From NCBI GenBank assembly GCA_902633185.1, contig CACPFN010000001.1, positions 62,001 through 126,000 on the forward strand: DNA of 64,000 nt, given 5' to 3'. Made by a program: the position numbers and the translations under genes. Source of the stretch: an uncultured Pelagibacteraceae bacterium. Its GTDB lineage: Bacteria > Pseudomonadota > Alphaproteobacteria > Pelagibacterales > Pelagibacteraceae. Positions 1 to 64,000 of the stretch are shown piece by piece (within the stretch, counting starts at the first letter, position 1; every line of letters begins with the position of its first letter). Under the pieces are notes generated by a model. That model had not been told where the DNA came from and searched no databases. It saw only the letters and a list, made by a program, of their open reading frames with translations.

Positions 1-1
1 T

Positions 2-1084
2 AAAAAAAATAATGACATGAACGGAGAAGACCAAGAAGGATTTGGAATGTATGATATCACAATTCATAAAGGTCAAAGGGCTAGCGCTTCAAAGTATTAT
101 CTAGAACCTGCAAAAAAAAGAAAAAATTTAAAAGTCTTTACCAATTCTTTTGCTGAAAGGATTATTTTTGAGGGAAAAAAAGCAGTTGGAATAGAGGTAA
201 ATATCAAAAATAAAGTCACAAAGGTTTATGCTAACAAAGAAGTTGTTTTAAGTGGAGGTTCAATCAATTCACCACAACTATTAATGTTATCAGGTGTAGG
301 ACCTGAAAAAGATTTAAAAGATAAAGGAATTAATGTTGTACATTCTTTAGAGGGAGTAGGCCAAAATTTACAAGATCATTTAGAAACCTACATTCAGCAA
401 GAATGTAAGACTAAAGATACACTTTATTCTTATGTTAATAAAATAAATATGCTTAAAATTGGTATTCAATGGTTTCTTTCAAAAAGTGGTCCATGTTCTA
501 CTTCATTTTTAGAAGCAGGTGGTTTCTGCAAATCTTCAGAAGACAAAAGCTATCCAAATATTCAATTTCATTTTTTTCCAGCATTTGTAATCGATCATGG
601 ATTAGTTGATCCTGACAGACATGGTTATCAATTACATGCAAGTTTGAATCAACCTAAAAGTAGAGGGCATATTAAACTAAATAGTTCAAATCCATACGAT
701 TATCCTAAAATTCAATTTAATTATTTAGAAGATGAATATGATTTAAAAGAAACAATTAAGTGTGTTCGTGTAGCTAGGAAAATTTTAAGTCAAGATTCAA
801 TGAAACCATACGCTGGAAAAGAAATAGGACCAGGTGAAAATGCAGCAGATGATGAACAAATTACTGAGTATATCAGATCAAAAGCCGAAACAGCTTATCA
901 CCCATCCTGTACATTAAAAATGGGTGTGGATAAAATGGCGGTAGTTGACGAAAAATTGAAAGTTCATGGTTTGGAAAGTTTAAGAGTTGCAGATGCTTCT
1001 GTTATGCCAGAGATCACAAGCGGTAATTTAAATGCACCAACTTTAATGATAGGTGAAAGAGCAGCTGACTTTATCCTTAATTAG
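2..1084 (+). CDS. GMC-family oxidoreductase (choline dehydrogenase-like), 5'-truncated by the window edge
   Basis: Frame is open back to base 2. 'GGSINSPQLLMLSGVGP' and 'HPSCTLKMG...LRVADASVMPEITSGNLNAPTLMIGERAADFI' are GMC C-terminal signatures. Confidence 0.9.
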   Translation, partial: KKNNDMNGEDQEGFGMYDITIHKGQRASASKYYLEPAKKRKNLKVFTNSFAERIIFEGKKAVGIEVNIKNKVTKVYANKEVVLSGGSINSPQLLMLSGVGPEKDLKDKGINVVHSLEGVGQNLQDHLETYIQQECKTKDTLYSYVNKINMLKIGIQWFLSKSGPCSTSFLEAGGFCKSSEDKSYPNIQFHFFPAFVIDHGLVDPDRHGYQLHASLNQPKSRGHIKLNSSNPYDYPKIQFNYLEDEYDLKETIKCVRVARKILSQDSMKPYAGKEIGPGENAADDEQITEYIRSKAETAYHPSCTLKMGVDKMAVVDEKLKVHGLESLRVADASVMPEITSGNLNAPTLMIGERAADFILN

Positions 1085-1553
1085 ACTCGAGATATTCTTT
1101 ATATCTATCTAAACTTTCTTTAGGCCAAGCAATTTTAGGATCATACATTTCATCATAGCAAATATCTTTGTTTACAATATTTATCCATGGATCTTTACTT
1201 TTAACAAATATGTGTGCTTGAGGTGGAAAAAGCTCTGGATTAGATAAAGTATTTGTTCTGATACTTATCCTTTTAACAGCGAATTCATAGTCAGAATAAA
1301 TGTAAACACCACACTTTTTGCAAAAGTAAACCTTGCAGCTTTTTCCACTGCCTGCAATTAACTTCTTTTCTAAAAGCTCACCTTTGATATCTAATGAACT
1401 TTCAAAAATACTAGTATTAACGACGAAAGATGATCCGGTTATTTTCTTACAATCTTTACAATGACAAGCATGTGTAAATAAAGGCTTAGATTTAATAGTA
1501 TATTCAATTTCTCCACAAATACAGCTACCAGAAATTGGTTTAAAATCTTCCAT
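1077..1553 (-). CDS. GFA/CENP-V domain protein (glutathione-dependent formaldehyde-activating enzyme-like)
   Basis: Zn-binding Cys pattern 'GSCICGEIEY...CHCKDCKK...CKKCG'; 158 aa. Confidence 0.85.
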   Translation of the reverse strand: MEDFKPISGSCICGEIEYTIKSKPLFTHACHCKDCKKITGSSFVVNTSIFESSLDIKGELLEKKLIAGSGKSCKVYFCKKCGVYIYSDYEFAVKRISIRTNTLSNPELFPPQAHIFVKSKDPWINIVNKDICYDEMYDPKIAWPKESLDRYKEYLESN

Positions 1554-1615
1554 AAATACTTTTTAGAGTATCTTATTAATTATGAAGGTTAAAGTTTTTT
1601 TGATATAGCTGCGAT

Positions 1616-2563
1616 ATGCAAACAAACAATAATACAAAGGGTATTTTTTTTATTATGACTGGAATGGCTTTTTTTTCCATTCAAGATTCATTAATAAAAT
1701 TTATTTTTGAAGATATTGCATTATTTGAGTTATATTTGGGAAGAACTTTAATACAAGCGACTATTCTCATATCCTTTTTTTTAATAACAAAAAAAAAAAT
1801 TACTCTTAAAACGCATTATCCTTTTTTAACTTTAGTTAGAGTTGTTTGTTTTTTTTTTGGATTTGCTTTTTTTTATATTTCTTTAACCTTTATGTCTTTG
1901 GCGATGGTTAGTGCTTTGTTTTTCTCATGTCCTTTCTTTATGTCTATGTTTGCTAAATTTTTCTTAAAAGAACAAATTGGAATTAGAAGATGGAGTGCAA
2001 TTGTTGTAGGTTTTATAGGAGTATTAATTGTGCTCAATCCAACACTTGAAGAATTTAATTTTTTCAAATTAGCACCTGTTGGATGCGCACTTTGTTATGC
2101 ATGCTCTATGACAATTACAAAATATACTTCTGATAAGGATAATATTTATACTCAAATGACCTTGCTTTATATTTTTGCTGTCGCTGTAAGTTTAATTATT
2201 TATCTTGTTAGTGGAGACGGGAAATTTAATAATTTTTCTGATCCTACTTTACAATTTATTGTTAGAGAATGGTTTACTAACCCTTCAGCTTCATGGCCAT
2301 ATGTTTTTGTTATGGGAATTGTAGCTTCAATATCATTTTTTTGTGTTTTCTCTGCTTATAGTATTGCGTCACCATCCATAATTTCATTATTTGAATATTC
2401 TTATATAATATTCGCTATGATCGCTGGATATATTCTTTTCGAAACTATTCCAACTACTCGAACTTTTGCCGGGGCGGCAATAATAATTGCTGCTGGTGTT
2501 TATATATATTTTAGAGAAAAAGTAAAAAATCAGATGATAGCAACTGATACACCAAATAGATAA
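1616..2563 (+). CDS. DMT/EamA-family permease
   Basis: About 10 hydrophobic segments; duplicated EamA pattern, typical length of 315 aa. Confidence 0.85.
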   Translation: MQTNNNTKGIFFIMTGMAFFSIQDSLIKFIFEDIALFELYLGRTLIQATILISFFLITKKKITLKTHYPFLTLVRVVCFFFGFAFFYISLTFMSLAMVSALFFSCPFFMSMFAKFFLKEQIGIRRWSAIVVGFIGVLIVLNPTLEEFNFFKLAPVGCALCYACSMTITKYTSDKDNIYTQMTLLYIFAVAVSLIIYLVSGDGKFNNFSDPTLQFIVREWFTNPSASWPYVFVMGIVASISFFCVFSAYSIASPSIISLFEYSYIIFAMIAGYILFETIPTTRTFAGAAIIIAAGVYIYFREKVKNQMIATDTPNR

Positions 2564-2569
2564 TATTTT

Positions 2570-5500
2570 ATGAGAAATAAAATTATTTTTATATCGTTAA
2601 TATTTTATTTTTTAAGTTTAAGCAGTGCTTTTTCAGTAAATTTCAAAGACTATTTAGAATTAAGTGCATGTGTTGATGAATATAATAGTTTTACAGGTTA
2701 TAAAAATAAACTTAGTGAATGTTTCAAAAATCAGGGAATAGAAGTAAATAAAGACTCATTTAAACTAATCGAAAAAAAATCGGGTATTATAGATGATATA
2801 ATTGAGTTAGAACTCCCCAACCAAGAAGTTGTAGCTGAAAAAAAAAGTTTTTTAGAAAAATTAAAAAGTTTTGAAAAAAACCTAAATAAAACATTAAATC
2901 CTGATTTAGATAAAATTGCGCAAGAAGAAAACATATTTAACAAACCATCAGTTTTTTCAGATAATTATAACGAGGCTCAGAATTTTAATATAGATGATAA
3001 AGACTTTAGAAAACTAAATAGACATATAAAAAATAATCCAAATGATATTTACGCACTAACGGAAGATATTAACTTTTTAACATTTGAAAAAGGTTATTTA
3101 TCAGAATTTAAACGACAAGAATTACTTTTAAATGTTTATAATTCCTTTGATCCCCTCTTGTTTAGCAGTTTAGCACCAAAAAATGTTTTTAATCGTACCA
3201 CCAGCGGCTCTCAGTTGGGAGTTTTAGCAGTAATAGGTGGTATTGCTGCTGCTGGTGGAGGTGGTGGTGGAGGTGGTGGAAGCTCTTCTCCTGCTACTTT
3301 GTCATTTTCAGTTTCTGCAAGTAGTTTGGGCGAATGCGACTCGTCAGGAATAACAATAACAGGGTCTTTAACAAAGGCTCACTCTTCAAACATTACAATT
3401 ACCTATAGCACGTCAGGAACTGCTACTAGTGGTACAGATTTCAATCTTTCTTCAACAACATCTACTATATTTGCTGGCGCTACTTCTGGATCTATAACTT
3501 TAACACCAGTAAACGATACTACTAATGAGACATCAGAAACAGTCATAGTATCAGCAAGTGCCTCAGGGATTACAACCACAGGAAATACATCAACAACAAT
3601 CACAATACATGACTACGTGCTCAAGTGTAATTCAACAGCGTACAGCGAAGGTAGTACTAGTAGCCAAAATACAATTAAAAATGCATCGACATGGACAGCA
3701 AGTGAGGCTGGTGGTGCAACACACGCTTATGAACAAATGGGTATACACAAAGTTCATTCTTTTTCATCTGGAGCTACAAATCTGACAGGTGTTGGACAAA
3801 CAATACATGTTGCAGATTTTCATTGTGACGACACTCATGATATTTATAATAATAAGACTATAACTAATCTTGATGATGGAGATCCTGGAGAAAGCACTTT
3901 TGGAGCTGCAACCGCGAGTAATAACCATTGCCAAGGTGTTGCAATGTTTGCAGCTGGAGATAGTAATGCAAGAACTGGTGTGGCGCCAGATGCTGATTTA
4001 GTTTTATCTAGTATTCCAGATATACAAGGTAGTAATGAAGGTGATGACTATGCTGCTGATTTAGATGCTGCTAGAGCCGCAGGAGCAATAGCTTCTAATC
4101 AAAGCTGGGGTTATTCTGATTCAGGAGGTAGTTATAATATATCGGAGTTAAAAACTTCTATAACTAATAATGGTTGGACAGCTGCTGAAGGTTTAGCAAA
4201 TCTCATGCATGGAAGTACATCTGGTCAAGATTTGACTGATGCAAATACTTACGTAACTGCTTTAAATAATTTTGAGGATAGTGGTGTTGTAGTTTGGGCC
4301 GCAGCAAATACAACCACAGAATCTGATGCAAATGCATTAGGTGGTTTACCTGAAATATTTTCAGATCTTGGTGAAGCATGGCTTGTAGCAAATGTTGTTC
4401 AATATACCGGTGACGATGATTTATCTGATGCAACTAGTTCAGAGTTTACTCTTAGAGGAAATCCATGTGGTTCGACAGCTGCCTATTGTTTATCAGTAGA
4501 TGGTTGGGATGTTTATGCTGCAACCTATGTTAACAGCGGCACAAGTATGTATAACACTTCAAGAATTTCTTATGGATCATCTTGGTCTGCTCCAATGGTT
4601 TCGGGAGGAGTTGCTTTAATGGCGCAGGCTTTTCCAAACCATACTCCTGAACAATTAGTAGACAGAATTTTAGCATCTGCAAATAATGTATGGTTTACGC
4701 CAACAGGCGAAACTACATTCACAACACATGGTGCATCAATTAAACATGGCTATCACTCAACTTGGGGTCATGGCGTTCCTGATTTTTACGCAGCTATGTC
4801 TCCAATTACAACCAGTAAAAATCCATTATCATTTGGTGGTGGTGGAAGTGGTGGTGGTGGAGGTGGCTCATCAGGAGGACAGATACCTTTTTCTCAATTG
4901 AATAAATATCCTGTTCAACAAACATCTTTATCGTTATCATCTTCTTTAGGTAATTCAATATCCAATGGCTTAGAAAATAAATTTACATATGCTTATGATG
5001 CACTCAATGGTGGATTTAAATTATATTTAAAAGATTTTATAGATGATCAAAACATCGACAAACAAAAAATTAATTTTACTTTAGAAAAAGAAATTGAGGA
5101 ATTAAATAACTTTACTACTGATATCAAAAATAGTTTTGGAAATTTTAAGGGCGAATTTTTTAATTTTAAAAATCAATTTGATTATGGATCAAGTATTACT
5201 TTAGATAATCCAAGTATAGCAATACAAAATAGTTTGCCAAAAAACAATTATTACAAGAATCCTTTCTTATTAGAGAATAATGGCTTAGGAATTAATCAAA
5301 AAATGTATCTAATGGGAAATGATTTATTTGTTAGTTATAATAATTCCAAAATTAATCCTTTAACAAATATAAATCATGATATTATTTTACCTTTGGAAAC
5401 TTTGGCTTTATCTGTAAATCTAAACAATAAATTATTTGAGAAGTTATCATTAACAACAGGTTTGATGAAGGAAGAGAATAGTTTTCTTCTTTCAAAATCC

Positions 5501-5998
5501 AGTGGAGCATTTGAATTTGAAAATGACAATATAACTAATTTTTATGCTGTGAATTTTAAGAAAAATTTTTCTAAGAATGGTATTCTATCTTTTAATAATA
5601 CGTTGGGTTTTTCAAAATTGAAAAATAATAATAATAATTTTATTATCGGATCATCAGAAGTACTAAGTGCAAGTTTTGAAATCGATTATGAGTTAAATAA
5701 TATTTTTGGTAACGATAAATTGAATTTTACTTTGTCTCAACCAAATAGAGTTGAAAAAGGGGATATGAGATTTAGATTGATAGGTCTATCAAATAAAAAT
5801 GGCATAATACCTTATCAAGATCATACCATTAGCCTTCGTCCAAATGGTAGACAAAAAGATATAATATTAAGTTATTATAAAAATTTTACAGATGATTTTA
5901 AGTTTGGTTTAAAATCAGTTATAACAGATGATTTAGGTCATATTAAAGATAGTAGCCTGAGAACTAATTTATTTGCTACTATTTCTCATAGTTTTTAA
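2570..5998 (+). CDS. S8 (subtilisin-like) serine protease autotransporter
   Basis: Signal peptide; Calx-beta-like segment; S8 motifs 'TIHVADFHCDD', 'NNHCQGVAMFAAGD', 'VVWAAANTT' and 'YGSSWSAPMVSGGVALMAQ'; C-terminal beta-barrel ending in Phe; two Gly-rich linkers. Confidence 0.85.
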   Translation: MRNKIIFISLIFYFLSLSSAFSVNFKDYLELSACVDEYNSFTGYKNKLSECFKNQGIEVNKDSFKLIEKKSGIIDDIIELELPNQEVVAEKKSFLEKLKSFEKNLNKTLNPDLDKIAQEENIFNKPSVFSDNYNEAQNFNIDDKDFRKLNRHIKNNPNDIYALTEDINFLTFEKGYLSEFKRQELLLNVYNSFDPLLFSSLAPKNVFNRTTSGSQLGVLAVIGGIAAAGGGGGGGGGSSSPATLSFSVSASSLGECDSSGITITGSLTKAHSSNITITYSTSGTATSGTDFNLSSTTSTIFAGATSGSITLTPVNDTTNETSETVIVSASASGITTTGNTSTTITIHDYVLKCNSTAYSEGSTSSQNTIKNASTWTASEAGGATHAYEQMGIHKVHSFSSGATNLTGVGQTIHVADFHCDDTHDIYNNKTITNLDDGDPGESTFGAATASNNHCQGVAMFAAGDSNARTGVAPDADLVLSSIPDIQGSNEGDDYAADLDAARAAGAIASNQSWGYSDSGGSYNISELKTSITNNGWTAAEGLANLMHGSTSGQDLTDANTYVTALNNFEDSGVVVWAAANTTTESDANALGGLPEIFSDLGEAWLVANVVQYTGDDDLSDATSSEFTLRGNPCGSTAAYCLSVDGWDVYAATYVNSGTSMYNTSRISYGSSWSAPMVSGGVALMAQAFPNHTPEQLVDRILASANNVWFTPTGETTFTTHGASIKHGYHSTWGHGVPDFYAAMSPITTSKNPLSFGGGGSGGGGGGSSGGQIPFSQLNKYPVQQTSLSLSSSLGNSISNGLENKFTYAYDALNGGFKLYLKDFIDDQNIDKQKINFTLEKEIEELNNFTTDIKNSFGNFKGEFFNFKNQFDYGSSITLDNPSIAIQNSLPKNNYYKNPFLLENNGLGINQKMYLMGNDLFVSYNNSKINPLTNINHDIILPLETLALSVNLNNKLFEKLSLTTGLMKEENSFLLSKSSGAFEFENDNITNFYAVNFKKNFSKNGILSFNNTLGFSKLKNNNNNFIIGSSEVLSASFEIDYELNNIFGNDKLNFTLSQPNRVEKGDMRFRLIGLSNKNGIIPYQDHTISLRPNGRQKDIILSYYKNFTDDFKFGLKSVITDDLGHIKDSSLRTNLFATISHSF

Positions 5999-6057
5999 CA
6001 TTTAAAGATAAAACATTGTTGTCAATAGTTGTTTTTTAATTGAAAAATTGCAAATTT

Positions 6058-6084
6058 TCTCATTGAAAAAAAAATCCAATGAGA
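6058..6084 (+). terminator. Putative Rho-independent terminator after the S8 protease gene
   Basis: TCTCATTG...CAATGAGA 8-bp perfect stem followed by TTTAATTTT. Confidence 0.55.
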
Positions 6085-6127
6085 TTTAATTTTAATTATA
6101 TAAATTGTTAACAATTAAAGGGAAAAT

Positions 6128-7318
6128 ATGAAAAAATTACTAATAGGTATATTCGTGTTTATCTTAAGCTTTACTTCAAAAGCTTTTTCAGATGGACATG
6201 GAATTAAAATGGGTATTATTTTAGGATTTACTGGTCCAATTGAAACCCTAACACCTGCAATGGCTGCTTCTGCTGAACTTGCTTTTAAAGAAGCATCAGA
6301 CTCTGGTTCATTACTAGGTGGAAAAAAAATATCTGTAGAAAGAGCTGACTCAACTTGTGTTGATTCTGCTGCTGCTACAACTGCTGCTGAAGGTTTAATT
6401 TCAGGTGGTGTTGTTGCTATTATGGGTGCTGATTGTTCTGGTGTTACAGGTGCAATAGCAACTAATGTTGCAGTTCCAAATGGTGTCGTTATGATTTCAC
6501 CATCAGCTACATCTCCAGGATTAACTGATCTTAATGATAATGGTTATTTCTTCAGAACTGCTCCATCAGATGCTAGAGGAGGACAAGTCTTAGCGGATAT
6601 TACAAAAGACAGAAAAGTTAAATCATTAGCTGTAACTCATACTAACAATGACTACGGAAAAGGTTTAGCTGATGTTTATGTAGCTGCAGTCAAAGCTCAT
6701 GGTATTAAAGTAACAGCTGTTACAGCACACGAAGAAGGTAAAGGTGACTATGGTGCAGAAGTAGCAACACTTGCAGCAGCAGGTGGAGATGCTCTTGCTG
6801 TATTAGGTTACTTAGATCAAGCTGGTGGTAGTATAATTCAAGGATCATTAGACTCTGGATCATTTGATACTTTTGTTCTTTCAGATGGAATGATTGGTGA
6901 CTCTCTGACTGACAGATTTGGAAAAGATTTAAATAAATCATTTGGATCTTTACCGGGATCAATGGGTAAAGGAGCTGGTATATTTAAAGAAGTAGCTAGT
7001 GCTGGTGGTATTGACTCATCAGGTCCTTACACAGGTGAAAGTTATGATGCAGCAGCCTTAATAACGCTTGCAATGCAAGCTGGTGGAAAAGCTGACAGAA
7101 TGACTGTTCAAAAAAATGTAATGTCAGTAGCCAATGCACCTGGAACAAAAATTTATCCAGGTGAATTAAAGAAAGCACTTGATTTATTAGCAAAAGGTAA
7201 AGCGGTAAACTATGAAGGTGCTACAGCTGTTGAATTTACAGATGTTGGTGAAGCTTTTGGATCTTTTATTGAAAAAGAAATAAAAGGTGGAAAGTTTAAA
7301 GACAAAAAGCAAAGATAA
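6128..7318 (+). CDS. Branched-chain amino acid-type ABC transporter substrate-binding protein (Peripla_BP_6)
   Basis: Signal peptide; 'IKMGIILGFTGPIE...' LivJ/LivK-like start; faces the livM-H-F-G genes. Confidence 0.88.
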   Translation: MKKLLIGIFVFILSFTSKAFSDGHGIKMGIILGFTGPIETLTPAMAASAELAFKEASDSGSLLGGKKISVERADSTCVDSAAATTAAEGLISGGVVAIMGADCSGVTGAIATNVAVPNGVVMISPSATSPGLTDLNDNGYFFRTAPSDARGGQVLADITKDRKVKSLAVTHTNNDYGKGLADVYVAAVKAHGIKVTAVTAHEEGKGDYGAEVATLAAAGGDALAVLGYLDQAGGSIIQGSLDSGSFDTFVLSDGMIGDSLTDRFGKDLNKSFGSLPGSMGKGAGIFKEVASAGGIDSSGPYTGESYDAAALITLAMQAGGKADRMTVQKNVMSVANAPGTKIYPGELKKALDLLAKGKAVNYEGATAVEFTDVGEAFGSFIEKEIKGGKFKDKKQR

Positions 7319-7327
7319 TTAGAAATT

Positions 7328-7355
7328 AAAACCCCAGTTTAGAAACTGGGGTTTT
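7328..7355. terminator. Bidirectional Rho-independent terminator
   Basis: AAAACCCCAGTTT-AG-AAACTGGGGTTTT, 13-bp perfect stem between convergent genes. Confidence 0.9.
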
Positions 7356-7422
7356 AAAATAAATATTTGTCAGATAAATAAAATATTAATCCTAAAACAA
7401 TACCTAATAAAATATAATACAT
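7354..7422 (-). CDS. Candidate 22-aa membrane micropeptide (MYYILLGIVLGLIFYLSDKYLF)
   Basis: ATG overlaps the livM stop codon (TAATG); hydrophobic helix; stop falls at the edge of the terminator stem. Not in the ORF track. Confidence 0.35.
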   Translation of the reverse strand: MYYILLGIVLGLIFYLSDKYLF

Positions 7423-8792
7423 TATTGTTTGATAATTTTTTCTGGAATAATTCCTTGAGGTCTGTAACGCATTATTAAAAGCAAACCAATTCCAATAACC
7501 AAGAATCTAAAATATGGGGCACTTTCAATTAAGTGAACTCTTACTGCATTAGTTTCTGGTAAATGCGATGTAAACAAATTTATTAAAAATAACGCAATTG
7601 GAGCTGCTTCAACCCATAAAAACCAAACTACAAATCCCCCTAGAATTGCTCCAAAATTATTTCCTGTCCCGCCTACTATAACCATGACCCAAATTACAAA
7701 AGTATATCTCATGGGTCTGTAGCTTCCCGGTGTAAACAAACCATCGTTTGTAACCATCATAGCTCCGGCTAAACCAACAATAGCTGATCCTAAAATAAAA
7801 ATAAGAAGATGCTCTTTAACAATATTTTTACCCATAGCGCTTGCTGCTTCTTCATTATCTCTTATAGCCCTCATTTTTCTTCCCCAGGGTGAATATAGAG
7901 CCTTCTGTGTCACAATTAACAAGATAATAACAACAGTAAGAAATAGACCTGTAAAACATAATTTTACATAAACCGAGGAGGCATCAATAACCATTTGATT
8001 TAGAGCTTCTTGCTTATCAGAGATTGAATTAATTAAATTTAATTTTGATGAATTAAATTTTGCAACTAAATTTATAAACCATTCTGAAGTTTGTAAATTT
8101 ATTTCGTATGGTGCTGGTCTTTTTAATCCTATTACATTTTTTACACCTCTTGCCAACCATTCCTCATGTTTAATAATTGAAACGATAATTTCTGCTATTA
8201 ATAATGTTGCAATAGCTAAATAATCTGCACGAAGACCTAATGCAATCTTTCCTATGACAAATGCTAAACTGCCTGCCAAAAGCGCACCAACAATCCAGGA
8301 GAATAAAACGGGCAATCCCATACCACCAAGAAATCCTGTTTTTGCTGGATCAACTGACTCGATCGCCTCAATTCCTGGTGCAGCAGTTATTCTCAATAAA
8401 ATTATTCCACCTAAAATTACAGAGGCTACCGAGTAATTTCTTAATTTAGATTTATCAAATCTGTTAAGTATAAATTTAACTACAAAGATAATTGCAACAA
8501 TTATCCATATACAAGCTAAAATATTTAAACCTCCAACTTGCCAAGCTTTTTTGACTGGTTCAACCGAAACTAAGACTACAGCTAATCCCCCTAAAGCTGT
8601 ATATCCCATTATACCAAAATTAATTAATCCAGCATAACCCCATTGAATATTTGCTCCAATAGTCATAACTGCAGAAATTAAACAATAATTTAGAATAGTT
8701 AATGCAATAGACCAGGATTGAAATATCCCAACCAAAATTATTAAAAATATCATGATTGAATATGCGGCGATGACATTTTTATAATTCCTCAT
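7422..8792 (-). CDS. livM: Branched-chain amino acid ABC transporter permease (LivM-like)
   Basis: Hydrophobic; 'RDNEEAASAMGKNIVKEHLLIFILGSAIVGLAGAM' LivM EAA-type loop; gene order. Confidence 0.9.
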   Translation of the reverse strand: MRNYKNVIAAYSIMIFLIILVGIFQSWSIALTILNYCLISAVMTIGANIQWGYAGLINFGIMGYTALGGLAVVLVSVEPVKKAWQVGGLNILACIWIIVAIIFVVKFILNRFDKSKLRNYSVASVILGGIILLRITAAPGIEAIESVDPAKTGFLGGMGLPVLFSWIVGALLAGSLAFVIGKIALGLRADYLAIATLLIAEIIVSIIKHEEWLARGVKNVIGLKRPAPYEINLQTSEWFINLVAKFNSSKLNLINSISDKQEALNQMVIDASSVYVKLCFTGLFLTVVIILLIVTQKALYSPWGRKMRAIRDNEEAASAMGKNIVKEHLLIFILGSAIVGLAGAMMVTNDGLFTPGSYRPMRYTFVIWVMVIVGGTGNNFGAILGGFVVWFLWVEAAPIALFLINLFTSHLPETNAVRVHLIESAPYFRFLVIGIGLLLIMRYRPQGIIPEKIIKQ

Positions 8793-9799
8793 ATTACTTT
8801 TCCTTTAAAGATACCTGACGGCCTAATTAATAAAACAATTACTAAAATTGAGAATGAAACTGCAAACTTGTAATCTGTCGATAATAACTGGAGTAAAGAG
8901 TCTGGCTCTAGATGTTCAGGTAATAAATATGAAATAAATCTTTTGTATGCGTAAGTTACAAATATTTCTGCAAAAGCTATAACATATCCACCTAGGAAGG
9001 CTCCAAATGGATTTCCGATTCCTCCAACAATTGCTGCGGCAAATATTGGAAGCATATTATTAAAATAAACAAAAGGTCTATAACTTTTATCTAAACCATA
9101 TAATACTCCACCAATAGTAGCCAAAATTCCTGCGATGACCCATGTTATCAAAACAACTCTCTTAGGATCTATACCAGACAATAATGCTAAATCTTCATTG
9201 TCTGAATAAGCTCTCATACTTGTTCCAGTTTTAGTTCTATTTAAAAACCAAAACATTATTGAAACAACAATTAAGGTTACGATTATTGTTATAGCTTGTG
9301 TTGATTTTAAAGTTATACCCTCGGCAAGACCAGTCATTTCTTTAAATTCTGTAGCTTTAATTATAAACTTTTCACCATCTAAAAATCTCCTGTCAGATGG
9401 TCCAATGATTATTCTAATTAAGGCTTGAGTGACAAACATTACCCCTACACTAACCATTGCAAACTGAACTGGAGGACTTTTTTTTATCCTGTAATAACTG
9501 AAAACAAATTTGTCTATGATTAACATATATAAAATCATCATAAGGATGGCGAAAGGAATTGTTAAAAGTGCAGTTGGTAGAACACCTAATCCAAAACCTA
9601 AGGACTGAAAATAATATGTTAGAATAACTGCAAACATTGTTCCAAAAGACATCATGTCTCCAGTTGCAAAATTAGCAAATCTTAAAACTGCATAAATTAA
9701 AGTAACAAAAATTGCACCTAAAGCTAATTGTGAACCATAAGCTAACGCTGGTATTACTGTGAAATTAAAAAGTACAATTATTGCATTTAAGAAATCCAT
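8789..9799 (-). CDS. livH: Branched-chain amino acid ABC transporter permease (LivH-like)
   Basis: 'LRFANFATGDMMSFGTMF' and 'GIGNPFGAFLGGYVIAFAEIF' LivH motifs. Confidence 0.9.
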   Translation of the reverse strand: MDFLNAIIVLFNFTVIPALAYGSQLALGAIFVTLIYAVLRFANFATGDMMSFGTMFAVILTYYFQSLGFGLGVLPTALLTIPFAILMMILYMLIIDKFVFSYYRIKKSPPVQFAMVSVGVMFVTQALIRIIIGPSDRRFLDGEKFIIKATEFKEMTGLAEGITLKSTQAITIIVTLIVVSIMFWFLNRTKTGTSMRAYSDNEDLALLSGIDPKRVVLITWVIAGILATIGGVLYGLDKSYRPFVYFNNMLPIFAAAIVGGIGNPFGAFLGGYVIAFAEIFVTYAYKRFISYLLPEHLEPDSLLQLLSTDYKFAVSFSILVIVLLIRPSGIFKGKVI

Positions 9800-10506
9800 T
9801 ATGCTCCCAAAAATGATCTACGAACCTCGGGATCCTCAAGTAAATCATTACCAGATCCCTCAAATTTATTTTGACCTGTTACCAATACATAGCCTCGATC
9901 TGAAATACTTAATGCTTGCTTTGCGTTTTGCTCAACCATAATAACAGCAACATTTGTTTTTTTAACTTTTATTATATGTTCAAACAATTCATCCATTACA
10001 ATTGGAGAAACTCCAGCTGTGGGCTCATCTAACATAAGAACTGATGGATCACTCATTAAAGCTCTTCCAAGTGCGACTTGCTGACGTTGTCCACCAGATA
10101 ATTGTCCGACGACTTGGGATTTCTTTTCACTCAAGATTGGAAATAAACTATAAATACTCTCAATTTTATTTTCTAAACTCCCTTCTGTCAAAAAGCCACC
10201 AATCTCTAAATTTTCTCTTACAGTTAATTCTGCAAATACATTTCTTGTTTGTGGAACAAATGAAATACCCTTTTTTACTCGATCTTGAGGATTAATTTTT
10301 GAAATATCTTCACCATTTAAAGTTACAGAGCCTGATTTTAATTTTAATAATCCGAGCATCGCTTTCATGGCTGTTGATTTGCCAGCACCATTGGGACCTA
10401 GAATAGCTACTATCTCTCCCCTATTGGCAGTTATGGAACATGAACTAATAATATCAGGACCATCCCCATAACCTGCAGTCATTTTTGCTCCTTCAAAGTA
10501 TGCCAT
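9799..10506 (-). CDS. livF: Branched-chain amino acid ABC transporter ATPase (LivF-like)
   Basis: Walker A 'GPNGAGKST', signature 'LSGGQRQQ', Walker B 'LMLDEPTAG'. Confidence 0.93.
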   Translation of the reverse strand: MAYFEGAKMTAGYGDGPDIISSCSITANRGEIVAILGPNGAGKSTAMKAMLGLLKLKSGSVTLNGEDISKINPQDRVKKGISFVPQTRNVFAELTVRENLEIGGFLTEGSLENKIESIYSLFPILSEKKSQVVGQLSGGQRQQVALGRALMSDPSVLMLDEPTAGVSPIVMDELFEHIIKVKKTNVAVIMVEQNAKQALSISDRGYVLVTGQNKFEGSGNDLLEDPEVRRSFLGA

Positions 10507-11294
10507 TAATTTTCTTTTTTTGTTAAGTTTGACTTTCCAAGATAACTCTCAATTACTTTTTCATTTTTTTTGACTTCTTCTGATGTTCCTTCAAATAAAA
10601 CTGAACCATCTGCCATTACTATTACTGGATCGCACATTCTGCTTATAAAATCCATATCATGCTCTATCATACAAAAAGTGTAATTTTTTTCTTTATTCAA
10701 TTTTAATATTGCAGTTCCTAGATCTTTTAAAAGTGTTCGATTAACTCCCGCTCCCACTTCATCAAGTAAAACCAATTTTGCATCAACCATCATAGTTCTT
10801 CCTAATTCTAATAATTTTTTTTGACCACCTGAAAGATTTCCTGCCCTTTCATTAGCTAAATGTGTTAAATTAAGAAAATCTACAACCTCGTAGGCTTTTT
10901 CTCTAATAACTTTTTCTTCTTTTTTAACTAGTCCAGGTTTAATAAGCGCATTTAATAAATTTTCTCCGCTTTGATTTGATGGCACCATCATTAAGTTTTC
11001 TAAAACTGTTAAGTTTGAAAATTCATGTGCAATCTGAAAGGTTCTTAATAATCCTCTACCAAACAACTCATGTGATGGTACATCTGTAATATTTTCATCA
11101 TTAAATATTACCTCTCCATCATTAGATTTTAAATTCCCAGCTATTAAATTAAATAATGTTGTTTTTCCTGAACCGTTTGGGCCAATTATTCCAGTGATTG
11201 AACCCGATCTAATATTTAATGAGCAATTTGATACTGCTGCTAGTCCTCCAAATAGTTTTGTAAGATTATTTACCTGTAAGATATTTTCGGACAT
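10506..11294 (-). CDS. livG: Branched-chain amino acid ABC transporter ATPase (LivG-like)
   Basis: Walker A 'GPNGSGKTT', 'LSGGQKKLLELGR', 'LLDEVGAGVN', 'CMIEHDMDFI'. Confidence 0.93.
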   Translation of the reverse strand: MSENILQVNNLTKLFGGLAAVSNCSLNIRSGSITGIIGPNGSGKTTLFNLIAGNLKSNDGEVIFNDENITDVPSHELFGRGLLRTFQIAHEFSNLTVLENLMMVPSNQSGENLLNALIKPGLVKKEEKVIREKAYEVVDFLNLTHLANERAGNLSGGQKKLLELGRTMMVDAKLVLLDEVGAGVNRTLLKDLGTAILKLNKEKNYTFCMIEHDMDFISRMCDPVIVMADGSVLFEGTSEEVKKNEKVIESYLGKSNLTKKEN

Positions 11295-11295
11295 T

Positions 11296-11912
11296 TTACT
11301 TACTTTTTTTTAATCTATTTAAGACGCTATTTGCTGTTTTATTGAGAGATTTATAAAATCCAAGTTTTCTTAATTCTTTAACAGCTTGTTCATTTAAACC
11401 TTTTGGAGTTTGTGAATTTTTAACAAGTACTTTTAAATCTTTATTTGAATTATTTTTTGCATCTTCAGATAAAGCAATAAATAACGAGGTAATATACTTT
11501 TGAGAGTCGCTTCTATTAATTCCCCTTTTTACCAACCATTCACTCAAAGTTTGTAGTAATTCATAAAATGGTGCCATCATTGATGAAGTTGACCAAAAAT
11601 TTAGTGATAGGTTTTCATTTTTGATTTCTACAGATGTGCCAAGCTTATTAAAAAAATTTCTAACTTGTTTATCTGGTGGAAAAATTGGTACTGGTCCTTT
11701 TCTAAGAGAAATTGGAGGCAAAGGAATTGCTCTAATAATCTTAGTTTTAACTTTAATATATTTTTTTAATTCAGTCATTTTTATAGTTGATATAAAACTT
11801 ATTATCGTTTGACCTTTTTTAAATTTTAGCTTTGGAAGAATAATTTTGATCCCAGTATTCCATTGATTACTGATTTTGAGATATGTCCTGTACCAATAAA
11901 TCCAATTTTCAT
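11296..11912 (-). pseudogene. proC-like (pyrroline-5-carboxylate reductase) remnant with internal deletion and frameshift
   Basis: 11912-11826 encodes MKIGFIGTGHISKSVINGILGSKLFFQS* (ProC N-terminal Rossmann motif). A different frame then gives ILPKLKFKKGQTIISFISTIKMTELKKYIKVKTKIIRAIPLPP... and ends ...SQTPKGLNEQAVKELRKLGFYKSLNKTANSVLNRL (ProC C-terminal half). The middle of the NAD-binding domain is missing. Confidence 0.65.
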
Positions 11913-11945
11913 GATAAACTATGTGATTATTATCACTAAAATTAA

Positions 11946-12866
11946 TTAATTAGTAAAAAAAGAACCTCTAATTCTTAGTAATTCTCTTGATAATTTTTTA
12001 TTTTCTACAAATGGTTTTCTACCATGAAGCCAGAAATAGTTGTTTGCAACTACAGAAAAACCTACTGGTAAAGGCATTACTATCTTATTTTGACTTCCCT
12101 CTAAAGAGTCTGATAATTTTTGTAGAAATAATCCCTGTTCCATATTTTTAGGCTCAGGAAATTGGTCAATATAAGAAATTTGTGGTTTTCCATTTTCATC
12201 CTCTGAAAAAACAGGATGTTCTACTTTATAGTCAACATTTTTACTTTTTGGAGAACTCCATAAAAAGTTTTGTTTTCCAACTTTATCATTAGTTAAACTA
12301 TCTAAATGTTCCCAATCATCAAGGTGCAACATTGCAGTTTCTCCACCTTGTACATTTTCTTCCTTCATTTTTAACATTAATAACCAATCAGTTTTTTCTT
12401 TAACATAAGTACCATCAGTATGAAGATCCATATTTGTATATGCTTTTCTAAGATATGAATCGCTATTGTCCTCATGTTTAACATGAAATCTTGCATAATA
12501 TTTTCCAGCCATTGAGTCAAAATTTGGATTACCAAGTAAGTGTGTTACGGCTGTAGATAGTTTAATAAGAAAATTATTATCGATTTTTTTAGATTTATTT
12601 TTAGGTCCTATAATAAAACAACCTGTTTCTCTATCTCTTAATACAGTATTTATAAATTTTCCTAACTTTCCACCAGTTGAATCATCTAAAGATTTTGCAA
12701 TTGTAAATCTAGTAAAAGGTTTATATTCAAGAGCTGTAATATCAAATTTTTTAAAAGGAAATATTAGTTTATCTATAATTTCATCTTCAATTTTAATATT
12801 GATGATTCTTTTGGAATAATCGCTAAATGAAATATCAAACCCTTGAATAGTATCTAAGCTATCCAT
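11946..12866 (-). CDS. CsiD-family Fe(II)/2-oxoglutarate dioxygenase (glutarate 2-hydroxylase-like)
   Basis: 'YYARFHVKHEDNSDSYLRKAYTNMDLHTDGTYVKEKTDWLLMLKM' CsiD-like HxD core; 306 aa. Confidence 0.8.
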   Translation of the reverse strand: MDSLDTIQGFDISFSDYSKRIINIKIEDEIIDKLIFPFKKFDITALEYKPFTRFTIAKSLDDSTGGKLGKFINTVLRDRETGCFIIGPKNKSKKIDNNFLIKLSTAVTHLLGNPNFDSMAGKYYARFHVKHEDNSDSYLRKAYTNMDLHTDGTYVKEKTDWLLMLKMKEENVQGGETAMLHLDDWEHLDSLTNDKVGKQNFLWSSPKSKNVDYKVEHPVFSEDENGKPQISYIDQFPEPKNMEQGLFLQKLSDSLEGSQNKIVMPLPVGFSVVANNYFWLHGRKPFVENKKLSRELLRIRGSFFTN

Positions 12867-12871
12867 TATAA

Positions 12872-13378
12872 TTATTTGTTACAAACTCCAATTGAATTTG
12901 GTCCACATGTTTCACCATTAATCCATGTTGCTCCAATTAAATTTGCCCCATCAAAATTAGCATTGGTCATATTCGATGAAGTAAAGTTAGCTTCCATTAA
13001 ATTTGCATTTTGAAAATTTGCTTCAATTAATGTTGAACCCATAAAATCAACCCTTGTCATATTGGCTCCTGTAAAATTAGCTTTTTCAAAATTTCCACCA
13101 ACTAGAGTTGACTCATATAAGTTAGCTCTAACAAATGTTGACTCTGGAAAAGTTCCAAATGACAAGTTAGAATTCATCATAATACTTTTATCAAAATTTA
13201 CTTGTATAAAACTTGCGAATGATAAGTTTGAGTTAGGTAAATAACTACCTTGCAAATCTTGTCCATCTGAAAATCTACAGTTAGTATAATCAACTCCATC
13301 AGTTAAAGGATCATCACATGCTGCTTGTGAAATACCTGGTATTAAAATTAAGAACAATAGTAAAATAATTTTTTTCAT
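12872..13378 (-). CDS. Secreted pentapeptide-repeat protein
   Basis: Signal peptide; tandem A(N/D)(F/L)xx units: 'ANFTGANMTRVDFMGSTLIEANFQNANLMEANFTSSNMTNANFDGANL'. Confidence 0.85.
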   Translation of the reverse strand: MKKIILLLFLILIPGISQAACDDPLTDGVDYTNCRFSDGQDLQGSYLPNSNLSFASFIQVNFDKSIMMNSNLSFGTFPESTFVRANLYESTLVGGNFEKANFTGANMTRVDFMGSTLIEANFQNANLMEANFTSSNMTNANFDGANLIGATWINGETCGPNSIGVCNK

Positions 13379-13705
13379 TTATATCGTAAAGCTACTTAAT
13401 AAAAACATGATGATAGCAGAGAATAAAGTTGGGTAAACTAAATTATTTCTAGTTAATTTAAAAATTATTATTGCTAAAAGCACAACAATAAATCTGGACA
13501 AGTAATTACTGTCAGAAAGTGAACCAGCTGGAAATATTATCATTCTAGAAATTAAAGCTGCCAATGTCGAATAGGCTAAATAATTAAACCACCTATATAT
13601 TTTAGTATTTTCATCTATTATTTCAGAAGTAAAAGCTCCTAAAAACCTCGAGATATAAGTTGCTAAAGATGTAATAACTATTATTAAAACAATATTAGCT
13701 GACAT
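13379..13705 (-). CDS. azlD: AzlD-family branched-chain amino acid exporter subunit
   Basis: 108-aa membrane protein directly downstream of azlC, with a 'TYISRFLGAF' motif. Confidence 0.8.
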   Translation of the reverse strand: MSANIVLIIVITSLATYISRFLGAFTSEIIDENTKIYRWFNYLAYSTLAALISRMIIFPAGSLSDSNYLSRFIVVLLAIIIFKLTRNNLVYPTLFSAIIMFLLSSFTI

Positions 13706-14399
13706 TTTTCTCTCCTATTACAAAAGCAACAGTTCCAGCTACAAATCCACCAATCAAAACACACCAATCAGGACTAATAAGATAAAATAAGGGTCCTAAG
13801 ATAGCTCCTAAAATTATTGAAACATTTAACTGTATAGACTTCATCACCCCTATCATTGTACAAGTAAAATAAATTGGATTAATAATAGCTAGTCCAATCA
13901 TCATTTCTCTATTTAAGAAATCAGCAGAATAATAACCTAAAATAGTTGAAAAAATTGCTATCAACCAAGTTGCAGTTCCAATTCCTATCCAAAAATCGAC
14001 TCTATATTTTTTTTCAATTTCTTTATAATTATTTTTTAGAATTAACCACGAAGATACTGCAACAAAATGACATGAAAGATAGTACTTCCATCTCGGTTGG
14101 CTTTGATGTTTTAATAATGGCATTAAAGATACAGTCATCGGATACAATCTTGCATTCACTAACCAAACTGCAAAAAATAAATTAAGTAATGAAACTCCAA
14201 TCAAAATCGATTCTGCCATCACAAGTGATCCAGGTAAAGCATAAGTTAAAAAAGTAGAAAAAATACTTTCTTGAATTGTAAAGCCTAAATTTTTTAGTAG
14301 CGCACCTATTGCTAAAAAACTTAAACCAAGAGCAATTGCAGGGCTATCGAATTCTTTTGCACAAAGAATTCCTTTAAAAAAATATTTTGAATTAATCAT
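13695..14399 (-). CDS. azlC: AzlC-family branched-chain amino acid exporter
   Basis: 'LALPGSL'-type motif 'YALPGSLVMAES' and 'VNARLYPMTVSLMPLL'. Confidence 0.85.
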   Translation of the reverse strand: MINSKYFFKGILCAKEFDSPAIALGLSFLAIGALLKNLGFTIQESIFSTFLTYALPGSLVMAESILIGVSLLNLFFAVWLVNARLYPMTVSLMPLLKHQSQPRWKYYLSCHFVAVSSWLILKNNYKEIEKKYRVDFWIGIGTATWLIAIFSTILGYYSADFLNREMMIGLAIINPIYFTCTMIGVMKSIQLNVSIILGAILGPLFYLISPDWCVLIGGFVAGTVAFVIGEKNVS

Positions 14400-15181
14400 C
14401 CGCCTAAGAATAGACGTCCAACATCATCATTTTTAAGTAAATCATCACCTCTTCCAGCTATTGCCGTTTGTCCAGATACTAATACATATCCAATATCAGA
14501 AAACTCTAAACCTTTTTTGGCATTTTGCTCAACTAGAATAATTGTTTTCTTTTCATTTTTTTGTAAGTCTCCCAAAATTTCAAATACCATATCAATATAT
14601 CTTGGCTCCAATCCAATAGAAGGTTCATCAACCAGAAGAACAGAAGGCTTCATTACTAAAGCTCTAGATATTTCTAATAATCTTCTTTCTCCACCTGATA
14701 ATACTTTTGCCGGTTGATTTCTTCTATTCCTTAATCTTTCGTATTTATCTAAAATCTTTTCTGCTTCTTGATATGACTCTTCGGTTTTATCTTTGATAAA
14801 ACCTCCCATTAACAAATTTTCCTCGACAGTCATATCTGGAAAAACTGAATTATCTTGCAGAATATAAGCTATACCAACTGACTTTAATTTTTCAGCTGGA
14901 GTTAAATTTGTTATTTCTTTTCCATCAATTTCTATTTTACCAGAAAAAATATTTGTAAATCCATATATTGAGTGTAGTATTGTTGATTTACCTGCTCCAT
15001 TAGGACCAATTAAACATAATGATTGTGCTTTGCTTACAAATAAATCAAAATTATGTAAAATTTCCATTTTACCATATCCAGCATTCAAATTTTTTATTGT
15101 TAAATGAGTATCTTCAGAAGATAAGTTTTTAAGATCTTCTGCACCAGGTGCTTTACCTAAAACTTCATATTGATTAGACAT
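14396..15181 (-). CDS. livF: Second Liv-type ABC ATPase (LivF-like)
   Basis: Walker A 'GPNGAGKST', 'LSGGERRLLEISRAL', 'LLVDEPSIGLEP'. Confidence 0.92.
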   Translation of the reverse strand: MSNQYEVLGKAPGAEDLKNLSSEDTHLTIKNLNAGYGKMEILHNFDLFVSKAQSLCLIGPNGAGKSTILHSIYGFTNIFSGKIEIDGKEITNLTPAEKLKSVGIAYILQDNSVFPDMTVEENLLMGGFIKDKTEESYQEAEKILDKYERLRNRRNQPAKVLSGGERRLLEISRALVMKPSVLLVDEPSIGLEPRYIDMVFEILGDLQKNEKKTIILVEQNAKKGLEFSDIGYVLVSGQTAIAGRGDDLLKNDDVGRLFLGG

Positions 15182-15921
15182 TATTGAGCCCCCAAATACG
15201 CATCTACTACTCTTTTGTCATTTTTAATTTCATTTGGAGTGCCATTTGCAAGCATTTTGCCATGAGCAAGGCAAAATATATCTTCAGCTAATTGCATTAT
15301 TACTCTCATATTGTGTTCAATAACAAGCAATGTAATCCCAAAATCTTGATTAACTTTGATCAATCTATCAATAATTCCATTAATTAAAGTAGGATTTATT
15401 CCTGCTGTTGGCTCATCTAATAGTAACATCTCTGGTTCATTCATCAATGCCATTGCAAGTTCTAATAATTTTTGTTGGCCAAAAGATAAGTCTCCTGCCC
15501 TTAGTTTTCTTTTTTGATACAATCCAACAAAATTAAGCAAGTTTTCTGCTTTTTCTGTAAGCTCTTTAGGGATTTTTGAGAATATTTTAAATAAACTCTC
15601 ATCACTACCTTTGTGACTAATAAGCATGTTATCTACACAATTTAATTTTCCATATATCCTGGTTTGTTGAAATGTTCTTAATAAACCAAGCTTAGCTATT
15701 ACAGGGACAGGTAACTCTGATACTTCTTTTCCGTTAAACTTAATTGAACCTTTGTCTATTGGATAAGTACCAACTATCGAATTAAACAATGTCGTTTTTC
15801 CAGATCCATTTGGGCCTATAAGACCAACTATTTTTCCTTTTTCAACAGACATTGAAATGTCAACATTAGCTTTAACACCACCAAATGATTTACTTACATT
15901 GTTGACTTCTAAAATACTCAT
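15181..15921 (-). CDS. livG: Second Liv-type ABC ATPase (LivG-like)
   Basis: Walker A 'GPNGSGKTT', 'LSFGQQKLLELAMAL', 'LLLDEPTAGINP'. Confidence 0.92.
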   Translation of the reverse strand: MSILEVNNVSKSFGGVKANVDISMSVEKGKIVGLIGPNGSGKTTLFNSIVGTYPIDKGSIKFNGKEVSELPVPVIAKLGLLRTFQQTRIYGKLNCVDNMLISHKGSDESLFKIFSKIPKELTEKAENLLNFVGLYQKRKLRAGDLSFGQQKLLELAMALMNEPEMLLLDEPTAGINPTLINGIIDRLIKVNQDFGITLLVIEHNMRVIMQLAEDIFCLAHGKMLANGTPNEIKNDKRVVDAYLGAQ

Positions 15922-16970
15922 TTTAATTCTACCTGTGCTTTTCGATCAGCTTCATCAACAACTTCACCAAATCTTTCTGGATATTTTTCTCTCAACCATC
16001 CCATTAATCCCTCTGGGAAATAAATTACTATAACTACAATTAAAACTCCTAATGCAACATACTGCCAACCAAGAAAGAATGTCCAAAAACCCTCTTTAAA
16101 AAAGTGAAATAAAGTTGCGCCTATAATTGGGCCCCATAAAGTCCCCTTACCTCCAAGGATTGCCATCAAAACCATGAATACTCCCATTTCTCTTCCATCG
16201 AATGCAACATCAGTTGAGTCGATATAACCAACTAGACCACCCATTATTCCACCTGCAAGACCACAAAAGAAAGCTGAAATCATCCATCCAGTTATTTTGT
16301 ATTTCATAGTCTCAATTCCCATTGCTTCAGCTTTGTCTTCATTATCTCTGATTGCATTAAGAATTAATCTAAACCTCGTTGTATAAATTGCTCTTACAGC
16401 AATAAATGTTAGTACAAGTGCTCCAAAACTTAAAAAATAAAAAAATTCACCTCTTGCCTCAAGACCTCCTATGTTTGGAAAAGGAGGAGTGGTAAAGCCC
16501 TGTCCAGCTCCAATAATTTCAATACCTCCAGAAATTTCTCCTGCTGCAACTCCTAAACCTAATGTACAAATTGCAAAGTAATGACCTCTTAGTCCTAAAA
16601 TTGCATAACCAATTAATCCTGCAACTATTGTAGGGACTACTGCAGCAACTACAAGACCAACTGCCATACCTTGGAAAAATTGTGAAGGTGTATGAACAAA
16701 AGTTTTTTCACCACCACTTTCAGTCCACTCAGCCAATGGAAAAAACATACCAACTTGAACGGATGCGCAAAGATACATTCCCAACCCGTAAAAGAGAATA
16801 TTTCCAAATGTATTGTAGCCCATTTCTCCACCTTGGATATTCCAAGTAGTTGCAAGGACAATTAATACACACAGAATTGATAATTGAACTTTAAAAGCTG
16901 GAAAAATAAATGGTGCAACTAAACCAAATACCAAAATTCCTATATACAAAATCCAACTATTTTTGCTCAT
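15918..16970 (-). CDS. livM: Second Liv-type ABC permease (LivM-like)
   Basis: 'RDNEDKAEAMGIETMKYKITGWMISAFFCGLAGGIMG' motif. Confidence 0.9.
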   Translation of the reverse strand: MSKNSWILYIGILVFGLVAPFIFPAFKVQLSILCVLIVLATTWNIQGGEMGYNTFGNILFYGLGMYLCASVQVGMFFPLAEWTESGGEKTFVHTPSQFFQGMAVGLVVAAVVPTIVAGLIGYAILGLRGHYFAICTLGLGVAAGEISGGIEIIGAGQGFTTPPFPNIGGLEARGEFFYFLSFGALVLTFIAVRAIYTTRFRLILNAIRDNEDKAEAMGIETMKYKITGWMISAFFCGLAGGIMGGLVGYIDSTDVAFDGREMGVFMVLMAILGGKGTLWGPIIGATLFHFFKEGFWTFFLGWQYVALGVLIVVIVIYFPEGLMGWLREKYPERFGEVVDEADRKAQVELK

Positions 16971-17139
16971 ATAAACTCTCTATTTTATCTCTAAAATTTT
17001 TATCAACTGTAAAATAATGTCCATTTTCTTCATGAAGACTAGATCCTGTTGAATGATATTCATCTAAATGTTTTTTAAATTTCTCAATATCTATTTCTAT
17101 CAGTTTGCCATTATCGTCTTTAATTTTAACTTTTCTCAC
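16957..17139 (-). CDS. Small (60 aa) charged protein of unknown function inside the Liv operon
   Basis: Overlaps the preceding livH stop by 4 nt and the following livM start by 14 nt; soluble charged sequence MRKVKIKDDNGKLIEIDIEKFKKHLDEYHS.... Confidence 0.7.
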   Translation of the reverse strand: MRKVKIKDDNGKLIEIDIEKFKKHLDEYHSTGSSLHEENGHYFTVDKNFRDKIESLYEQK

Positions 17140-18029
17140 TTCAAGTACTCTCTTTTTCTTGAAAGCTTAAATCTTCTGTAAACTAAAATTAAAACTAATA
17201 ATAAAAATACTGAACCAATTCTAAATTCTGTACCAAGAATATAGTCAGCAAATTCCTCGAATATTCCTAATCCCATACCGGACATAGCTACTCCAGGTAA
17301 ATTTCCTAATCCTGCAACAATCACAATCATAAATGATCTTATGGTGTAAGGTAATCCCATGTAAGGGTGGATCGTAAATGTTATTGAAATTAAAGCGCCA
17401 GCCACTCCGCATAATGCAGCATTTATACCAAATGTTGCTGCATAAACTTTTTCAGTATCAACACCTAAAATCTTTGCTGCTCTTGCATTTTGAGCTGTTG
17501 CTCTTATTGCACGACCTAATTTTGATCTTTTCATATAAACCACTAAACAGATTGCAAAAAGAATACTTATAAAAGCAGAAAATATTTTAGAGTTCGGCAG
17601 AACAACATTATTATCAAATAACATAGTTGTACCATACCCTGAATTAGCCAATACAACATCTGCTCCAAATGCAAAGTTCATTAACTGCATGAAAAGAATA
17701 CTAATTCCAAAAGTTGCTAATATTGAAATAAACAAATCTCTATCTACAACTTTATTTATAACTAATTTGTAAATTGCAATTCCAACAAAATACATAATAA
17801 TAGGAGAGACAATTACTCCCCAAGCCGGATGAATTCCATATAGATACATAAAATACGCAATGTATCCTCCTAAGATAACAAGGTCTCCCTGTGCAATGTT
17901 TATTATATTCATAACACCCCACTGGAGTGCCATTCCATATGCAATTAATGCGAATAATATTCCAAGCAAAAGACCATCAAGACATGCTTGAATGGTTATC
18001 ATTGGATATTGGAAGACTAAAAAATCCAT
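17136..18029 (-). CDS. livH: Second Liv-type ABC permease (LivH-like)
   Basis: 'MNIINIAQGDLVILGGYIAYF' and 'GLGNLPGVAMSGMGLGIFEEFADY'. Confidence 0.9.
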   Translation of the reverse strand: MDFLVFQYPMITIQACLDGLLLGILFALIAYGMALQWGVMNIINIAQGDLVILGGYIAYFMYLYGIHPAWGVIVSPIIMYFVGIAIYKLVINKVVDRDLFISILATFGISILFMQLMNFAFGADVVLANSGYGTTMLFDNNVVLPNSKIFSAFISILFAICLVVYMKRSKLGRAIRATAQNARAAKILGVDTEKVYAATFGINAALCGVAGALISITFTIHPYMGLPYTIRSFMIVIVAGLGNLPGVAMSGMGLGIFEEFADYILGTEFRIGSVFLLLVLILVYRRFKLSRKREYLK

Positions 18030-18054
18030 AATTAATTTTGATTTCTATAAAAAA

Positions 18055-18078
18055 AAGCCCCCTATTTCTAGGGGGCTT
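18055..18078 (-). terminator. Intercistronic Rho-independent terminator/attenuator
   Basis: On the minus strand AAGCCCCCTA-GAAA-TAGGGGGCTT followed by a T run, between the substrate-binding-protein gene and livH. Confidence 0.85.
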
Positions 18079-18090
18079 AAATGGTTTATT

Positions 18091-19329
18091 TTATCTTTCA
18101 GACCACTTTGGTACTGGGTGTATTAACTCAGCTGAAGCCCATTTTAATGGAGCAACGACTTTATTTTCACACTTACCAGCATCATCACACATTACTTGGA
18201 AAAGTACCATTGGTTTGTCAACATTTTGACCACCAGGTGCAAATTTAATATTTCCATAGAATGTTTGCATGTTAGTTGCAGCAAGAGCATCTCTTACTTT
18301 TTTCTGATCAAAAGTATTTGCTCTTTCAAAAGCATCTTTAAATACTAACAATGCAGCTGAAGACTCTGCAGATTGATATGGTGGATCATAGCCAAATTCT
18401 TTTTCAAAATCTGCAGCATATGTCATACCATCTTTAAAGAAATCATCTTTGTAAGTTAATGTTTTATGCCATTGTGAAGCACATAATGCATATTGTGAGT
18501 TTTTACCATGTTGCTTTGATAATTTTGCAGCATCACAGTGTGTCATTGCCAACATTGGAACATCAACTTTCATTTCTGAAATTTGTCTTATAGCTGTTAA
18601 AGCTCCTTTTGTATGACCTGAAACAACCAATACATCTGGCTTCATTTGTTTTACTTTAACTAATGTAGCAGCCATATCATTAAGCTCTTTTGGAAGTTTA
18701 TCATCGATTATAATTTCAGATCCAGTTTCTTTAGCAGCATCTAAAATACCTAATCTTACGTCTTGTGAGAATGCATCTTGCTCAAAAGCTTGTGCAATTC
18801 TTACACCTTTACCACCATTTAACTCAACAGCTGTTCTTATTGCTACATCAAGATATAAGTTTGCTGGTGCTAATACTGCAAATAGATATTTGTAACCTTT
18901 TGTAAACAAAGATCTAGAAGCACCGTTAGCCTCAACCATTGGTACACCATATTTTTCAGTTACTGGTGCAATCGCTTTCGTCAAACCTGAACTGTATGGC
19001 CCAAGCATGAACTCTACTTTATCTTGTGAGATTAATCTTTCTGCAAGCTGAGCTGCTCTTTTTGGGTTTGACTCATCATCATAATAAATAATATCAAACT
19101 TATAAGTTTTCCCTCCAACTTTTACTCCACCCATGCTGTTAATTCTATCAACAGCCATGTTATAGCCGTTTTGAGTATGAACACCATTAGATGAATACTT
19201 ACCAGTTAAAGAGATTGCAGCACCTAAAATAATCTTATCTCCAACAACTTTTGCAAATGATACAACTGAAGTTGAAAACAATAATGCTATTGCAGAAACA
19301 AATGTAATTAAAATGTTTTTTATTTTCAT
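18091..19329 (-). CDS. Amino acid/amide-type ABC transporter substrate-binding protein
   Basis: Signal peptide; 'IILGAAISLTGKYSSNG...YNMAVDRINSMGGV' Peripla_BP_6 pattern; first gene of the second Liv array. Confidence 0.9.
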   Translation of the reverse strand: MKIKNILITFVSAIALLFSTSVVSFAKVVGDKIILGAAISLTGKYSSNGVHTQNGYNMAVDRINSMGGVKVGGKTYKFDIIYYDDESNPKRAAQLAERLISQDKVEFMLGPYSSGLTKAIAPVTEKYGVPMVEANGASRSLFTKGYKYLFAVLAPANLYLDVAIRTAVELNGGKGVRIAQAFEQDAFSQDVRLGILDAAKETGSEIIIDDKLPKELNDMAATLVKVKQMKPDVLVVSGHTKGALTAIRQISEMKVDVPMLAMTHCDAAKLSKQHGKNSQYALCASQWHKTLTYKDDFFKDGMTYAADFEKEFGYDPPYQSAESSAALLVFKDAFERANTFDQKKVRDALAATNMQTFYGNIKFAPGGQNVDKPMVLFQVMCDDAGKCENKVVAPLKWASAELIHPVPKWSER

Positions 19330-19416
19330 TTATTCCCCTTTAATTATTAATTAATAAAGTATAAACTAATAACAAAATTTATTTAATTGCAAGTGGGAGT
19401 AGTAACGCAATACACC

Positions 19417-20031
19417 TTAGTATTGTTGAGTAAATGCAATAATTATAGCTATCAAAATTATCACACAAGCTGAAATTGTATTTATAATTTTAGGATTAGC
19501 TTTGATCCAAACAATTAATTTATTAGCTAAGATTGCATAACCAACTAAAGACATAAAATCTAATAGTACATAAGTTGTAATTAAAATAATAAACTGAATA
19601 ATATAATTAGAATTAAAATCAATAAATTGTGGAAATATAAATGGAAAAAACATCCATGCTTTAGGACTTGTTCCTGCTACTAAAAATCCATCTTTGTAAA
19701 ACGAAAAAAAATTTTTATCGGAAATATCTTTTGTATTTATCTCTTTAGGTCTCGATTTATATATATCATAAGCGAGATATGTTAAATAGGCGATACCTAA
19801 CCATTTTAAAGTATTTAATATTGTTGGATTGTCAGACAAAAAAGAACCAATAACAAAAATTACTAAAGTTGCCTGAATAATGTTTGCAGTTACATCTCCT
19901 AATGCAGTCCAAACACATTTTTGAACGCCGTAGTTCATAGAATAAGAAATAATTACAATTCTAGGTGTTCCAGGAGTTATGAACATAAAAATGATTATCT
20001 GTAAAAAAAGGATATAATCTAAGGGAAGCAT
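19417..20031 (-). CDS. LysE/RhtB-family amino acid exporter
   Basis: 'ITPGTPRIVIISYSMNYGVQKCVWTALGDVTANI' LysE N-terminal motif. Confidence 0.85.
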   Translation of the reverse strand: MLPLDYILFLQIIIFMFITPGTPRIVIISYSMNYGVQKCVWTALGDVTANIIQATLVIFVIGSFLSDNPTILNTLKWLGIAYLTYLAYDIYKSRPKEINTKDISDKNFFSFYKDGFLVAGTSPKAWMFFPFIFPQFIDFNSNYIIQFIILITTYVLLDFMSLVGYAILANKLIVWIKANPKIINTISACVIILIAIIIAFTQQY

Positions 20032-20037
20032 TTCAAG

Positions 20038-20084
20038 GATAGTCCTAAAAAACCGGGAGCTAAAGATGGCTAGATAGGACTATC
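20038..20084. repeat. Perfect 10-bp-arm inverted repeat between divergent genes (possible structured leader or operator)
   Basis: GATAGTCCTA (20038-20047) / TAGGACTATC (20075-20084), 27-nt loop with an internal AGCT/GGCT mini-stem; 6 nt from the lysE-like start codon. Confidence 0.7.
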
Positions 20085-20148
20085 TAAAGGTGATAATATC
20101 ATAGACTTAAGTATTTGCATTAAAATAATATTAGCAATTTGTTGAATT

Positions 20149-20448
20149 TTGATGAAAAAAAGTCACAGACCTACTACCAGAGTTAAAAATCCAGAGCCAT
20201 CTCTTGATAGTCCAGATTGGGTCATCTGGGCAGCATGGGCAGATAGAATTACTTTTGAGGAAATTGAAAAAAAAACTGGAAAGACTGAAGGTGAAGTTAT
20301 TAAAATTATGAGGAGATCGTTGAAACCTTCTTCATTTAGACTGTGGAGAAAAAGGGCTAGCTCGCAAAGTATAAAACATAGAAAAAAATTTGAATATTCA
20401 AGAAAGCAGATTAAGTCAAAAATCAATAAAAATGATTACTTACTATAG
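20149..20448 (+). CDS. TIGR03643/DUF2805-like small protein
   Basis: 'SPDWVIWAAWADRITFEEIEKKTGKTEGEVIKIMRRSLKPSSFRLWRKR' resembles the family core. Confidence 0.75.
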   Translation: MMKKSHRPTTRVKNPEPSLDSPDWVIWAAWADRITFEEIEKKTGKTEGEVIKIMRRSLKPSSFRLWRKRASSQSIKHRKKFEYSRKQIKSKINKNDYLL

Positions 20449-20480
20449 TAATTTGTGAAACATAACTTATATATAATTTA

Positions 20481-20735
20481 ATGAAAAATATAACAGTCTA
20501 CTCTGGTCCAATGTGTAACTTTTGTGATGCAGCAAAAAGATTATTAACAAGAAATAACCTTAATTATAACGAAATAGACATATCAACAAAAGAAGGTCTA
20601 AGAGACGAAATGACAAAAAGAGCAAATGGACGAAGAACTATTCCTCAAATCTTTTTTGATGACTATCACGTTGGAGGCTATCAGGAATTAAGAGAATTAG
20701 AGAAAACTGGAAAACTTTTAAGTTCTTTAGAATAA
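20481..20735 (+). CDS. grxC: Glutaredoxin 3
   Basis: CxxC 'CNFCDAAKRLL', 'RTIPQIFFDDYHVGGYQEL'. Confidence 0.93.
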   Translation: MKNITVYSGPMCNFCDAAKRLLTRNNLNYNEIDISTKEGLRDEMTKRANGRRTIPQIFFDDYHVGGYQELRELEKTGKLLSSLE

Positions 20736-20739
20736 TTTG

Positions 20740-21438
20740 TTAATCAACAAATGATATTGTCATTCCAGGTTCATTTGCATACATAACATTACCAGTGCAC
20801 GCAGCTGTACCACCAGTAGCTTCACCGACTGCATTTGTAACATCAAATGCTACTTTTACTGTAGGAAAATCACCAGCTTTAACTTTTAAACCACCTCCTG
20901 AAATAATTTTTCTGTATTGAAAGTACTCATCACTACTTCCTATTACGCCGTCATTTGAAACACTTGCACCCAAAGAGTCTACTGATCCATTCATATGATC
21001 ATTATAACTGGTTCCATCGGGAACATACAAAGTTGAAGATCCCGGAGTACCACCGGTTTGTCCTTTTGCGTCTGTGGTTTTGGTCCCAGACTCACCAGCT
21101 TTGGTTGCACAACTTCCTGCAGTTCCAGTCATTGAAAATTGTCTACTCATAGTAATTTGAATGTAAGTATATAAAGTTCCTATTTTTGCTTTTGCAATAT
21201 TTCCATAAGATCCAGCAGTGGCTCCCGCATTCACCGATGCAATATCTACAGCACCAGATGTACCAGATGGTGATATTGTTAATGCATTTAAACAGTTTGC
21301 TGTCGTACTTCCAGTTTCACAAAGTTCAAGTTTTGTCATTGTAACTTTATATTCTGTTGCGGCTCCTGTTGCCGCAAATGAGTTAGACGAGTAAAGCAAA
21401 ACGTAAAAAATAAATATTGATTTTATTAAATTTTTCAT
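20740..21438 (-). CDS. Secreted hypothetical protein, Thr/Ser/Gly-rich, probably extracytoplasmic beta-rich
   Basis: Signal peptide; 3 nt downstream of the beta-barrel gene; four Cys in the mature part. Confidence 0.75.
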   Translation of the reverse strand: MKNLIKSIFIFYVLLYSSNSFAATGAATEYKVTMTKLELCETGSTTANCLNALTISPSGTSGAVDIASVNAGATAGSYGNIAKAKIGTLYTYIQITMSRQFSMTGTAGSCATKAGESGTKTTDAKGQTGGTPGSSTLYVPDGTSYNDHMNGSVDSLGASVSNDGVIGSSDEYFQYRKIISGGGLKVKAGDFPTVKVAFDVTNAVGEATGGTAACTGNVMYANEPGMTISFVD

Positions 21439-21441
21439 AAA

Positions 21442-22317
21442 TTATTGCTTAGTTAATATTACTGCTCCTTGAACTTCTATTGTCATTGCATTTCTTCTTC
21501 TAACTTTATCTTTCATTTTTGCTTCTACATCACCTTTTTCAAACGCAGTTGAAGATAAAAATCCATCTTGAAGTGATGATTTATTTCTTGGTGGATTATA
21601 ATACACAATTTTGAAATTCTCCTCATCCTCAACCCCTGTCGTATCTATAAAATTCCTTGACGCCTCAATTTGAATGCTTGGAGACAAATTCAATTCAAGA
21701 GAAACTAGGTTACCGCCTGTATTTTCAGAGGCTTTATCTTTTTCAAAATCATAATTTTGGATATTAATTCTTGTCCAGGGCATATATGGCAATTGAGATG
21801 ATAAATTTAGTTCATAACCATCTAATACTTTTTCATTTGTTCCATCTATTTTCTCTACACCAGACAAACCGAGATAGTAATTTCCTGTTAATTCTAAAAT
21901 AGGAGCTTTTGCCTCAACTCCCAAACTTGTTCTCGCATGACCTTCAGTGTCATAATCAATAAATGCATTCATTCCTGTGATCATTGATTTGTCTGAAGAT
22001 ATATATCTTTGACCATAACCTAGATTTAAAATAAATCTGGTATCATCGTTTACCTCTTGTGTATGTAAACTTATTTGCGAAAAAGAATTCTTGCCATCTG
22101 AGCTATCTAATTCTTTAAATTTCAGTATTTCTAATTCAACATCATCATCCTCTGGAAACTCTAAAGAGAATTCAGAATCTCCTCCTAAAGTATTTTCAAC
22201 GATTGATGAAATTTTTTCTGAAAGCCTGTTTAGTATGTCATTAGCTGCATCTGCATATGCAAAAGTTGTAAATAGAGACAAGCAAATTATAATAGTAATT
22301 TTTTTTAATAAAAACAT
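21442..22317 (-). CDS. Inverse-autotransporter-type beta-barrel protein (intimin/invasin barrel-like) lacking a passenger
   Basis: 'RFILNLGYGQRYISSDKSMITGMNAFIDYDTEGHARTSLGVEAKAPILELTGNYYLGLSGVEK...DGYELNLSSQLPYMPWTRINIQNYDFEKD' matches the IAT beta-domain pattern; 291 aa. Confidence 0.75.
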   Translation of the reverse strand: MFLLKKITIIICLSLFTTFAYADAANDILNRLSEKISSIVENTLGGDSEFSLEFPEDDDVELEILKFKELDSSDGKNSFSQISLHTQEVNDDTRFILNLGYGQRYISSDKSMITGMNAFIDYDTEGHARTSLGVEAKAPILELTGNYYLGLSGVEKIDGTNEKVLDGYELNLSSQLPYMPWTRINIQNYDFEKDKASENTGGNLVSLELNLSPSIQIEASRNFIDTTGVEDEENFKIVYYNPPRNKSSLQDGFLSSTAFEKGDVEAKMKDKVRRRNAMTIEVQGAVILTKQ

Positions 22318-22353
22318 ATATATAGGTCTAATTTATTTTTGCTGTAATATCAA

Positions 22354-22722
22354 TTAATTACGTGGTTTAAAAACTAAGCAAATTCCATTATTACAATATC
22401 TTTTTCCAGTTGGTTGTGGACCATCATCAAATATATGTCCATGATGTCCTCCACATTTTTTACAATGATACTCTGTTCTAGCATAACCAATATGGTGATC
22501 AGTTTTAGTTTCAAAGGCATCTGGAAGAGATTTATAAAATGACGGCCATCCTGATCCACTTTCATATTTTGTTGAGGATTTGAATAATTCGGTATCACAA
22601 TTAGCACAGTGGTATGAGCCCTCTCTTTTTTCAAAGTTTAATTCGCTTGAACCAGGAGGTTCGGTTGCTTCATTAAATAAAATATTTTCTTGTTCTGGAG
22701 TTAAATTTGAATTTTTTTTCAT
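22354..22722 (-). CDS. msrB: Peptide-methionine (R)-S-oxide reductase
   Basis: 'YHCANCDTELF...SGSGWPSFYK...YHCKKCGGHHGHIFDDGPQPTGKRYCNNG'. Confidence 0.95.
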   Translation of the reverse strand: MKKNSNLTPEQENILFNEATEPPGSSELNFEKREGSYHCANCDTELFKSSTKYESGSGWPSFYKSLPDAFETKTDHHIGYARTEYHCKKCGGHHGHIFDDGPQPTGKRYCNNGICLVFKPRN

Positions 22723-23615
22723 TATAAAAATTTAGCACATGTTTTATGTAAACTGGAATGTAATTCTACTAGTTTGTTAAAATCTACGTTGTATCCACCT
22801 CCCAATACACCACATATAGGAATTTTATTTGAGAAGAAATTATCAATTACTAATTGATCTCTTTCAAATATACCATTATCAGAAATTTTTAGTTTACCCA
22901 ATCTGTCATTATAGTGAATATCAACTCCAGCGATATAAAAAACGAAATCAAACTCTTCTTCATTCAAATATTTTAAGTTATTTTTTAAAATATCAATATA
23001 TTCTTTATCTTCTAAATTTTCCTCTAATTCAACATCAAGATCACTTACTGATTTTTTTGCTGGATAATTAACTTTCGAATGCATGCTGAATGTAAAGACT
23101 TGATTATCATTTTTAAATATTTCAGAATTGCCATTACCCTGGTGAACATCTAAATCAATAATTAATATTTTATTTGCTAATCCTCTTGAGGTTAAATATT
23201 TGGCTGCAACAGCAACATCATTAAACACACAAAATCCAGCTCCTTCATTAGATGTTGCGTGATGACTACCTCCTGCAGTATTACACGCTATGCCATAATT
23301 TAAAGCTAGCTTTGTAGCAAGCACTGTGCCTCCGGTTGCAATAAAAGACCTTCTAACTACACTGTCAACTAAAGGGAAGCCAATTTTTCTAATCTCGTTT
23401 TTATCTAAAGTTTTATTTTTTATTTTATTTATATAATCTTCTGTATGTACTTCTTTTAAAGTTTCTACTGAACATGGCTCTGGAATATTAAAATTTTTAA
23501 CTATTTTATTTTTAATTAACGCTTTAGCTAATGCACCAAATTTTTTTATAGGAAATTTATTGTCATCATTTAATTGAGCTTCATAATCTTTATGATTGAC
23601 GACAGGTAATTCCAT
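22722..23615 (-). CDS. Histone deacetylase-family protein
   Basis: 'GGSHHATSNEGAGFCVFNDVAVAA' and 'IIDLDVHQGNGN' metal-site motifs. Confidence 0.92.
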   Translation of the reverse strand: MELPVVNHKDYEAQLNDDNKFPIKKFGALAKALIKNKIVKNFNIPEPCSVETLKEVHTEDYINKIKNKTLDKNEIRKIGFPLVDSVVRRSFIATGGTVLATKLALNYGIACNTAGGSHHATSNEGAGFCVFNDVAVAAKYLTSRGLANKILIIDLDVHQGNGNSEIFKNDNQVFTFSMHSKVNYPAKKSVSDLDVELEENLEDKEYIDILKNNLKYLNEEEFDFVFYIAGVDIHYNDRLGKLKISDNGIFERDQLVIDNFFSNKIPICGVLGGGYNVDFNKLVELHSSLHKTCAKFL

Positions 23616-23630
23616 AAAAATTAGTAGGGA

Positions 23631-26285
23631 CTATATTTCCCAAGGATTATTTTTATTATTGTTGAGATTATATTTACTAATCGCTTTTTCTAGCGTTTGT
23701 AATGGAACTTTCTTATCTTCATAAAGCGTGTACAAAGTACTAACAACTATATGTTTGCTATCTACCTCAAAGAAGTCTCTTAAATTTTTTCGAGTATCAC
23801 TTCTTCCAAAACCATCTGTCCCCATTGCCAAAAACTTATTATTTATATGGCTAGAGATTAATTGTGAGTATGCTCTTACATAATCTGAAGTAGCAATTAT
23901 AGGGTCGTCATTAGAAATTAGCTGCTGCAAATAATTTTGTTTTTTATTTGCAGGAGACAATGTGTTTTGTCTTAAAACTGATTTAGCATTTTTTTCTAAC
24001 TCTGAATAACTTGTTATGCTGTATAATCTTGAACCAATTCCATATTCATCTTTAAGTATTTTAGAAGCTTCTATGCATTCTCTAAAAATTGGTCCAGATC
24101 CTAATAAATTTATATTTATTTTTTGACTTGATTGATCTTTGAAAAGGTAACCGCCTTTTAAAATTCCATCTTTATTTTTCATATCAATTTTAGGATGTGA
24201 GTATTTTTCGTTATTTACAGTAATGTAATAAAATTCATCTTTACATTCTGTCATCATTCTTTTCATTCCTTCATCAAAAATAACAGCTAGCTCACTTGCA
24301 AAACAAGGATCGTAGGATTTCAAATTTGGAAATGTTGAAGCAATTATATGACTTTGTCCATCTTGGTGCTGCAGTCCTTCTCCAGCTAAAGTAGTTCGGC
24401 CAGCTGTTGCACCAATTAAAAACCCTCTTGGCATTTGATCAGCTGCAGCCCAAATCAAATCTCCAATTCTTTGAAAGCCAAACATAGAATAAAAAATATA
24501 AAAGGGCATCATTGGAAAATTATGATTGCTATAAGATGTAGCTGCTGCTAGCCAAGAAGATATAGCTCCGGCTTCATTAATTCCTTCCTCCAATAATTGT
24601 CCTGTTTTTGATTCTTGATATTTCAAAATGGAAGTTGCATCTTCAGGTTCATATAACTGACCGTCTGGTGAATATATTCCAATTTGTGAAAATAAATTAG
24701 CCATTCCAAAAGTCCTAGCTTCATCAGCAACTATTGGAACAACTCTTTTTCCGAACTCTTTATCTCTCATTATGTTTCCTAAAGATCTTACCAGTCCAGT
24801 CGTTGTTGAATATTCTCTGTCACTTTCTTCGAATAAAAAGTTTGAATGTTTATCAATTTTTGGAGTAACTAATTCAACTTCTTTAAAGCTTCTTTTAGGT
24901 AAAGACCCTCCTAAAGCTTCCCTTCTTTTTTTTAAATATTTTATTTCTTCAGAATTTTCATCTGGTTTATAAAATTCCATATTTTCTAGTTTATTATCTG
25001 AAATATCTAATTGAAAACGATCTCTAAACTCTTTTAATGCATCAAGATTTAATTCTTTTTGCTGGTGGTTAGTCATTTTTGACTCTCCAGCTTTTCCCAT
25101 TCCATACCCTTTTTTTGTTTTAGCTAAAATAACTGTAGGTTTACCTTTAGTTTTAACAGCCGCATTAAATGCAGCATAAAGTTTTTTAAAATCATGACCT
25201 CCTCTTTTTAATTTATCAATTTCATCTTTACTAAGTGAAGAAACCAATTTTAAAACTTCTGGATCCTCTGCAAAAAAGTTTTTAAGGTTATACTCGCCAT
25301 CTCTTGCCCCTAAAGTTTGATATTTTCCGTCTACAGTTTTAGCAAAACGTTTCAATAACAAGTGATCTTTATCTTGTTGAAAAATCTTATCCCATTCGGA
25401 TCCCCAAAGGACTTTTATAACATTCCATCCATTAGCTTTAAAGATTGTCTCAAGTTCTTGAATTATTTGTCCGTTGCCTCTCACAGGTCCATCTAATCTT
25501 TGGAGATTGCAATTTATAATAAAAGTTAAATTATCTAATTTTTCTCTAGAGGCGATAGATAATCCAGCTAAACTTTCAGGTTCATCCATTTCACCGTCTC
25601 CAAATAAACCCCATACTCTTTTATTTGTTTTTAATAAGTTTCTATTTTCCAAATATTTCATGAAACGGGCTTGGTAAATTGCATTAACTAAACCTATCCC
25701 CATGGATGATGTGGTAAATGTCCAGTAATCTCTCATCAAATAAGGATGGCAATATGAAGACAGTCCTTGCTCGTTTAATTCCTGCCTATAATGTTCTAAA
25801 TGATTTTTTGTTAATCTTCCCTCTAAAAAAGATCTTGCATATATTCCAGTTGCACACTGTGATTGATAAAAAATTAAATCTGCTTCATCACCACCTTTAA
25901 AAAAATGATTAAATCCAGTTTCAAATACTTCAGCAAAAGATGCATAGCTTGCTATATGTCCTCCAAGCCCACCATAATTTTTATTTGCTTTCATAACCAT
26001 GGTTAAAGCATTCCATCTTAAAATTGCTGTTATTTTTTCCTCAATCGCTAAATCTCCAGGATAAATTCCTTGATCATATTGAGATATCGTATTTCTGTAT
26101 GGTGAATATGGAACTGGTGAATATAATACTCTTAAATCTTTTGCTCTTTTCTCAAGTTTTTCTAAAATTATTTTGGCACCCTCTCTACCATGATTTTCAA
26201 CTACTGCATCAAGAGAGTCTAACCAATCATTTAACTCTTGATTATCTAATTTTTGATTTTGATTAGCTTTAAATTCTTTGCTCAT
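23631..26285 (-). CDS. aceE: Pyruvate dehydrogenase E1 component, homodimeric type
   Basis: 'FGDGEMDEPES...NLTFIINCNLQRLDGPVRGNGQIIQELE' AceE signature; start assigned to MSKEF. Confidence 0.93.
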   Translation of the reverse strand: MSKEFKANQNQKLDNQELNDWLDSLDAVVENHGREGAKIILEKLEKRAKDLRVLYSPVPYSPYRNTISQYDQGIYPGDLAIEEKITAILRWNALTMVMKANKNYGGLGGHIASYASFAEVFETGFNHFFKGGDEADLIFYQSQCATGIYARSFLEGRLTKNHLEHYRQELNEQGLSSYCHPYLMRDYWTFTTSSMGIGLVNAIYQARFMKYLENRNLLKTNKRVWGLFGDGEMDEPESLAGLSIASREKLDNLTFIINCNLQRLDGPVRGNGQIIQELETIFKANGWNVIKVLWGSEWDKIFQQDKDHLLLKRFAKTVDGKYQTLGARDGEYNLKNFFAEDPEVLKLVSSLSKDEIDKLKRGGHDFKKLYAAFNAAVKTKGKPTVILAKTKKGYGMGKAGESKMTNHQQKELNLDALKEFRDRFQLDISDNKLENMEFYKPDENSEEIKYLKKRREALGGSLPKRSFKEVELVTPKIDKHSNFLFEESDREYSTTTGLVRSLGNIMRDKEFGKRVVPIVADEARTFGMANLFSQIGIYSPDGQLYEPEDATSILKYQESKTGQLLEEGINEAGAISSWLAAATSYSNHNFPMMPFYIFYSMFGFQRIGDLIWAAADQMPRGFLIGATAGRTTLAGEGLQHQDGQSHIIASTFPNLKSYDPCFASELAVIFDEGMKRMMTECKDEFYYITVNNEKYSHPKIDMKNKDGILKGGYLFKDQSSQKININLLGSGPIFRECIEASKILKDEYGIGSRLYSITSYSELEKNAKSVLRQNTLSPANKKQNYLQQLISNDDPIIATSDYVRAYSQLISSHINNKFLAMGTDGFGRSDTRKNLRDFFEVDSKHIVVSTLYTLYEDKKVPLQTLEKAISKYNLNNNKNNPWEI

Positions 26286-26344
26286 CAAATTAACTATACA
26301 CAAAAAATTAAAATTTATATCTGTAAAAATTGTCTTAATTTAAT

Positions 26345-27295
26345 TTACTCAATGACCCTTTTTGGTTTACCAGATATAAAACTATCAAGATTCTCTATCA
26401 TTTGAGTGTAGAAAGTTTCATAATTTTCGGCAGTTACATAACCAATGTGAGGAAGTAAAAGAGCATTCTGTACGAATCTGAGCTTATGGCTTTCAGGGAG
26501 TGGTTCTTTTTCGTAAACATCTATGCCTGCACCAGCTATAATATTTGTTGATAATGCTATAATTAAATCATCTTCATTAACTATTTCACCTCTTGAAGTA
26601 TTTATTAAGTAGGAGGTTTTTTTCATTTTCTCAAATTCTTTAATAGTAATACAATTTCTATATCTATCTCCACCTTGAACATGAATTGATAGAAAGTCTG
26701 AATTTTGAATCAAATCGTCTTTGTTACATGGCAACACATTGAGGTCTTTGCATTTATCTAAGTTTAAATTTTCGCTCCAAGCCATAATTTGCATACCAAA
26801 AGCTTTACCAATTTTAGCAACTTCAGAACCTACTCTACCCAATCCAAGTAAACCTAATATCTTACCTTTAAGCTCCACTCCAATTGTTGACTGCCAGTAA
26901 CCTTGATACATATTATCTATTTCCGTTTTAAAATTTCTTGCAAGTCCCAAAATTAATGCCCAAGTCAACTCTGGCGTTGGGTTACTATTGATTTCAGTAC
27001 CAGTAACCAAAATTTTATTTTTCTTAGCAGCATCTAAGTCTATAGATTTGTTTCTCATTCCACTTGTAACAATTAGTTTTAATTTTTTTAAACTTTCTAC
27101 TAATTGCTTTGTTATTTTTGTTCTTTCTCGCATTATAAAAAGTACTTCAAATTCTTTCAGTTGTTCTATTGCATCATCCTCATTTTCAAAAGGCTGATTG
27201 AAAATTTGAAATTCATATTTTGAAGATAATTTTTTAAGATCAATAAAATCTTTTGCAATGTTTTGATAATCGTCGAGTATAGCTACTTTATGCAT
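26345..27295 (-). CDS. D-isomer-specific 2-hydroxyacid dehydrogenase
   Basis: 'ILGLLGLGRVGSEVAKIGKAFGM' Rossmann motif, 'LINTSRGEIVNEDDL'. Start set at MHKVAIL rather than the 26-aa upstream extension. Confidence 0.9.
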   Translation of the reverse strand: MHKVAILDDYQNIAKDFIDLKKLSSKYEFQIFNQPFENEDDAIEQLKEFEVLFIMRERTKITKQLVESLKKLKLIVTSGMRNKSIDLDAAKKNKILVTGTEINSNPTPELTWALILGLARNFKTEIDNMYQGYWQSTIGVELKGKILGLLGLGRVGSEVAKIGKAFGMQIMAWSENLNLDKCKDLNVLPCNKDDLIQNSDFLSIHVQGGDRYRNCITIKEFEKMKKTSYLINTSRGEIVNEDDLIIALSTNIIAGAGIDVYEKEPLPESHKLRFVQNALLLPHIGYVTAENYETFYTQMIENLDSFISGKPKRVIE

Positions 27296-28193
27296 TTTTT
27301 TTGTTTGAAAGTAATATCCCTGAAATAATAAATATTCCACCGATATAATGATAAAATAGTAATACTTCATCAAATATTATCATCGCTAGAATTGCTGCAA
27401 GAATTGGCATTAAATGTAAATAAATTCCTGCTCTATTAGCGCCTATTAAAGCAACACCTTTTATCCAGAAAAAAAAAGAAATTATTCCAGGTAACAAAAC
27501 AACATAAGATAAAACAAGGATGAAATTTGTATTAATTGTAATTCGATTACCAATGTAAATATAATCTATTGCATACATTGGTATAAGAAATATTACACCA
27601 AGACCAATAACAACTTGAAGTAAAGTTATAGGAGATAATCCATAATTTTTTTTCTTTAAAAGAGCAGAATAAAGTGACCAAGATATCATCGCAAATAACG
27701 CAAATAAATCTCCTTTTTCAAAAGCTAAATTTTTAAAGACTTCAAAATCTGCTTTAGAAATTATAAATAACACACCTAATAAAGAAAAAATAACTCCGAC
27801 AACTTGAAAGGTATTTGTTTTTTCTATTTTTAAAATAATAGAGAATAAAATGATCATTACTGGAACAGTAGAAATCATAAGCACGCCGGTAATTACTTGT
27901 GTAGTTTTCAAAGAATAAAAAAGAGCTGAATTAAAAATACTGACCGCTGTTATACCTAGAAAACATAAGAGATAAAAATTTTTAAAAATTAATTCTTTTT
28001 TTTCAAGCATCTCTTTGTAAGTGAAAGGTAGTAAAATTAGAAATGCCAAGGACCATCTTAATATGTTTAGCGATATTGGAGGTATATCATTTAAACCTGC
28101 AATCTTTCCAACTATAAAATTTCCAGACCAAAACAAAGCTGCTAAAAAAAGCAAAATCGATGCAATTATGACATTACTTTTATTTTCAAGCAT
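27288..28193 (-). CDS. DMT/EamA-family permease
   Basis: 'FWSGNFIVGK' N-terminus, about 10 TM segments. Confidence 0.87.
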   Translation of the reverse strand: MLENKSNVIIASILLFLAALFWSGNFIVGKIAGLNDIPPISLNILRWSLAFLILLPFTYKEMLEKKELIFKNFYLLCFLGITAVSIFNSALFYSLKTTQVITGVLMISTVPVMIILFSIILKIEKTNTFQVVGVIFSLLGVLFIISKADFEVFKNLAFEKGDLFALFAMISWSLYSALLKKKNYGLSPITLLQVVIGLGVIFLIPMYAIDYIYIGNRITINTNFILVLSYVVLLPGIISFFFWIKGVALIGANRAGIYLHLMPILAAILAMIIFDEVLLFYHYIGGIFIISGILLSNKKNA

Positions 28194-28220
28194 TAAATAG
28201 AGTACTATAAAAGATTACTT

Positions 28221-29462
28221 TTAACTAAACCTTATTGAACTGTATGGTTGCAGATCTAAGTTAGTATTCTCACCTGAGATCATTTTAGATATAATTTTTC
28301 CTGATATTGCACCAAGTGTCCAACCTAAATGATGATGACCAAAAGAATAAAAAACATTTTTATAGTTTTTTGAAGGCCCTAGAACTGGGAGAAAATCTGG
28401 TAATGTGGGTCTAAATCCAAGCCACTCATCTTTATGCTCTGGTAAACCATCTAGCATATCTTTTGCGTTTAATATCAAGTTTTTTATTCTAGATTTAGAT
28501 GGGGAGTTTTCTAAACCTCCAAATTCTACTGTACCAACAACACGTAAACCCTGTTCCATTGGAGTCATTCCAAAACCTCTATTTGCATAAACAATTGGTC
28601 TTGAAATTAAATGATCATAATCTTTGAAGTGAACATGGTATCCTCTTTCTGTATCTAAAGGAATATTTTCATGCAATTTATCAGTTAATCTTTTTGAAAA
28701 TGCTCCACATGCAATAACTAGTTTATCAAAAATAAATCTTTGTGTTTCTGTTCTTAAAACAGGATCTTCTTCATCAAAATCTATATCTTGAATATTTAAT
28801 TTTAAAAATTTTCCACCTTTGTTAACAAAATTTTCAAACAACTTTATTAAAATTTTTCTTGGATTCCTTGCATGCCTTGCATAATCATAAAATACTCCAC
28901 CATGATAAAATGGTTTTAAATTTGGTTCTAAATCGTGAATTTCTTTTTTATTAACTAACTGCTGTTTTACTCCCAATTCATCTCTAATTCTAATTTCTAA
29001 CTCTCTACTCTTCATATTTTGATCGTTCCAAACATAAAGAATTCCATTATTTTCAACTAATTCCCCTAAATCAATTTCATCAAATAATTCATCGAATGCT
29101 GGTAATGATTGATCTAAAATTTGATGCATATTTTTAGCTGTATGCATCATTTTTTCTTCTCTACAATTTAATATAAATCTTGCAAACCAAGGAATCATTT
29201 TTGGAACATAGTTCCATTTTAAAGCAAGAGGTCCTCTTGAACTAATTAACATTGAAGGAACATCTGCTATGACATCTGGTCTGTTTAAAGGGACAGACGC
29301 ATAAGGAGAAAAGTGACCAGCATTTCCATATGACGCTGCACTACCAGGCTCTTCTCTATCAAAAAGTGTTACCTGAAAACCTTTTTTTTGTAGAAACAAA
29401 GCGTTACAAACACCTTGAATACCAGCACCAATAATCCCTATTTTAAGATTTTTTTCATTCAC
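28221..29462 (-). CDS. dadA: FAD-dependent D-amino-acid dehydrogenase
   Basis: 'IGIIGAGIQGVCNALFLQKKGFQVTLFDREEPGSAASYGNAG' and C-terminal 'GPSKNYKNVFYSFGHHHLGWTLG'. Confidence 0.85.
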   Translation of the reverse strand: MNEKNLKIGIIGAGIQGVCNALFLQKKGFQVTLFDREEPGSAASYGNAGHFSPYASVPLNRPDVIADVPSMLISSRGPLALKWNYVPKMIPWFARFILNCREEKMMHTAKNMHQILDQSLPAFDELFDEIDLGELVENNGILYVWNDQNMKSRELEIRIRDELGVKQQLVNKKEIHDLEPNLKPFYHGGVFYDYARHARNPRKILIKLFENFVNKGGKFLKLNIQDIDFDEEDPVLRTETQRFIFDKLVIACGAFSKRLTDKLHENIPLDTERGYHVHFKDYDHLISRPIVYANRGFGMTPMEQGLRVVGTVEFGGLENSPSKSRIKNLILNAKDMLDGLPEHKDEWLGFRPTLPDFLPVLGPSKNYKNVFYSFGHHHLGWTLGAISGKIISKMISGENTNLDLQPYSSIRFS

Positions 29463-29533
29463 GCTTTAAATATATTTTTTAAGATATATTTATTATATAT
29501 GATATTTGATCGCGGGTTTATTTTACTTAGTTG

Positions 29534-31684
29534 TTATTTGCCTATAGATATTAAGGTTAAGTCGTCACTTAGCTTTTTATCGCCAGCAGTATTAATTACC
29601 GTATTTGATATATCTGATAATTGTTTGCTAGAGTCTGTATTAAAATTCTGCTCTATTATTTTTAATGATCCATCTATTCCTAATTCTTCACCTGAACTAT
29701 TTAAACTTTCAGATAAACCATCAGTGAACGCATAAAATCTGTTTTTTTCTAGCTTAACTTTGTGAGTTATATAGACCGATTTATCCTTTTGAAGTATTAC
29801 GCCCATAGGTGGTGAATTACTCTCAAATTGTTCATAACTTCCGGATGATGATCTAATTATAGCTGGCTGATGACCTCCATTTACCCATCTTAATTCATCA
29901 GTCCTCATATTATATTCTCCCAATATACTAGTAACAAACATTCCTCCAGTTTTAGTTAAAAATAGGTCATTATTCATATGAAACATCATTTCATCTGGAT
30001 CTACTTGATCTCTAGACATAATCTCAAATAAAGTTGATGCTTTTGCCATCACCATTCCAGCATGAATTCCTTTGCCAGCGACATCTGCGATTATAAAATA
30101 AACACTGTCATTATGAGGATAAAAACTAAAGAAATCTCCTGAAACTTCTCTGGCTGCAATATTAATTCCATGCACTGGGTAATTTTCTAAATTTCTTTTT
30201 GGTAAAAAGTTTTCTTGAACTTTTACTGCAAGTTTTACTTCATTTGAAATTCTGTCTCTCCATACTTTCCTTTCGGCTTCACTGGTTTCTAGTTTGTTCA
30301 TCAATCTATTATAATAAAGACCGATTACACCCCCAGCGGTAAATGGATCTTGAGGACCTCTAATTGTTAAATCGCCAGACTCAGATTGTTTTTCTAAAAT
30401 TGTAATTAAATCATGTTCTACAGAAGTTGCATTGTGTTCTGCAATATTAAGCCCTAGCTCTTCATGCAGTGGGCTTACTCTCAATGGATAAAAGTAATTT
30501 AAAATTTTTAATAAAATATATGAACCAAAAAATGAAAATACACCAATTGAAACAATTCCAATAAATTGTACTTTAATTTGTTCTAGTCTGGATAGTCCTG
30601 TTCCTAAAATTTCAAGGTCACTAAATAAACCTACAGCAATAGTACCCCAAACCCCTGCTGCCAAATGGACAGGCACGGCACCAACAACATCATCTATTTC
30701 AAATTTATTTAAAAATTCATTTACAAAAATTGCAACTACCGCTCCAATAATTCCAACGAATATTGAAGTCACTGATGTCATAGAATTACATCCAGCTGTG
30801 ATTGCAACTAATCCTGCAAGTGGTCCAAGAATTACATAATAAGGATCTGGTTTTTTAAATAATGCAAATGAAATTCCAAGACCCGTCAGTAATCCAAAAG
30901 AAGCAGCTAGAAATGTATTTATTAAAATTAGAGGAACTGCTTCATCCATTGCACCATTACTTCCACCATTAAAACCAAACCATCCAAACCATAAAATTAA
31001 AGTTCCCAAAACTGCTAGAGGGAAACTTGAGCCTGTAAATTTTCCTTTATTTGCATCTGAATATTTTCCTATTCTCGGACCTAAAATTAAAACAGCTGAT
31101 AAAGCAATCCAACCACCTACAGAATGAACTATTGTGCTTCCAGCAAAATCAACAAATCCAATATCTGTCAACCATCCGGTTGTTTTAACTTGTCCAGTTA
31201 CTGCAAGTAATTGTCTTGTAGCATCAATATTATTTAAATAACTAGATGACCATGCCCAATGACCAACAATTGGATATATAATTCCAGTAGCTATAATTGT
31301 AATTATTAAATATCCATTAAATTTCATTCTTTCAGCAACAGCGCCTGACACAATTGTTGCTGCTGTTGCAACAAACATTGCTTGAAAAACAAAGTAAGTC
31401 ATGTATTCAGCCTGATCAGTTTTAAAAAAGAACAAATCAGTACCAAAATAACCATTATAACTTTTTCCAAACATCAAGCCGAAGCCAAATAGCCAAAAAA
31501 CTACAACTGCAAGACCAAAGTCAGCAGCATTTTTTAGAGCAACGTTAATACTGTTTTTATGTCTTGATAAGCCTGTCTCCATACACATAAAACCTGCTTG
31601 CATTATGAAAACTAATATTGCGCAGTCTATAACCCAAAGAGTATCTACAAATGATTTTACTGATTCCAAATCTATATTCTCCAT
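29534..31684 (-). CDS. Ammonium transporter (Amt) fused to C-terminal SpoIIE/PP2C-type serine phosphatase
   Basis: Amt domain with both pore His ('DFAGSTIVHSVGGW', 'DDVVGAVPVHLAAGVWGT'); PP2C acids in 'EVSGDFF', 'IIADVAGKGIHAGMVMA', 'FTDGLSES', 'SDDLTLISI'. One open 716-aa frame. Confidence 0.93.
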   Translation of the reverse strand: MENIDLESVKSFVDTLWVIDCAILVFIMQAGFMCMETGLSRHKNSINVALKNAADFGLAVVVFWLFGFGLMFGKSYNGYFGTDLFFFKTDQAEYMTYFVFQAMFVATAATIVSGAVAERMKFNGYLIITIIATGIIYPIVGHWAWSSSYLNNIDATRQLLAVTGQVKTTGWLTDIGFVDFAGSTIVHSVGGWIALSAVLILGPRIGKYSDANKGKFTGSSFPLAVLGTLILWFGWFGFNGGSNGAMDEAVPLILINTFLAASFGLLTGLGISFALFKKPDPYYVILGPLAGLVAITAGCNSMTSVTSIFVGIIGAVVAIFVNEFLNKFEIDDVVGAVPVHLAAGVWGTIAVGLFSDLEILGTGLSRLEQIKVQFIGIVSIGVFSFFGSYILLKILNYFYPLRVSPLHEELGLNIAEHNATSVEHDLITILEKQSESGDLTIRGPQDPFTAGGVIGLYYNRLMNKLETSEAERKVWRDRISNEVKLAVKVQENFLPKRNLENYPVHGINIAAREVSGDFFSFYPHNDSVYFIIADVAGKGIHAGMVMAKASTLFEIMSRDQVDPDEMMFHMNNDLFLTKTGGMFVTSILGEYNMRTDELRWVNGGHQPAIIRSSSGSYEQFESNSPPMGVILQKDKSVYITHKVKLEKNRFYAFTDGLSESLNSSGEELGIDGSLKIIEQNFNTDSSKQLSDISNTVINTAGDKKLSDDLTLISIGK

Positions 31685-31749
31685 TATTTTCCTTTAGGTT
31701 ATTATTAATAGATAATTCATTATATAATTATGATGCTCAAAATAGGTTA

Positions 31750-31995
31750 TTACTCTTTTTTTTTCCAAATATAATAGAAAATATAGGGTGATACAGCTGG
31801 GACTATCCCAAACCAAAACCATTCATCCCATCTAAAGCTTTTATCTAGCATTGGACTTTTTAATCCATTCCACCATGTTAAATAACCAATTAAAATTATC
31901 CAGGCTAAGCTTAAAGTTAAGTAAATTTTAAAGTTTTTTGATAAACCTCCAGAAAAGATTACTTTTACTTTTTCTAAAATTTCTTGGTAATTCAT
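31750..31995 (-). CDS. Small two-TM membrane protein, unknown
   Basis: 81 aa with two hydrophobic segments, between the pilin and amt genes. Confidence 0.65.
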   Translation of the reverse strand: MNYQEILEKVKVIFSGGLSKNFKIYLTLSLAWIILIGYLTWWNGLKSPMLDKSFRWDEWFWFGIVPAVSPYIFYYIWKKKE

Positions 31996-32002
31996 GAAAT
32001 CT

Positions 32003-32416
32003 CTAACAATTACTTCTTACAAAAGTACCGATTGCCGTCATTGTTATTTCACAACTTCCACCAGTTTCTTTTGCAAAGACTTTAAAATTTGTTGCATCAT
32101 TAGCTATACAAAGTTCATATCCCATTTCTTGAGTAATACTATCCGTGCCACCCAATAAATTAGTTTCTATTGATGTTGAAGTCGAAGATGTTGGTGAGCA
32201 TGATGTGCCGGTGCTATTTCTATAATACATGCCATTATCGGAATAGTACTCTGTTTGGCCTAATGAGATTTGTTGCATAACATTCTCCGCAGACCTTTTT
32301 TTTGCAGAACTTACATAACCATTGTAGCTAACAATACCTACTGCAGCTATTATTCCTAAAATGGCAACAACCACCAAAAGCTCAATTAGGGTGAACCCTG
32401 AGCTTTTGGAAGTCAT
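32003..32416 (-). CDS. Type IV pilin
   Basis: Leader 'MTSKSSG|FTLIELLVVVAILGIIAAVGIVSYNGYV'; C-terminal Cys pair. Confidence 0.92.
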   Translation of the reverse strand: MTSKSSGFTLIELLVVVAILGIIAAVGIVSYNGYVSSAKKRSAENVMQQISLGQTEYYSDNGMYYRNSTGTSCSPTSSTSTSIETNLLGGTDSITQEMGYELCIANDATNFKVFAKETGGSCEITMTAIGTFVRSNC

Positions 32417-32438
32417 AAAATTTTATTCAGATTAAAAA

Positions 32439-32909
32439 TTACTCAACAGTGATTGTTTTTTCTAAAACATTCCCTGAAGTTGAACATTCCGAATCTACTG
32501 TAAAGCAAGTCTTCACATCTATTGAAGTTGTAGAAGCCGCATTTAGATTAACATATCCACCGGTTCCAGTTGAAGTACTACTTCTTACTGCCAAAGCACT
32601 TGTCGCGTATGGATTTTTAAAATCAGCAAAGGGTCCGTCAGTTGCTGTAGCTGCAGTAATAACTTTGGCTGCTGTCTTACCGCTGCAAGTTAATTTACCC
32701 CCCATAGCTGTACTTTCACCTAAATTACATTTTTGTAATTCTGCAGAAATATACTTTACTACGTTTGCATGAGTTGATTTAGCTGCCTGTTTTTTAGCTC
32801 CTGATGTGTAGCCTGAGTATGCTACAACGCCAACTGCTGCAAGAATACCGATAATTGCTACTACGACTAATAATTCTATAAGTGTGAAACCTTTATTATT
32901 TTTTTTCAT
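32439..32909 (-). CDS. Type IV pilin
   Basis: Leader 'MKKNNKG|FTLIELLVVVAIIGILAAVGVVAYSGYTSGAKKQAAKS'. Confidence 0.93.
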   Translation of the reverse strand: MKKNNKGFTLIELLVVVAIIGILAAVGVVAYSGYTSGAKKQAAKSTHANVVKYISAELQKCNLGESTAMGGKLTCSGKTAAKVITAATATDGPFADFKNPYATSALAVRSSTSTGTGGYVNLNAASTTSIDVKTCFTVDSECSTSGNVLEKTITVE

Positions 32910-33050
32910 AAGTTAAGATCCTATATTTTATAAAAATAAGTATATACATATAAATTATATCTTTTAAAAGGCAATATCTATACTGTAATAGTATTCAAAA
33001 TGGGTCATTTTTGTTGATTTAGCAAGGAAATTTAATAAATATTAATATTT

Positions 33051-33350
33051 ATGTCATATAAAGTTACAGAAGAGGGCAACATATCAACTGTTCACCTAGA
33101 TGGTGAAATAGATATGGACGTAACTGAAAAAGCAAAAGAGATAATAATGCCTTTAATTGAGGCGAAAAAAGAAGTTCATCTTAACTTAAAAGAAGTTCAA
33201 TACATGGACTCATCTGGAATATCAGTTTTAATTGAAAGTCACCAGAAAGCAACTGAGCTTGGAACAAAAGTTATTCTGAAAGAGATAAGTAAATCAGTTT
33301 TAAAAGTAATTATGATGGCAAAATTAGAACAAATTTTAAACTTGGACTAA
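33051..33350 (+). CDS. STAS-domain anti-sigma-factor antagonist (RsbV/SpoIIAA-like)
   Basis: 'VHLNLKEVQYMDSSGISVLIESHQKA' with the phospho-acceptor Ser motif. Confidence 0.93.
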   Translation: MSYKVTEEGNISTVHLDGEIDMDVTEKAKEIIMPLIEAKKEVHLNLKEVQYMDSSGISVLIESHQKATELGTKVILKEISKSVLKVIMMAKLEQILNLD

Positions 33351-33353
33351 GCA

Positions 33354-33785
33354 ATGAATGTAGCAATCAAATCTATAACAGAACAAAGGGATTTTGTTGT
33401 AAGTTCTTCGAGTTTGAAGCAGGTTAGATCATTCTCAAGAGAAGTATTTGAAAAAGTAAATATTGATCAAGATTTAAAAGACGAGTTAGTTTTAGCTATT
33501 GCAGAGGCTGCACAAAATATTGTTAAACATGCTTATCAAGGTGAAGATACTGAAGACAAAATGGAAATTAAAATTTCATTAGAAAAAGGACATCTTGAGA
33601 TTGGTTTTTTTGACAAAGGAAGACCCGTTGAAGAAAAAAATGTAAGACATAGAAAAATTGATGATATTAAACCAGGTGGATTAGGAACTTTTTTTATTCA
33701 ACAAATAATGGATGCAGTAGTTTTTAAAGAAGGTGAAAAACCTTGGATTAATCACTTAGTTCTTACAAAAAATTTAAATTCTTAA
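33354..33785 (+). CDS. HATPase_c anti-sigma-factor-type serine kinase (RsbW/SpoIIAB-like)
   Basis: N-box 'ELVLAIAEAAQNIVKHAYQ', 'IGFFDKGRPVEEKN', 'PGGLGTFFIQQIMD'; starts 3 nt after the STAS stop codon. Confidence 0.92.
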   Translation: MNVAIKSITEQRDFVVSSSSLKQVRSFSREVFEKVNIDQDLKDELVLAIAEAAQNIVKHAYQGEDTEDKMEIKISLEKGHLEIGFFDKGRPVEEKNVRHRKIDDIKPGGLGTFFIQQIMDAVVFKEGEKPWINHLVLTKNLNS

Positions 33786-35023
33786 CCACCGATAATCGCA
33801 CCAACATTAAAGATTGGTGAATACATGGCGATCATCAAGCCACCTATCATTGTACCCATAAATACAATCATGATCGGCTCAATTAAGCTAGACATATTGT
33901 CTACTGCAGTATCAAATTCTTCTTCATAGTAAGAAGATACTGAAGTAAACATTTCATCTAAATTTCCTGTTTGCTCACCAACAGAGATTAGCTGACTGAA
34001 GGTAGGTGGAAAAACCGGTTCTTTTAAAAATAATTTTGTAAGTGTGTCTCCTGAAAAAACTCCTTTTTTAACATTTTCTAATGCTTGAGTTACAACATCA
34101 TTATTACTTACTTGTTTAGCGATTTCTATACTTTCTAAAAGGTTTACCCCTGCTGCACTAAGATTACCCATTATTAATGCAATTCTAGCAATCAATGATT
34201 TTAAAATCATATCGCCAAAAACTGGCATTTTTAAAACTCGTTGGTGCCACTTGTATCTAATTGCAGGAATTTTAGTTGTGGTATATTTAAATACAACAAA
34301 ACCTATTATTGATACTATTCCAAGTGTTAGTCCACCAGCACCTCTCATAAAATTACTTGCATTCATTATGACAGCTGTTGGGGTAGGTAATGCAACACCC
34401 ATTCCCTCATACATTTCAGCAAATACTGGAACAACTTTAATTAACATGAAAACCATAACTGTTATTGCAACAGTAAACATAACTACTGGATAGGTTAATG
34501 CACTTTTAATTTTCTTTTTAACTTTTTCTCTTTTTTCTAATGAATCTACTAATTTTAAGAGGAAATCATCAAGTTTACCGCTGGCCTCTCCAGCTTTAAT
34601 CAAATTTATATAAATATTATCAAATATCTTTGGATATTTTTCAAAACATTTAGAAAGAGTTATACCACCTTCTAAACTTTTTCTAATATCTTCAATAATT
34701 TCTTTCATAGTAGGGTGTTCTATTTGGTCTCTAAGCATCGTTAAAACATTTAAAATTGGCAAACCTGCTTTTACCATTGTTGCAAATTGCTTAGAGAAAA
34801 GCATTACATCCGCTGGAGTGACTTTTTTTTTACCAAAAGAAAAGCCACTTTTTTTGCCCTTTTCTTTTTCGGCTTTTTTCTTTTTAACTTTGATTAAGTT
34901 TGTAATTATTATTTTTTGTTCTTTAAGTTTAAAAGAGGCTTCTTCTTGATTTATAGCCTCTATTTCACCTTCAATATATTTACCTGCAGATATTCCTTTA
35001 TAAGAAAAAGTTTCGGCTGACAT
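33782..35023 (-). CDS. pilC: Type IV pilus inner-membrane platform protein
   Basis: T2SF domains: 'FSKQFATMVKAGLPILNVLTML...' and 'FPPTFSQLISVGEQTGNLDEMF'. Confidence 0.95.
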   Translation of the reverse strand: MSAETFSYKGISAGKYIEGEIEAINQEEASFKLKEQKIIITNLIKVKKKKAEKEKGKKSGFSFGKKKVTPADVMLFSKQFATMVKAGLPILNVLTMLRDQIEHPTMKEIIEDIRKSLEGGITLSKCFEKYPKIFDNIYINLIKAGEASGKLDDFLLKLVDSLEKREKVKKKIKSALTYPVVMFTVAITVMVFMLIKVVPVFAEMYEGMGVALPTPTAVIMNASNFMRGAGGLTLGIVSIIGFVVFKYTTTKIPAIRYKWHQRVLKMPVFGDMILKSLIARIALIMGNLSAAGVNLLESIEIAKQVSNNDVVTQALENVKKGVFSGDTLTKLFLKEPVFPPTFSQLISVGEQTGNLDEMFTSVSSYYEEEFDTAVDNMSSLIEPIMIVFMGTMIGGLMIAMYSPIFNVGAIIGG

Positions 35024-35026
35024 TTG

Positions 35027-36775
35027 CTACTCCATAGAGAGAACTCTATCATACTCTCTAAAATTAAGATCACCTGTTAGAATTAATTCTCTTCCCATAT
35101 CTTGCATTGTCCTAAACCCTTCATTTGAAGCAATTTCTTTAAGCTCAGGGGTTGTTGCTTTTCTTAGGATTGCCTCTTTAATTGGTTTTGTAACATTTAA
35201 AATTTCATAAATACCCATTCTACCTTTATAGCCAGTATCTTTACATTTAGGACAGCCACTACCCTTTTGAACTTTTGCCCTTGAAGCCTGTTCAACTGTA
35301 AATCCCAAATCAGCTAAAGCCTTAGGTGTTATGTCTTCATCTGGCACTCTACACTCTGAGCAGGTTTTTCTTGCTAATCTTTGTGCCAAAACAAGTGAAA
35401 CGGCTGCACTGATCAAATAATCGGGTGTTCCCATGTTTTGTAACCTTGTAATGGTACTTGGTGCATCATTAGTGTGAAGTGTGCTAAATACCAAGTGACC
35501 TGTTAAGGCTGCTTTCAATCCAATATCAACTGTTTCTTTATCCCTCATCTCACCAACTAGAATTATTTCTGGGTCTTGTCTTAAAAAAGATCTCAGGGCA
35601 GTAGAAAAGTTAAAACCAATATCATCTTTAATTTGAACTTGTCCAACACCATCCAATTCATATTCGACAGGATCTTCTGCAGTTAAAATATTTAGGTGAG
35701 GTTTAGAAACTTCTTTTAGAATACTATAAAGTGTTGTTGTTTTACCTGATCCAGTAGGACCTGTTACAAGAACCAAACCTTGTGTTCCATGAATTGCTTT
35801 TCTTAAATTTTTTAGATCTGTTTCTTCAAAATTTAGTTGCTCTAAACTAATATCTCCAGCATCTTTATTAAGAACCCTCATTACTATTCTTTCATTAGTT
35901 GCTGTTGGTAAAATCGAAAGACGAAGATCAACTACTTTGCCATCAATTTTAAAAGGTATTGCTCCATCCTGAGGCAATCTTCTCTCAGCAATATCTAGCT
36001 TACCCATAATTTTAAATCTTGTAACTACAGCGCCATAATTTGAATGAAGAAATTTTTTGAAATGTTCTTGTTCTTGTAGAATTCCATCAAGTCTATATCT
36101 AACTCTTGAAGTAAATCTATATGGTTCAATATGAATATCAGATACTCCTGATTTAATTGCTTCTGCTACTACAGCTGTACTAAATTTTATAACCTCAGAT
36201 TCGTTTTCAATAGCTTCAATATCTTCCTCAGGTGGTTTTTCTAAAACTTCAGCTTGTTCATCAACATCGTAGTCAAATGTTTTTGTTTTTTCTGCATTTG
36301 TTTGTCTGATGTCAGATATAGTTCTTTCACCATCAGCTAAAAGTTTATCAACGAAACTGGAAATATCTGAAACTTTAGCTGCATGAAGCTCAATATCCAT
36401 TTTTGTTATAGTTCTCAAATTCCTCATCAAACTTAATTTGGAAATATCTGAGATTGCTATATGCAAAACTTTGCCTTCGATTTTGAAAGGCGCAATAAAA
36501 TTCATATTGATATAATTAGAAGGAAGCACCGCTTTTAGCTCGTCAGTTACCTCAACTTTTGATAAATCAATCACATCTAAAGATTGATCTTTAACGAGAA
36601 GATCTAAAATCTTTTCTTCATCAGTCAAGTTTAGTTCGAAGACAGCATCTAACTGAGATTTTTCACCATCCCCTGATATCTTTTTAATCTCAGCTAAATC
36701 TTTTCCAGAAATAATATCTTGGTCAATTAAGATATTAATCAAGTTTATTTCAGATTCTCTACTTATATTAATCAT
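35027..36775 (-). CDS. pilB: Type IV pilus extension ATPase
   Basis: 'VTGPTGSGKTTTLYSIL', 'TAEDPVEYELDGVGQVQIK', tetra-Cys 'CSEC...CPKC'. Confidence 0.95.
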   Translation of the reverse strand: MINISRESEINLINILIDQDIISGKDLAEIKKISGDGEKSQLDAVFELNLTDEEKILDLLVKDQSLDVIDLSKVEVTDELKAVLPSNYINMNFIAPFKIEGKVLHIAISDISKLSLMRNLRTITKMDIELHAAKVSDISSFVDKLLADGERTISDIRQTNAEKTKTFDYDVDEQAEVLEKPPEEDIEAIENESEVIKFSTAVVAEAIKSGVSDIHIEPYRFTSRVRYRLDGILQEQEHFKKFLHSNYGAVVTRFKIMGKLDIAERRLPQDGAIPFKIDGKVVDLRLSILPTATNERIVMRVLNKDAGDISLEQLNFEETDLKNLRKAIHGTQGLVLVTGPTGSGKTTTLYSILKEVSKPHLNILTAEDPVEYELDGVGQVQIKDDIGFNFSTALRSFLRQDPEIILVGEMRDKETVDIGLKAALTGHLVFSTLHTNDAPSTITRLQNMGTPDYLISAAVSLVLAQRLARKTCSECRVPDEDITPKALADLGFTVEQASRAKVQKGSGCPKCKDTGYKGRMGIYEILNVTKPIKEAILRKATTPELKEIASNEGFRTMQDMGRELILTGDLNFREYDRVLSME

Positions 36776-38325
36776 TATAAAATTCTTGGTGCAATAAATA
36801 CTAAAAGCTCATCTAGATTATCAGAGTTTGCTTTGCCTTTAAAGAGATTGCCTATCACAGGCATATTTCCTATTGCAGGAACTTGATTTTTGTTATTTGC
36901 AATCACATTTTTCTTAATACCACCAATTACAACTATATCTCCATCTGCAACTAGTAATTTAGTTACAATTTCCATTTTATTAATCGGAGGTTCGTCAGAT
37001 GAAGCTGTTCTATTTGGTGTATCGTTATTCACTTGAATAGTGAGTAGAACATTTCCATCACCAATGATACTCGGAGTTACTTCTAATTTTAAAGCCGCTT
37101 CTTTAAAAGAAGTTGATGTAGTCCCGTCAGATGTAGTTTGGTAAGGAATTTCCTCACCTTGAGTAACTGTTGCAACTTGATTATCTAAAGTGAATACCTT
37201 TGGATTTGAAATTGTTTTACCCATTCCCATGCTTTCCAATGCAGTAATCTCAGCTTTTAAAACTCCTGAACCTGTTCTTCTTAAAATACCTATTCCACTT
37301 GTTGCTCCAGTTACCGGGAAATTAGACAATGTATCTGAAACACTACCTAGTCCAGCACCATCTCCAGGAACAGTTCCAAGCTCACTTCCTGAACTTGTGC
37401 CCGCAACACCACCTGCAACATTTCCAGCTCTATTATAATATCCACCAAGTCTAGCGCCTAAAGCTCTTTCAAAATCTGAATTTGCTTCTACTATAAAAGC
37501 TTCAATTAAAACTTGTTTTGTTCTTATATCAATTTCTTTAATAACTTTATCTACAACATCTAAGTCTTTTTCTTTACCTCTTACTATAATTGATCTTGTT
37601 GTGACCTCTTCTGTTATTTGTATTGGAGTGTAAGAACTTTCTCCTGTAGTGGATGTAAACAATTCTTCAATTGTGGCTTTTGCTTGCTTTGGTGTTATAT
37701 AATATAGTCTAAATATCTCTGAATATATTGGTTCAACACTGTCCTCTAATTCAACTTTCTTTTTTACAGCTTGCGCCCTTTCAGATTTATAAGTTTCTTG
37801 AGCAGTTAAAGTTTCTGGTGAGTGTACTCTTATTAAATTACTTGCAACATCCACATCAGATGCATAATTTTTCATATCTAACAAAGCCTGAAAAGCTTTA
37901 TCCCATGGTACATCAATTAATTCTGCTGATATAGCCCCAGCTACTTCATCTCCAACTAAAACATTAATCTCTCCAATTTTACCCATTAATTTCATAGTTT
38001 CTTTATAATCTAAGTTCTTAAATTTAAGTGTTACTCTTTGTTTTAATAATGGGTAGTCGTCTGGAATAATTAAATAATTTCGTTGAGCTTCAGAAGATAT
38101 TTTTTTTCTTTTGCCTAATTTTTTTCCATCTCCTTCAATAGGTTTAGGTCCCATTTCAAGAGTTTTTGATATTTCTGATTGTCCTGATTTTACAACATCT
38201 TTATTTTTTATAAGGGGAACATTGTGTTTAAAAGGCTTGTCATATTTTTTCATATTTTGACATGCGTTAAGCACAAACAAAAATAAAACTAAACCAATAT
38301 ATGTAGATATTTTTTTAATAATCAT
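36775..38325 (-). CDS. pilQ: Type IV pilus secretin, lipoprotein-type, no recognisable AMIN domain
   Basis: Lipobox-like 'FVLNAC'; N0/N1 and secretin core 'VTQGEEIPYQT...LEVTPSIIGDGNVLLTIQVNND'. Confidence 0.9.
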   Translation of the reverse strand: MIIKKISTYIGLVLFLFVLNACQNMKKYDKPFKHNVPLIKNKDVVKSGQSEISKTLEMGPKPIEGDGKKLGKRKKISSEAQRNYLIIPDDYPLLKQRVTLKFKNLDYKETMKLMGKIGEINVLVGDEVAGAISAELIDVPWDKAFQALLDMKNYASDVDVASNLIRVHSPETLTAQETYKSERAQAVKKKVELEDSVEPIYSEIFRLYYITPKQAKATIEELFTSTTGESSYTPIQITEEVTTRSIIVRGKEKDLDVVDKVIKEIDIRTKQVLIEAFIVEANSDFERALGARLGGYYNRAGNVAGGVAGTSSGSELGTVPGDGAGLGSVSDTLSNFPVTGATSGIGILRRTGSGVLKAEITALESMGMGKTISNPKVFTLDNQVATVTQGEEIPYQTTSDGTTSTSFKEAALKLEVTPSIIGDGNVLLTIQVNNDTPNRTASSDEPPINKMEIVTKLLVADGDIVVIGGIKKNVIANNKNQVPAIGNMPVIGNLFKGKANSDNLDELLVFIAPRIL

Positions 38326-38764
38326 CTGCCTCTCTTAATTGATTATTAAAATCAATAATCATATATTTACCATCATCTTTTTTAAAGATAGCTTCTGTTA
38401 ATCTTAAATCAACTAATTGAATTGGCCCTAAATATTGACCAAGTGTAAGAGTTAAAACTTCTCCTCCAGAATTAACTAATGAAATATAACTATGATCTTT
38501 ACCTGAAATCAAACCTACTAATTTAAAATTATATAAGCTCAATTCATTTTCTTGCTCTTCTTCTGGTATATTTCCTGACATCGAGCTAGTTCCTTCATTG
38601 CCAGCAAATGGATCATTTAAAGGAACTTCGTCTTCTTCTTGTAATTCTTTAGCGATTTCTTTTGCAGCGTCTAATACTTCTTGTTTTTGATCATGATTAT
38701 CTGCAAAAGAAGTTTTTGATATTAAAAGAAATATTAATATGAATAATATTTTAGAAAAATTCAT
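38315..38764 (-). CDS. PilP-like pilus assembly protein
   Basis: Position between pilO and pilQ; 'LVGLISGKDHSYISLVNSGGEVLTLTLGQYLGPIQLVDL' PilP-like core. Confidence 0.7.
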   Translation of the reverse strand: MNFSKILFILIFLLISKTSFADNHDQKQEVLDAAKEIAKELQEEDEVPLNDPFAGNEGTSSMSGNIPEEEQENELSLYNFKLVGLISGKDHSYISLVNSGGEVLTLTLGQYLGPIQLVDLRLTEAIFKKDDGKYMIIDFNNQLREADDY

Positions 38765-39389
38765 TTGGTAACCCTACAATTGTTAATTCTCCAGTTGCAA
38801 CTATCGCTCCAGTTGAATCGTTTTGTACTACACTTATAGTCTCTTTGTCAAAATTTAACATTTTATTCTGTCTAGACACTGCTCTTTTAAACTTAATGTA
38901 ACCTAAGAAATTTCCCTTAATTTCATAATCTACTGGAATTTTGTAGTACGAGACCATTTCTTTTGTCAGATTATTTTCTGCTTGATCTGTGACCCCGCCT
39001 TTTAAAACTGGCTTTGGTTTTTTCTTTTCAATTTTAGAAATCACAAGACCATTTACTGCAGCGTATTTACTAAGGCTCTGATATAGATCTTCAACTTCAG
39101 CTTTTGAATGAAATAAAGTTGATGTTTTTTCAAAGTCAGGTTTCATTTTTTTAATTCTTGCTTTGAAAGTAATTATCTCATTTTCAAATTGTGCAATTTC
39201 ATTTTGCTTTAAAATTTTATCATTATATTTTGCTTTTCTTTCTTTAACCATCGGATTTAAAATGATGTAATAAATAATTAAAAATAATACGATTGCTCCA
39301 AAACCAGAGCCAAATTTAATTAAAGTTTTCTTTTCAACAGAAGCTAGCTTCTGTTTTAAATCATCCATTGTAATATTTTTTAAATCCAT
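38751..39389 (-). CDS. pilO: Type IV pilus assembly protein PilO
   Basis: One TM plus coiled-coil; 'IPVDYEIKGNFLGYIKFKRAVSRQNKMLNFDKETI'. Start set at MDLKN. Confidence 0.85.
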   Translation of the reverse strand: MDLKNITMDDLKQKLASVEKKTLIKFGSGFGAIVLFLIIYYIILNPMVKERKAKYNDKILKQNEIAQFENEIITFKARIKKMKPDFEKTSTLFHSKAEVEDLYQSLSKYAAVNGLVISKIEKKKPKPVLKGGVTDQAENNLTKEMVSYYKIPVDYEIKGNFLGYIKFKRAVSRQNKMLNFDKETISVVQNDSTGAIVATGELTIVGLPNEFF

Positions 39390-41107
39390 TAAACGCTCTC
39401 CAATACACAAGCTATTTTAAAGCCCTTCATAGTTTGCGAATTTTGCTGTTCATTAGGTAATGTCATGCTCGCTAAAGATGCTTGCGATATAAGCTTCTTA
39501 TTATTTAAATTACTAATGAGTTTTAAAATGTCTTGATCGCTAAATGCTGATCCTTCGATTATAACTAGGTCTGCCCCATTATATTCTATAGACTTAAACT
39601 TAACTCTTTTAGGTACTGCTGATGCAATTTGAGCCAAAACTCTGAAACTTACAGTTTTATTTGACTTAATTGATTTGCTAAGTTGCAAAGATTTTAAAAT
39701 AATTCCAATTTCTTTAGCATACTTATTTTTCTCTAAAGTTTTTAATTCATGAGTTTGGACAATTTCATCGTAATCGACAATTTTTTTATTTAAATCAGTT
39801 ATTTGCCAAAAAGCGAAACCAAAAAGTACAATGTATATAACTGCAACAATTCCAACAACTCCTTTGAAAGCAAAATTTGAAAAAGCTTTTGCCTTTTTTT
39901 GCGCAATCATATTTTCTCTATTAGGTAATAAGTTTATATTCTTAACTGCGGTTACAAATTTATAGTATCCAAATACGTCAAGTTTTCTAAATGCCAATCC
40001 CATCACAGTTGAAAAATATGAACGATTGTCAATTTTTACATCGTTTTCTAATTGAGCAGGAATTTTAATTCCTTCAAATGGATCAAATAAATTATATCCT
40101 GTATTGACCATATTTTTTCTAAAGCTGCCTAAATAATCTTCTACATTTTGCAAATTAGATACTACTTTTAAGTTTCTAATCCTTTTTTCATATTTCTGTT
40201 CAAAATCCTGCACAGCTTGTTTAACTTGAGTCATGTATCTTCTTACTAAAGCGTCCATTTCCTCTTGGTTATTACTTTCTTGGAGTGTTTTTCTATCCTG
40301 TGATCTTATAAAAATATCCGTTATGATTGGATTGTTCTCATATAGTATCATTACATAATTCTCATCGAAACCAAATTCCAAAACTGCTGTTAAATTAGAA
40401 TCTTCAATGGATCCTGCAATTTGATTAATTTGATCTACTGCAGATTTTAGTGCAAAACATTTAACATCAATAATTACTGCATTAAGCCCACCTTTTTTAA
40501 TAATATCTGTGTAGCTATTTATGTCTGATAGCTTTGAAGCTACAAATAAAATATCCATAGTATTTCCAGTTTTGTCTCTATTAATTACTTGATGAAATAT
40601 TGAATAATCATTTAAATTATCTGTTAACTGAACTAAATTTTCCCATAGTGAGTCTGTATCTATTGCTTTTTTTAATTCTTCATCAGTCATTAAAGGTGCA
40701 GTAACTACTCTTATAATTGCACTAGTGACTGGAATTGCTATTGCAGCATTTGTTGTTGTAATTTTCGATTTTTGTAAAGCTAATTTTAATTCATCAGCGA
40801 CTTTATCTGGATTTTCTAAAACTGTTCCATTTTCAGGTATGCCTTCAAATTTATGTACATAAAATCTATCTAATACCCATTGATTAGCCTTGTTACTTGA
40901 AACTTGTGATAATCTTATTTCATTAGATGTTAATTCAACACCTAAAATCTCTTCTCCTTTTATAGCTTGCTTGCCTAGCCTCTTCTTTAAAAATTTATCA
41001 AAAAATCCCTCTTTCTTCTTTTTGCCATCAGCTGCCTGAGGAACTGGAGGTGTGTTGCCCTGTTCCTTACTTTTCTTTTTGAATAGGTTTGCAAAAGGAT
41101 TTTTCAT
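39389..41107 (-). CDS. Fused PilM-PilN type IV pilus assembly protein
   Basis: N-terminal PilM actin-like segment; C-terminal 'NINLLPNRENMIAQKKAK' + TM + PilN ferredoxin-like domain in one 572-aa ORF. Confidence 0.85.
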   Translation of the reverse strand: MKNPFANLFKKKSKEQGNTPPVPQAADGKKKKEGFFDKFLKKRLGKQAIKGEEILGVELTSNEIRLSQVSSNKANQWVLDRFYVHKFEGIPENGTVLENPDKVADELKLALQKSKITTTNAAIAIPVTSAIIRVVTAPLMTDEELKKAIDTDSLWENLVQLTDNLNDYSIFHQVINRDKTGNTMDILFVASKLSDINSYTDIIKKGGLNAVIIDVKCFALKSAVDQINQIAGSIEDSNLTAVLEFGFDENYVMILYENNPIITDIFIRSQDRKTLQESNNQEEMDALVRRYMTQVKQAVQDFEQKYEKRIRNLKVVSNLQNVEDYLGSFRKNMVNTGYNLFDPFEGIKIPAQLENDVKIDNRSYFSTVMGLAFRKLDVFGYYKFVTAVKNINLLPNRENMIAQKKAKAFSNFAFKGVVGIVAVIYIVLFGFAFWQITDLNKKIVDYDEIVQTHELKTLEKNKYAKEIGIILKSLQLSKSIKSNKTVSFRVLAQIASAVPKRVKFKSIEYNGADLVIIEGSAFSDQDILKLISNLNNKKLISQASLASMTLPNEQQNSQTMKGFKIACVLESV

Positions 41108-41232
41108 AATTTTTTTTTTAGATTTTAACTATATACTCAACTTTTACTAGAATAAAAACTTAGTTATCCAGTTTGGGGCATTTAGTAAAATTAATTGGTA
41201 AATTATGTATAATTTATAGTAAATATATAAGT

Positions 41233-42249
41233 ATGTTTGAAAAGTTAGAAGAGCTTGCAAAAAATAATAAAAAAATATCTGATTTCCACATTAGATCGGG
41301 CTCCCCATTAGCCTATAGGCAAACAGGTGAAATTATAAAAGTCGAAGAAGTAATGGTAACGGCCCAGGATTTAAAAGATTTATTGTCTATGAATTGTAAT
41401 GAGTACGAACTTAATAAGTTCGATAAAACACATGAACTTGATACTTCGGTTACATTAAGTGGACTAAGATTTAGGGCAAATTTTTATAAAACTATAAATG
41501 GGCCTGCTTGCGTTTGTAGAAGAGTAGAAAGTAAAATTCCTGATATGGATCAGTTTAACTTACCACAATCTTTATATGATATTGTAGATTTTCATAAAGG
41601 CTTGGTTTTGGTCACAGGTCCAACTGGATCTGGAAAATCCACTACACTTGCAGCAATTGTAAATGAAATTAATAAAACACGAACAGCAAATATTATAACT
41701 GTTGAAGACCCAGTTGAATTTATTCATAAAGATAATAAAAGTATTGTTTCACATCGAGAAGTTGGAAAACAAACTGAAACTTTTGCTGCTGCATTGAAAG
41801 CTGCTTTAAGAGAAGATCCTGATGTAATTTTAGTTGGAGAAATGCGAGACCTTGAAACTATAAGTTTAGCATTAACTGCTGCTGAAACAGGTCACTTAGT
41901 TTTTGGAACATTACACACTAGTGGAGCTCCAAGCACTATAAACAGAATAATTGATGTATTTCCGCCTGAGCAACAAGAACAAATTAGAGCACAAATTTCT
42001 ACATCATTAAAAATGGTTGTTACTCAAAGATTACTTAAAACAAGAGATGGGATGGGTAGAGTTGGCGCATTTGAAATAATGAAATGCACAGCACCAATTC
42101 AAAACTTAATAAGAGAAGCAAAAATTCACCAAATTCCAAGTATTATGCAAACAGCTGTTAGAGAAGGAATGATTACTATGGAGAAATCTCTTGAAGAATT
42201 AGCAAAATCTGGGAAGATAGATCCTGGTGCAGCAAGATCAGAACATTAA
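41233..42249 (+). CDS. pilT: Type IV pilus retraction ATPase
   Basis: 'VTGPTGSGKSTTLAAIVNEIN', 'ALREDPDVILVGEMRDLETI', 'GHLVFGTLHTSGAPSTINRIIDVFP'. Start set at MFEKLEEL, 20 codons inside the listed ORF. Confidence 0.95.
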   Translation: MFEKLEELAKNNKKISDFHIRSGSPLAYRQTGEIIKVEEVMVTAQDLKDLLSMNCNEYELNKFDKTHELDTSVTLSGLRFRANFYKTINGPACVCRRVESKIPDMDQFNLPQSLYDIVDFHKGLVLVTGPTGSGKSTTLAAIVNEINKTRTANIITVEDPVEFIHKDNKSIVSHREVGKQTETFAAALKAALREDPDVILVGEMRDLETISLALTAAETGHLVFGTLHTSGAPSTINRIIDVFPPEQQEQIRAQISTSLKMVVTQRLLKTRDGMGRVGAFEIMKCTAPIQNLIREAKIHQIPSIMQTAVREGMITMEKSLEELAKSGKIDPGAARSEH

Positions 42250-42877
42250 AGGTTTTACTATTTTAGAATTGCTAGTTGTTATAACAATTGTAGCAATTGT
42301 ATCCGCTGTTGGTTATCCAAATTTTATGAAGTGGAGAGAAGATAGAGAGATACGTGCTGCAATGGAGTCAGCAGCAACAATGTTATCTTCAATTAATAAT
42401 TTATCACAAAGAGGCAATTTCCCTTTTGTTCAATTAAAAATTACACCTAATGGAACAACTAATACAACAATAACAAGTAAAGGTATGAATGTTAAAACTT
42501 TATCTACAAGATTAAATAGTGGGAGTGTAATTGATTGCAGTTTAACAAATAGTGGTTATTGGGATAATCATTTGGTAGATAAAACCACAAAAGATGTATC
42601 AACACATATTAATGCTGAGGGCTCAGTTTGTTTTTCGCAGGATGGCACTCATTACAAAACTTTAGGTAAATTAAATTCAAATGTGAATGTTACTGTAGAA
42701 GGTAGGATTACTAATCAATATTTAATCATTTGTTCTACATCTAATGCATCAGGCAGTGGCAAATGTCCCACCAATCAGGCAGATGGTTTGAAACAACCCG
42801 CATATTTGGTAGAGTGGACAAGATTTGGTAACATAAGCAAATTTAAATGGAGTGGTAGTGGTTGGAATAGACAATAA
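42227..42877 (+). CDS. Minor pseudopilin (GspH/FimT-like)
   Basis: GTG start; leader 'MQQDQNIKG|FTILELLVVITIVAIVSAVGYPNFMKW'. Confidence 0.87.
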   Translation: MQQDQNIKGFTILELLVVITIVAIVSAVGYPNFMKWREDREIRAAMESAATMLSSINNLSQRGNFPFVQLKITPNGTTNTTITSKGMNVKTLSTRLNSGSVIDCSLTNSGYWDNHLVDKTTKDVSTHINAEGSVCFSQDGTHYKTLGKLNSNVNVTVEGRITNQYLIICSTSNASGSGKCPTNQADGLKQPAYLVEWTRFGNISKFKWSGSGWNRQ

Positions 42878-43448
42878 AATTAAAAAAGGCGAAAAGGGAA
42901 TGACATTGCTTGAGGCACTTGTCTCAACTGCAATAATAGGAATTGGTTTTGTTGCTGTTTTTCAAATGGTAAACTATTCAGTCCAATCTATAGATGTGTC
43001 TGGTGAAAGAACAAAAGCTAATTATTTAGTTTCAATGGTAGCAGAAGATCTTATTTCAGAAAAAGAGTCTAATTCTCCGACAAAAGACGTCAAATTCATG
43101 GATTACTTAATAAGTAATAAGAATAGCTCAAATTCATCATGGAGAATGGGATCATGTTCATCGGGATCGAGTACCACAGGAAATTTTACTAATGCTACTC
43201 AAAATAAATTTAAAAAGTGGGATGATCGTTTCTCGACGCGGAGAATTAAATGTAAAGGAGCACAAGATATAAAATATCTAAAAGTTTTTGATATTTGCAA
43301 CAATAATGCCAGTGGGAATAATTGCACTTACAATAATACAAGAAATTATAACGGCACAGGAATATATGAAAAATGGATTGTTGGAAAAATGGAGGTCAAT
43401 CTTAATAGTGGTAAAAAGAAAAAGTTTTTATATTTCCAGATTGATTAA
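42852..43448 (+). CDS. Minor pilin PilV-like
   Basis: Leader '...KKGEKG|MTLLEALVSTAIIGIGFVAVFQM'. Confidence 0.82.
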   Translation: MVVVGIDNKIKKGEKGMTLLEALVSTAIIGIGFVAVFQMVNYSVQSIDVSGERTKANYLVSMVAEDLISEKESNSPTKDVKFMDYLISNKNSSNSSWRMGSCSSGSSTTGNFTNATQNKFKKWDDRFSTRRIKCKGAQDIKYLKVFDICNNNASGNNCTYNNTRNYNGTGIYEKWIVGKMEVNLNSGKKKKFLYFQID

Positions 43449-44287
43449 TGAAAAAAAAATTATCTAATATTGCTGGTGTTACATTAATTGAAATTCTTAT
43501 TGGGATATTGATTTCAGTAATAATGATGGGAGCAATGTTCACATCTTATACTGTAGTTAATAACACATACTCTCAAGTTACTGATCGGGCAAAAATTTCA
43601 ACTGCTGGAAGAGACGTTGTTGGAATGATTATGAGAGATGTTAGAAACGCTGGTTTTAAATATTTTGGAGATAATATTAAAACAACTAATGCTCATGCTC
43701 CAATTCTCATTACCAAAAGCTCAAATTTCAATACTAGCTGTGATAAAATAGATATTGTCTATGGTGGTGTGAATTATAATGCCACTAGAAATCCTAAATA
43801 TCAGTATGAAAGATTTAAAGTAACTTATGAATGTAAAGCTTCAACAATTCCAGATAAAACTTCACCTAAACTAAGTGGCGGCGGTTATCCACCAATAAAA
43901 GCTTTTGCAATTTATAAAACTAAAGTTAAATGGAATAACACCTCGAATAGTTGGGATAATCCATCAACTGATGGAAATGATGCAACTTATCCATCGCAGT
44001 TGATAGTAGATTATATAGTTGATTTAATATTTAATCCAATTGATGAAACTGGGGTTTTAATAAGCCCTCCTCCAACTCCCACAAATTCCAACAAAGATAA
44101 ATTATATAAAATTAAAACTATTGATATCGCAATGACAGTAAGATCGACAAAAGATTTTTTTAGGACATCTAAAGTTAGAAAAGTATTAGCGATGATTGAT
44201 AAAAAAAGAGACAAATCAAAAACTGATAAATATTTAAGAGATACTATTGTAGTAACGGCTCATGCTAGAAATTTAGGATTAGAATAA
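43448..44287 (+). CDS. Minor pilin PilW-like
   Basis: Leader 'MKKKLSNIAG|VTLIEILIGILISVIMMGAMFTSYTVV' and 'GRDVVGMIMRDVRNAGF'. Confidence 0.85.
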   Translation: MKKKLSNIAGVTLIEILIGILISVIMMGAMFTSYTVVNNTYSQVTDRAKISTAGRDVVGMIMRDVRNAGFKYFGDNIKTTNAHAPILITKSSNFNTSCDKIDIVYGGVNYNATRNPKYQYERFKVTYECKASTIPDKTSPKLSGGGYPPIKAFAIYKTKVKWNNTSNSWDNPSTDGNDATYPSQLIVDYIVDLIFNPIDETGVLISPPPTPTNSNKDKLYKIKTIDIAMTVRSTKDFFRTSKVRKVLAMIDKKRDKSKTDKYLRDTIVVTAHARNLGLE

Positions 44288-44961
44288 TGAAAAAAAACGA
44301 ACAAGGATTTGCATTAGTGTTATCATTAGTTTTGATGTTAGCAATGTCATTAATGGGTGGAGCTTTAATTGTTATTTCAGCAGGAGATCACCGTAGCAAT
44401 AATAAGAGTGATGAATACCAGCAAACTTTCTATGTCGCAGAAACAGCTTTGATTGAGGGTGAAAAATATGTTCTTAATAAATTTTTAGGACCTTGGAATA
44501 CATCTAACCATAAAAGAGATACTTCAAAAAGAGCTTTGCCAGCAAATCAAACTTCTGTTTGGAACGGCGCAATGACAAAAAAAAATTATACAACAAGTGA
44601 CAGCTTCTATTTTAATACTAGTACAAATTGTTATCAAAGTTTCTCAGAAATAGACAAAAGTACTCTTAAAGTTGTTGCATCCGAAAGTTGGAATTTTGGA
44701 AAAGTCTTAAGAGATAGTTTTAATACTAATGCATCAAACCAAGAAAAAACTGAAGCTGAGAGATTGCAGTCTTATTATTATGAGTTTTTTATATCGAGAA
44801 TTGGAGCTGCACCTTTTAGAGGATACGGATCAAGCGTTAAAAAAGGCGCTACAGACAAAGGAAACGATGGAATGGCCTATAGAGTTTATGGTTGTGGTAT
44901 AAAAAAAGATGATGACAGAATGATTGTGGCACTAGAGAGCACTATTGTTCTTCCAAAATAA
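44287..44961 (+). CDS. Minor pilin PilX-like
   Basis: Leader 'MKKNEQG|FALVLSLVLMLAMSLMG...YVAETALIEGE'. Confidence 0.83.
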   Translation: MKKNEQGFALVLSLVLMLAMSLMGGALIVISAGDHRSNNKSDEYQQTFYVAETALIEGEKYVLNKFLGPWNTSNHKRDTSKRALPANQTSVWNGAMTKKNYTTSDSFYFNTSTNCYQSFSEIDKSTLKVVASESWNFGKVLRDSFNTNASNQEKTEAERLQSYYYEFFISRIGAAPFRGYGSSVKKGATDKGNDGMAYRVYGCGIKKDDDRMIVALESTIVLPK

Positions 44962-45024
44962 TTTATAATAATAAATTAATTTTGAGACAAAAATAAAGGT
45001 ATAATGTATTAATTATAACTAATT

Positions 45025-45579
45025 ATGAAAAGATTAGTCCAATTTTTTATAATATTCTTTCTATTTTCAGTACCTGCTAATGCTGCGTGTGATTTTATGA
45101 TTAAAATTGGTGAGAAAGGCACAAAAGTATTTGAAAAGTTTGCAATTCCTCTGCCTGGTTTTAAAGGAATGTGGTACATGCCTGTTCAATCTCCAGAGGT
45201 TTGTCCAAATGATAATTTAAACGAAAATATTGCAGTAGAATATGTATTTTTAGGAGATAAACATGAACAAGCTAAATTAGCAGCTATAAGAATAATTGTT
45301 CTTAATGATGGAAATAATACTGAAAACAATAAATTAACATTGATGAATTATGCTAAAAAAGTTTATGGAGATTTTGATACTGGTCAAAATCCTGAAATAT
45401 TCAACAGCTATAATATTTGGGAAAACGGACAAAGTATTGTCATCTATAAAAGAATGTTAGATGCAAATGATTTAATTGAAGAAGAAATTATGATTACAAA
45501 TTTGGAATATGATAAAAAACTAGGTTTATTCTTTAACGAAATTGAAGCAGAAGCAGAAGGGTTTGATAAGAAGGAATAA
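45025..45579 (+). CDS. Secreted protein of unknown function in the minor pilin/pilY1 operon
   Basis: Signal peptide '...FSVPANA|ACDF'; stop codon adjoins the pilY1 start. Confidence 0.75.
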   Translation: MKRLVQFFIIFFLFSVPANAACDFMIKIGEKGTKVFEKFAIPLPGFKGMWYMPVQSPEVCPNDNLNENIAVEYVFLGDKHEQAKLAAIRIIVLNDGNNTENNKLTLMNYAKKVYGDFDTGQNPEIFNSYNIWENGQSIVIYKRMLDANDLIEEEIMITNLEYDKKLGLFFNEIEAEAEGFDKKE

Positions 45580-48500
45580 TGAATAAGATAAAAATTTTAC
45601 TATTTAAAATTTTATTTTCTTTAATACTTTTAAGTAACTCAAGTTACGCAAAAAATATACCACCGGGTTCAGGGATTGGGGATGTTCCAGCAAATATATT
45701 AATCTTACTCGATAAATCTGGAAGTATGAGTGTCCGTATGACCAGTGGATCCGGATTTATGTATCCTTACGCTTCAGCAGCTGATAGCAGTGGAGATCTT
45801 TATATTGGACAATACTGGCGTTATGGGATTAAAAAATTCAATTACTCTACTGCAACTGTAGATACAACTTTTGCATCTAATGGAACATATGTGGGCTCTG
45901 GTAGTTGTAGAAGTTATTATCCTTTAAATATGAAAATTCATAATGGATATTTGTATGTAGCCTCTTATTATGATCACAGAGTTTTCAGAGTAAATATATC
46001 TACTGGAGCATGTGACTGGAATCACTATATCAGATATCCAAGAAATATAGCCATTGATACTGGTAACAGCATTCTTTATGCAAATGGGATATATGGAAAT
46101 GCGGTCGTTCGAAATTTATCTACAAATACAAATATAAATTGTTCTTGGTCTGGTAATTTAAATGGTCAAACCAGATATGGTTCAACAGCAGTAGATGCAT
46201 CTGGAAATAACTTTTACAGCATTAGTTACTCTAGAATGTACAGATTTACAATAAATCAGTCTACAAGATGCCCAAATACAAATTATTCAGCACAATGGTA
46301 TTGGGGTGGAAGTTATTCTTTTGGAATGGATAATCATCCCTCTGATGATAACATTTTGTATTTAAACAATTATTACTCTCACAGAGTTGAGAAAATAACT
46401 TTAAATTCTTCTAAAAATAAAGTTCAATCTAGAAAGACAGCAGGAAGATGCTGTACTGGTAAGTCATCATCAACAAATATTAGAATGTATTACCCATGGG
46501 GTGTATCAGTAGATAAAACAAATAATAGAGTGATAAGTACTACATATTATAAAATGTCAGTACATGCGTTTGATCTCGATCTAGGTTTTTTAAAAGAATT
46601 TGGTGGATCTAGTGGAACAAGAATGGATGGTGCAAAAGAGGCTATAAAAGCAATTGTTACTGACTCATCTTTAACTGCAGGAGTTAACTTTGGTTATGCT
46701 TATTGGTCATCAGGTGGAGCTGGTTTTAGATCTTGGAGTGGAAATATTACAACAGGAAGAGCTAATCCCTGTAGTTCTCGAGCATGCTTAAAAGTAAGAG
46801 TTCATAAACAAGGTGCCTCAAGGATAAACCAAATAATTGGAAGTTTAAACCCTGGTGGCGGAACAAATGCAGATGACTGGGCTAGAATTGCTGAAGAGTA
46901 TTATCTGAGCAGTAGTTATTCTCCAATTGATAAAAATTTATCCTGTCAAAATAGCTATATATTGGTTATTGGTGATGGTGATTGGTACAATCATAGCAGA
47001 GCTCAAAGTAGAGTTGTCAAACTTTTAAACAAACACAAAATTAAAACTTTTACCGTTGCATTTGGTGGAGGGTTATCAAGCAATGGTATTAGAAATTTCA
47101 GAAGAATGGCCCAAGCGGGTGGAACTAATGATGTTATAATTGCAAACACAACAGCATCGCTTAAATCACAATTAAAAGCAGCGATATCACAGGTTATTGC
47201 ATCTAAACTATCTTTTACTGCTCCTGCAATTACAGCTACTATAGAAAAAGGTGGATCATTATACCAAGCACAGTTTGATTATATCCAAAATAAAGAATGG
47301 CAAGGTAAATTAACAAGAACAAAATTAAATCCAGATGGAAGTTTAGATCTTAATGATAAAGGAAATTGGGATGCTTCAGACAAACTTGAAAAAAGAACAA
47401 GTGCTAGAAAAATTTGGAGCCAAGTGCCTGGGGTAGATTATAGAACAAATTATAATAACTTTGTTGATACTAATTGGAGTTCAATAAACACGCTATTTGA
47501 GACAACAGGAAATGAAGTTGCTGGATATCATAATAAAACTGATAGTCCATCAAATACACAAAGATGTAAAAATGTTTCTTCGGTCAAAGATGCTGTCAGT
47601 GGTGTTAACGAGGATGATATTAAAGGACTAATTAATTTTATTAGAGGTAAAGACTATTTTGATTACGATGGTGATTGTAATTTAACTGAGAAAAGACCTA
47701 AGGCATTGGGAGATATATATCATTCTGAGTTGGTGGTTATTGGAAATCCAGAAGCTGAAACTGCATTTGTTGGTTCCAATCAAGAATCTTATTGGAGATC
47801 TATTAAAGGATATGATGCATGGGCAGCTTCTGTAAAAAGAGATGAAATCATTTATGTTGGTGCCAATGATGGAATGCTTCATGCATTCAATGCATCAAAT
47901 GGAGAAGAAGAATGGGCATTCGTTCCTCCATTGTTAGCTGCATCTTTCCCAAGCATGGTTAATGTTAATTTAAATAGATCTGTTGGTGGTTCAAATGCAA
48001 TTTATGGTGTAGATGGATCGCTGGTTGCACACGATATGTATTTCAAAAGTGCATTTGACAGCTCTAAACAGTGGCATACTATTTTAATGGTGCCGTATGG
48101 AAGAGGTGGTGGAGGTTTTTCTGTTTTAGATGTTACTAATCCTAAGAAACCTTTACATCTATACTCAGTTTTAAACGATAAAACTAGACGTGAAGTTCAT
48201 ATAATGGATCATAATGGAACGATAAATACATATAATTACATCCCAACATCATGGCCATTAAGCCAAATGGCAGAGTCAATTGCAGTCGGTGCAAGTCAAT
48301 CAACTGATTTTACTTGTAAGACAGATCAAAGCACTAAATGTCAAACACACAATGTTTGGACAATACCTAATGTAACTTTATCAAAATCAGATTTAAGAAT
48401 TACAATAGATGATAAAAATTATACAAGCTTTAGTGTTACTACTAATCTTCAAGGCACAGAGATCAGATTAAATAGAAATTTAACGTATTATGGTGGCGAT

Positions 48501-49670
48501 CCAGGGGATGCATCAAAATCAAGCACAAATATGGGTGTATATTTAAGACCAGGTTCTGTTAATACTGGAGTAACGACACAACCAGAATATGATTATAGTC
48601 AACTTGGTGAAACATGGTCAGCACCTAGAATTTTAAGACTACCTAACAGTGGTGCAGGAGATACAAATATTGAGGATGATATTTATGTAGCTGTAATGGG
48701 TGGAGGATTTGGAACTCAATACGAAGGAGTTGGCTCTAATTTAACTATAGTAAATCTTGAAGACACAAGTTTCCCAGGAAGAATTCATAAATCTATCCCA
48801 ATTGATGATTTAACAACTAATGATATTGTTAATTCTACTCCTGGTACACCAGTCGTTATTACACCTGATACAGCAAGAGGAGTGAATTATAGAGGAGCCT
48901 TAGTTTACATAAATGATTTAGAAGGAAAAATTACGAAGTTTAATTTAACTAATATGTCTGATGACGGTGCTGGAAGCGCTATTTCGTTATATGATAGCAC
49001 AACATTATTTACTGCAGGCTCTAATCAAACAAATGGTAGATATATGTATCATTCAATGGATGCAACAATTGGTCAAACAACAAACTCGTTGTGGTTATAT
49101 ACTGGTACTGGAGACTATGAAAGAATTGGATCCACTAATAAAGGAACAGATAATTTAATGCTAGGAATTAGTGATCCTCATTACCCATCTTACAGAGATG
49201 TAGCTGTTGCAACTAAAGCATCAGATTTAACAAATTGTAAAAATACAACTAAAGATACTACGGGAGCTAAATGTCCTCAAACCCCTAAAGATGTTGGATG
49301 GTATATAACCTTAGATGATTTCCAAAAAGTTACAGCGGAGCCAACGGTATCTAGTGGTTTAGTATATTTTCCAATATATAAACCTAGCTCATCAGTTAAT
49401 AAATGTAGCTTAGGTGATGCATTTATTTGTGGAGTAGATGATGAATGTGGAACAAATGTATCAAATAAACTTGGATCATTTAGGAATAAAAAAGATACTT
49501 GCATGTATGTAGGTCAGGGTGTTTTATCTAGAATAGTAGTTTATGCGAACAAATTATTTGCAAATATTGCAGGTCAATCAACAAATGCACAGAAGAAAGA
49601 TTTAGTTGTGCTTGATGCAGCAGCTGGAGGCACTTCTAGCTACAGAAGTTCTTGGAGACAGAACTATTAA
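45579..49670 (+). CDS. pilY1: PilY1-like pilus tip adhesin with split VWA domain and inserted NHL-like propeller
   Basis: 'ILLDKSGSMS' MIDAS; 'GANDGMLHAFNASNGEEEWAFVPP' and 'LGDIYHSELVVIG' PilY1 C-terminal signatures; repeated propeller blades at about 45740-46610. Confidence 0.92.
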   Translation: MNKIKILLFKILFSLILLSNSSYAKNIPPGSGIGDVPANILILLDKSGSMSVRMTSGSGFMYPYASAADSSGDLYIGQYWRYGIKKFNYSTATVDTTFASNGTYVGSGSCRSYYPLNMKIHNGYLYVASYYDHRVFRVNISTGACDWNHYIRYPRNIAIDTGNSILYANGIYGNAVVRNLSTNTNINCSWSGNLNGQTRYGSTAVDASGNNFYSISYSRMYRFTINQSTRCPNTNYSAQWYWGGSYSFGMDNHPSDDNILYLNNYYSHRVEKITLNSSKNKVQSRKTAGRCCTGKSSSTNIRMYYPWGVSVDKTNNRVISTTYYKMSVHAFDLDLGFLKEFGGSSGTRMDGAKEAIKAIVTDSSLTAGVNFGYAYWSSGGAGFRSWSGNITTGRANPCSSRACLKVRVHKQGASRINQIIGSLNPGGGTNADDWARIAEEYYLSSSYSPIDKNLSCQNSYILVIGDGDWYNHSRAQSRVVKLLNKHKIKTFTVAFGGGLSSNGIRNFRRMAQAGGTNDVIIANTTASLKSQLKAAISQVIASKLSFTAPAITATIEKGGSLYQAQFDYIQNKEWQGKLTRTKLNPDGSLDLNDKGNWDASDKLEKRTSARKIWSQVPGVDYRTNYNNFVDTNWSSINTLFETTGNEVAGYHNKTDSPSNTQRCKNVSSVKDAVSGVNEDDIKGLINFIRGKDYFDYDGDCNLTEKRPKALGDIYHSELVVIGNPEAETAFVGSNQESYWRSIKGYDAWAASVKRDEIIYVGANDGMLHAFNASNGEEEWAFVPPLLAASFPSMVNVNLNRSVGGSNAIYGVDGSLVAHDMYFKSAFDSSKQWHTILMVPYGRGGGGFSVLDVTNPKKPLHLYSVLNDKTRREVHIMDHNGTINTYNYIPTSWPLSQMAESIAVGASQSTDFTCKTDQSTKCQTHNVWTIPNVTLSKSDLRITIDDKNYTSFSVTTNLQGTEIRLNRNLTYYGGDPGDASKSSTNMGVYLRPGSVNTGVTTQPEYDYSQLGETWSAPRILRLPNSGAGDTNIEDDIYVAVMGGGFGTQYEGVGSNLTIVNLEDTSFPGRIHKSIPIDDLTTNDIVNSTPGTPVVITPDTARGVNYRGALVYINDLEGKITKFNLTNMSDDGAGSAISLYDSTTLFTAGSNQTNGRYMYHSMDATIGQTTNSLWLYTGTGDYERIGSTNKGTDNLMLGISDPHYPSYRDVAVATKASDLTNCKNTTKDTTGAKCPQTPKDVGWYITLDDFQKVTAEPTVSSGLVYFPIYKPSSSVNKCSLGDAFICGVDDECGTNVSNKLGSFRNKKDTCMYVGQGVLSRIVVYANKLFANIAGQSTNAQKKDLVVLDAAAGGTSSYRSSWRQNY

Positions 49671-49682
49671 TCATTAAAAATA

Positions 49683-52280
49683 ATGAAAAAGATTTTACTA
49701 AGTATAGTCTTCTTTTTTTTATTTAGTTCAGTTGGTTATGCTGGCCCATGTTTAACAACCATTGCTAGTGCATCGACAAATCAATTAGCTTGCGCGGATG
49801 ATGATATTTTAAAAGTTACTTCTGCTGGGTCAATTACTTACAGTGATAATAAGGCAGTTGATCTAGAAGATATCAGTGGAGTTCAAATTACTAATGATGG
49901 AACAATTCAAACAGAGAGCGGAACTAATAAACAAATCGCCATAAATGCTGAGTCATCTTTGAATACTACAATTACAAATAACGGAACAATCAACTCAGAT
50001 AATAAGTATGGTGTAATATTAAGTTATGCAGAAAATGTTGTAATTACTAATAATGCAGGGGCAACAATAAGTGCTGACGGTAATACTGCAATTTATGGAA
50101 AAAACGTTGGTAATTGTCATTTTAATGGTACTAATTGCCATTCAGATTTATCTGGTCAGTCAAATGGTGTTGGTCTTACACTACATAATCATGGAACCAT
50201 TACCTCTCAACATGAAACCGTTTGGTTAGGTTCAGGAAGTTCAGGTGCTCACAGGAGCAAAGGTATTAAAATCTATAACTATGATGGTGGAATTATTAAA
50301 ACAACAGATGAAGGAGATAGTCCGATTAAAGGTTTTCATTTAGTTGATTTTGAATTTATTAATTATCAGGGAGGTACAATTGAAGGTGACGACAGACATG
50401 CAGTAAATACTGAACAATCTGAAGATATCAATTTTACTAATAATGGTACAATAACTGCAACAGATAAAAGTGCATTTTATTGTAAAACATGCTCGGATGT
50501 TACTTTTAATAATACCGGAACAATGACATCTGGAAATAACGCTGTAGTAATTTCAAACGGGGATAATATAAGTATAACAAATTCTGGAACAATAACTGCC
50601 ACTGCTGATAATTCAGGTTTAAATATAAGTGCATCCGACGGTACCGTCGTTACTAATACAGGGACTATTTCTGGGGTTGATCATGGAATGCAATCTTCAA
50701 ATGTAGATAATTCTACAATAACAAATCATGGAACTATTTCTGCAAGCTCCAATTCAGGATATGGACTAGTGTATGAAAATGATGGAACCAACAGAGTAAA
50801 TAATACTTTAAACAATTATGGTACAATTAGCGCAACATCAGGTTCTCTTGCAGATGGAATTGGTATTGGAAAAGGTGCAAGTCCAATGTTTAATATTACG
50901 ATAAATAATTATGGTACAATTTCAGGATCTGATGATTCTATAAAAATGCTTAATTCTTCAAACACGGGTATAAATATAGTTACCAAAGGTGACGGTACAT
51001 ATGTTGGTGAGATTAACCTAAATGATTCATCGACAACAATGACATTAGATTGCAGTATTTCAAAAGATCAAAAAATAGAAATCCATAACAAAACAAATAT
51101 GGTTATCACAAATAATCTTTGTGGAAACGATACCTATGAAATATTAGATAGCAATAGCGATCCAGATTCAGATAATTCAGAAACAAATGGTTTCTTATAT
51201 GTTTATGGTGAAGATTTAGATATTGATAGCCATAATAAAAAATATAGATCTGAAATATTTTTATCTAATTTAAATGATATTTTTAATTCGGTTTCAGAAG
51301 AAAAAAAATCTAGTGGATATTATTCTGTAAAAAAAAGAGACAATATTTATGAAAATGAAACAACAGGGATAACTGGGGACTTTAAAATTGAAAATGATAA
51401 TTTTACACCGTTTTTAAGTTATTCTAGCCAGCAAGCAAAATTTAATAATGGAGAGGCTTTAGATAGTGAAAATTTAGCTATTGGTTTAAAAAAAGAAATT
51501 GATTACGAGAAATTTAAATTTTCTGTTGTTTCAATTTTTGGATTAACTCAAAATAAATATTTAGATCTTGAAACTGAAACACAACAAACAATTTTAAAAG
51601 AAAATCTAGGTCAGTTTGCTGCTGTAAATTATAAAGCATCTAAAGAAATAGAATTTGATGATAGTCAAAGTTTAAATATTGAAGTAGATGGTAAATATGG
51701 TTTAAGAAGACTTCCAACTTACTTAACATCTTTTACAGATGGAGATCTTTCAGTTGATGATGCTGTTGATCAAGTATTATCAGGTGGATTTAATGTTGAG
51801 TATTCAAAATCTTTTGAAAATGGCTTCGTTCTTAAGCCATATACAGGCCTATCTTTAAATCAAACTTTGAGTGAAAAAATTGACATTGTTGCAGACGGTG
51901 AAAGAAAAGATATGGCCCATTATATGGATGATGATTTAGCAGTAAAAGCTGGTTTAAATATTAGCAAAAATACTGATAACTTCGGCCTAAACTTTAATCT
52001 AGAATTTAATGAACAGAATGGACTTAAAGACAGCCAAGTAAGTATTTCATTAACGAAAGTAATTCAAAATAATATTAGCAAAAAAATAGAAGGACTACCA
52101 ATTGATCCAGAACTAGAGAAATTATTTGATCAATTACAGTTAGCTAAAGAAAATGAAAGATTAGCTGAGATAACTGGTAGAGCAGTTAAAGAAAATAGAA
52201 TTATGAAAGAAATGATTATTCAATTGATTAAAGAAAATAATAAACTTAAGACAGAAAGAAATCTTCTTTTAAAAAACTAA
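49683..52280 (+). CDS. Repetitive beta-helix outer-membrane adhesin/autotransporter-like protein with coiled-coil tail
   Basis: Signal peptide; many 'ITNxGTIxA' repeats; barrel-like region from about aa 560; final charged coiled-coil 'LEKLFDQLQLAKENERLAE...IKENNKLKTERNLLLKN'. Confidence 0.8.
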   Translation: MKKILLSIVFFFLFSSVGYAGPCLTTIASASTNQLACADDDILKVTSAGSITYSDNKAVDLEDISGVQITNDGTIQTESGTNKQIAINAESSLNTTITNNGTINSDNKYGVILSYAENVVITNNAGATISADGNTAIYGKNVGNCHFNGTNCHSDLSGQSNGVGLTLHNHGTITSQHETVWLGSGSSGAHRSKGIKIYNYDGGIIKTTDEGDSPIKGFHLVDFEFINYQGGTIEGDDRHAVNTEQSEDINFTNNGTITATDKSAFYCKTCSDVTFNNTGTMTSGNNAVVISNGDNISITNSGTITATADNSGLNISASDGTVVTNTGTISGVDHGMQSSNVDNSTITNHGTISASSNSGYGLVYENDGTNRVNNTLNNYGTISATSGSLADGIGIGKGASPMFNITINNYGTISGSDDSIKMLNSSNTGINIVTKGDGTYVGEINLNDSSTTMTLDCSISKDQKIEIHNKTNMVITNNLCGNDTYEILDSNSDPDSDNSETNGFLYVYGEDLDIDSHNKKYRSEIFLSNLNDIFNSVSEEKKSSGYYSVKKRDNIYENETTGITGDFKIENDNFTPFLSYSSQQAKFNNGEALDSENLAIGLKKEIDYEKFKFSVVSIFGLTQNKYLDLETETQQTILKENLGQFAAVNYKASKEIEFDDSQSLNIEVDGKYGLRRLPTYLTSFTDGDLSVDDAVDQVLSGGFNVEYSKSFENGFVLKPYTGLSLNQTLSEKIDIVADGERKDMAHYMDDDLAVKAGLNISKNTDNFGLNFNLEFNEQNGLKDSQVSISLTKVIQNNISKKIEGLPIDPELEKLFDQLQLAKENERLAEITGRAVKENRIMKEMIIQLIKENNKLKTERNLLLKN
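49860..50940 (+). repeat. Degenerate in-frame coding repeats (consensus x-I-T-N-x-G-T-I-x-A/S)
   Basis: 'TITNNGTINS', 'TLHNHGTITS', 'NFTNNGTITA', 'TFNNTGTMTS', 'SITNSGTITA', 'VVTNTGTISG', 'TITNHGTISA', 'TLNNYGTISA', 'TINNYGTISG'. Confidence 0.85.
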
Positions 52281-54167
52281 TTTAAATATTTTTATAAAAC
52301 CCATCTTATTGTCAGAATATATTTCTTCCTCAAAAATTTTAAAAAATATTTTATATTTTTGTTTATCGTTACTTGAAAGTTTATAGTAAATTTGTTGTAA
52401 AGTGTCGGATTTTAAAATATTTAATTTTTTTCTTTTTCCTAATAAAATAATAAATAATCTCAATTTGAGTAAATTAATTGAATTTATGTTCAATATTGAT
52501 CTTATGATTATATAAATTAATAGTGGAGCAAAAATCCAGACAAACATTTTTGAAAATTGTAAATTTAAGATTTTTTCAACAAAATCTTTTCTTTGTTTAT
52601 CATCATAAGATAGTAGATGCTGTGTCCATACAAAATCTGCATAATTGAAATAAAAACTTAAAGTTTTCATAAATCTAGATGAGAACAAACCTTTTGAAGA
52701 AAAGTCATCAATGTTAAAAACATTATTTAAACTATTAATAATATTTTCTTTTGGAATAGCTCTTGTAGGATCTATTCTCACCCAGCCCTTATCATCTAAC
52801 CAAACTTCTGCCCAAGCATGAGTATCTTTTTGTTTAAATGAATAAAAGTTACCGATTTCATTCAATTCTCCACCATGGTAACCAGTTACAATTCTACTCG
52901 GTATGCCACCTAACCTTGAAAGTAAAACAAATGTACCCGCATAATATTCACAATATCCTTCTCTATCGTTAAAAAAGAAATTTTCATAATTATTTATTGA
53001 TGTTCGCTTTGGACTTAAATTATAAAAATAAGATCCATCAGAAAATTTAGCGTAAATCTTATTTACAAAGTCCTCTTTTGTAGAATTATTATTTTCTTTA
53101 ACCCATAATTTTAATTTATTTGAAACTGTTTTAGGTAATAAAGTGTAATAACTTTTAATATCTTCATCTAATTCAAAAGTAGTTTTAATATTATGAAATT
53201 TAATTTGTTTTTTTCTGTCTATTAGATCTCTGCTAACAAATGTTTGATTAAATAAATCTTTTGAGATTTTAATATTTTCATTTGCTAACTGTGAATTCTT
53301 TAAACTAGGTATCCACTTTTTTTTGTAAGGTTCTAAAATTATTTGATAGGAATTGTTTAAATCAAAATTATCAGAGATTTTAAAATTATCTTTAAATTTA
53401 TTGAATAAAAAATAACTAGATGATGGTCTCCAAGATTGATTGTCCTCCATATAATCAAATATTTTTACTCTGAAATACAGATCGTCTTGTCTATAACTGT
53501 TGTTTATTAAGGTAAATATCTCCTCATCAGAATTAGAGAATTGACTAAAAGAACCTAAACTTATTGTATCTGGAATACCTAGAGAGCTTGCTGAATTATC
53601 AAATAGTCTGAAGTTAACCTCTGCTCTTGGAAATATTAAATAAAATATGATTATAAAAGGAAATATACTTAATCCAAAACCTAAATATTTTAAAATATTT
53701 TTAAAACTAAATTCTAGGATTTCTTTTTGTTGAATAAGATACATATTTATGACTAATAAAATAATTATGGACAAAGAAACAAGCGAGCTAATAATACTCT
53801 GGTCTTTAATTAAACTTGCAACAGCAATAATCATACAAATTAAATTAAATGATAAATTATTATTTTTATTGGATAATTCAGAAAATTTGATGATTAGTAA
53901 AACGGCTAAACAATTTAAAAAGTATTCTTCTGAAATTACATACTGATTTAAAACAAGTTGAATATATAAAGCAGCAATAGCAAACAATCCTATGAATATA
54001 GATTTATATTTAAAAATTAGATTAGAAAAAAGATAACTAATAAAAAATAATACTACCCAAAATATTAAATTATTAAAAATTATGTTTTTTGATAGATTAA
54101 AAATACATAATCCTAACAAAGCATATGTAATTAAATTTATATTTTTATTAATTTTTAGCATTTGCAA
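52269..54167 (-). CDS. Transglutaminase-like membrane protein (TgpA/DUF3488 type)
   Basis: TM N-terminus; catalytic region 'DREGYCEYYAGTFVLLSRLGGIPSRIVTGYHGGE...DTHAWAEVWLDDKGWVRIDPT'. Confidence 0.9.
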   Translation of the reverse strand: MQMLKINKNINLITYALLGLCIFNLSKNIIFNNLIFWVVLFFISYLFSNLIFKYKSIFIGLFAIAALYIQLVLNQYVISEEYFLNCLAVLLIIKFSELSNKNNNLSFNLICMIIAVASLIKDQSIISSLVSLSIIILLVINMYLIQQKEILEFSFKNILKYLGFGLSIFPFIIIFYLIFPRAEVNFRLFDNSASSLGIPDTISLGSFSQFSNSDEEIFTLINNSYRQDDLYFRVKIFDYMEDNQSWRPSSSYFLFNKFKDNFKISDNFDLNNSYQIILEPYKKKWIPSLKNSQLANENIKISKDLFNQTFVSRDLIDRKKQIKFHNIKTTFELDEDIKSYYTLLPKTVSNKLKLWVKENNNSTKEDFVNKIYAKFSDGSYFYNLSPKRTSINNYENFFFNDREGYCEYYAGTFVLLSRLGGIPSRIVTGYHGGELNEIGNFYSFKQKDTHAWAEVWLDDKGWVRIDPTRAIPKENIINSLNNVFNIDDFSSKGLFSSRFMKTLSFYFNYADFVWTQHLLSYDDKQRKDFVEKILNLQFSKMFVWIFAPLLIYIIIRSILNINSINLLKLRLFIILLGKRKKLNILKSDTLQQIYYKLSSNDKQKYKIFFKIFEEEIYSDNKMGFIKIFKLVF

Positions 54168-55065
54168 GATATTTATAAATTTGATTTAATGATTTTTCGT
54201 TTTTATCGAGTAAGAAAGTGTTACCTTGATGTTTTAATGTTAGATTAATTTTATTTCGATAAAAATATTGAATAATATAAATGGAATAGCTAAGAAGTAA
54301 TTCGAATTCTAATTCGTTATATTTATCCAAATCTAAAATTAATTTCTGAGTTTTTTCTTTATCTTTAAATATTTTAATATATTTCTTATTTATTGTTGAT
54401 TTTTTCCAAGCAATTTTAGAATAACTATCTCCATTTTTAAAATCATCTATTCCATCAAAGTCATCAGTATCAATTGATTTATCTATATTAAACTCATTTA
54501 AAAGTTCTTGATTTGGTCTTATACTTTGCGGATAAACAATTATATCACAATCGGGTTTATGATTTATTTTTGTTTTTATGATCCCAAATGGATAAATTGA
54601 ATTTAGAGTGATTGAATCTAATAAATATGTCCCTCTCTTTTTTTTATTACAATTTAAATTAAAATAATTAATTTTTTTGAAAAAATTAAAGTTTCCTAAA
54701 TTTTTTTTTTGATAATTTATATTTATATTTAGCTTTTTTTCTGTTGCTAAATTTTCGATTAAAAAAGCTAATTTTTTATTTTTATTGGTTTCAACATAAT
54801 ATTCATTTAAAGAACTTATCTTTAAATTATTAATATTTTGATGAGATATAAGTATGGATATAAAGAAAATAAAAAAAATAATAATTGATAAAAGTAATCC
54901 AGAATTATTTTGATAAAATACTGAAATTAAAAAACAAAAAAAAACAAATAATGAAAGGCCAATGCCGTTGAAATTAGGGTAGATATAAATTTTTGAATTA
55001 TTTCTTAATTTAAAAAAATTTTTAAAATTAATATAGTTGGACCTTTTTACAGATTGTGCTGACAT
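54148..55065 (-). CDS. DUF58-domain protein
   Basis: Two N-terminal TMs; 'DDFDGIDDFKNGDSYSKIAWKKSTINKKYIKIFKD' (DUF58 D.R.Y..GD..R.I.WK pattern); between MoxR and TGase genes. Confidence 0.82.
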   Translation of the reverse strand: MSAQSVKRSNYINFKNFFKLRNNSKIYIYPNFNGIGLSLFVFFCFLISVFYQNNSGLLLSIIIFFIFFISILISHQNINNLKISSLNEYYVETNKNKKLAFLIENLATEKKLNININYQKKNLGNFNFFKKINYFNLNCNKKKRGTYLLDSITLNSIYPFGIIKTKINHKPDCDIIVYPQSIRPNQELLNEFNIDKSIDTDDFDGIDDFKNGDSYSKIAWKKSTINKKYIKIFKDKEKTQKLILDLDKYNELEFELLLSYSIYIIQYFYRNKINLTLKHQGNTFLLDKNEKSLNQIYKYLANAKN

Positions 55066-55943
55066 TAATTGATATTAATCTTCTCAAGAATTTCTTTATT
55101 AACGAATTCTATTTTTTCCTCTTGATTTAAAAACCTTATTCTATGCCTCAAAATGTAAGGAATTGTGTCCTTGATATCCTGATGCGTAACATAATCTTTA
55201 TTATTAATAATTGCCCAACCCTTTGCTAAATCAATGATCTGTTTTAAACATCTGGCAGAAACATATATTTTTTGATCAAGACTTTGAATTCTCTGTTCGA
55301 TACTGACGACATATTTATAAATATCATTCTTAATGGTTATAGTATTTTTCTTTTGTTTTATGTTTTGCCAATCAATACTTTCAGATTTTTGCTTATCAAA
55401 ATTAATTTCTTTCTTTAACATTTCTATTTTATCTTCATCATTTAAATCTGATAGTGAATAAGAAATCATAAATCTATCTAATTGAGAGTCTGGAAGAGAA
55501 CTTGTGCCAGATGAATCCATAGGATTTTGTGTTGCAATAACAAAAAAAGGTTCGGGAAGACTGTAGCTTACTCCATCAATTGAAACATTTTTTTCTTCCA
55601 TCGCTTCAAGAAATGCGCTCTGAGACTTTGGACTACCTCTATTTAATTCATCGGCCAAAACAATATTTGTAAAAATTGGACCCTTTTGGAAATTTAATTT
55701 ACCATCTAAAAAAATATTAAATCCAAGTATATCACTCGGTAGAAGATCTGAGGTGAATTGAACTCTTTTGAAATTTAAACCTAAGCTTTGAGTAATTGCT
55801 TTTGCAAAAGTTGTCTTGCCTGATCCAGGGTAATCTTCAATTAGTATACTTCCCTCTGAAACGATTGCTGCTAAAGTCAATTTAATTTTTTCGGAATTGC
55901 CAACAACTATTGCAGAAGTATTACTTATTATTTTTTCAAACAT
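55065..55943 (-). CDS. MoxR-family AAA+ ATPase
   Basis: 'ILIEDYPGSGKTTFAKAITQSLGLNFKRVQFTSDLLPSDILG', 'LADELNRGSPKSQSAFLEAMEE', 'FFVIATQNPMD'. Confidence 0.95.
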   Translation of the reverse strand: MFEKIISNTSAIVVGNSEKIKLTLAAIVSEGSILIEDYPGSGKTTFAKAITQSLGLNFKRVQFTSDLLPSDILGFNIFLDGKLNFQKGPIFTNIVLADELNRGSPKSQSAFLEAMEEKNVSIDGVSYSLPEPFFVIATQNPMDSSGTSSLPDSQLDRFMISYSLSDLNDEDKIEMLKKEINFDKQKSESIDWQNIKQKKNTITIKNDIYKYVVSIEQRIQSLDQKIYVSARCLKQIIDLAKGWAIINNKDYVTHQDIKDTIPYILRHRIRFLNQEEKIEFVNKEILEKININ

Positions 55944-55955
55944 AAATTTTAATGA

Positions 55956-56720
55956 TTAATAAAAAATTATTGATCTAATATTACTTTCAAATATCAAATA
56001 TATCAATGTTCCAAGAATAATATAAGGCCCAAATGGAATTTGTGAAGAAAATTTTTTTGATTTATTTATCAAACTTGGTGCAACCGATAATAATGCAATT
56101 AATGACGATAGGAAAATCACAAAAGGTATGGAAAACCATCCAAACCAAAATCCAATTGCAGATAATAGTTTTGCATCTCCTAATCCCATACCTTCTTTTT
56201 TTCTTACTTGTTTATAAAAAAAAATTATAGACCAAATTATTCCATATCCAAATATTCCACCAATTAAAGAATTTATATAATTAGGAAATATGGGATTTAA
56301 ATTTGGTATAAAAGATTTAATAAAACCTAGAAACATCATTGAAAACGTAAGTACATTCGGGATTATGTAATGTTTGAAATCAATAAAAAAAATTATTAAA
56401 AAACTTAAATTTAAAATTATTAAAAGTAATGTTGTAATACTAATTCCATAAAAAAAGTAAGTAATTAAAAAAAACAAAATACTTATTGTCTCTACCAATA
56501 CGTATTGTGAAGAAATTTTTTTGTTACAATATCTGCACTTACCTTTTAAAAATAAAAAAGAAATTATTGGAATATTATCTTTCCAAGTAATTAACTTTTT
56601 ACAGTTTGGACAAAATGATCTTCCAGACACAACTCCTTTTTCTAAAGGTAAGCGGTAAATGCAAACATTTGCAAAACTTCCCCAAAGTGCTCCTAGAACA
56701 AGTACAAATATGAAATCCAC
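55956..56720 (-). CDS. pilD: Prepilin leader peptidase/N-methyltransferase
   Basis: 'CPNCKKLITWKDNIPIISFLFLKGKCRYCNKKIS' Zn motif; 'GMGLGDAKLLSAIGFWFGW' aspartyl GxGD. Confidence 0.95.
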   Translation of the reverse strand: MDFIFVLVLGALWGSFANVCIYRLPLEKGVVSGRSFCPNCKKLITWKDNIPIISFLFLKGKCRYCNKKISSQYVLVETISILFFLITYFFYGISITTLLLIILNLSFLIIFFIDFKHYIIPNVLTFSMMFLGFIKSFIPNLNPIFPNYINSLIGGIFGYGIIWSIIFFYKQVRKKEGMGLGDAKLLSAIGFWFGWFSIPFVIFLSSLIALLSVAPSLINKSKKFSSQIPFGPYIILGTLIYLIFESNIRSIIFY

Positions 56721-56845
56721 AGAATATGATTATAATTTAATGTTTGATGTAATATGAATTAATCCGTCTATTACATATTGAACCATTAAGACTGCATCCT
56801 GTAGGTGGATGTATAAATTGGGTGTATTAATTATAATCTCCATTG

Positions 56846-56875
56846 TTGAAAAATTTATCAAAAATTGCTTAAAAT
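56846..56875 (+). promoter_or_regulatory. Putative sigma70-like promoter for the GAF-PP2C gene
   Basis: TTGAAA (56846-56851) - 18 nt - TAAAAT (56870-56875), 13 nt upstream of the ATG; weak evidence in AT-rich DNA. Confidence 0.3.
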
Positions 56876-56888
56876 ACTAGTTAAATAA

Positions 56889-58178
56889 ATGTTTTTATTT
56901 AAATCAAAAAAACCGATCGAGCCTAAAAAAGAAGCTGAACAAGTTAATGTCGACTTAGAACTTGTCACGAAAATGAATCAAGACTTTGCTTTATCTCTTG
57001 ATTTAAATGACACTCTTATGAATGCATTACGGGTAATTATTGCAAGACTAAATGCACAAGCTGCAAACATTTTTTTAATAAATGAGCAAAAGAAAAAGTT
57101 TGAATGTATTGCATCACTTCATCAAGATTATTTAGATGAATACGAATTAGATCTAAAAGATGGTGTAATGGGTAAAGCTGTTCAGCAAAGAAAGTGTATT
57201 CGTGTAGGAAATGTTAGAAAAGATGTAAGAGAAATTGCAGAATTTTATTTTGACTTAGATAATAAAACAAACTTTACAACATATTCAGTATTATGCTCAC
57301 CATTGATTGCTGCAAATGAATGTATTGGGGTTATTCATTGTTTAAATAAGAAAACTGAAGATAAATTATTTATAGAAGATGACAGAAAACTTTTAGAAAC
57401 ACTTTCGGCACCAGCTGCTTTAGCAATTAGAAATGCAAAGATGGCCAAAGAAATGGTTGAAAAAAATAAAATTCAAAAAGAAGTAGAAATTGTTGGTGAA
57501 ATTCAAAGATCCTTATTGTCAAAAAACAAAGAGAAAGACTTTCCTATTTCAGGTATTAACATACCAGCAAAAGTTGTTTCAGGTGACTTTTATAATTTTT
57601 CAGATTTAGGAGACGGAAAGTATGGATTTGGAGTTGCAGATGTATCTGGAAAAGGTATTAAATCATCTTTGTTGATGTCAAAAGCATCTAGTCTTTATAG
57701 ATGTTTAAGTAAAACAAATCTTTCTGCATCAGATCTATTATTTCAACTAAATAATGAAATATGTGAAACGATTTCAAGAGGTATGTTTGTTACTATGTTA
57801 ATTGGTATATACGACTCAAATAAAAAAGAGCTACTTCTTTCAAGTGCAGGTCATGAACCCCCATTGATATTGTCTGCCGACGGTACTTTTAGTAATTTTT
57901 CAGAAGCTGGACCACCATTAGGTATAATGCCAAAAACAAAATATCCCGAACATACTATTCCTTTCGAAAATAGCTCAATGTATATTTTTACAGACGGAAT
58001 TACTGAAATAAAAAATCCAAATGGAGACATGTTGGGTTCTGAAGGTTTTGAAAATTATATTAAGAAATATCAATCAACTCCAATTAATGAAAGACTTAAA
58101 ACTATGATAGATGATATATTGGGAGCGGGCCACATTCAAAAAGATGATTTAACGATTGTTGTTATAGATGGAAAATAA
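56889..58178 (+). CDS. GAF-domain SpoIIE/PP2C serine phosphatase (RsbU-like)
   Basis: GAF 'AANIFLINEQKKKFECIAS...'; PP2C 'VVSGDFYNFSDLGDGKYGFGVADVSGKGIKSSLLMSKA', 'FTDGITEI', 'QKDDLTIVVI'. Confidence 0.93.
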   Translation: MFLFKSKKPIEPKKEAEQVNVDLELVTKMNQDFALSLDLNDTLMNALRVIIARLNAQAANIFLINEQKKKFECIASLHQDYLDEYELDLKDGVMGKAVQQRKCIRVGNVRKDVREIAEFYFDLDNKTNFTTYSVLCSPLIAANECIGVIHCLNKKTEDKLFIEDDRKLLETLSAPAALAIRNAKMAKEMVEKNKIQKEVEIVGEIQRSLLSKNKEKDFPISGINIPAKVVSGDFYNFSDLGDGKYGFGVADVSGKGIKSSLLMSKASSLYRCLSKTNLSASDLLFQLNNEICETISRGMFVTMLIGIYDSNKKELLLSSAGHEPPLILSADGTFSNFSEAGPPLGIMPKTKYPEHTIPFENSSMYIFTDGITEIKNPNGDMLGSEGFENYIKKYQSTPINERLKTMIDDILGAGHIQKDDLTIVVIDGK

Positions 58179-59309
58179 CTAATAGACTGATATTTGTTCC
58201 TGGTTATAAATTTTACAACTCATAACAATACTCAATCCCAACATAATTGATAACAAAGATGATCCACCATAAGACATTATAGGTAATGGTGCACCAACAA
58301 TTGGTAACATTCCTAAAACCATCGCTATATTAACAAATACATATAAGAAAATTGCTGTAGCAAAACCAAAACAATATAATTTTGCAAAGAAGCTTCTCGA
58401 GACTAATCCAACATTTATTATTCTATAAATTAATAATATGTATAAAAATAAAAGTATAATTGAGCCAAGAAACCCAAACTCTTCTGAAAAAAGTGTAAAT
58501 ATAAAGTCGGTGTGTTTTTCAGGTAAAAATTCTAAATAGCTTTGAGTTCCTTTTAAATATCCTTTTCCAAAAAAGCCGCCAGATCCAATAGCTATTTTAG
58601 ATTGAATTATTTGATATCCAGCTCCTAAAGGATCTCTATCAGGATTAAAGAAAGTTAAAATTCTTGATTTTTGATAAGGTTTTAAAATAGATATAGCAAA
58701 AGGTAAAGAGACCAGTAACAATAGTCCTGAGTAAACAAAGTATTTTATATTTAATCCTGCTAGCCAGATTATCGCAATACCACTTCCTGCAATTAAAATA
58801 GAGGTTCCTAAATCGGGCTGCTGTATCACAAGGTAACAAGGGATTATTAAAAGTATAATTGGTTGAATTAAAAACTTGATGCTTTGAATATCTGAGCTTT
58901 GAATTCTATGATAATATCTTGCAAAACATATTATCACTGCAATCTTCATTAATTCTGAAGGTTGTAAATTTAAAAAGTATAAGTTTATCCACCTAGTAGC
59001 TCCTGATGCTGAAATTCCAAAAAATAAAACTACTATTAATAAAATTAGTCCTATTAAATAAAATAAATATGCATTTTTATACCAGGTTGAAACCCTTACA
59101 AAAGATAAAATTAAAAATAAACTAAAAAATACAGATAATCTAATTATGTGATTTTTTGTATAAAAAGAAAATTTTCCTCCTTCGGTAGAATAAATTGCAA
59201 ATACACTGATTGATCCAATAGCTAAAATTAGTAAAATTAATAAATAATCAATTGATTTTAATTTGTCCAAAAAACTATAATTGCTTGCTTGTATTCTTTC
59301 TCTTAACAT
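58179..59309 (-). CDS. rodA: Rod-shape determining SEDS glycosyltransferase
   Basis: 'QPDLGTSILIAGSGIAIIWLAG', 'EFLPEKHTDFIFTLFSEEFGFLG', 'GAPLPIMSYGGSSLLS'. Confidence 0.95.
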   Translation of the reverse strand: MLRERIQASNYSFLDKLKSIDYLLILLILAIGSISVFAIYSTEGGKFSFYTKNHIIRLSVFFSLFLILSFVRVSTWYKNAYLFYLIGLILLIVVLFFGISASGATRWINLYFLNLQPSELMKIAVIICFARYYHRIQSSDIQSIKFLIQPIILLIIPCYLVIQQPDLGTSILIAGSGIAIIWLAGLNIKYFVYSGLLLLVSLPFAISILKPYQKSRILTFFNPDRDPLGAGYQIIQSKIAIGSGGFFGKGYLKGTQSYLEFLPEKHTDFIFTLFSEEFGFLGSIILLFLYILLIYRIINVGLVSRSFFAKLYCFGFATAIFLYVFVNIAMVLGMLPIVGAPLPIMSYGGSSLLSIMLGLSIVMSCKIYNQEQISVY

Positions 59310-61258
59310 TATGCTAAACTAGTATTTCCATTATTAAATTGTTCTCTTAATTTATGTCTATCAATGATTCTTTTAATTAATTTACTTGCAAGCGGAGCTG
59401 CAGCTTTACTACCAGATCCTCCATGTTCAATAATAACACTTATTGCATATCGTGGATCCTTATATGGCGCAAAAGCAACATAGAGTGCATGGTCTCTTTT
59501 TTTATACTCAATTTGATCAGTATCTAAATCTAGTTCTCTATCAAGATCAGTTATTCTTCTAACTTGCGATGTTCCAGTTTTACCAGCAAACTGATATTTG
59601 GGATCATCGTAACGAGATTTGTATGATGTTCCATATTGCTCATTTGTGGAGCCAAACATTGCATCTAAAACAAAATTAATATTAGATTTTCTGTGATACA
59701 TTCTCTGATAATATTTAACATTTATGTCATCTAAATAATTTCTTTGATGCAAAGGAAAATTAGATTGATCCAATTTAATTTTATTTATTACGTCCTTATA
59801 ATTTATAGAGTCATCTTTTATAATATGAGGTTTTATTTTATATCCTCCATTTGCAATTTGTGCAGTCATTAGACAAAGTTGTAGTGGTGTGGTTTGAATG
59901 TAACCTTGTCCAATACCATTGATTACAGTTTCTCCTAAGTACCAACTTTGCTCTAATGCACGTCTCTTCCATTTTGTATCTGGAACTAATCCATTTTTTT
60001 CATCATTATATACTTCTCCAAGTACATTGGTTCCAAGCCCATATCTTTTTGCGATAATAGATAATTTATCAACACCAAGTAATCTTGCCATTTCATAAAA
60101 GTATATGTCACAAGATTGTTTGATAGCATTTCTCAACTTCATGTACCCATGACCCTCTTTTTTCCAACAATGATATTTTACTCCGTATAGTTCATATGGA
60201 TGCTTATGACCTTTGCATCTTATTGTTTTATTAGGATCTAATATTCCATACTCCAGAGCTGCTAGAGCAACTAATGGCTTAAAAGTAGATCCAGGAGAAT
60301 AAAGTCCAGCAATAGACTTATTTATCAAAGGTTTTAAAGGATTATTTCTGATTTCTTGCCAATCTTTCTGATTAATTCCGTGTGTAAATTTATTTGGATC
60401 ATAGGTTGGTGATGATGCCATTGCAACAACTTCGCCAGTATATATATCCATTGCACATATCGAGCCTGCTTTTCCATTTAGTAACTCCTGAGCATATTTT
60501 TGAATTTCAATATCTATAGTTAAGTTTACTTTGTTCCCCTGTCTTTCTTTAATATAGTCTATTTGGCTTATTCTTTTTCCAGATGCATTAACCTCGTATC
60601 TTTTAATACCGTAGTTACCTATTAACATTTTCTCTTGAGAATTTTCTATTCCATATTTCCCTACTTTTAGACCTGGAACAAAATTTTCTTTTATCTCAGG
60701 TTTTTCAAGATCTTTTGGACTAGCATCACCAACATAGCCAACTATATGTACTAAGTCATTTGCATAAGGATAGAACCTTGATGTCGATAATACAGGTTTT
60801 GCACCCTCCAATTCATGTAAATATAAATTAATTTTTGAGAATTGTTCCCAAGTTAAATTGTCCGAAACTACCAATGTATCCCAGGGTTTTAACCTTTCCT
60901 TCTTTTTATATAATTTTTTAATTTCAAACTGATCTAATCCGATTATATTTTTAATTTTAAATATTGTTACATCAAAATCATTAATTTCATCTAATATTAA
61001 GTGTAGCTGAAAAACTCTATCGTTACTTGCTAGTACTTTATTAAAGTTATCTACAATTATTCCTCTCTGAGGAGGAGTTTTCCATTCACGTATTCTATTT
61101 TTATCAGATAAAATTTCGTATTTTTCTCTATCAGAAATTTGTAAATTATATAATCTTGATGAAATACCTGCAAAAAGTAATATTTTTGCTGCAGCTAGTA
61201 TAAACATTCTCCTTGTTATAACTCTGCCCTTCTCTATGTTTCTTCCTCTATTCAACAT
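59309..61258 (-). CDS. mrdA: Penicillin-binding protein 2
   Basis: 'SPGSTFKP', 'SCDIYFY', 'AGKTGTSQV' transpeptidase motifs. Confidence 0.95.
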   Translation of the reverse strand: MLNRGRNIEKGRVITRRMFILAAAKILLFAGISSRLYNLQISDREKYEILSDKNRIREWKTPPQRGIIVDNFNKVLASNDRVFQLHLILDEINDFDVTIFKIKNIIGLDQFEIKKLYKKKERLKPWDTLVVSDNLTWEQFSKINLYLHELEGAKPVLSTSRFYPYANDLVHIVGYVGDASPKDLEKPEIKENFVPGLKVGKYGIENSQEKMLIGNYGIKRYEVNASGKRISQIDYIKERQGNKVNLTIDIEIQKYAQELLNGKAGSICAMDIYTGEVVAMASSPTYDPNKFTHGINQKDWQEIRNNPLKPLINKSIAGLYSPGSTFKPLVALAALEYGILDPNKTIRCKGHKHPYELYGVKYHCWKKEGHGYMKLRNAIKQSCDIYFYEMARLLGVDKLSIIAKRYGLGTNVLGEVYNDEKNGLVPDTKWKRRALEQSWYLGETVINGIGQGYIQTTPLQLCLMTAQIANGGYKIKPHIIKDDSINYKDVINKIKLDQSNFPLHQRNYLDDINVKYYQRMYHRKSNINFVLDAMFGSTNEQYGTSYKSRYDDPKYQFAGKTGTSQVRRITDLDRELDLDTDQIEYKKRDHALYVAFAPYKDPRYAISVIIEHGGSGSKAAAPLASKLIKRIIDRHKLREQFNNGNTSLA

Positions 61259-61769
61259 TTTCTTGTTTTAAACCTAGTAAATAAATTTGATTGAATATTT
61301 TTGCCACTGCTGGATAAATTAAAAATGAAAAAAAGGCCGTTGACATTAAAGCCCCATAACTAATACTTCCATCAAAAAAAATTGCTAATACTGTAAAATG
61401 AATTGAGCTAATAATTAATATTGCTACAAAGAATAGTATCCAATCATAAATTAGATTAGGAACTAAAGTTCTTGTCCTAAAAAAAGAAGCGATTACACAA
61501 AGTAAAAGATAATTTATTGATGAAACTCCAATTGGTAAATTTTGTACAACATCATTAATTACACCTGCAAAAAATATAAGGCCATATCCAAGCATTTCAG
61601 GTTTCCTTAAAACCCAATAAAAAACAATTAAGTGAATAAAATTAAAAGATATATTAATTTTGAAAATCTGGAATGAAAATGAATAGCCTGTCAAAGCAAA
61701 AAAAAATAATAATATAATTGGAAAACCATTTAGTAAAAATTGATAAATTTTTATATCTCCTCTAGCCAT
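61248..61769 (-). CDS. mreD: Rod-shape determining protein MreD
   Basis: Small membrane protein between mreC and mrdA; 'GLIFFAGVINDVVQNLPIGVSSINYLLLC'. Confidence 0.85.
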   Translation of the reverse strand: MARGDIKIYQFLLNGFPIILLFFFALTGYSFSFQIFKINISFNFIHLIVFYWVLRKPEMLGYGLIFFAGVINDVVQNLPIGVSSINYLLLCVIASFFRTRTLVPNLIYDWILFFVAILIISSIHFTVLAIFFDGSISYGALMSTAFFSFLIYPAVAKIFNQIYLLGLKQENVE

Positions 61770-61770
61770 C

Positions 61771-62607
61771 TTACTTATTTACCTGTACATAATTTAGTTG
61801 ATTTAAGTTACTGTAAAACTTCACATATTTTTTATTATCTTGAATTATTATTTTTCCAACAGGAATTGATGCAGGAATAGTGCCATCTGAACCTGAAGTA
61901 TATACAATTTCATTCTCTTTTATCTCATTATTTTTCGGTAGATATTCTAATTCCGCGTATTCATCATTTCCATTTCCTGACAGTATTGCATTGATACCAC
62001 TTGGCTCAATAATGATCGGAATTTTGCTATTAAGATCATTAGCCAACAATACTCTAGAGCTCAAAAAGTTAACATTTACAACCTTTCCAATGTAATATAA
62101 TCTATCTTTAACAGCTGATCCTAATTTAACTCCATTTTTTTGACCTTTATTAATTATCAAAGATTTTAAATATGGGCTTTGTTTGTCTAATAAAATCTTA
62201 GTTAACATATATTCTTTAGAAAAAAGGTCTCTTTCTTCTATCAATTTCTTTAAAAGAGCATTTTCTGATTTATAAAAATCGACTTCTTTTCTAAGCGAGT
62301 CAAGATCTAGGTCTTTATCTCTTAAAACTGAAAACTCTTCATACATACTCATATGATCTTGGAAAAGATAATATTTGTCTTTTACATATTTAAATGGGCT
62401 AGATACAACATAAGATCCTCTAAATATAATATCTTTTGTAATTGACCTAAATTGATTAACTGGACCAGTTTTAAAATACTCTAATGATAAGACTAAAATA
62501 GATATTATTAGTAAAGTGAATAAGGAAAATTTTTGTCTATTTCCTTTTTTTAGAAATGCTGAACGAATAGCTATAATAAAATCGTCTCTACTCGATTCTG
62601 TTGACAT
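61771..62607 (-). CDS. mreC: Rod-shape determining protein MreC
   Basis: Coiled-coil then 'LIINKGQKNGVKLGSAVKDR...IGKVVNVNFLSSRVLLANDLNSKIPI'. Confidence 0.92.
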   Translation of the reverse strand: MSTESSRDDFIIAIRSAFLKKGNRQKFSLFTLLIISILVLSLEYFKTGPVNQFRSITKDIIFRGSYVVSSPFKYVKDKYYLFQDHMSMYEEFSVLRDKDLDLDSLRKEVDFYKSENALLKKLIEERDLFSKEYMLTKILLDKQSPYLKSLIINKGQKNGVKLGSAVKDRLYYIGKVVNVNFLSSRVLLANDLNSKIPIIIEPSGINAILSGNGNDEYAELEYLPKNNEIKENEIVYTSGSDGTIPASIPVGKIIIQDNKKYVKFYSNLNQLNYVQVNK

Positions 62608-62612
62608 AATAT

Positions 62613-64000
<1,388 letters not shown>

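Follow-up and report, generated by a model that had tools for sequence, protein, structure and literature searches.

PilY1/PilC tip proteins (P. aeruginosa PilY1, M. xanthus PilY1.3, L. pneumophila PilY1) share with the protein described here a signal peptide, an N-terminal VWA domain with a MIDAS, a C-terminal PF05567 propeller and a gene position after the minor pilins. The slot between the MIDAS loop and helix alpha1 is occupied by an NHL propeller in our protein, whereas the other Pseudomonadota PilY1 read have a non-NHL insert there or none. Insertions in the vWA domains of PilY1/ComC have already been published (PMC10374093). The finger variants of Acinetobacter ComC are likewise lineage-specific VWA insertions in a PilY1-type tip protein, and Acinetobacter requires the insertion to twitch, take up DNA and adhere to its host, all three being altered by finger deletion (PMC10374093), so inserts in this VWA domain can carry function. 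These fingers have ~90 residues with a Tyr-rich motif (PMC10374093), whereas the insert described here is predicted to be a closed propeller. The adhesins S. sanguinis PilB and S. pneumoniae RrgA likewise have additional structural elements flanking the MIDAS of their pilus vWA domain, although in these unrelated proteins they are short arms without a propeller (PMC8179133). The integrin alphaI domain, again in an unrelated protein, is a VWA domain combined with a propeller by domain insertion, but with the VWA inside the propeller and not the propeller inside the VWA (PMC12422189). NHL propellers with the same six-blade fold (Thin, TRIM71/Lin41, TRIM2, Brat, PknD and the designed Pizza6) were our best profile and Foldseek matches and are terminal or free-standing elsewhere, whereas the present one is nested in a VWA domain. 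PilY1 combined with NHL repeat, six-bladed or Pelagibacterales was not found in the literature covered, and the 68 PilC/PilY1 architectures of InterPro (PMC8179133) may already include such a combination without its having been remarked on.

A PilY1 gene in a type IVa pilus cluster

The window analyzed, a stretch of 64,000 nucleotides from an uncultured Pelagibacteraceae bacterium, contains an open reading frame (45579-49670, + strand; 1363 aa) that is a SAR11 (Pelagibacteraceae) PilY1 within a complete type IVa pilus cluster. Its ATG at 45579 overlaps the stop of the preceding gene (TAATG), with AGAAGGA just upstream, and full-length relatives of 50-99% identity were found within Pelagibacteraceae. 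A signal peptide was assigned by eye to residues 1-24 (MNKIKILLFKILFSLILLSNSSYA, followed by K; 45579-45650, + strand). The C-terminal PilY1 region (47706-49667, + strand) matched Pfam T4P_PilY1 (PF05567) at residues 710-854 (E 4.8e-11; 42.6 bits against a cut-off of 28.1), a match that covers only profile positions 1-150 of 411 and was extended over the rest of the region by homology to full-length relatives. This is the second propeller that the first-pass annotation had proposed for the protein.

pilY1 adjoins the minor pilins of the cluster. Genes for FimU/GspH-like, PilV-like, PilW-like and PilX proteins (42227-44961, + strand; PilX_N, N_methyl and NCBIfam PilV matches) lie upstream in an order kept in relatives, and an exported 184-aa protein of unknown family is kept between PilX and PilY1 (45025-45579, + strand). 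A PilT-type retraction ATPase (41173-42249, + strand; PF00437) precedes them, and the pilus machine, identified by Pfam, is encoded on the opposite strand (33782-41107, - strand) and consists of PilC, PilB, PilQ, a 149-aa protein at the PilP position, PilO and a fused PilM-PilN. By analogy with PilY1-type tip proteins, the window protein would be placed at the pilus tip. The 865-aa gene directly downstream of pilY1 is also variable, at 76% where the pilins are at 99%.

A VWA domain interrupted by a predicted propeller

The VWA domain was found in two pieces, both delimited by BLAST to L136, a relative of the same family that is without the insert and has its reading frame and MIDAS intact. The first piece, comprising the N-terminal segment, strand beta1 and the MIDAS loop, spans residues 26-53 (45654-45737, + strand), and the remainder, from helix alpha1 to the domain end, spans residues 347-545 (46617-47213, + strand). 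L136 residues 10-55 aligned to window residues 3-50 with 48% identity and L136 residues 44-540 to window residues 334-887 (E 4e-57). Pfam VWA (PF00092) matched the uninterrupted domain of L136 with 57.4 bits over profile positions 1-164 of 174, and window residues 347-560 alone had no match to it. The domain is not complete without its first strand, as the full-length Pfam match of the uninterrupted domain indicates, and L136, a natural empty site with a full Pfam VWA, proves that the propeller is nested within the VWA. Judging from the tree, L136 seems to have lost the insert secondarily; the propeller was kept in every other Pelagibacterales PilY1 readable through the insert region, and the six-blade fold was kept across genera. 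L133, which has the propeller, and L136, which has none, form a natural pair.

The MIDAS motif D45-x-S47-x-S49 (D45-K-S47-G-S49 by residue check; 45711-45725, + strand) has its DxSxS kept in 45 of the 45 homologues listed, and T429 in the GGGT loop (46863-46865, + strand) and D466 in VIGDGD (46974-46976, + strand) are conserved. The window protein has all MIDAS residues (D45, S47, S49, T429, D466), and this full set points to a putative metal-binding site. The helix after the MIDAS strand (TRMDGAKEAIKAIV) starts at 46617, with R348-M-D-G-A-K in this helix alpha1, which gives a spacing of ~295 aa from the MIDAS, as the first-pass annotation had reported; the six repeats it had quoted from the intervening segment were all present.

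That segment (residues ~54-346; 45738-46616, + strand) is a predicted six-bladed NHL-type propeller according to profiles, hhalign, a blade HMM, AlphaFold2 and Foldseek. The blade HMM, built solely from other-genus relatives, matched in register near residues 62, 114, 153, 204, 255 and 305 (spacing 39-52) and scored 23.3 bits on the insert, compared to a maximum of 7.6 and a mean of 0.8 in 500 shuffled inserts, which never had more than one match above 5 bits. All blades lie on the + strand. The HMM matched the cores of blade 1 (residues 62-91; 45762-45851), blade 2 (residues 114-135; 45918-45983) and blade 5 (residues 255-274; 46341-46400), weakly that of blade 3 (residues 153-176; 46035-46106) and very weakly that of blade 4 (insert residues 151-166; 46188-46235), which is supported by the profile alignment. 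Blade 6 (46491-46616; HMM start at residue 305) holds the Pfam NHL stretch and the strongest PDB-profile stretch (profile positions 243-284).

The evidence for NHL was weak from the single sequence but strong with profiles. Pfam NHL (PF01436) reached 17.0 bits on the window insert alone against a cut-off of 20, and single-sequence phmmer against the PDB returned mostly fibrinogen. Its match to a fibrinogen beta chain (E 0.006) was local, over 39 residues, and was discarded as noise because the profile gave propellers only. The insert of L126, homologous to the window insert end to end, scored 81.2 bits against the same cut-off with four repeats passing, and the profile match to NHL domains in the PDB had an E of 2.1e-21. 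Alignment of the window insert to other-genus inserts by hhalign gave a Prob of 99.6 over 263 columns, compared to 0.1-0.7 for column-shuffled profiles. AlphaFold2 modeled the insert alone with a pLDDT of 82.3, a pTM of 0.85 and strands almost throughout, and the best Foldseek matches of this model were Thin/TRIM71 NHL and Pizza6 (TM up to 0.78 by target length), so that both programs predict a propeller here. The insert-alone model was used in place of a joint model of residues 26-640, which was poor (pLDDT 52.7, VWA mostly below 50) with an alignment only 4 similar sequences deep, and we infer the geometry of the propeller relative to the MIDAS. The profiles, the insert model and the empty site of L136 together bear out the earlier proposal that an NHL propeller of six blades lies within the VWA, beside the MIDAS.

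The insertion slot and evolution of the insert

The insertion point had been described as unusual, lying between elements that are normally adjacent. Adjacency holds for generic VWA domains but not for PilY1, in which most of the other Pseudomonadota proteins read have a non-NHL insert there, and the point is not unusual either: at least 12 of the ~20 readable PilY1 from other Pseudomonadota carry 150-300 extra residues at the same position. Pfam NHL matched none of 18 outgroup segments and hhalign gave a Prob of only 0.1-0.4, and the idea that the SAR11 insert is a disguised form of the usual PilY1 insert was therefore rejected. NHL and VWA in one frame were not found outside Pelagibacterales among the matches read in samples of 367 class and 299 phylum genomes, these matches being separate NHL or separate VWA proteins, and viral contigs contained no relative. 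The MIDAS-alpha1 point in PilY1 is, judging by the sequences compared, a variable slot of which the content alone is lineage-specific. The SAR11 arrangement is a lineage-specific form of a known module-insertion habit at the PilY1 VWA.

dN/dS was 0.16-0.44 for the insert and 0.05-0.17 for the host VWA, with the insert higher in every pair compared (1.5-5 times the VWA value) and still under purifying selection. Faster evolution of the insert fits a ligand-facing module; it can also reflect relaxed constraint.

Proposed role of the propeller

The predicted complete six-bladed NHL-type propeller interrupts the VWA right after the DxSxS metal loop, and because its N- and C-termini are side by side it can hang from the beta1-alpha1 loop and leave the VWA fold unbroken. 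Its place would be next to the metal site, at the distal extreme of the tip complex, and, alone or with the metal site, it would form the target-meeting surface that sets pilus specificity; the C-terminal PilY1 propeller would dock on the minor pilins, and PilB/PilT extension and retraction would pull the bound object or cell. This is the best explanation overall and we regard it as reasonably probable. The propeller probably decides what is gripped at the pilus tip, adhesion and a ligand being putative. SAR11 attachment has not been observed (PMC12636525), which counts against an adhesive reading. A bolder version, in which the nested propeller and the VWA metal site form one receptor, a composite binding head deciding SAR11 attachment, and the beta1-alpha1 loop is a general slot for exchange of recognition modules, is tentative and would more often be expected to fail than to hold.

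The attachment of the propeller directly after the DxSxS loop, the conservation of the MIDAS residues beside a fast-changing propeller and the arms flanking the MIDAS in S. sanguinis PilB and RrgA (PMC8179133) would also suit a mainly regulatory or mechanical role, in which the propeller caps or allosterically controls the MIDAS, serving as a shield, force gate or spacer instead of as the binding surface. We consider this unlikely, as a pure cap should be conserved at the VWA contact and needs no 1.5-5 times faster change, and the insert-free relative retains an intact MIDAS and reading frame. The elevated dN/dS of the insert and the variability of the 865-aa gene downstream (76% where the pilins are 99%) could instead point to phage or grazer pressure on a mainly variable outer shield or phage receptor face; as dN/dS remains far under 1 and different genera retain the fold of six blades, this is quite improbable. 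A passive insertion tolerated by a permissive loop, with no function of its own, would agree with the unrelated material held by the slot in other PilY1 and with the apparent loss in L136, but it is hard to reconcile with the retention of the propeller under purifying selection in all other readable Pelagibacterales PilY1 and we give it very little credence. Least probable is a DNA-binding tip for natural transformation. TRIM71/Brat have NHL propellers that bind nucleic acid, the nearest fold matches include RNA-binding NHL domains and T4P can take up DNA; however, homology to NHL overall does not imply nucleic-acid binding, and ComEC (PF03772), found in control genomes, was not detected in the organism's own genome or in 18 Pelagibacterales genomes (14 with this PilY1), which favors adhesion over transformation.

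Among the heterotrophic bacteria of the surface ocean, SAR11 rank first in abundance, and they are considered to live unattached. A pilus that retracts and has an elaborate, fast-evolving head at its tip would imply a specific target for them, and the L133/L136 pair allows the role of the insert to be tested directly. The slot that recurs next to the metal site of PilY1 suggests a way in which pilus tips may change specificity.

The pilY1 gene and its pilus cluster

The pilY1 gene (45579-49670, + strand) encodes 1363 residues with a signal-peptide-like N-terminal stretch. Its start codon shares bases with the stop codon of the gene before it (TAATG), with AGAAGGA upstream. The Pfam PilY1 family (PF05567) matched residues 710-854 with 42.6 bits (cut-off 28.1). 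The closest named records were from Pelagibacteraceae genomes (99, 97 and 84% identity), which places the genome in SAR11. Genes for PilC, PilB, PilQ, PilO, PilT and four minor pilins flank pilY1 on both sides, and the cluster also encodes a small protein where PilP would be expected and a fused PilM-PilN in one 572-aa ORF (39389-41107, - strand; PilM_2 at 56-261, PilN at 489-568). The order PilW-PilX-184 aa-PilY1 was conserved in relatives. The 184-aa exported protein (45025-45579, + strand) belongs to no known family and is a candidate PilY1 partner or chaperone; in those Pelagibacter relatives whose flanking sequence extends far enough, it keeps its place between PilX and PilY1. An 865-aa exported protein (49683-52280, + strand) begins 12 bases 3' of pilY1 and matches no family; it has N..GTI repeats resembling those of a beta-helix, a region that may form a beta-barrel, and a C-terminal coiled coil. 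It follows PilY1 at the homologous loci L050, L051, L002, L006 and L009 of other genomes and was not found at L007, L008, L036 and L052; in L051 it is 76% identical compared to 99% for the adjacent pilins. This protein may be related to a SAR11 autotransporter adhesin reported beside T4P genes (PMC12636525). Three PilY1 paralogues are encoded in one closed Pelagibacter genome (G043:C1 899212-903609 and 925609-933307), and two of these lie side by side. An Rfam rhtB sRNA match (74.9 bits) was present at 20025-20102 (- strand) of the window.

An NHL propeller nested in the VWA domain

It is near certain that this PilY1 carries an NHL propeller nested in its VWA domain. About 295 residues separate the metal-site (MIDAS) strand ILILLDKSGSM (D45, S47, S49) from the helix alpha1 TRMDGAKEAIKAIV (residue 347 on), the wide gap in which the first-pass annotation had seen six repeats. 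A blade HMM trained exclusively on other genera recovered six regularly spaced matches here, those of blades 3, 4 and 6 being weak; its score was 23.3 bits, whereas none of 500 shuffles exceeded 7.6. Alone, the insert scored 17.0 bits against Pfam NHL, under the cut-off of 20. Aligned with 14 relatives, its profile matched NHL domains in the PDB (Thin, 2.1e-21; TRIM71, 1.7e-18; Brat, 2e-11), with PknD and the designed Pizza propellers among further matches. Pfam NHL was found at E up to 1 in all nine inserts of a second alignment, from other Pelagibacterales genera, with 81.2 bits over four repeats in L126, well above the same cut-off, and the profile of this alignment reached 8.8e-40 against the PDB. 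The two profiles aligned over their whole length (Prob 99.6, 263 columns), as did a group of 22 sequences with larger inserts (Prob 98.1-99.8), compared to Prob 0.7 at most for profiles with shuffled columns. The possibility that the segment is not a propeller was not borne out by AlphaFold2 prediction of residues 50-353 from four close sequences (pLDDT 82.3, pTM 0.85, strand nearly throughout), as the top structural matches in the PDB were NHL domains (Thin, Lin41/TRIM71, TRIM2) and Pizza6 (highest TM, normalised to the target, 0.78). When residues 26-640 were modelled together, the VWA portion was of poor quality.

The nesting is established, at the level of sequence, by an insert-free PilY1 (L136; G085:C36, 2509-5142) whose source genome belongs to the same family and which reads DVSGSM-RGSRLKTMQNAV in a single uninterrupted frame after a signal-peptide-like start. 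Its domain matched Pfam VWA with 57.4 bits (profile 1-164/174) and VWA_2 with 59.4 bits, and both pieces of the window VWA aligned to it (residues 3-50, E 1e-5; residues 334-887, E 4e-57). The first-pass observation was confirmed, and its interpretation was supported in part.

The insertion point across PilY1 proteins

The insert was present at the same place in every Pelagibacterales PilY1 readable through the region except L136. It is carried by 45 alignment rows (window and near copies included), with MIDAS-to-alpha1 distances of ~300-390 aa, and by ten more proteins (L126-L135) that represent different genera as well as another Pelagibacterales family; further ones were seen besides. On a quick tree without bootstrap, built from the C-terminal part with the insert excluded, L136 pairs with its congener L133, which carries the insert (SH-aLRT 98 for the pair), within insert-bearing Pelagibacterales, which suggests secondary loss of the insert; L136 sits on a long branch and its source genome is 78% complete with 5% contamination. 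As sister to an insert-bearing PilY1, L136 is a natural insert-free control for the role of the propeller.

MIDAS and the next helix had been described as adjacent in ordinary VWA domains, and the insertion point as unusual on that ground. The large gap and the nested NHL propeller stand; the unusual position does not, as the same point is usually interrupted in other Pseudomonadota PilY1. The alpha1 motif NFAxW lies 155-303 residues past MIDAS in 12 such proteins, and three others (L102, L105 and L109) are plain at this point. Pfam NHL was found in none of 18 segments from this point in other Pseudomonadota PilY1, and profile comparison found no homology between them and the Pelagibacterales insert. 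By these comparisons the slot belongs to PilY1 proteins generally, and the propeller is what Pelagibacterales place in it. Among the hits read from 367 sampled genomes of the class and 299 of the phylum, no further protein combined NHL and VWA. Two PilY1 genes from another alphaproteobacterial family (L054/L166, L125) are truncated and stand outside this comparison. The literature search found no paper on PilY1 combined with NHL repeats. The fingers of Acinetobacter ComC, which have a demonstrated role in twitching, competence and adherence, are a published precedent for such inserts (PMC10374093), and PMC8179133 states that 68 PilC/PilY1 architectures exist.

A possible recognition head

In M. 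xanthus models cited in PMC13190605, PilY1 occupies the tip of the pilus and its N-terminal domain lies furthest out. The propeller would leave the VWA at its metal-binding end and would thus be positioned to meet the target. PilT in the cluster implies pilus retraction. The dN/dS of the insert (0.16-0.44) exceeded that of the host VWA (0.05-0.17) in six of six pairs, by about 2-5 fold. The fold is thus retained as the surface diverges, a pattern that a recognition module would be expected to show, although relaxed constraint may also account for it. ComEC (PF03772) was not detected in the organism's own genome, despite the T4aP machine in the window, or in 18 Pelagibacterales genomes, and since positive controls were found, ComEC-type transformation appears unlikely as the role. 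Attachment by SAR11 has so far not been observed, and pilus-like filaments have been reported together with the adhesin beside the pilus genes (PMC12636525). On balance, the propeller-bearing head of PilY1 probably acts as a recognition head, a reading that we hold with moderate confidence.
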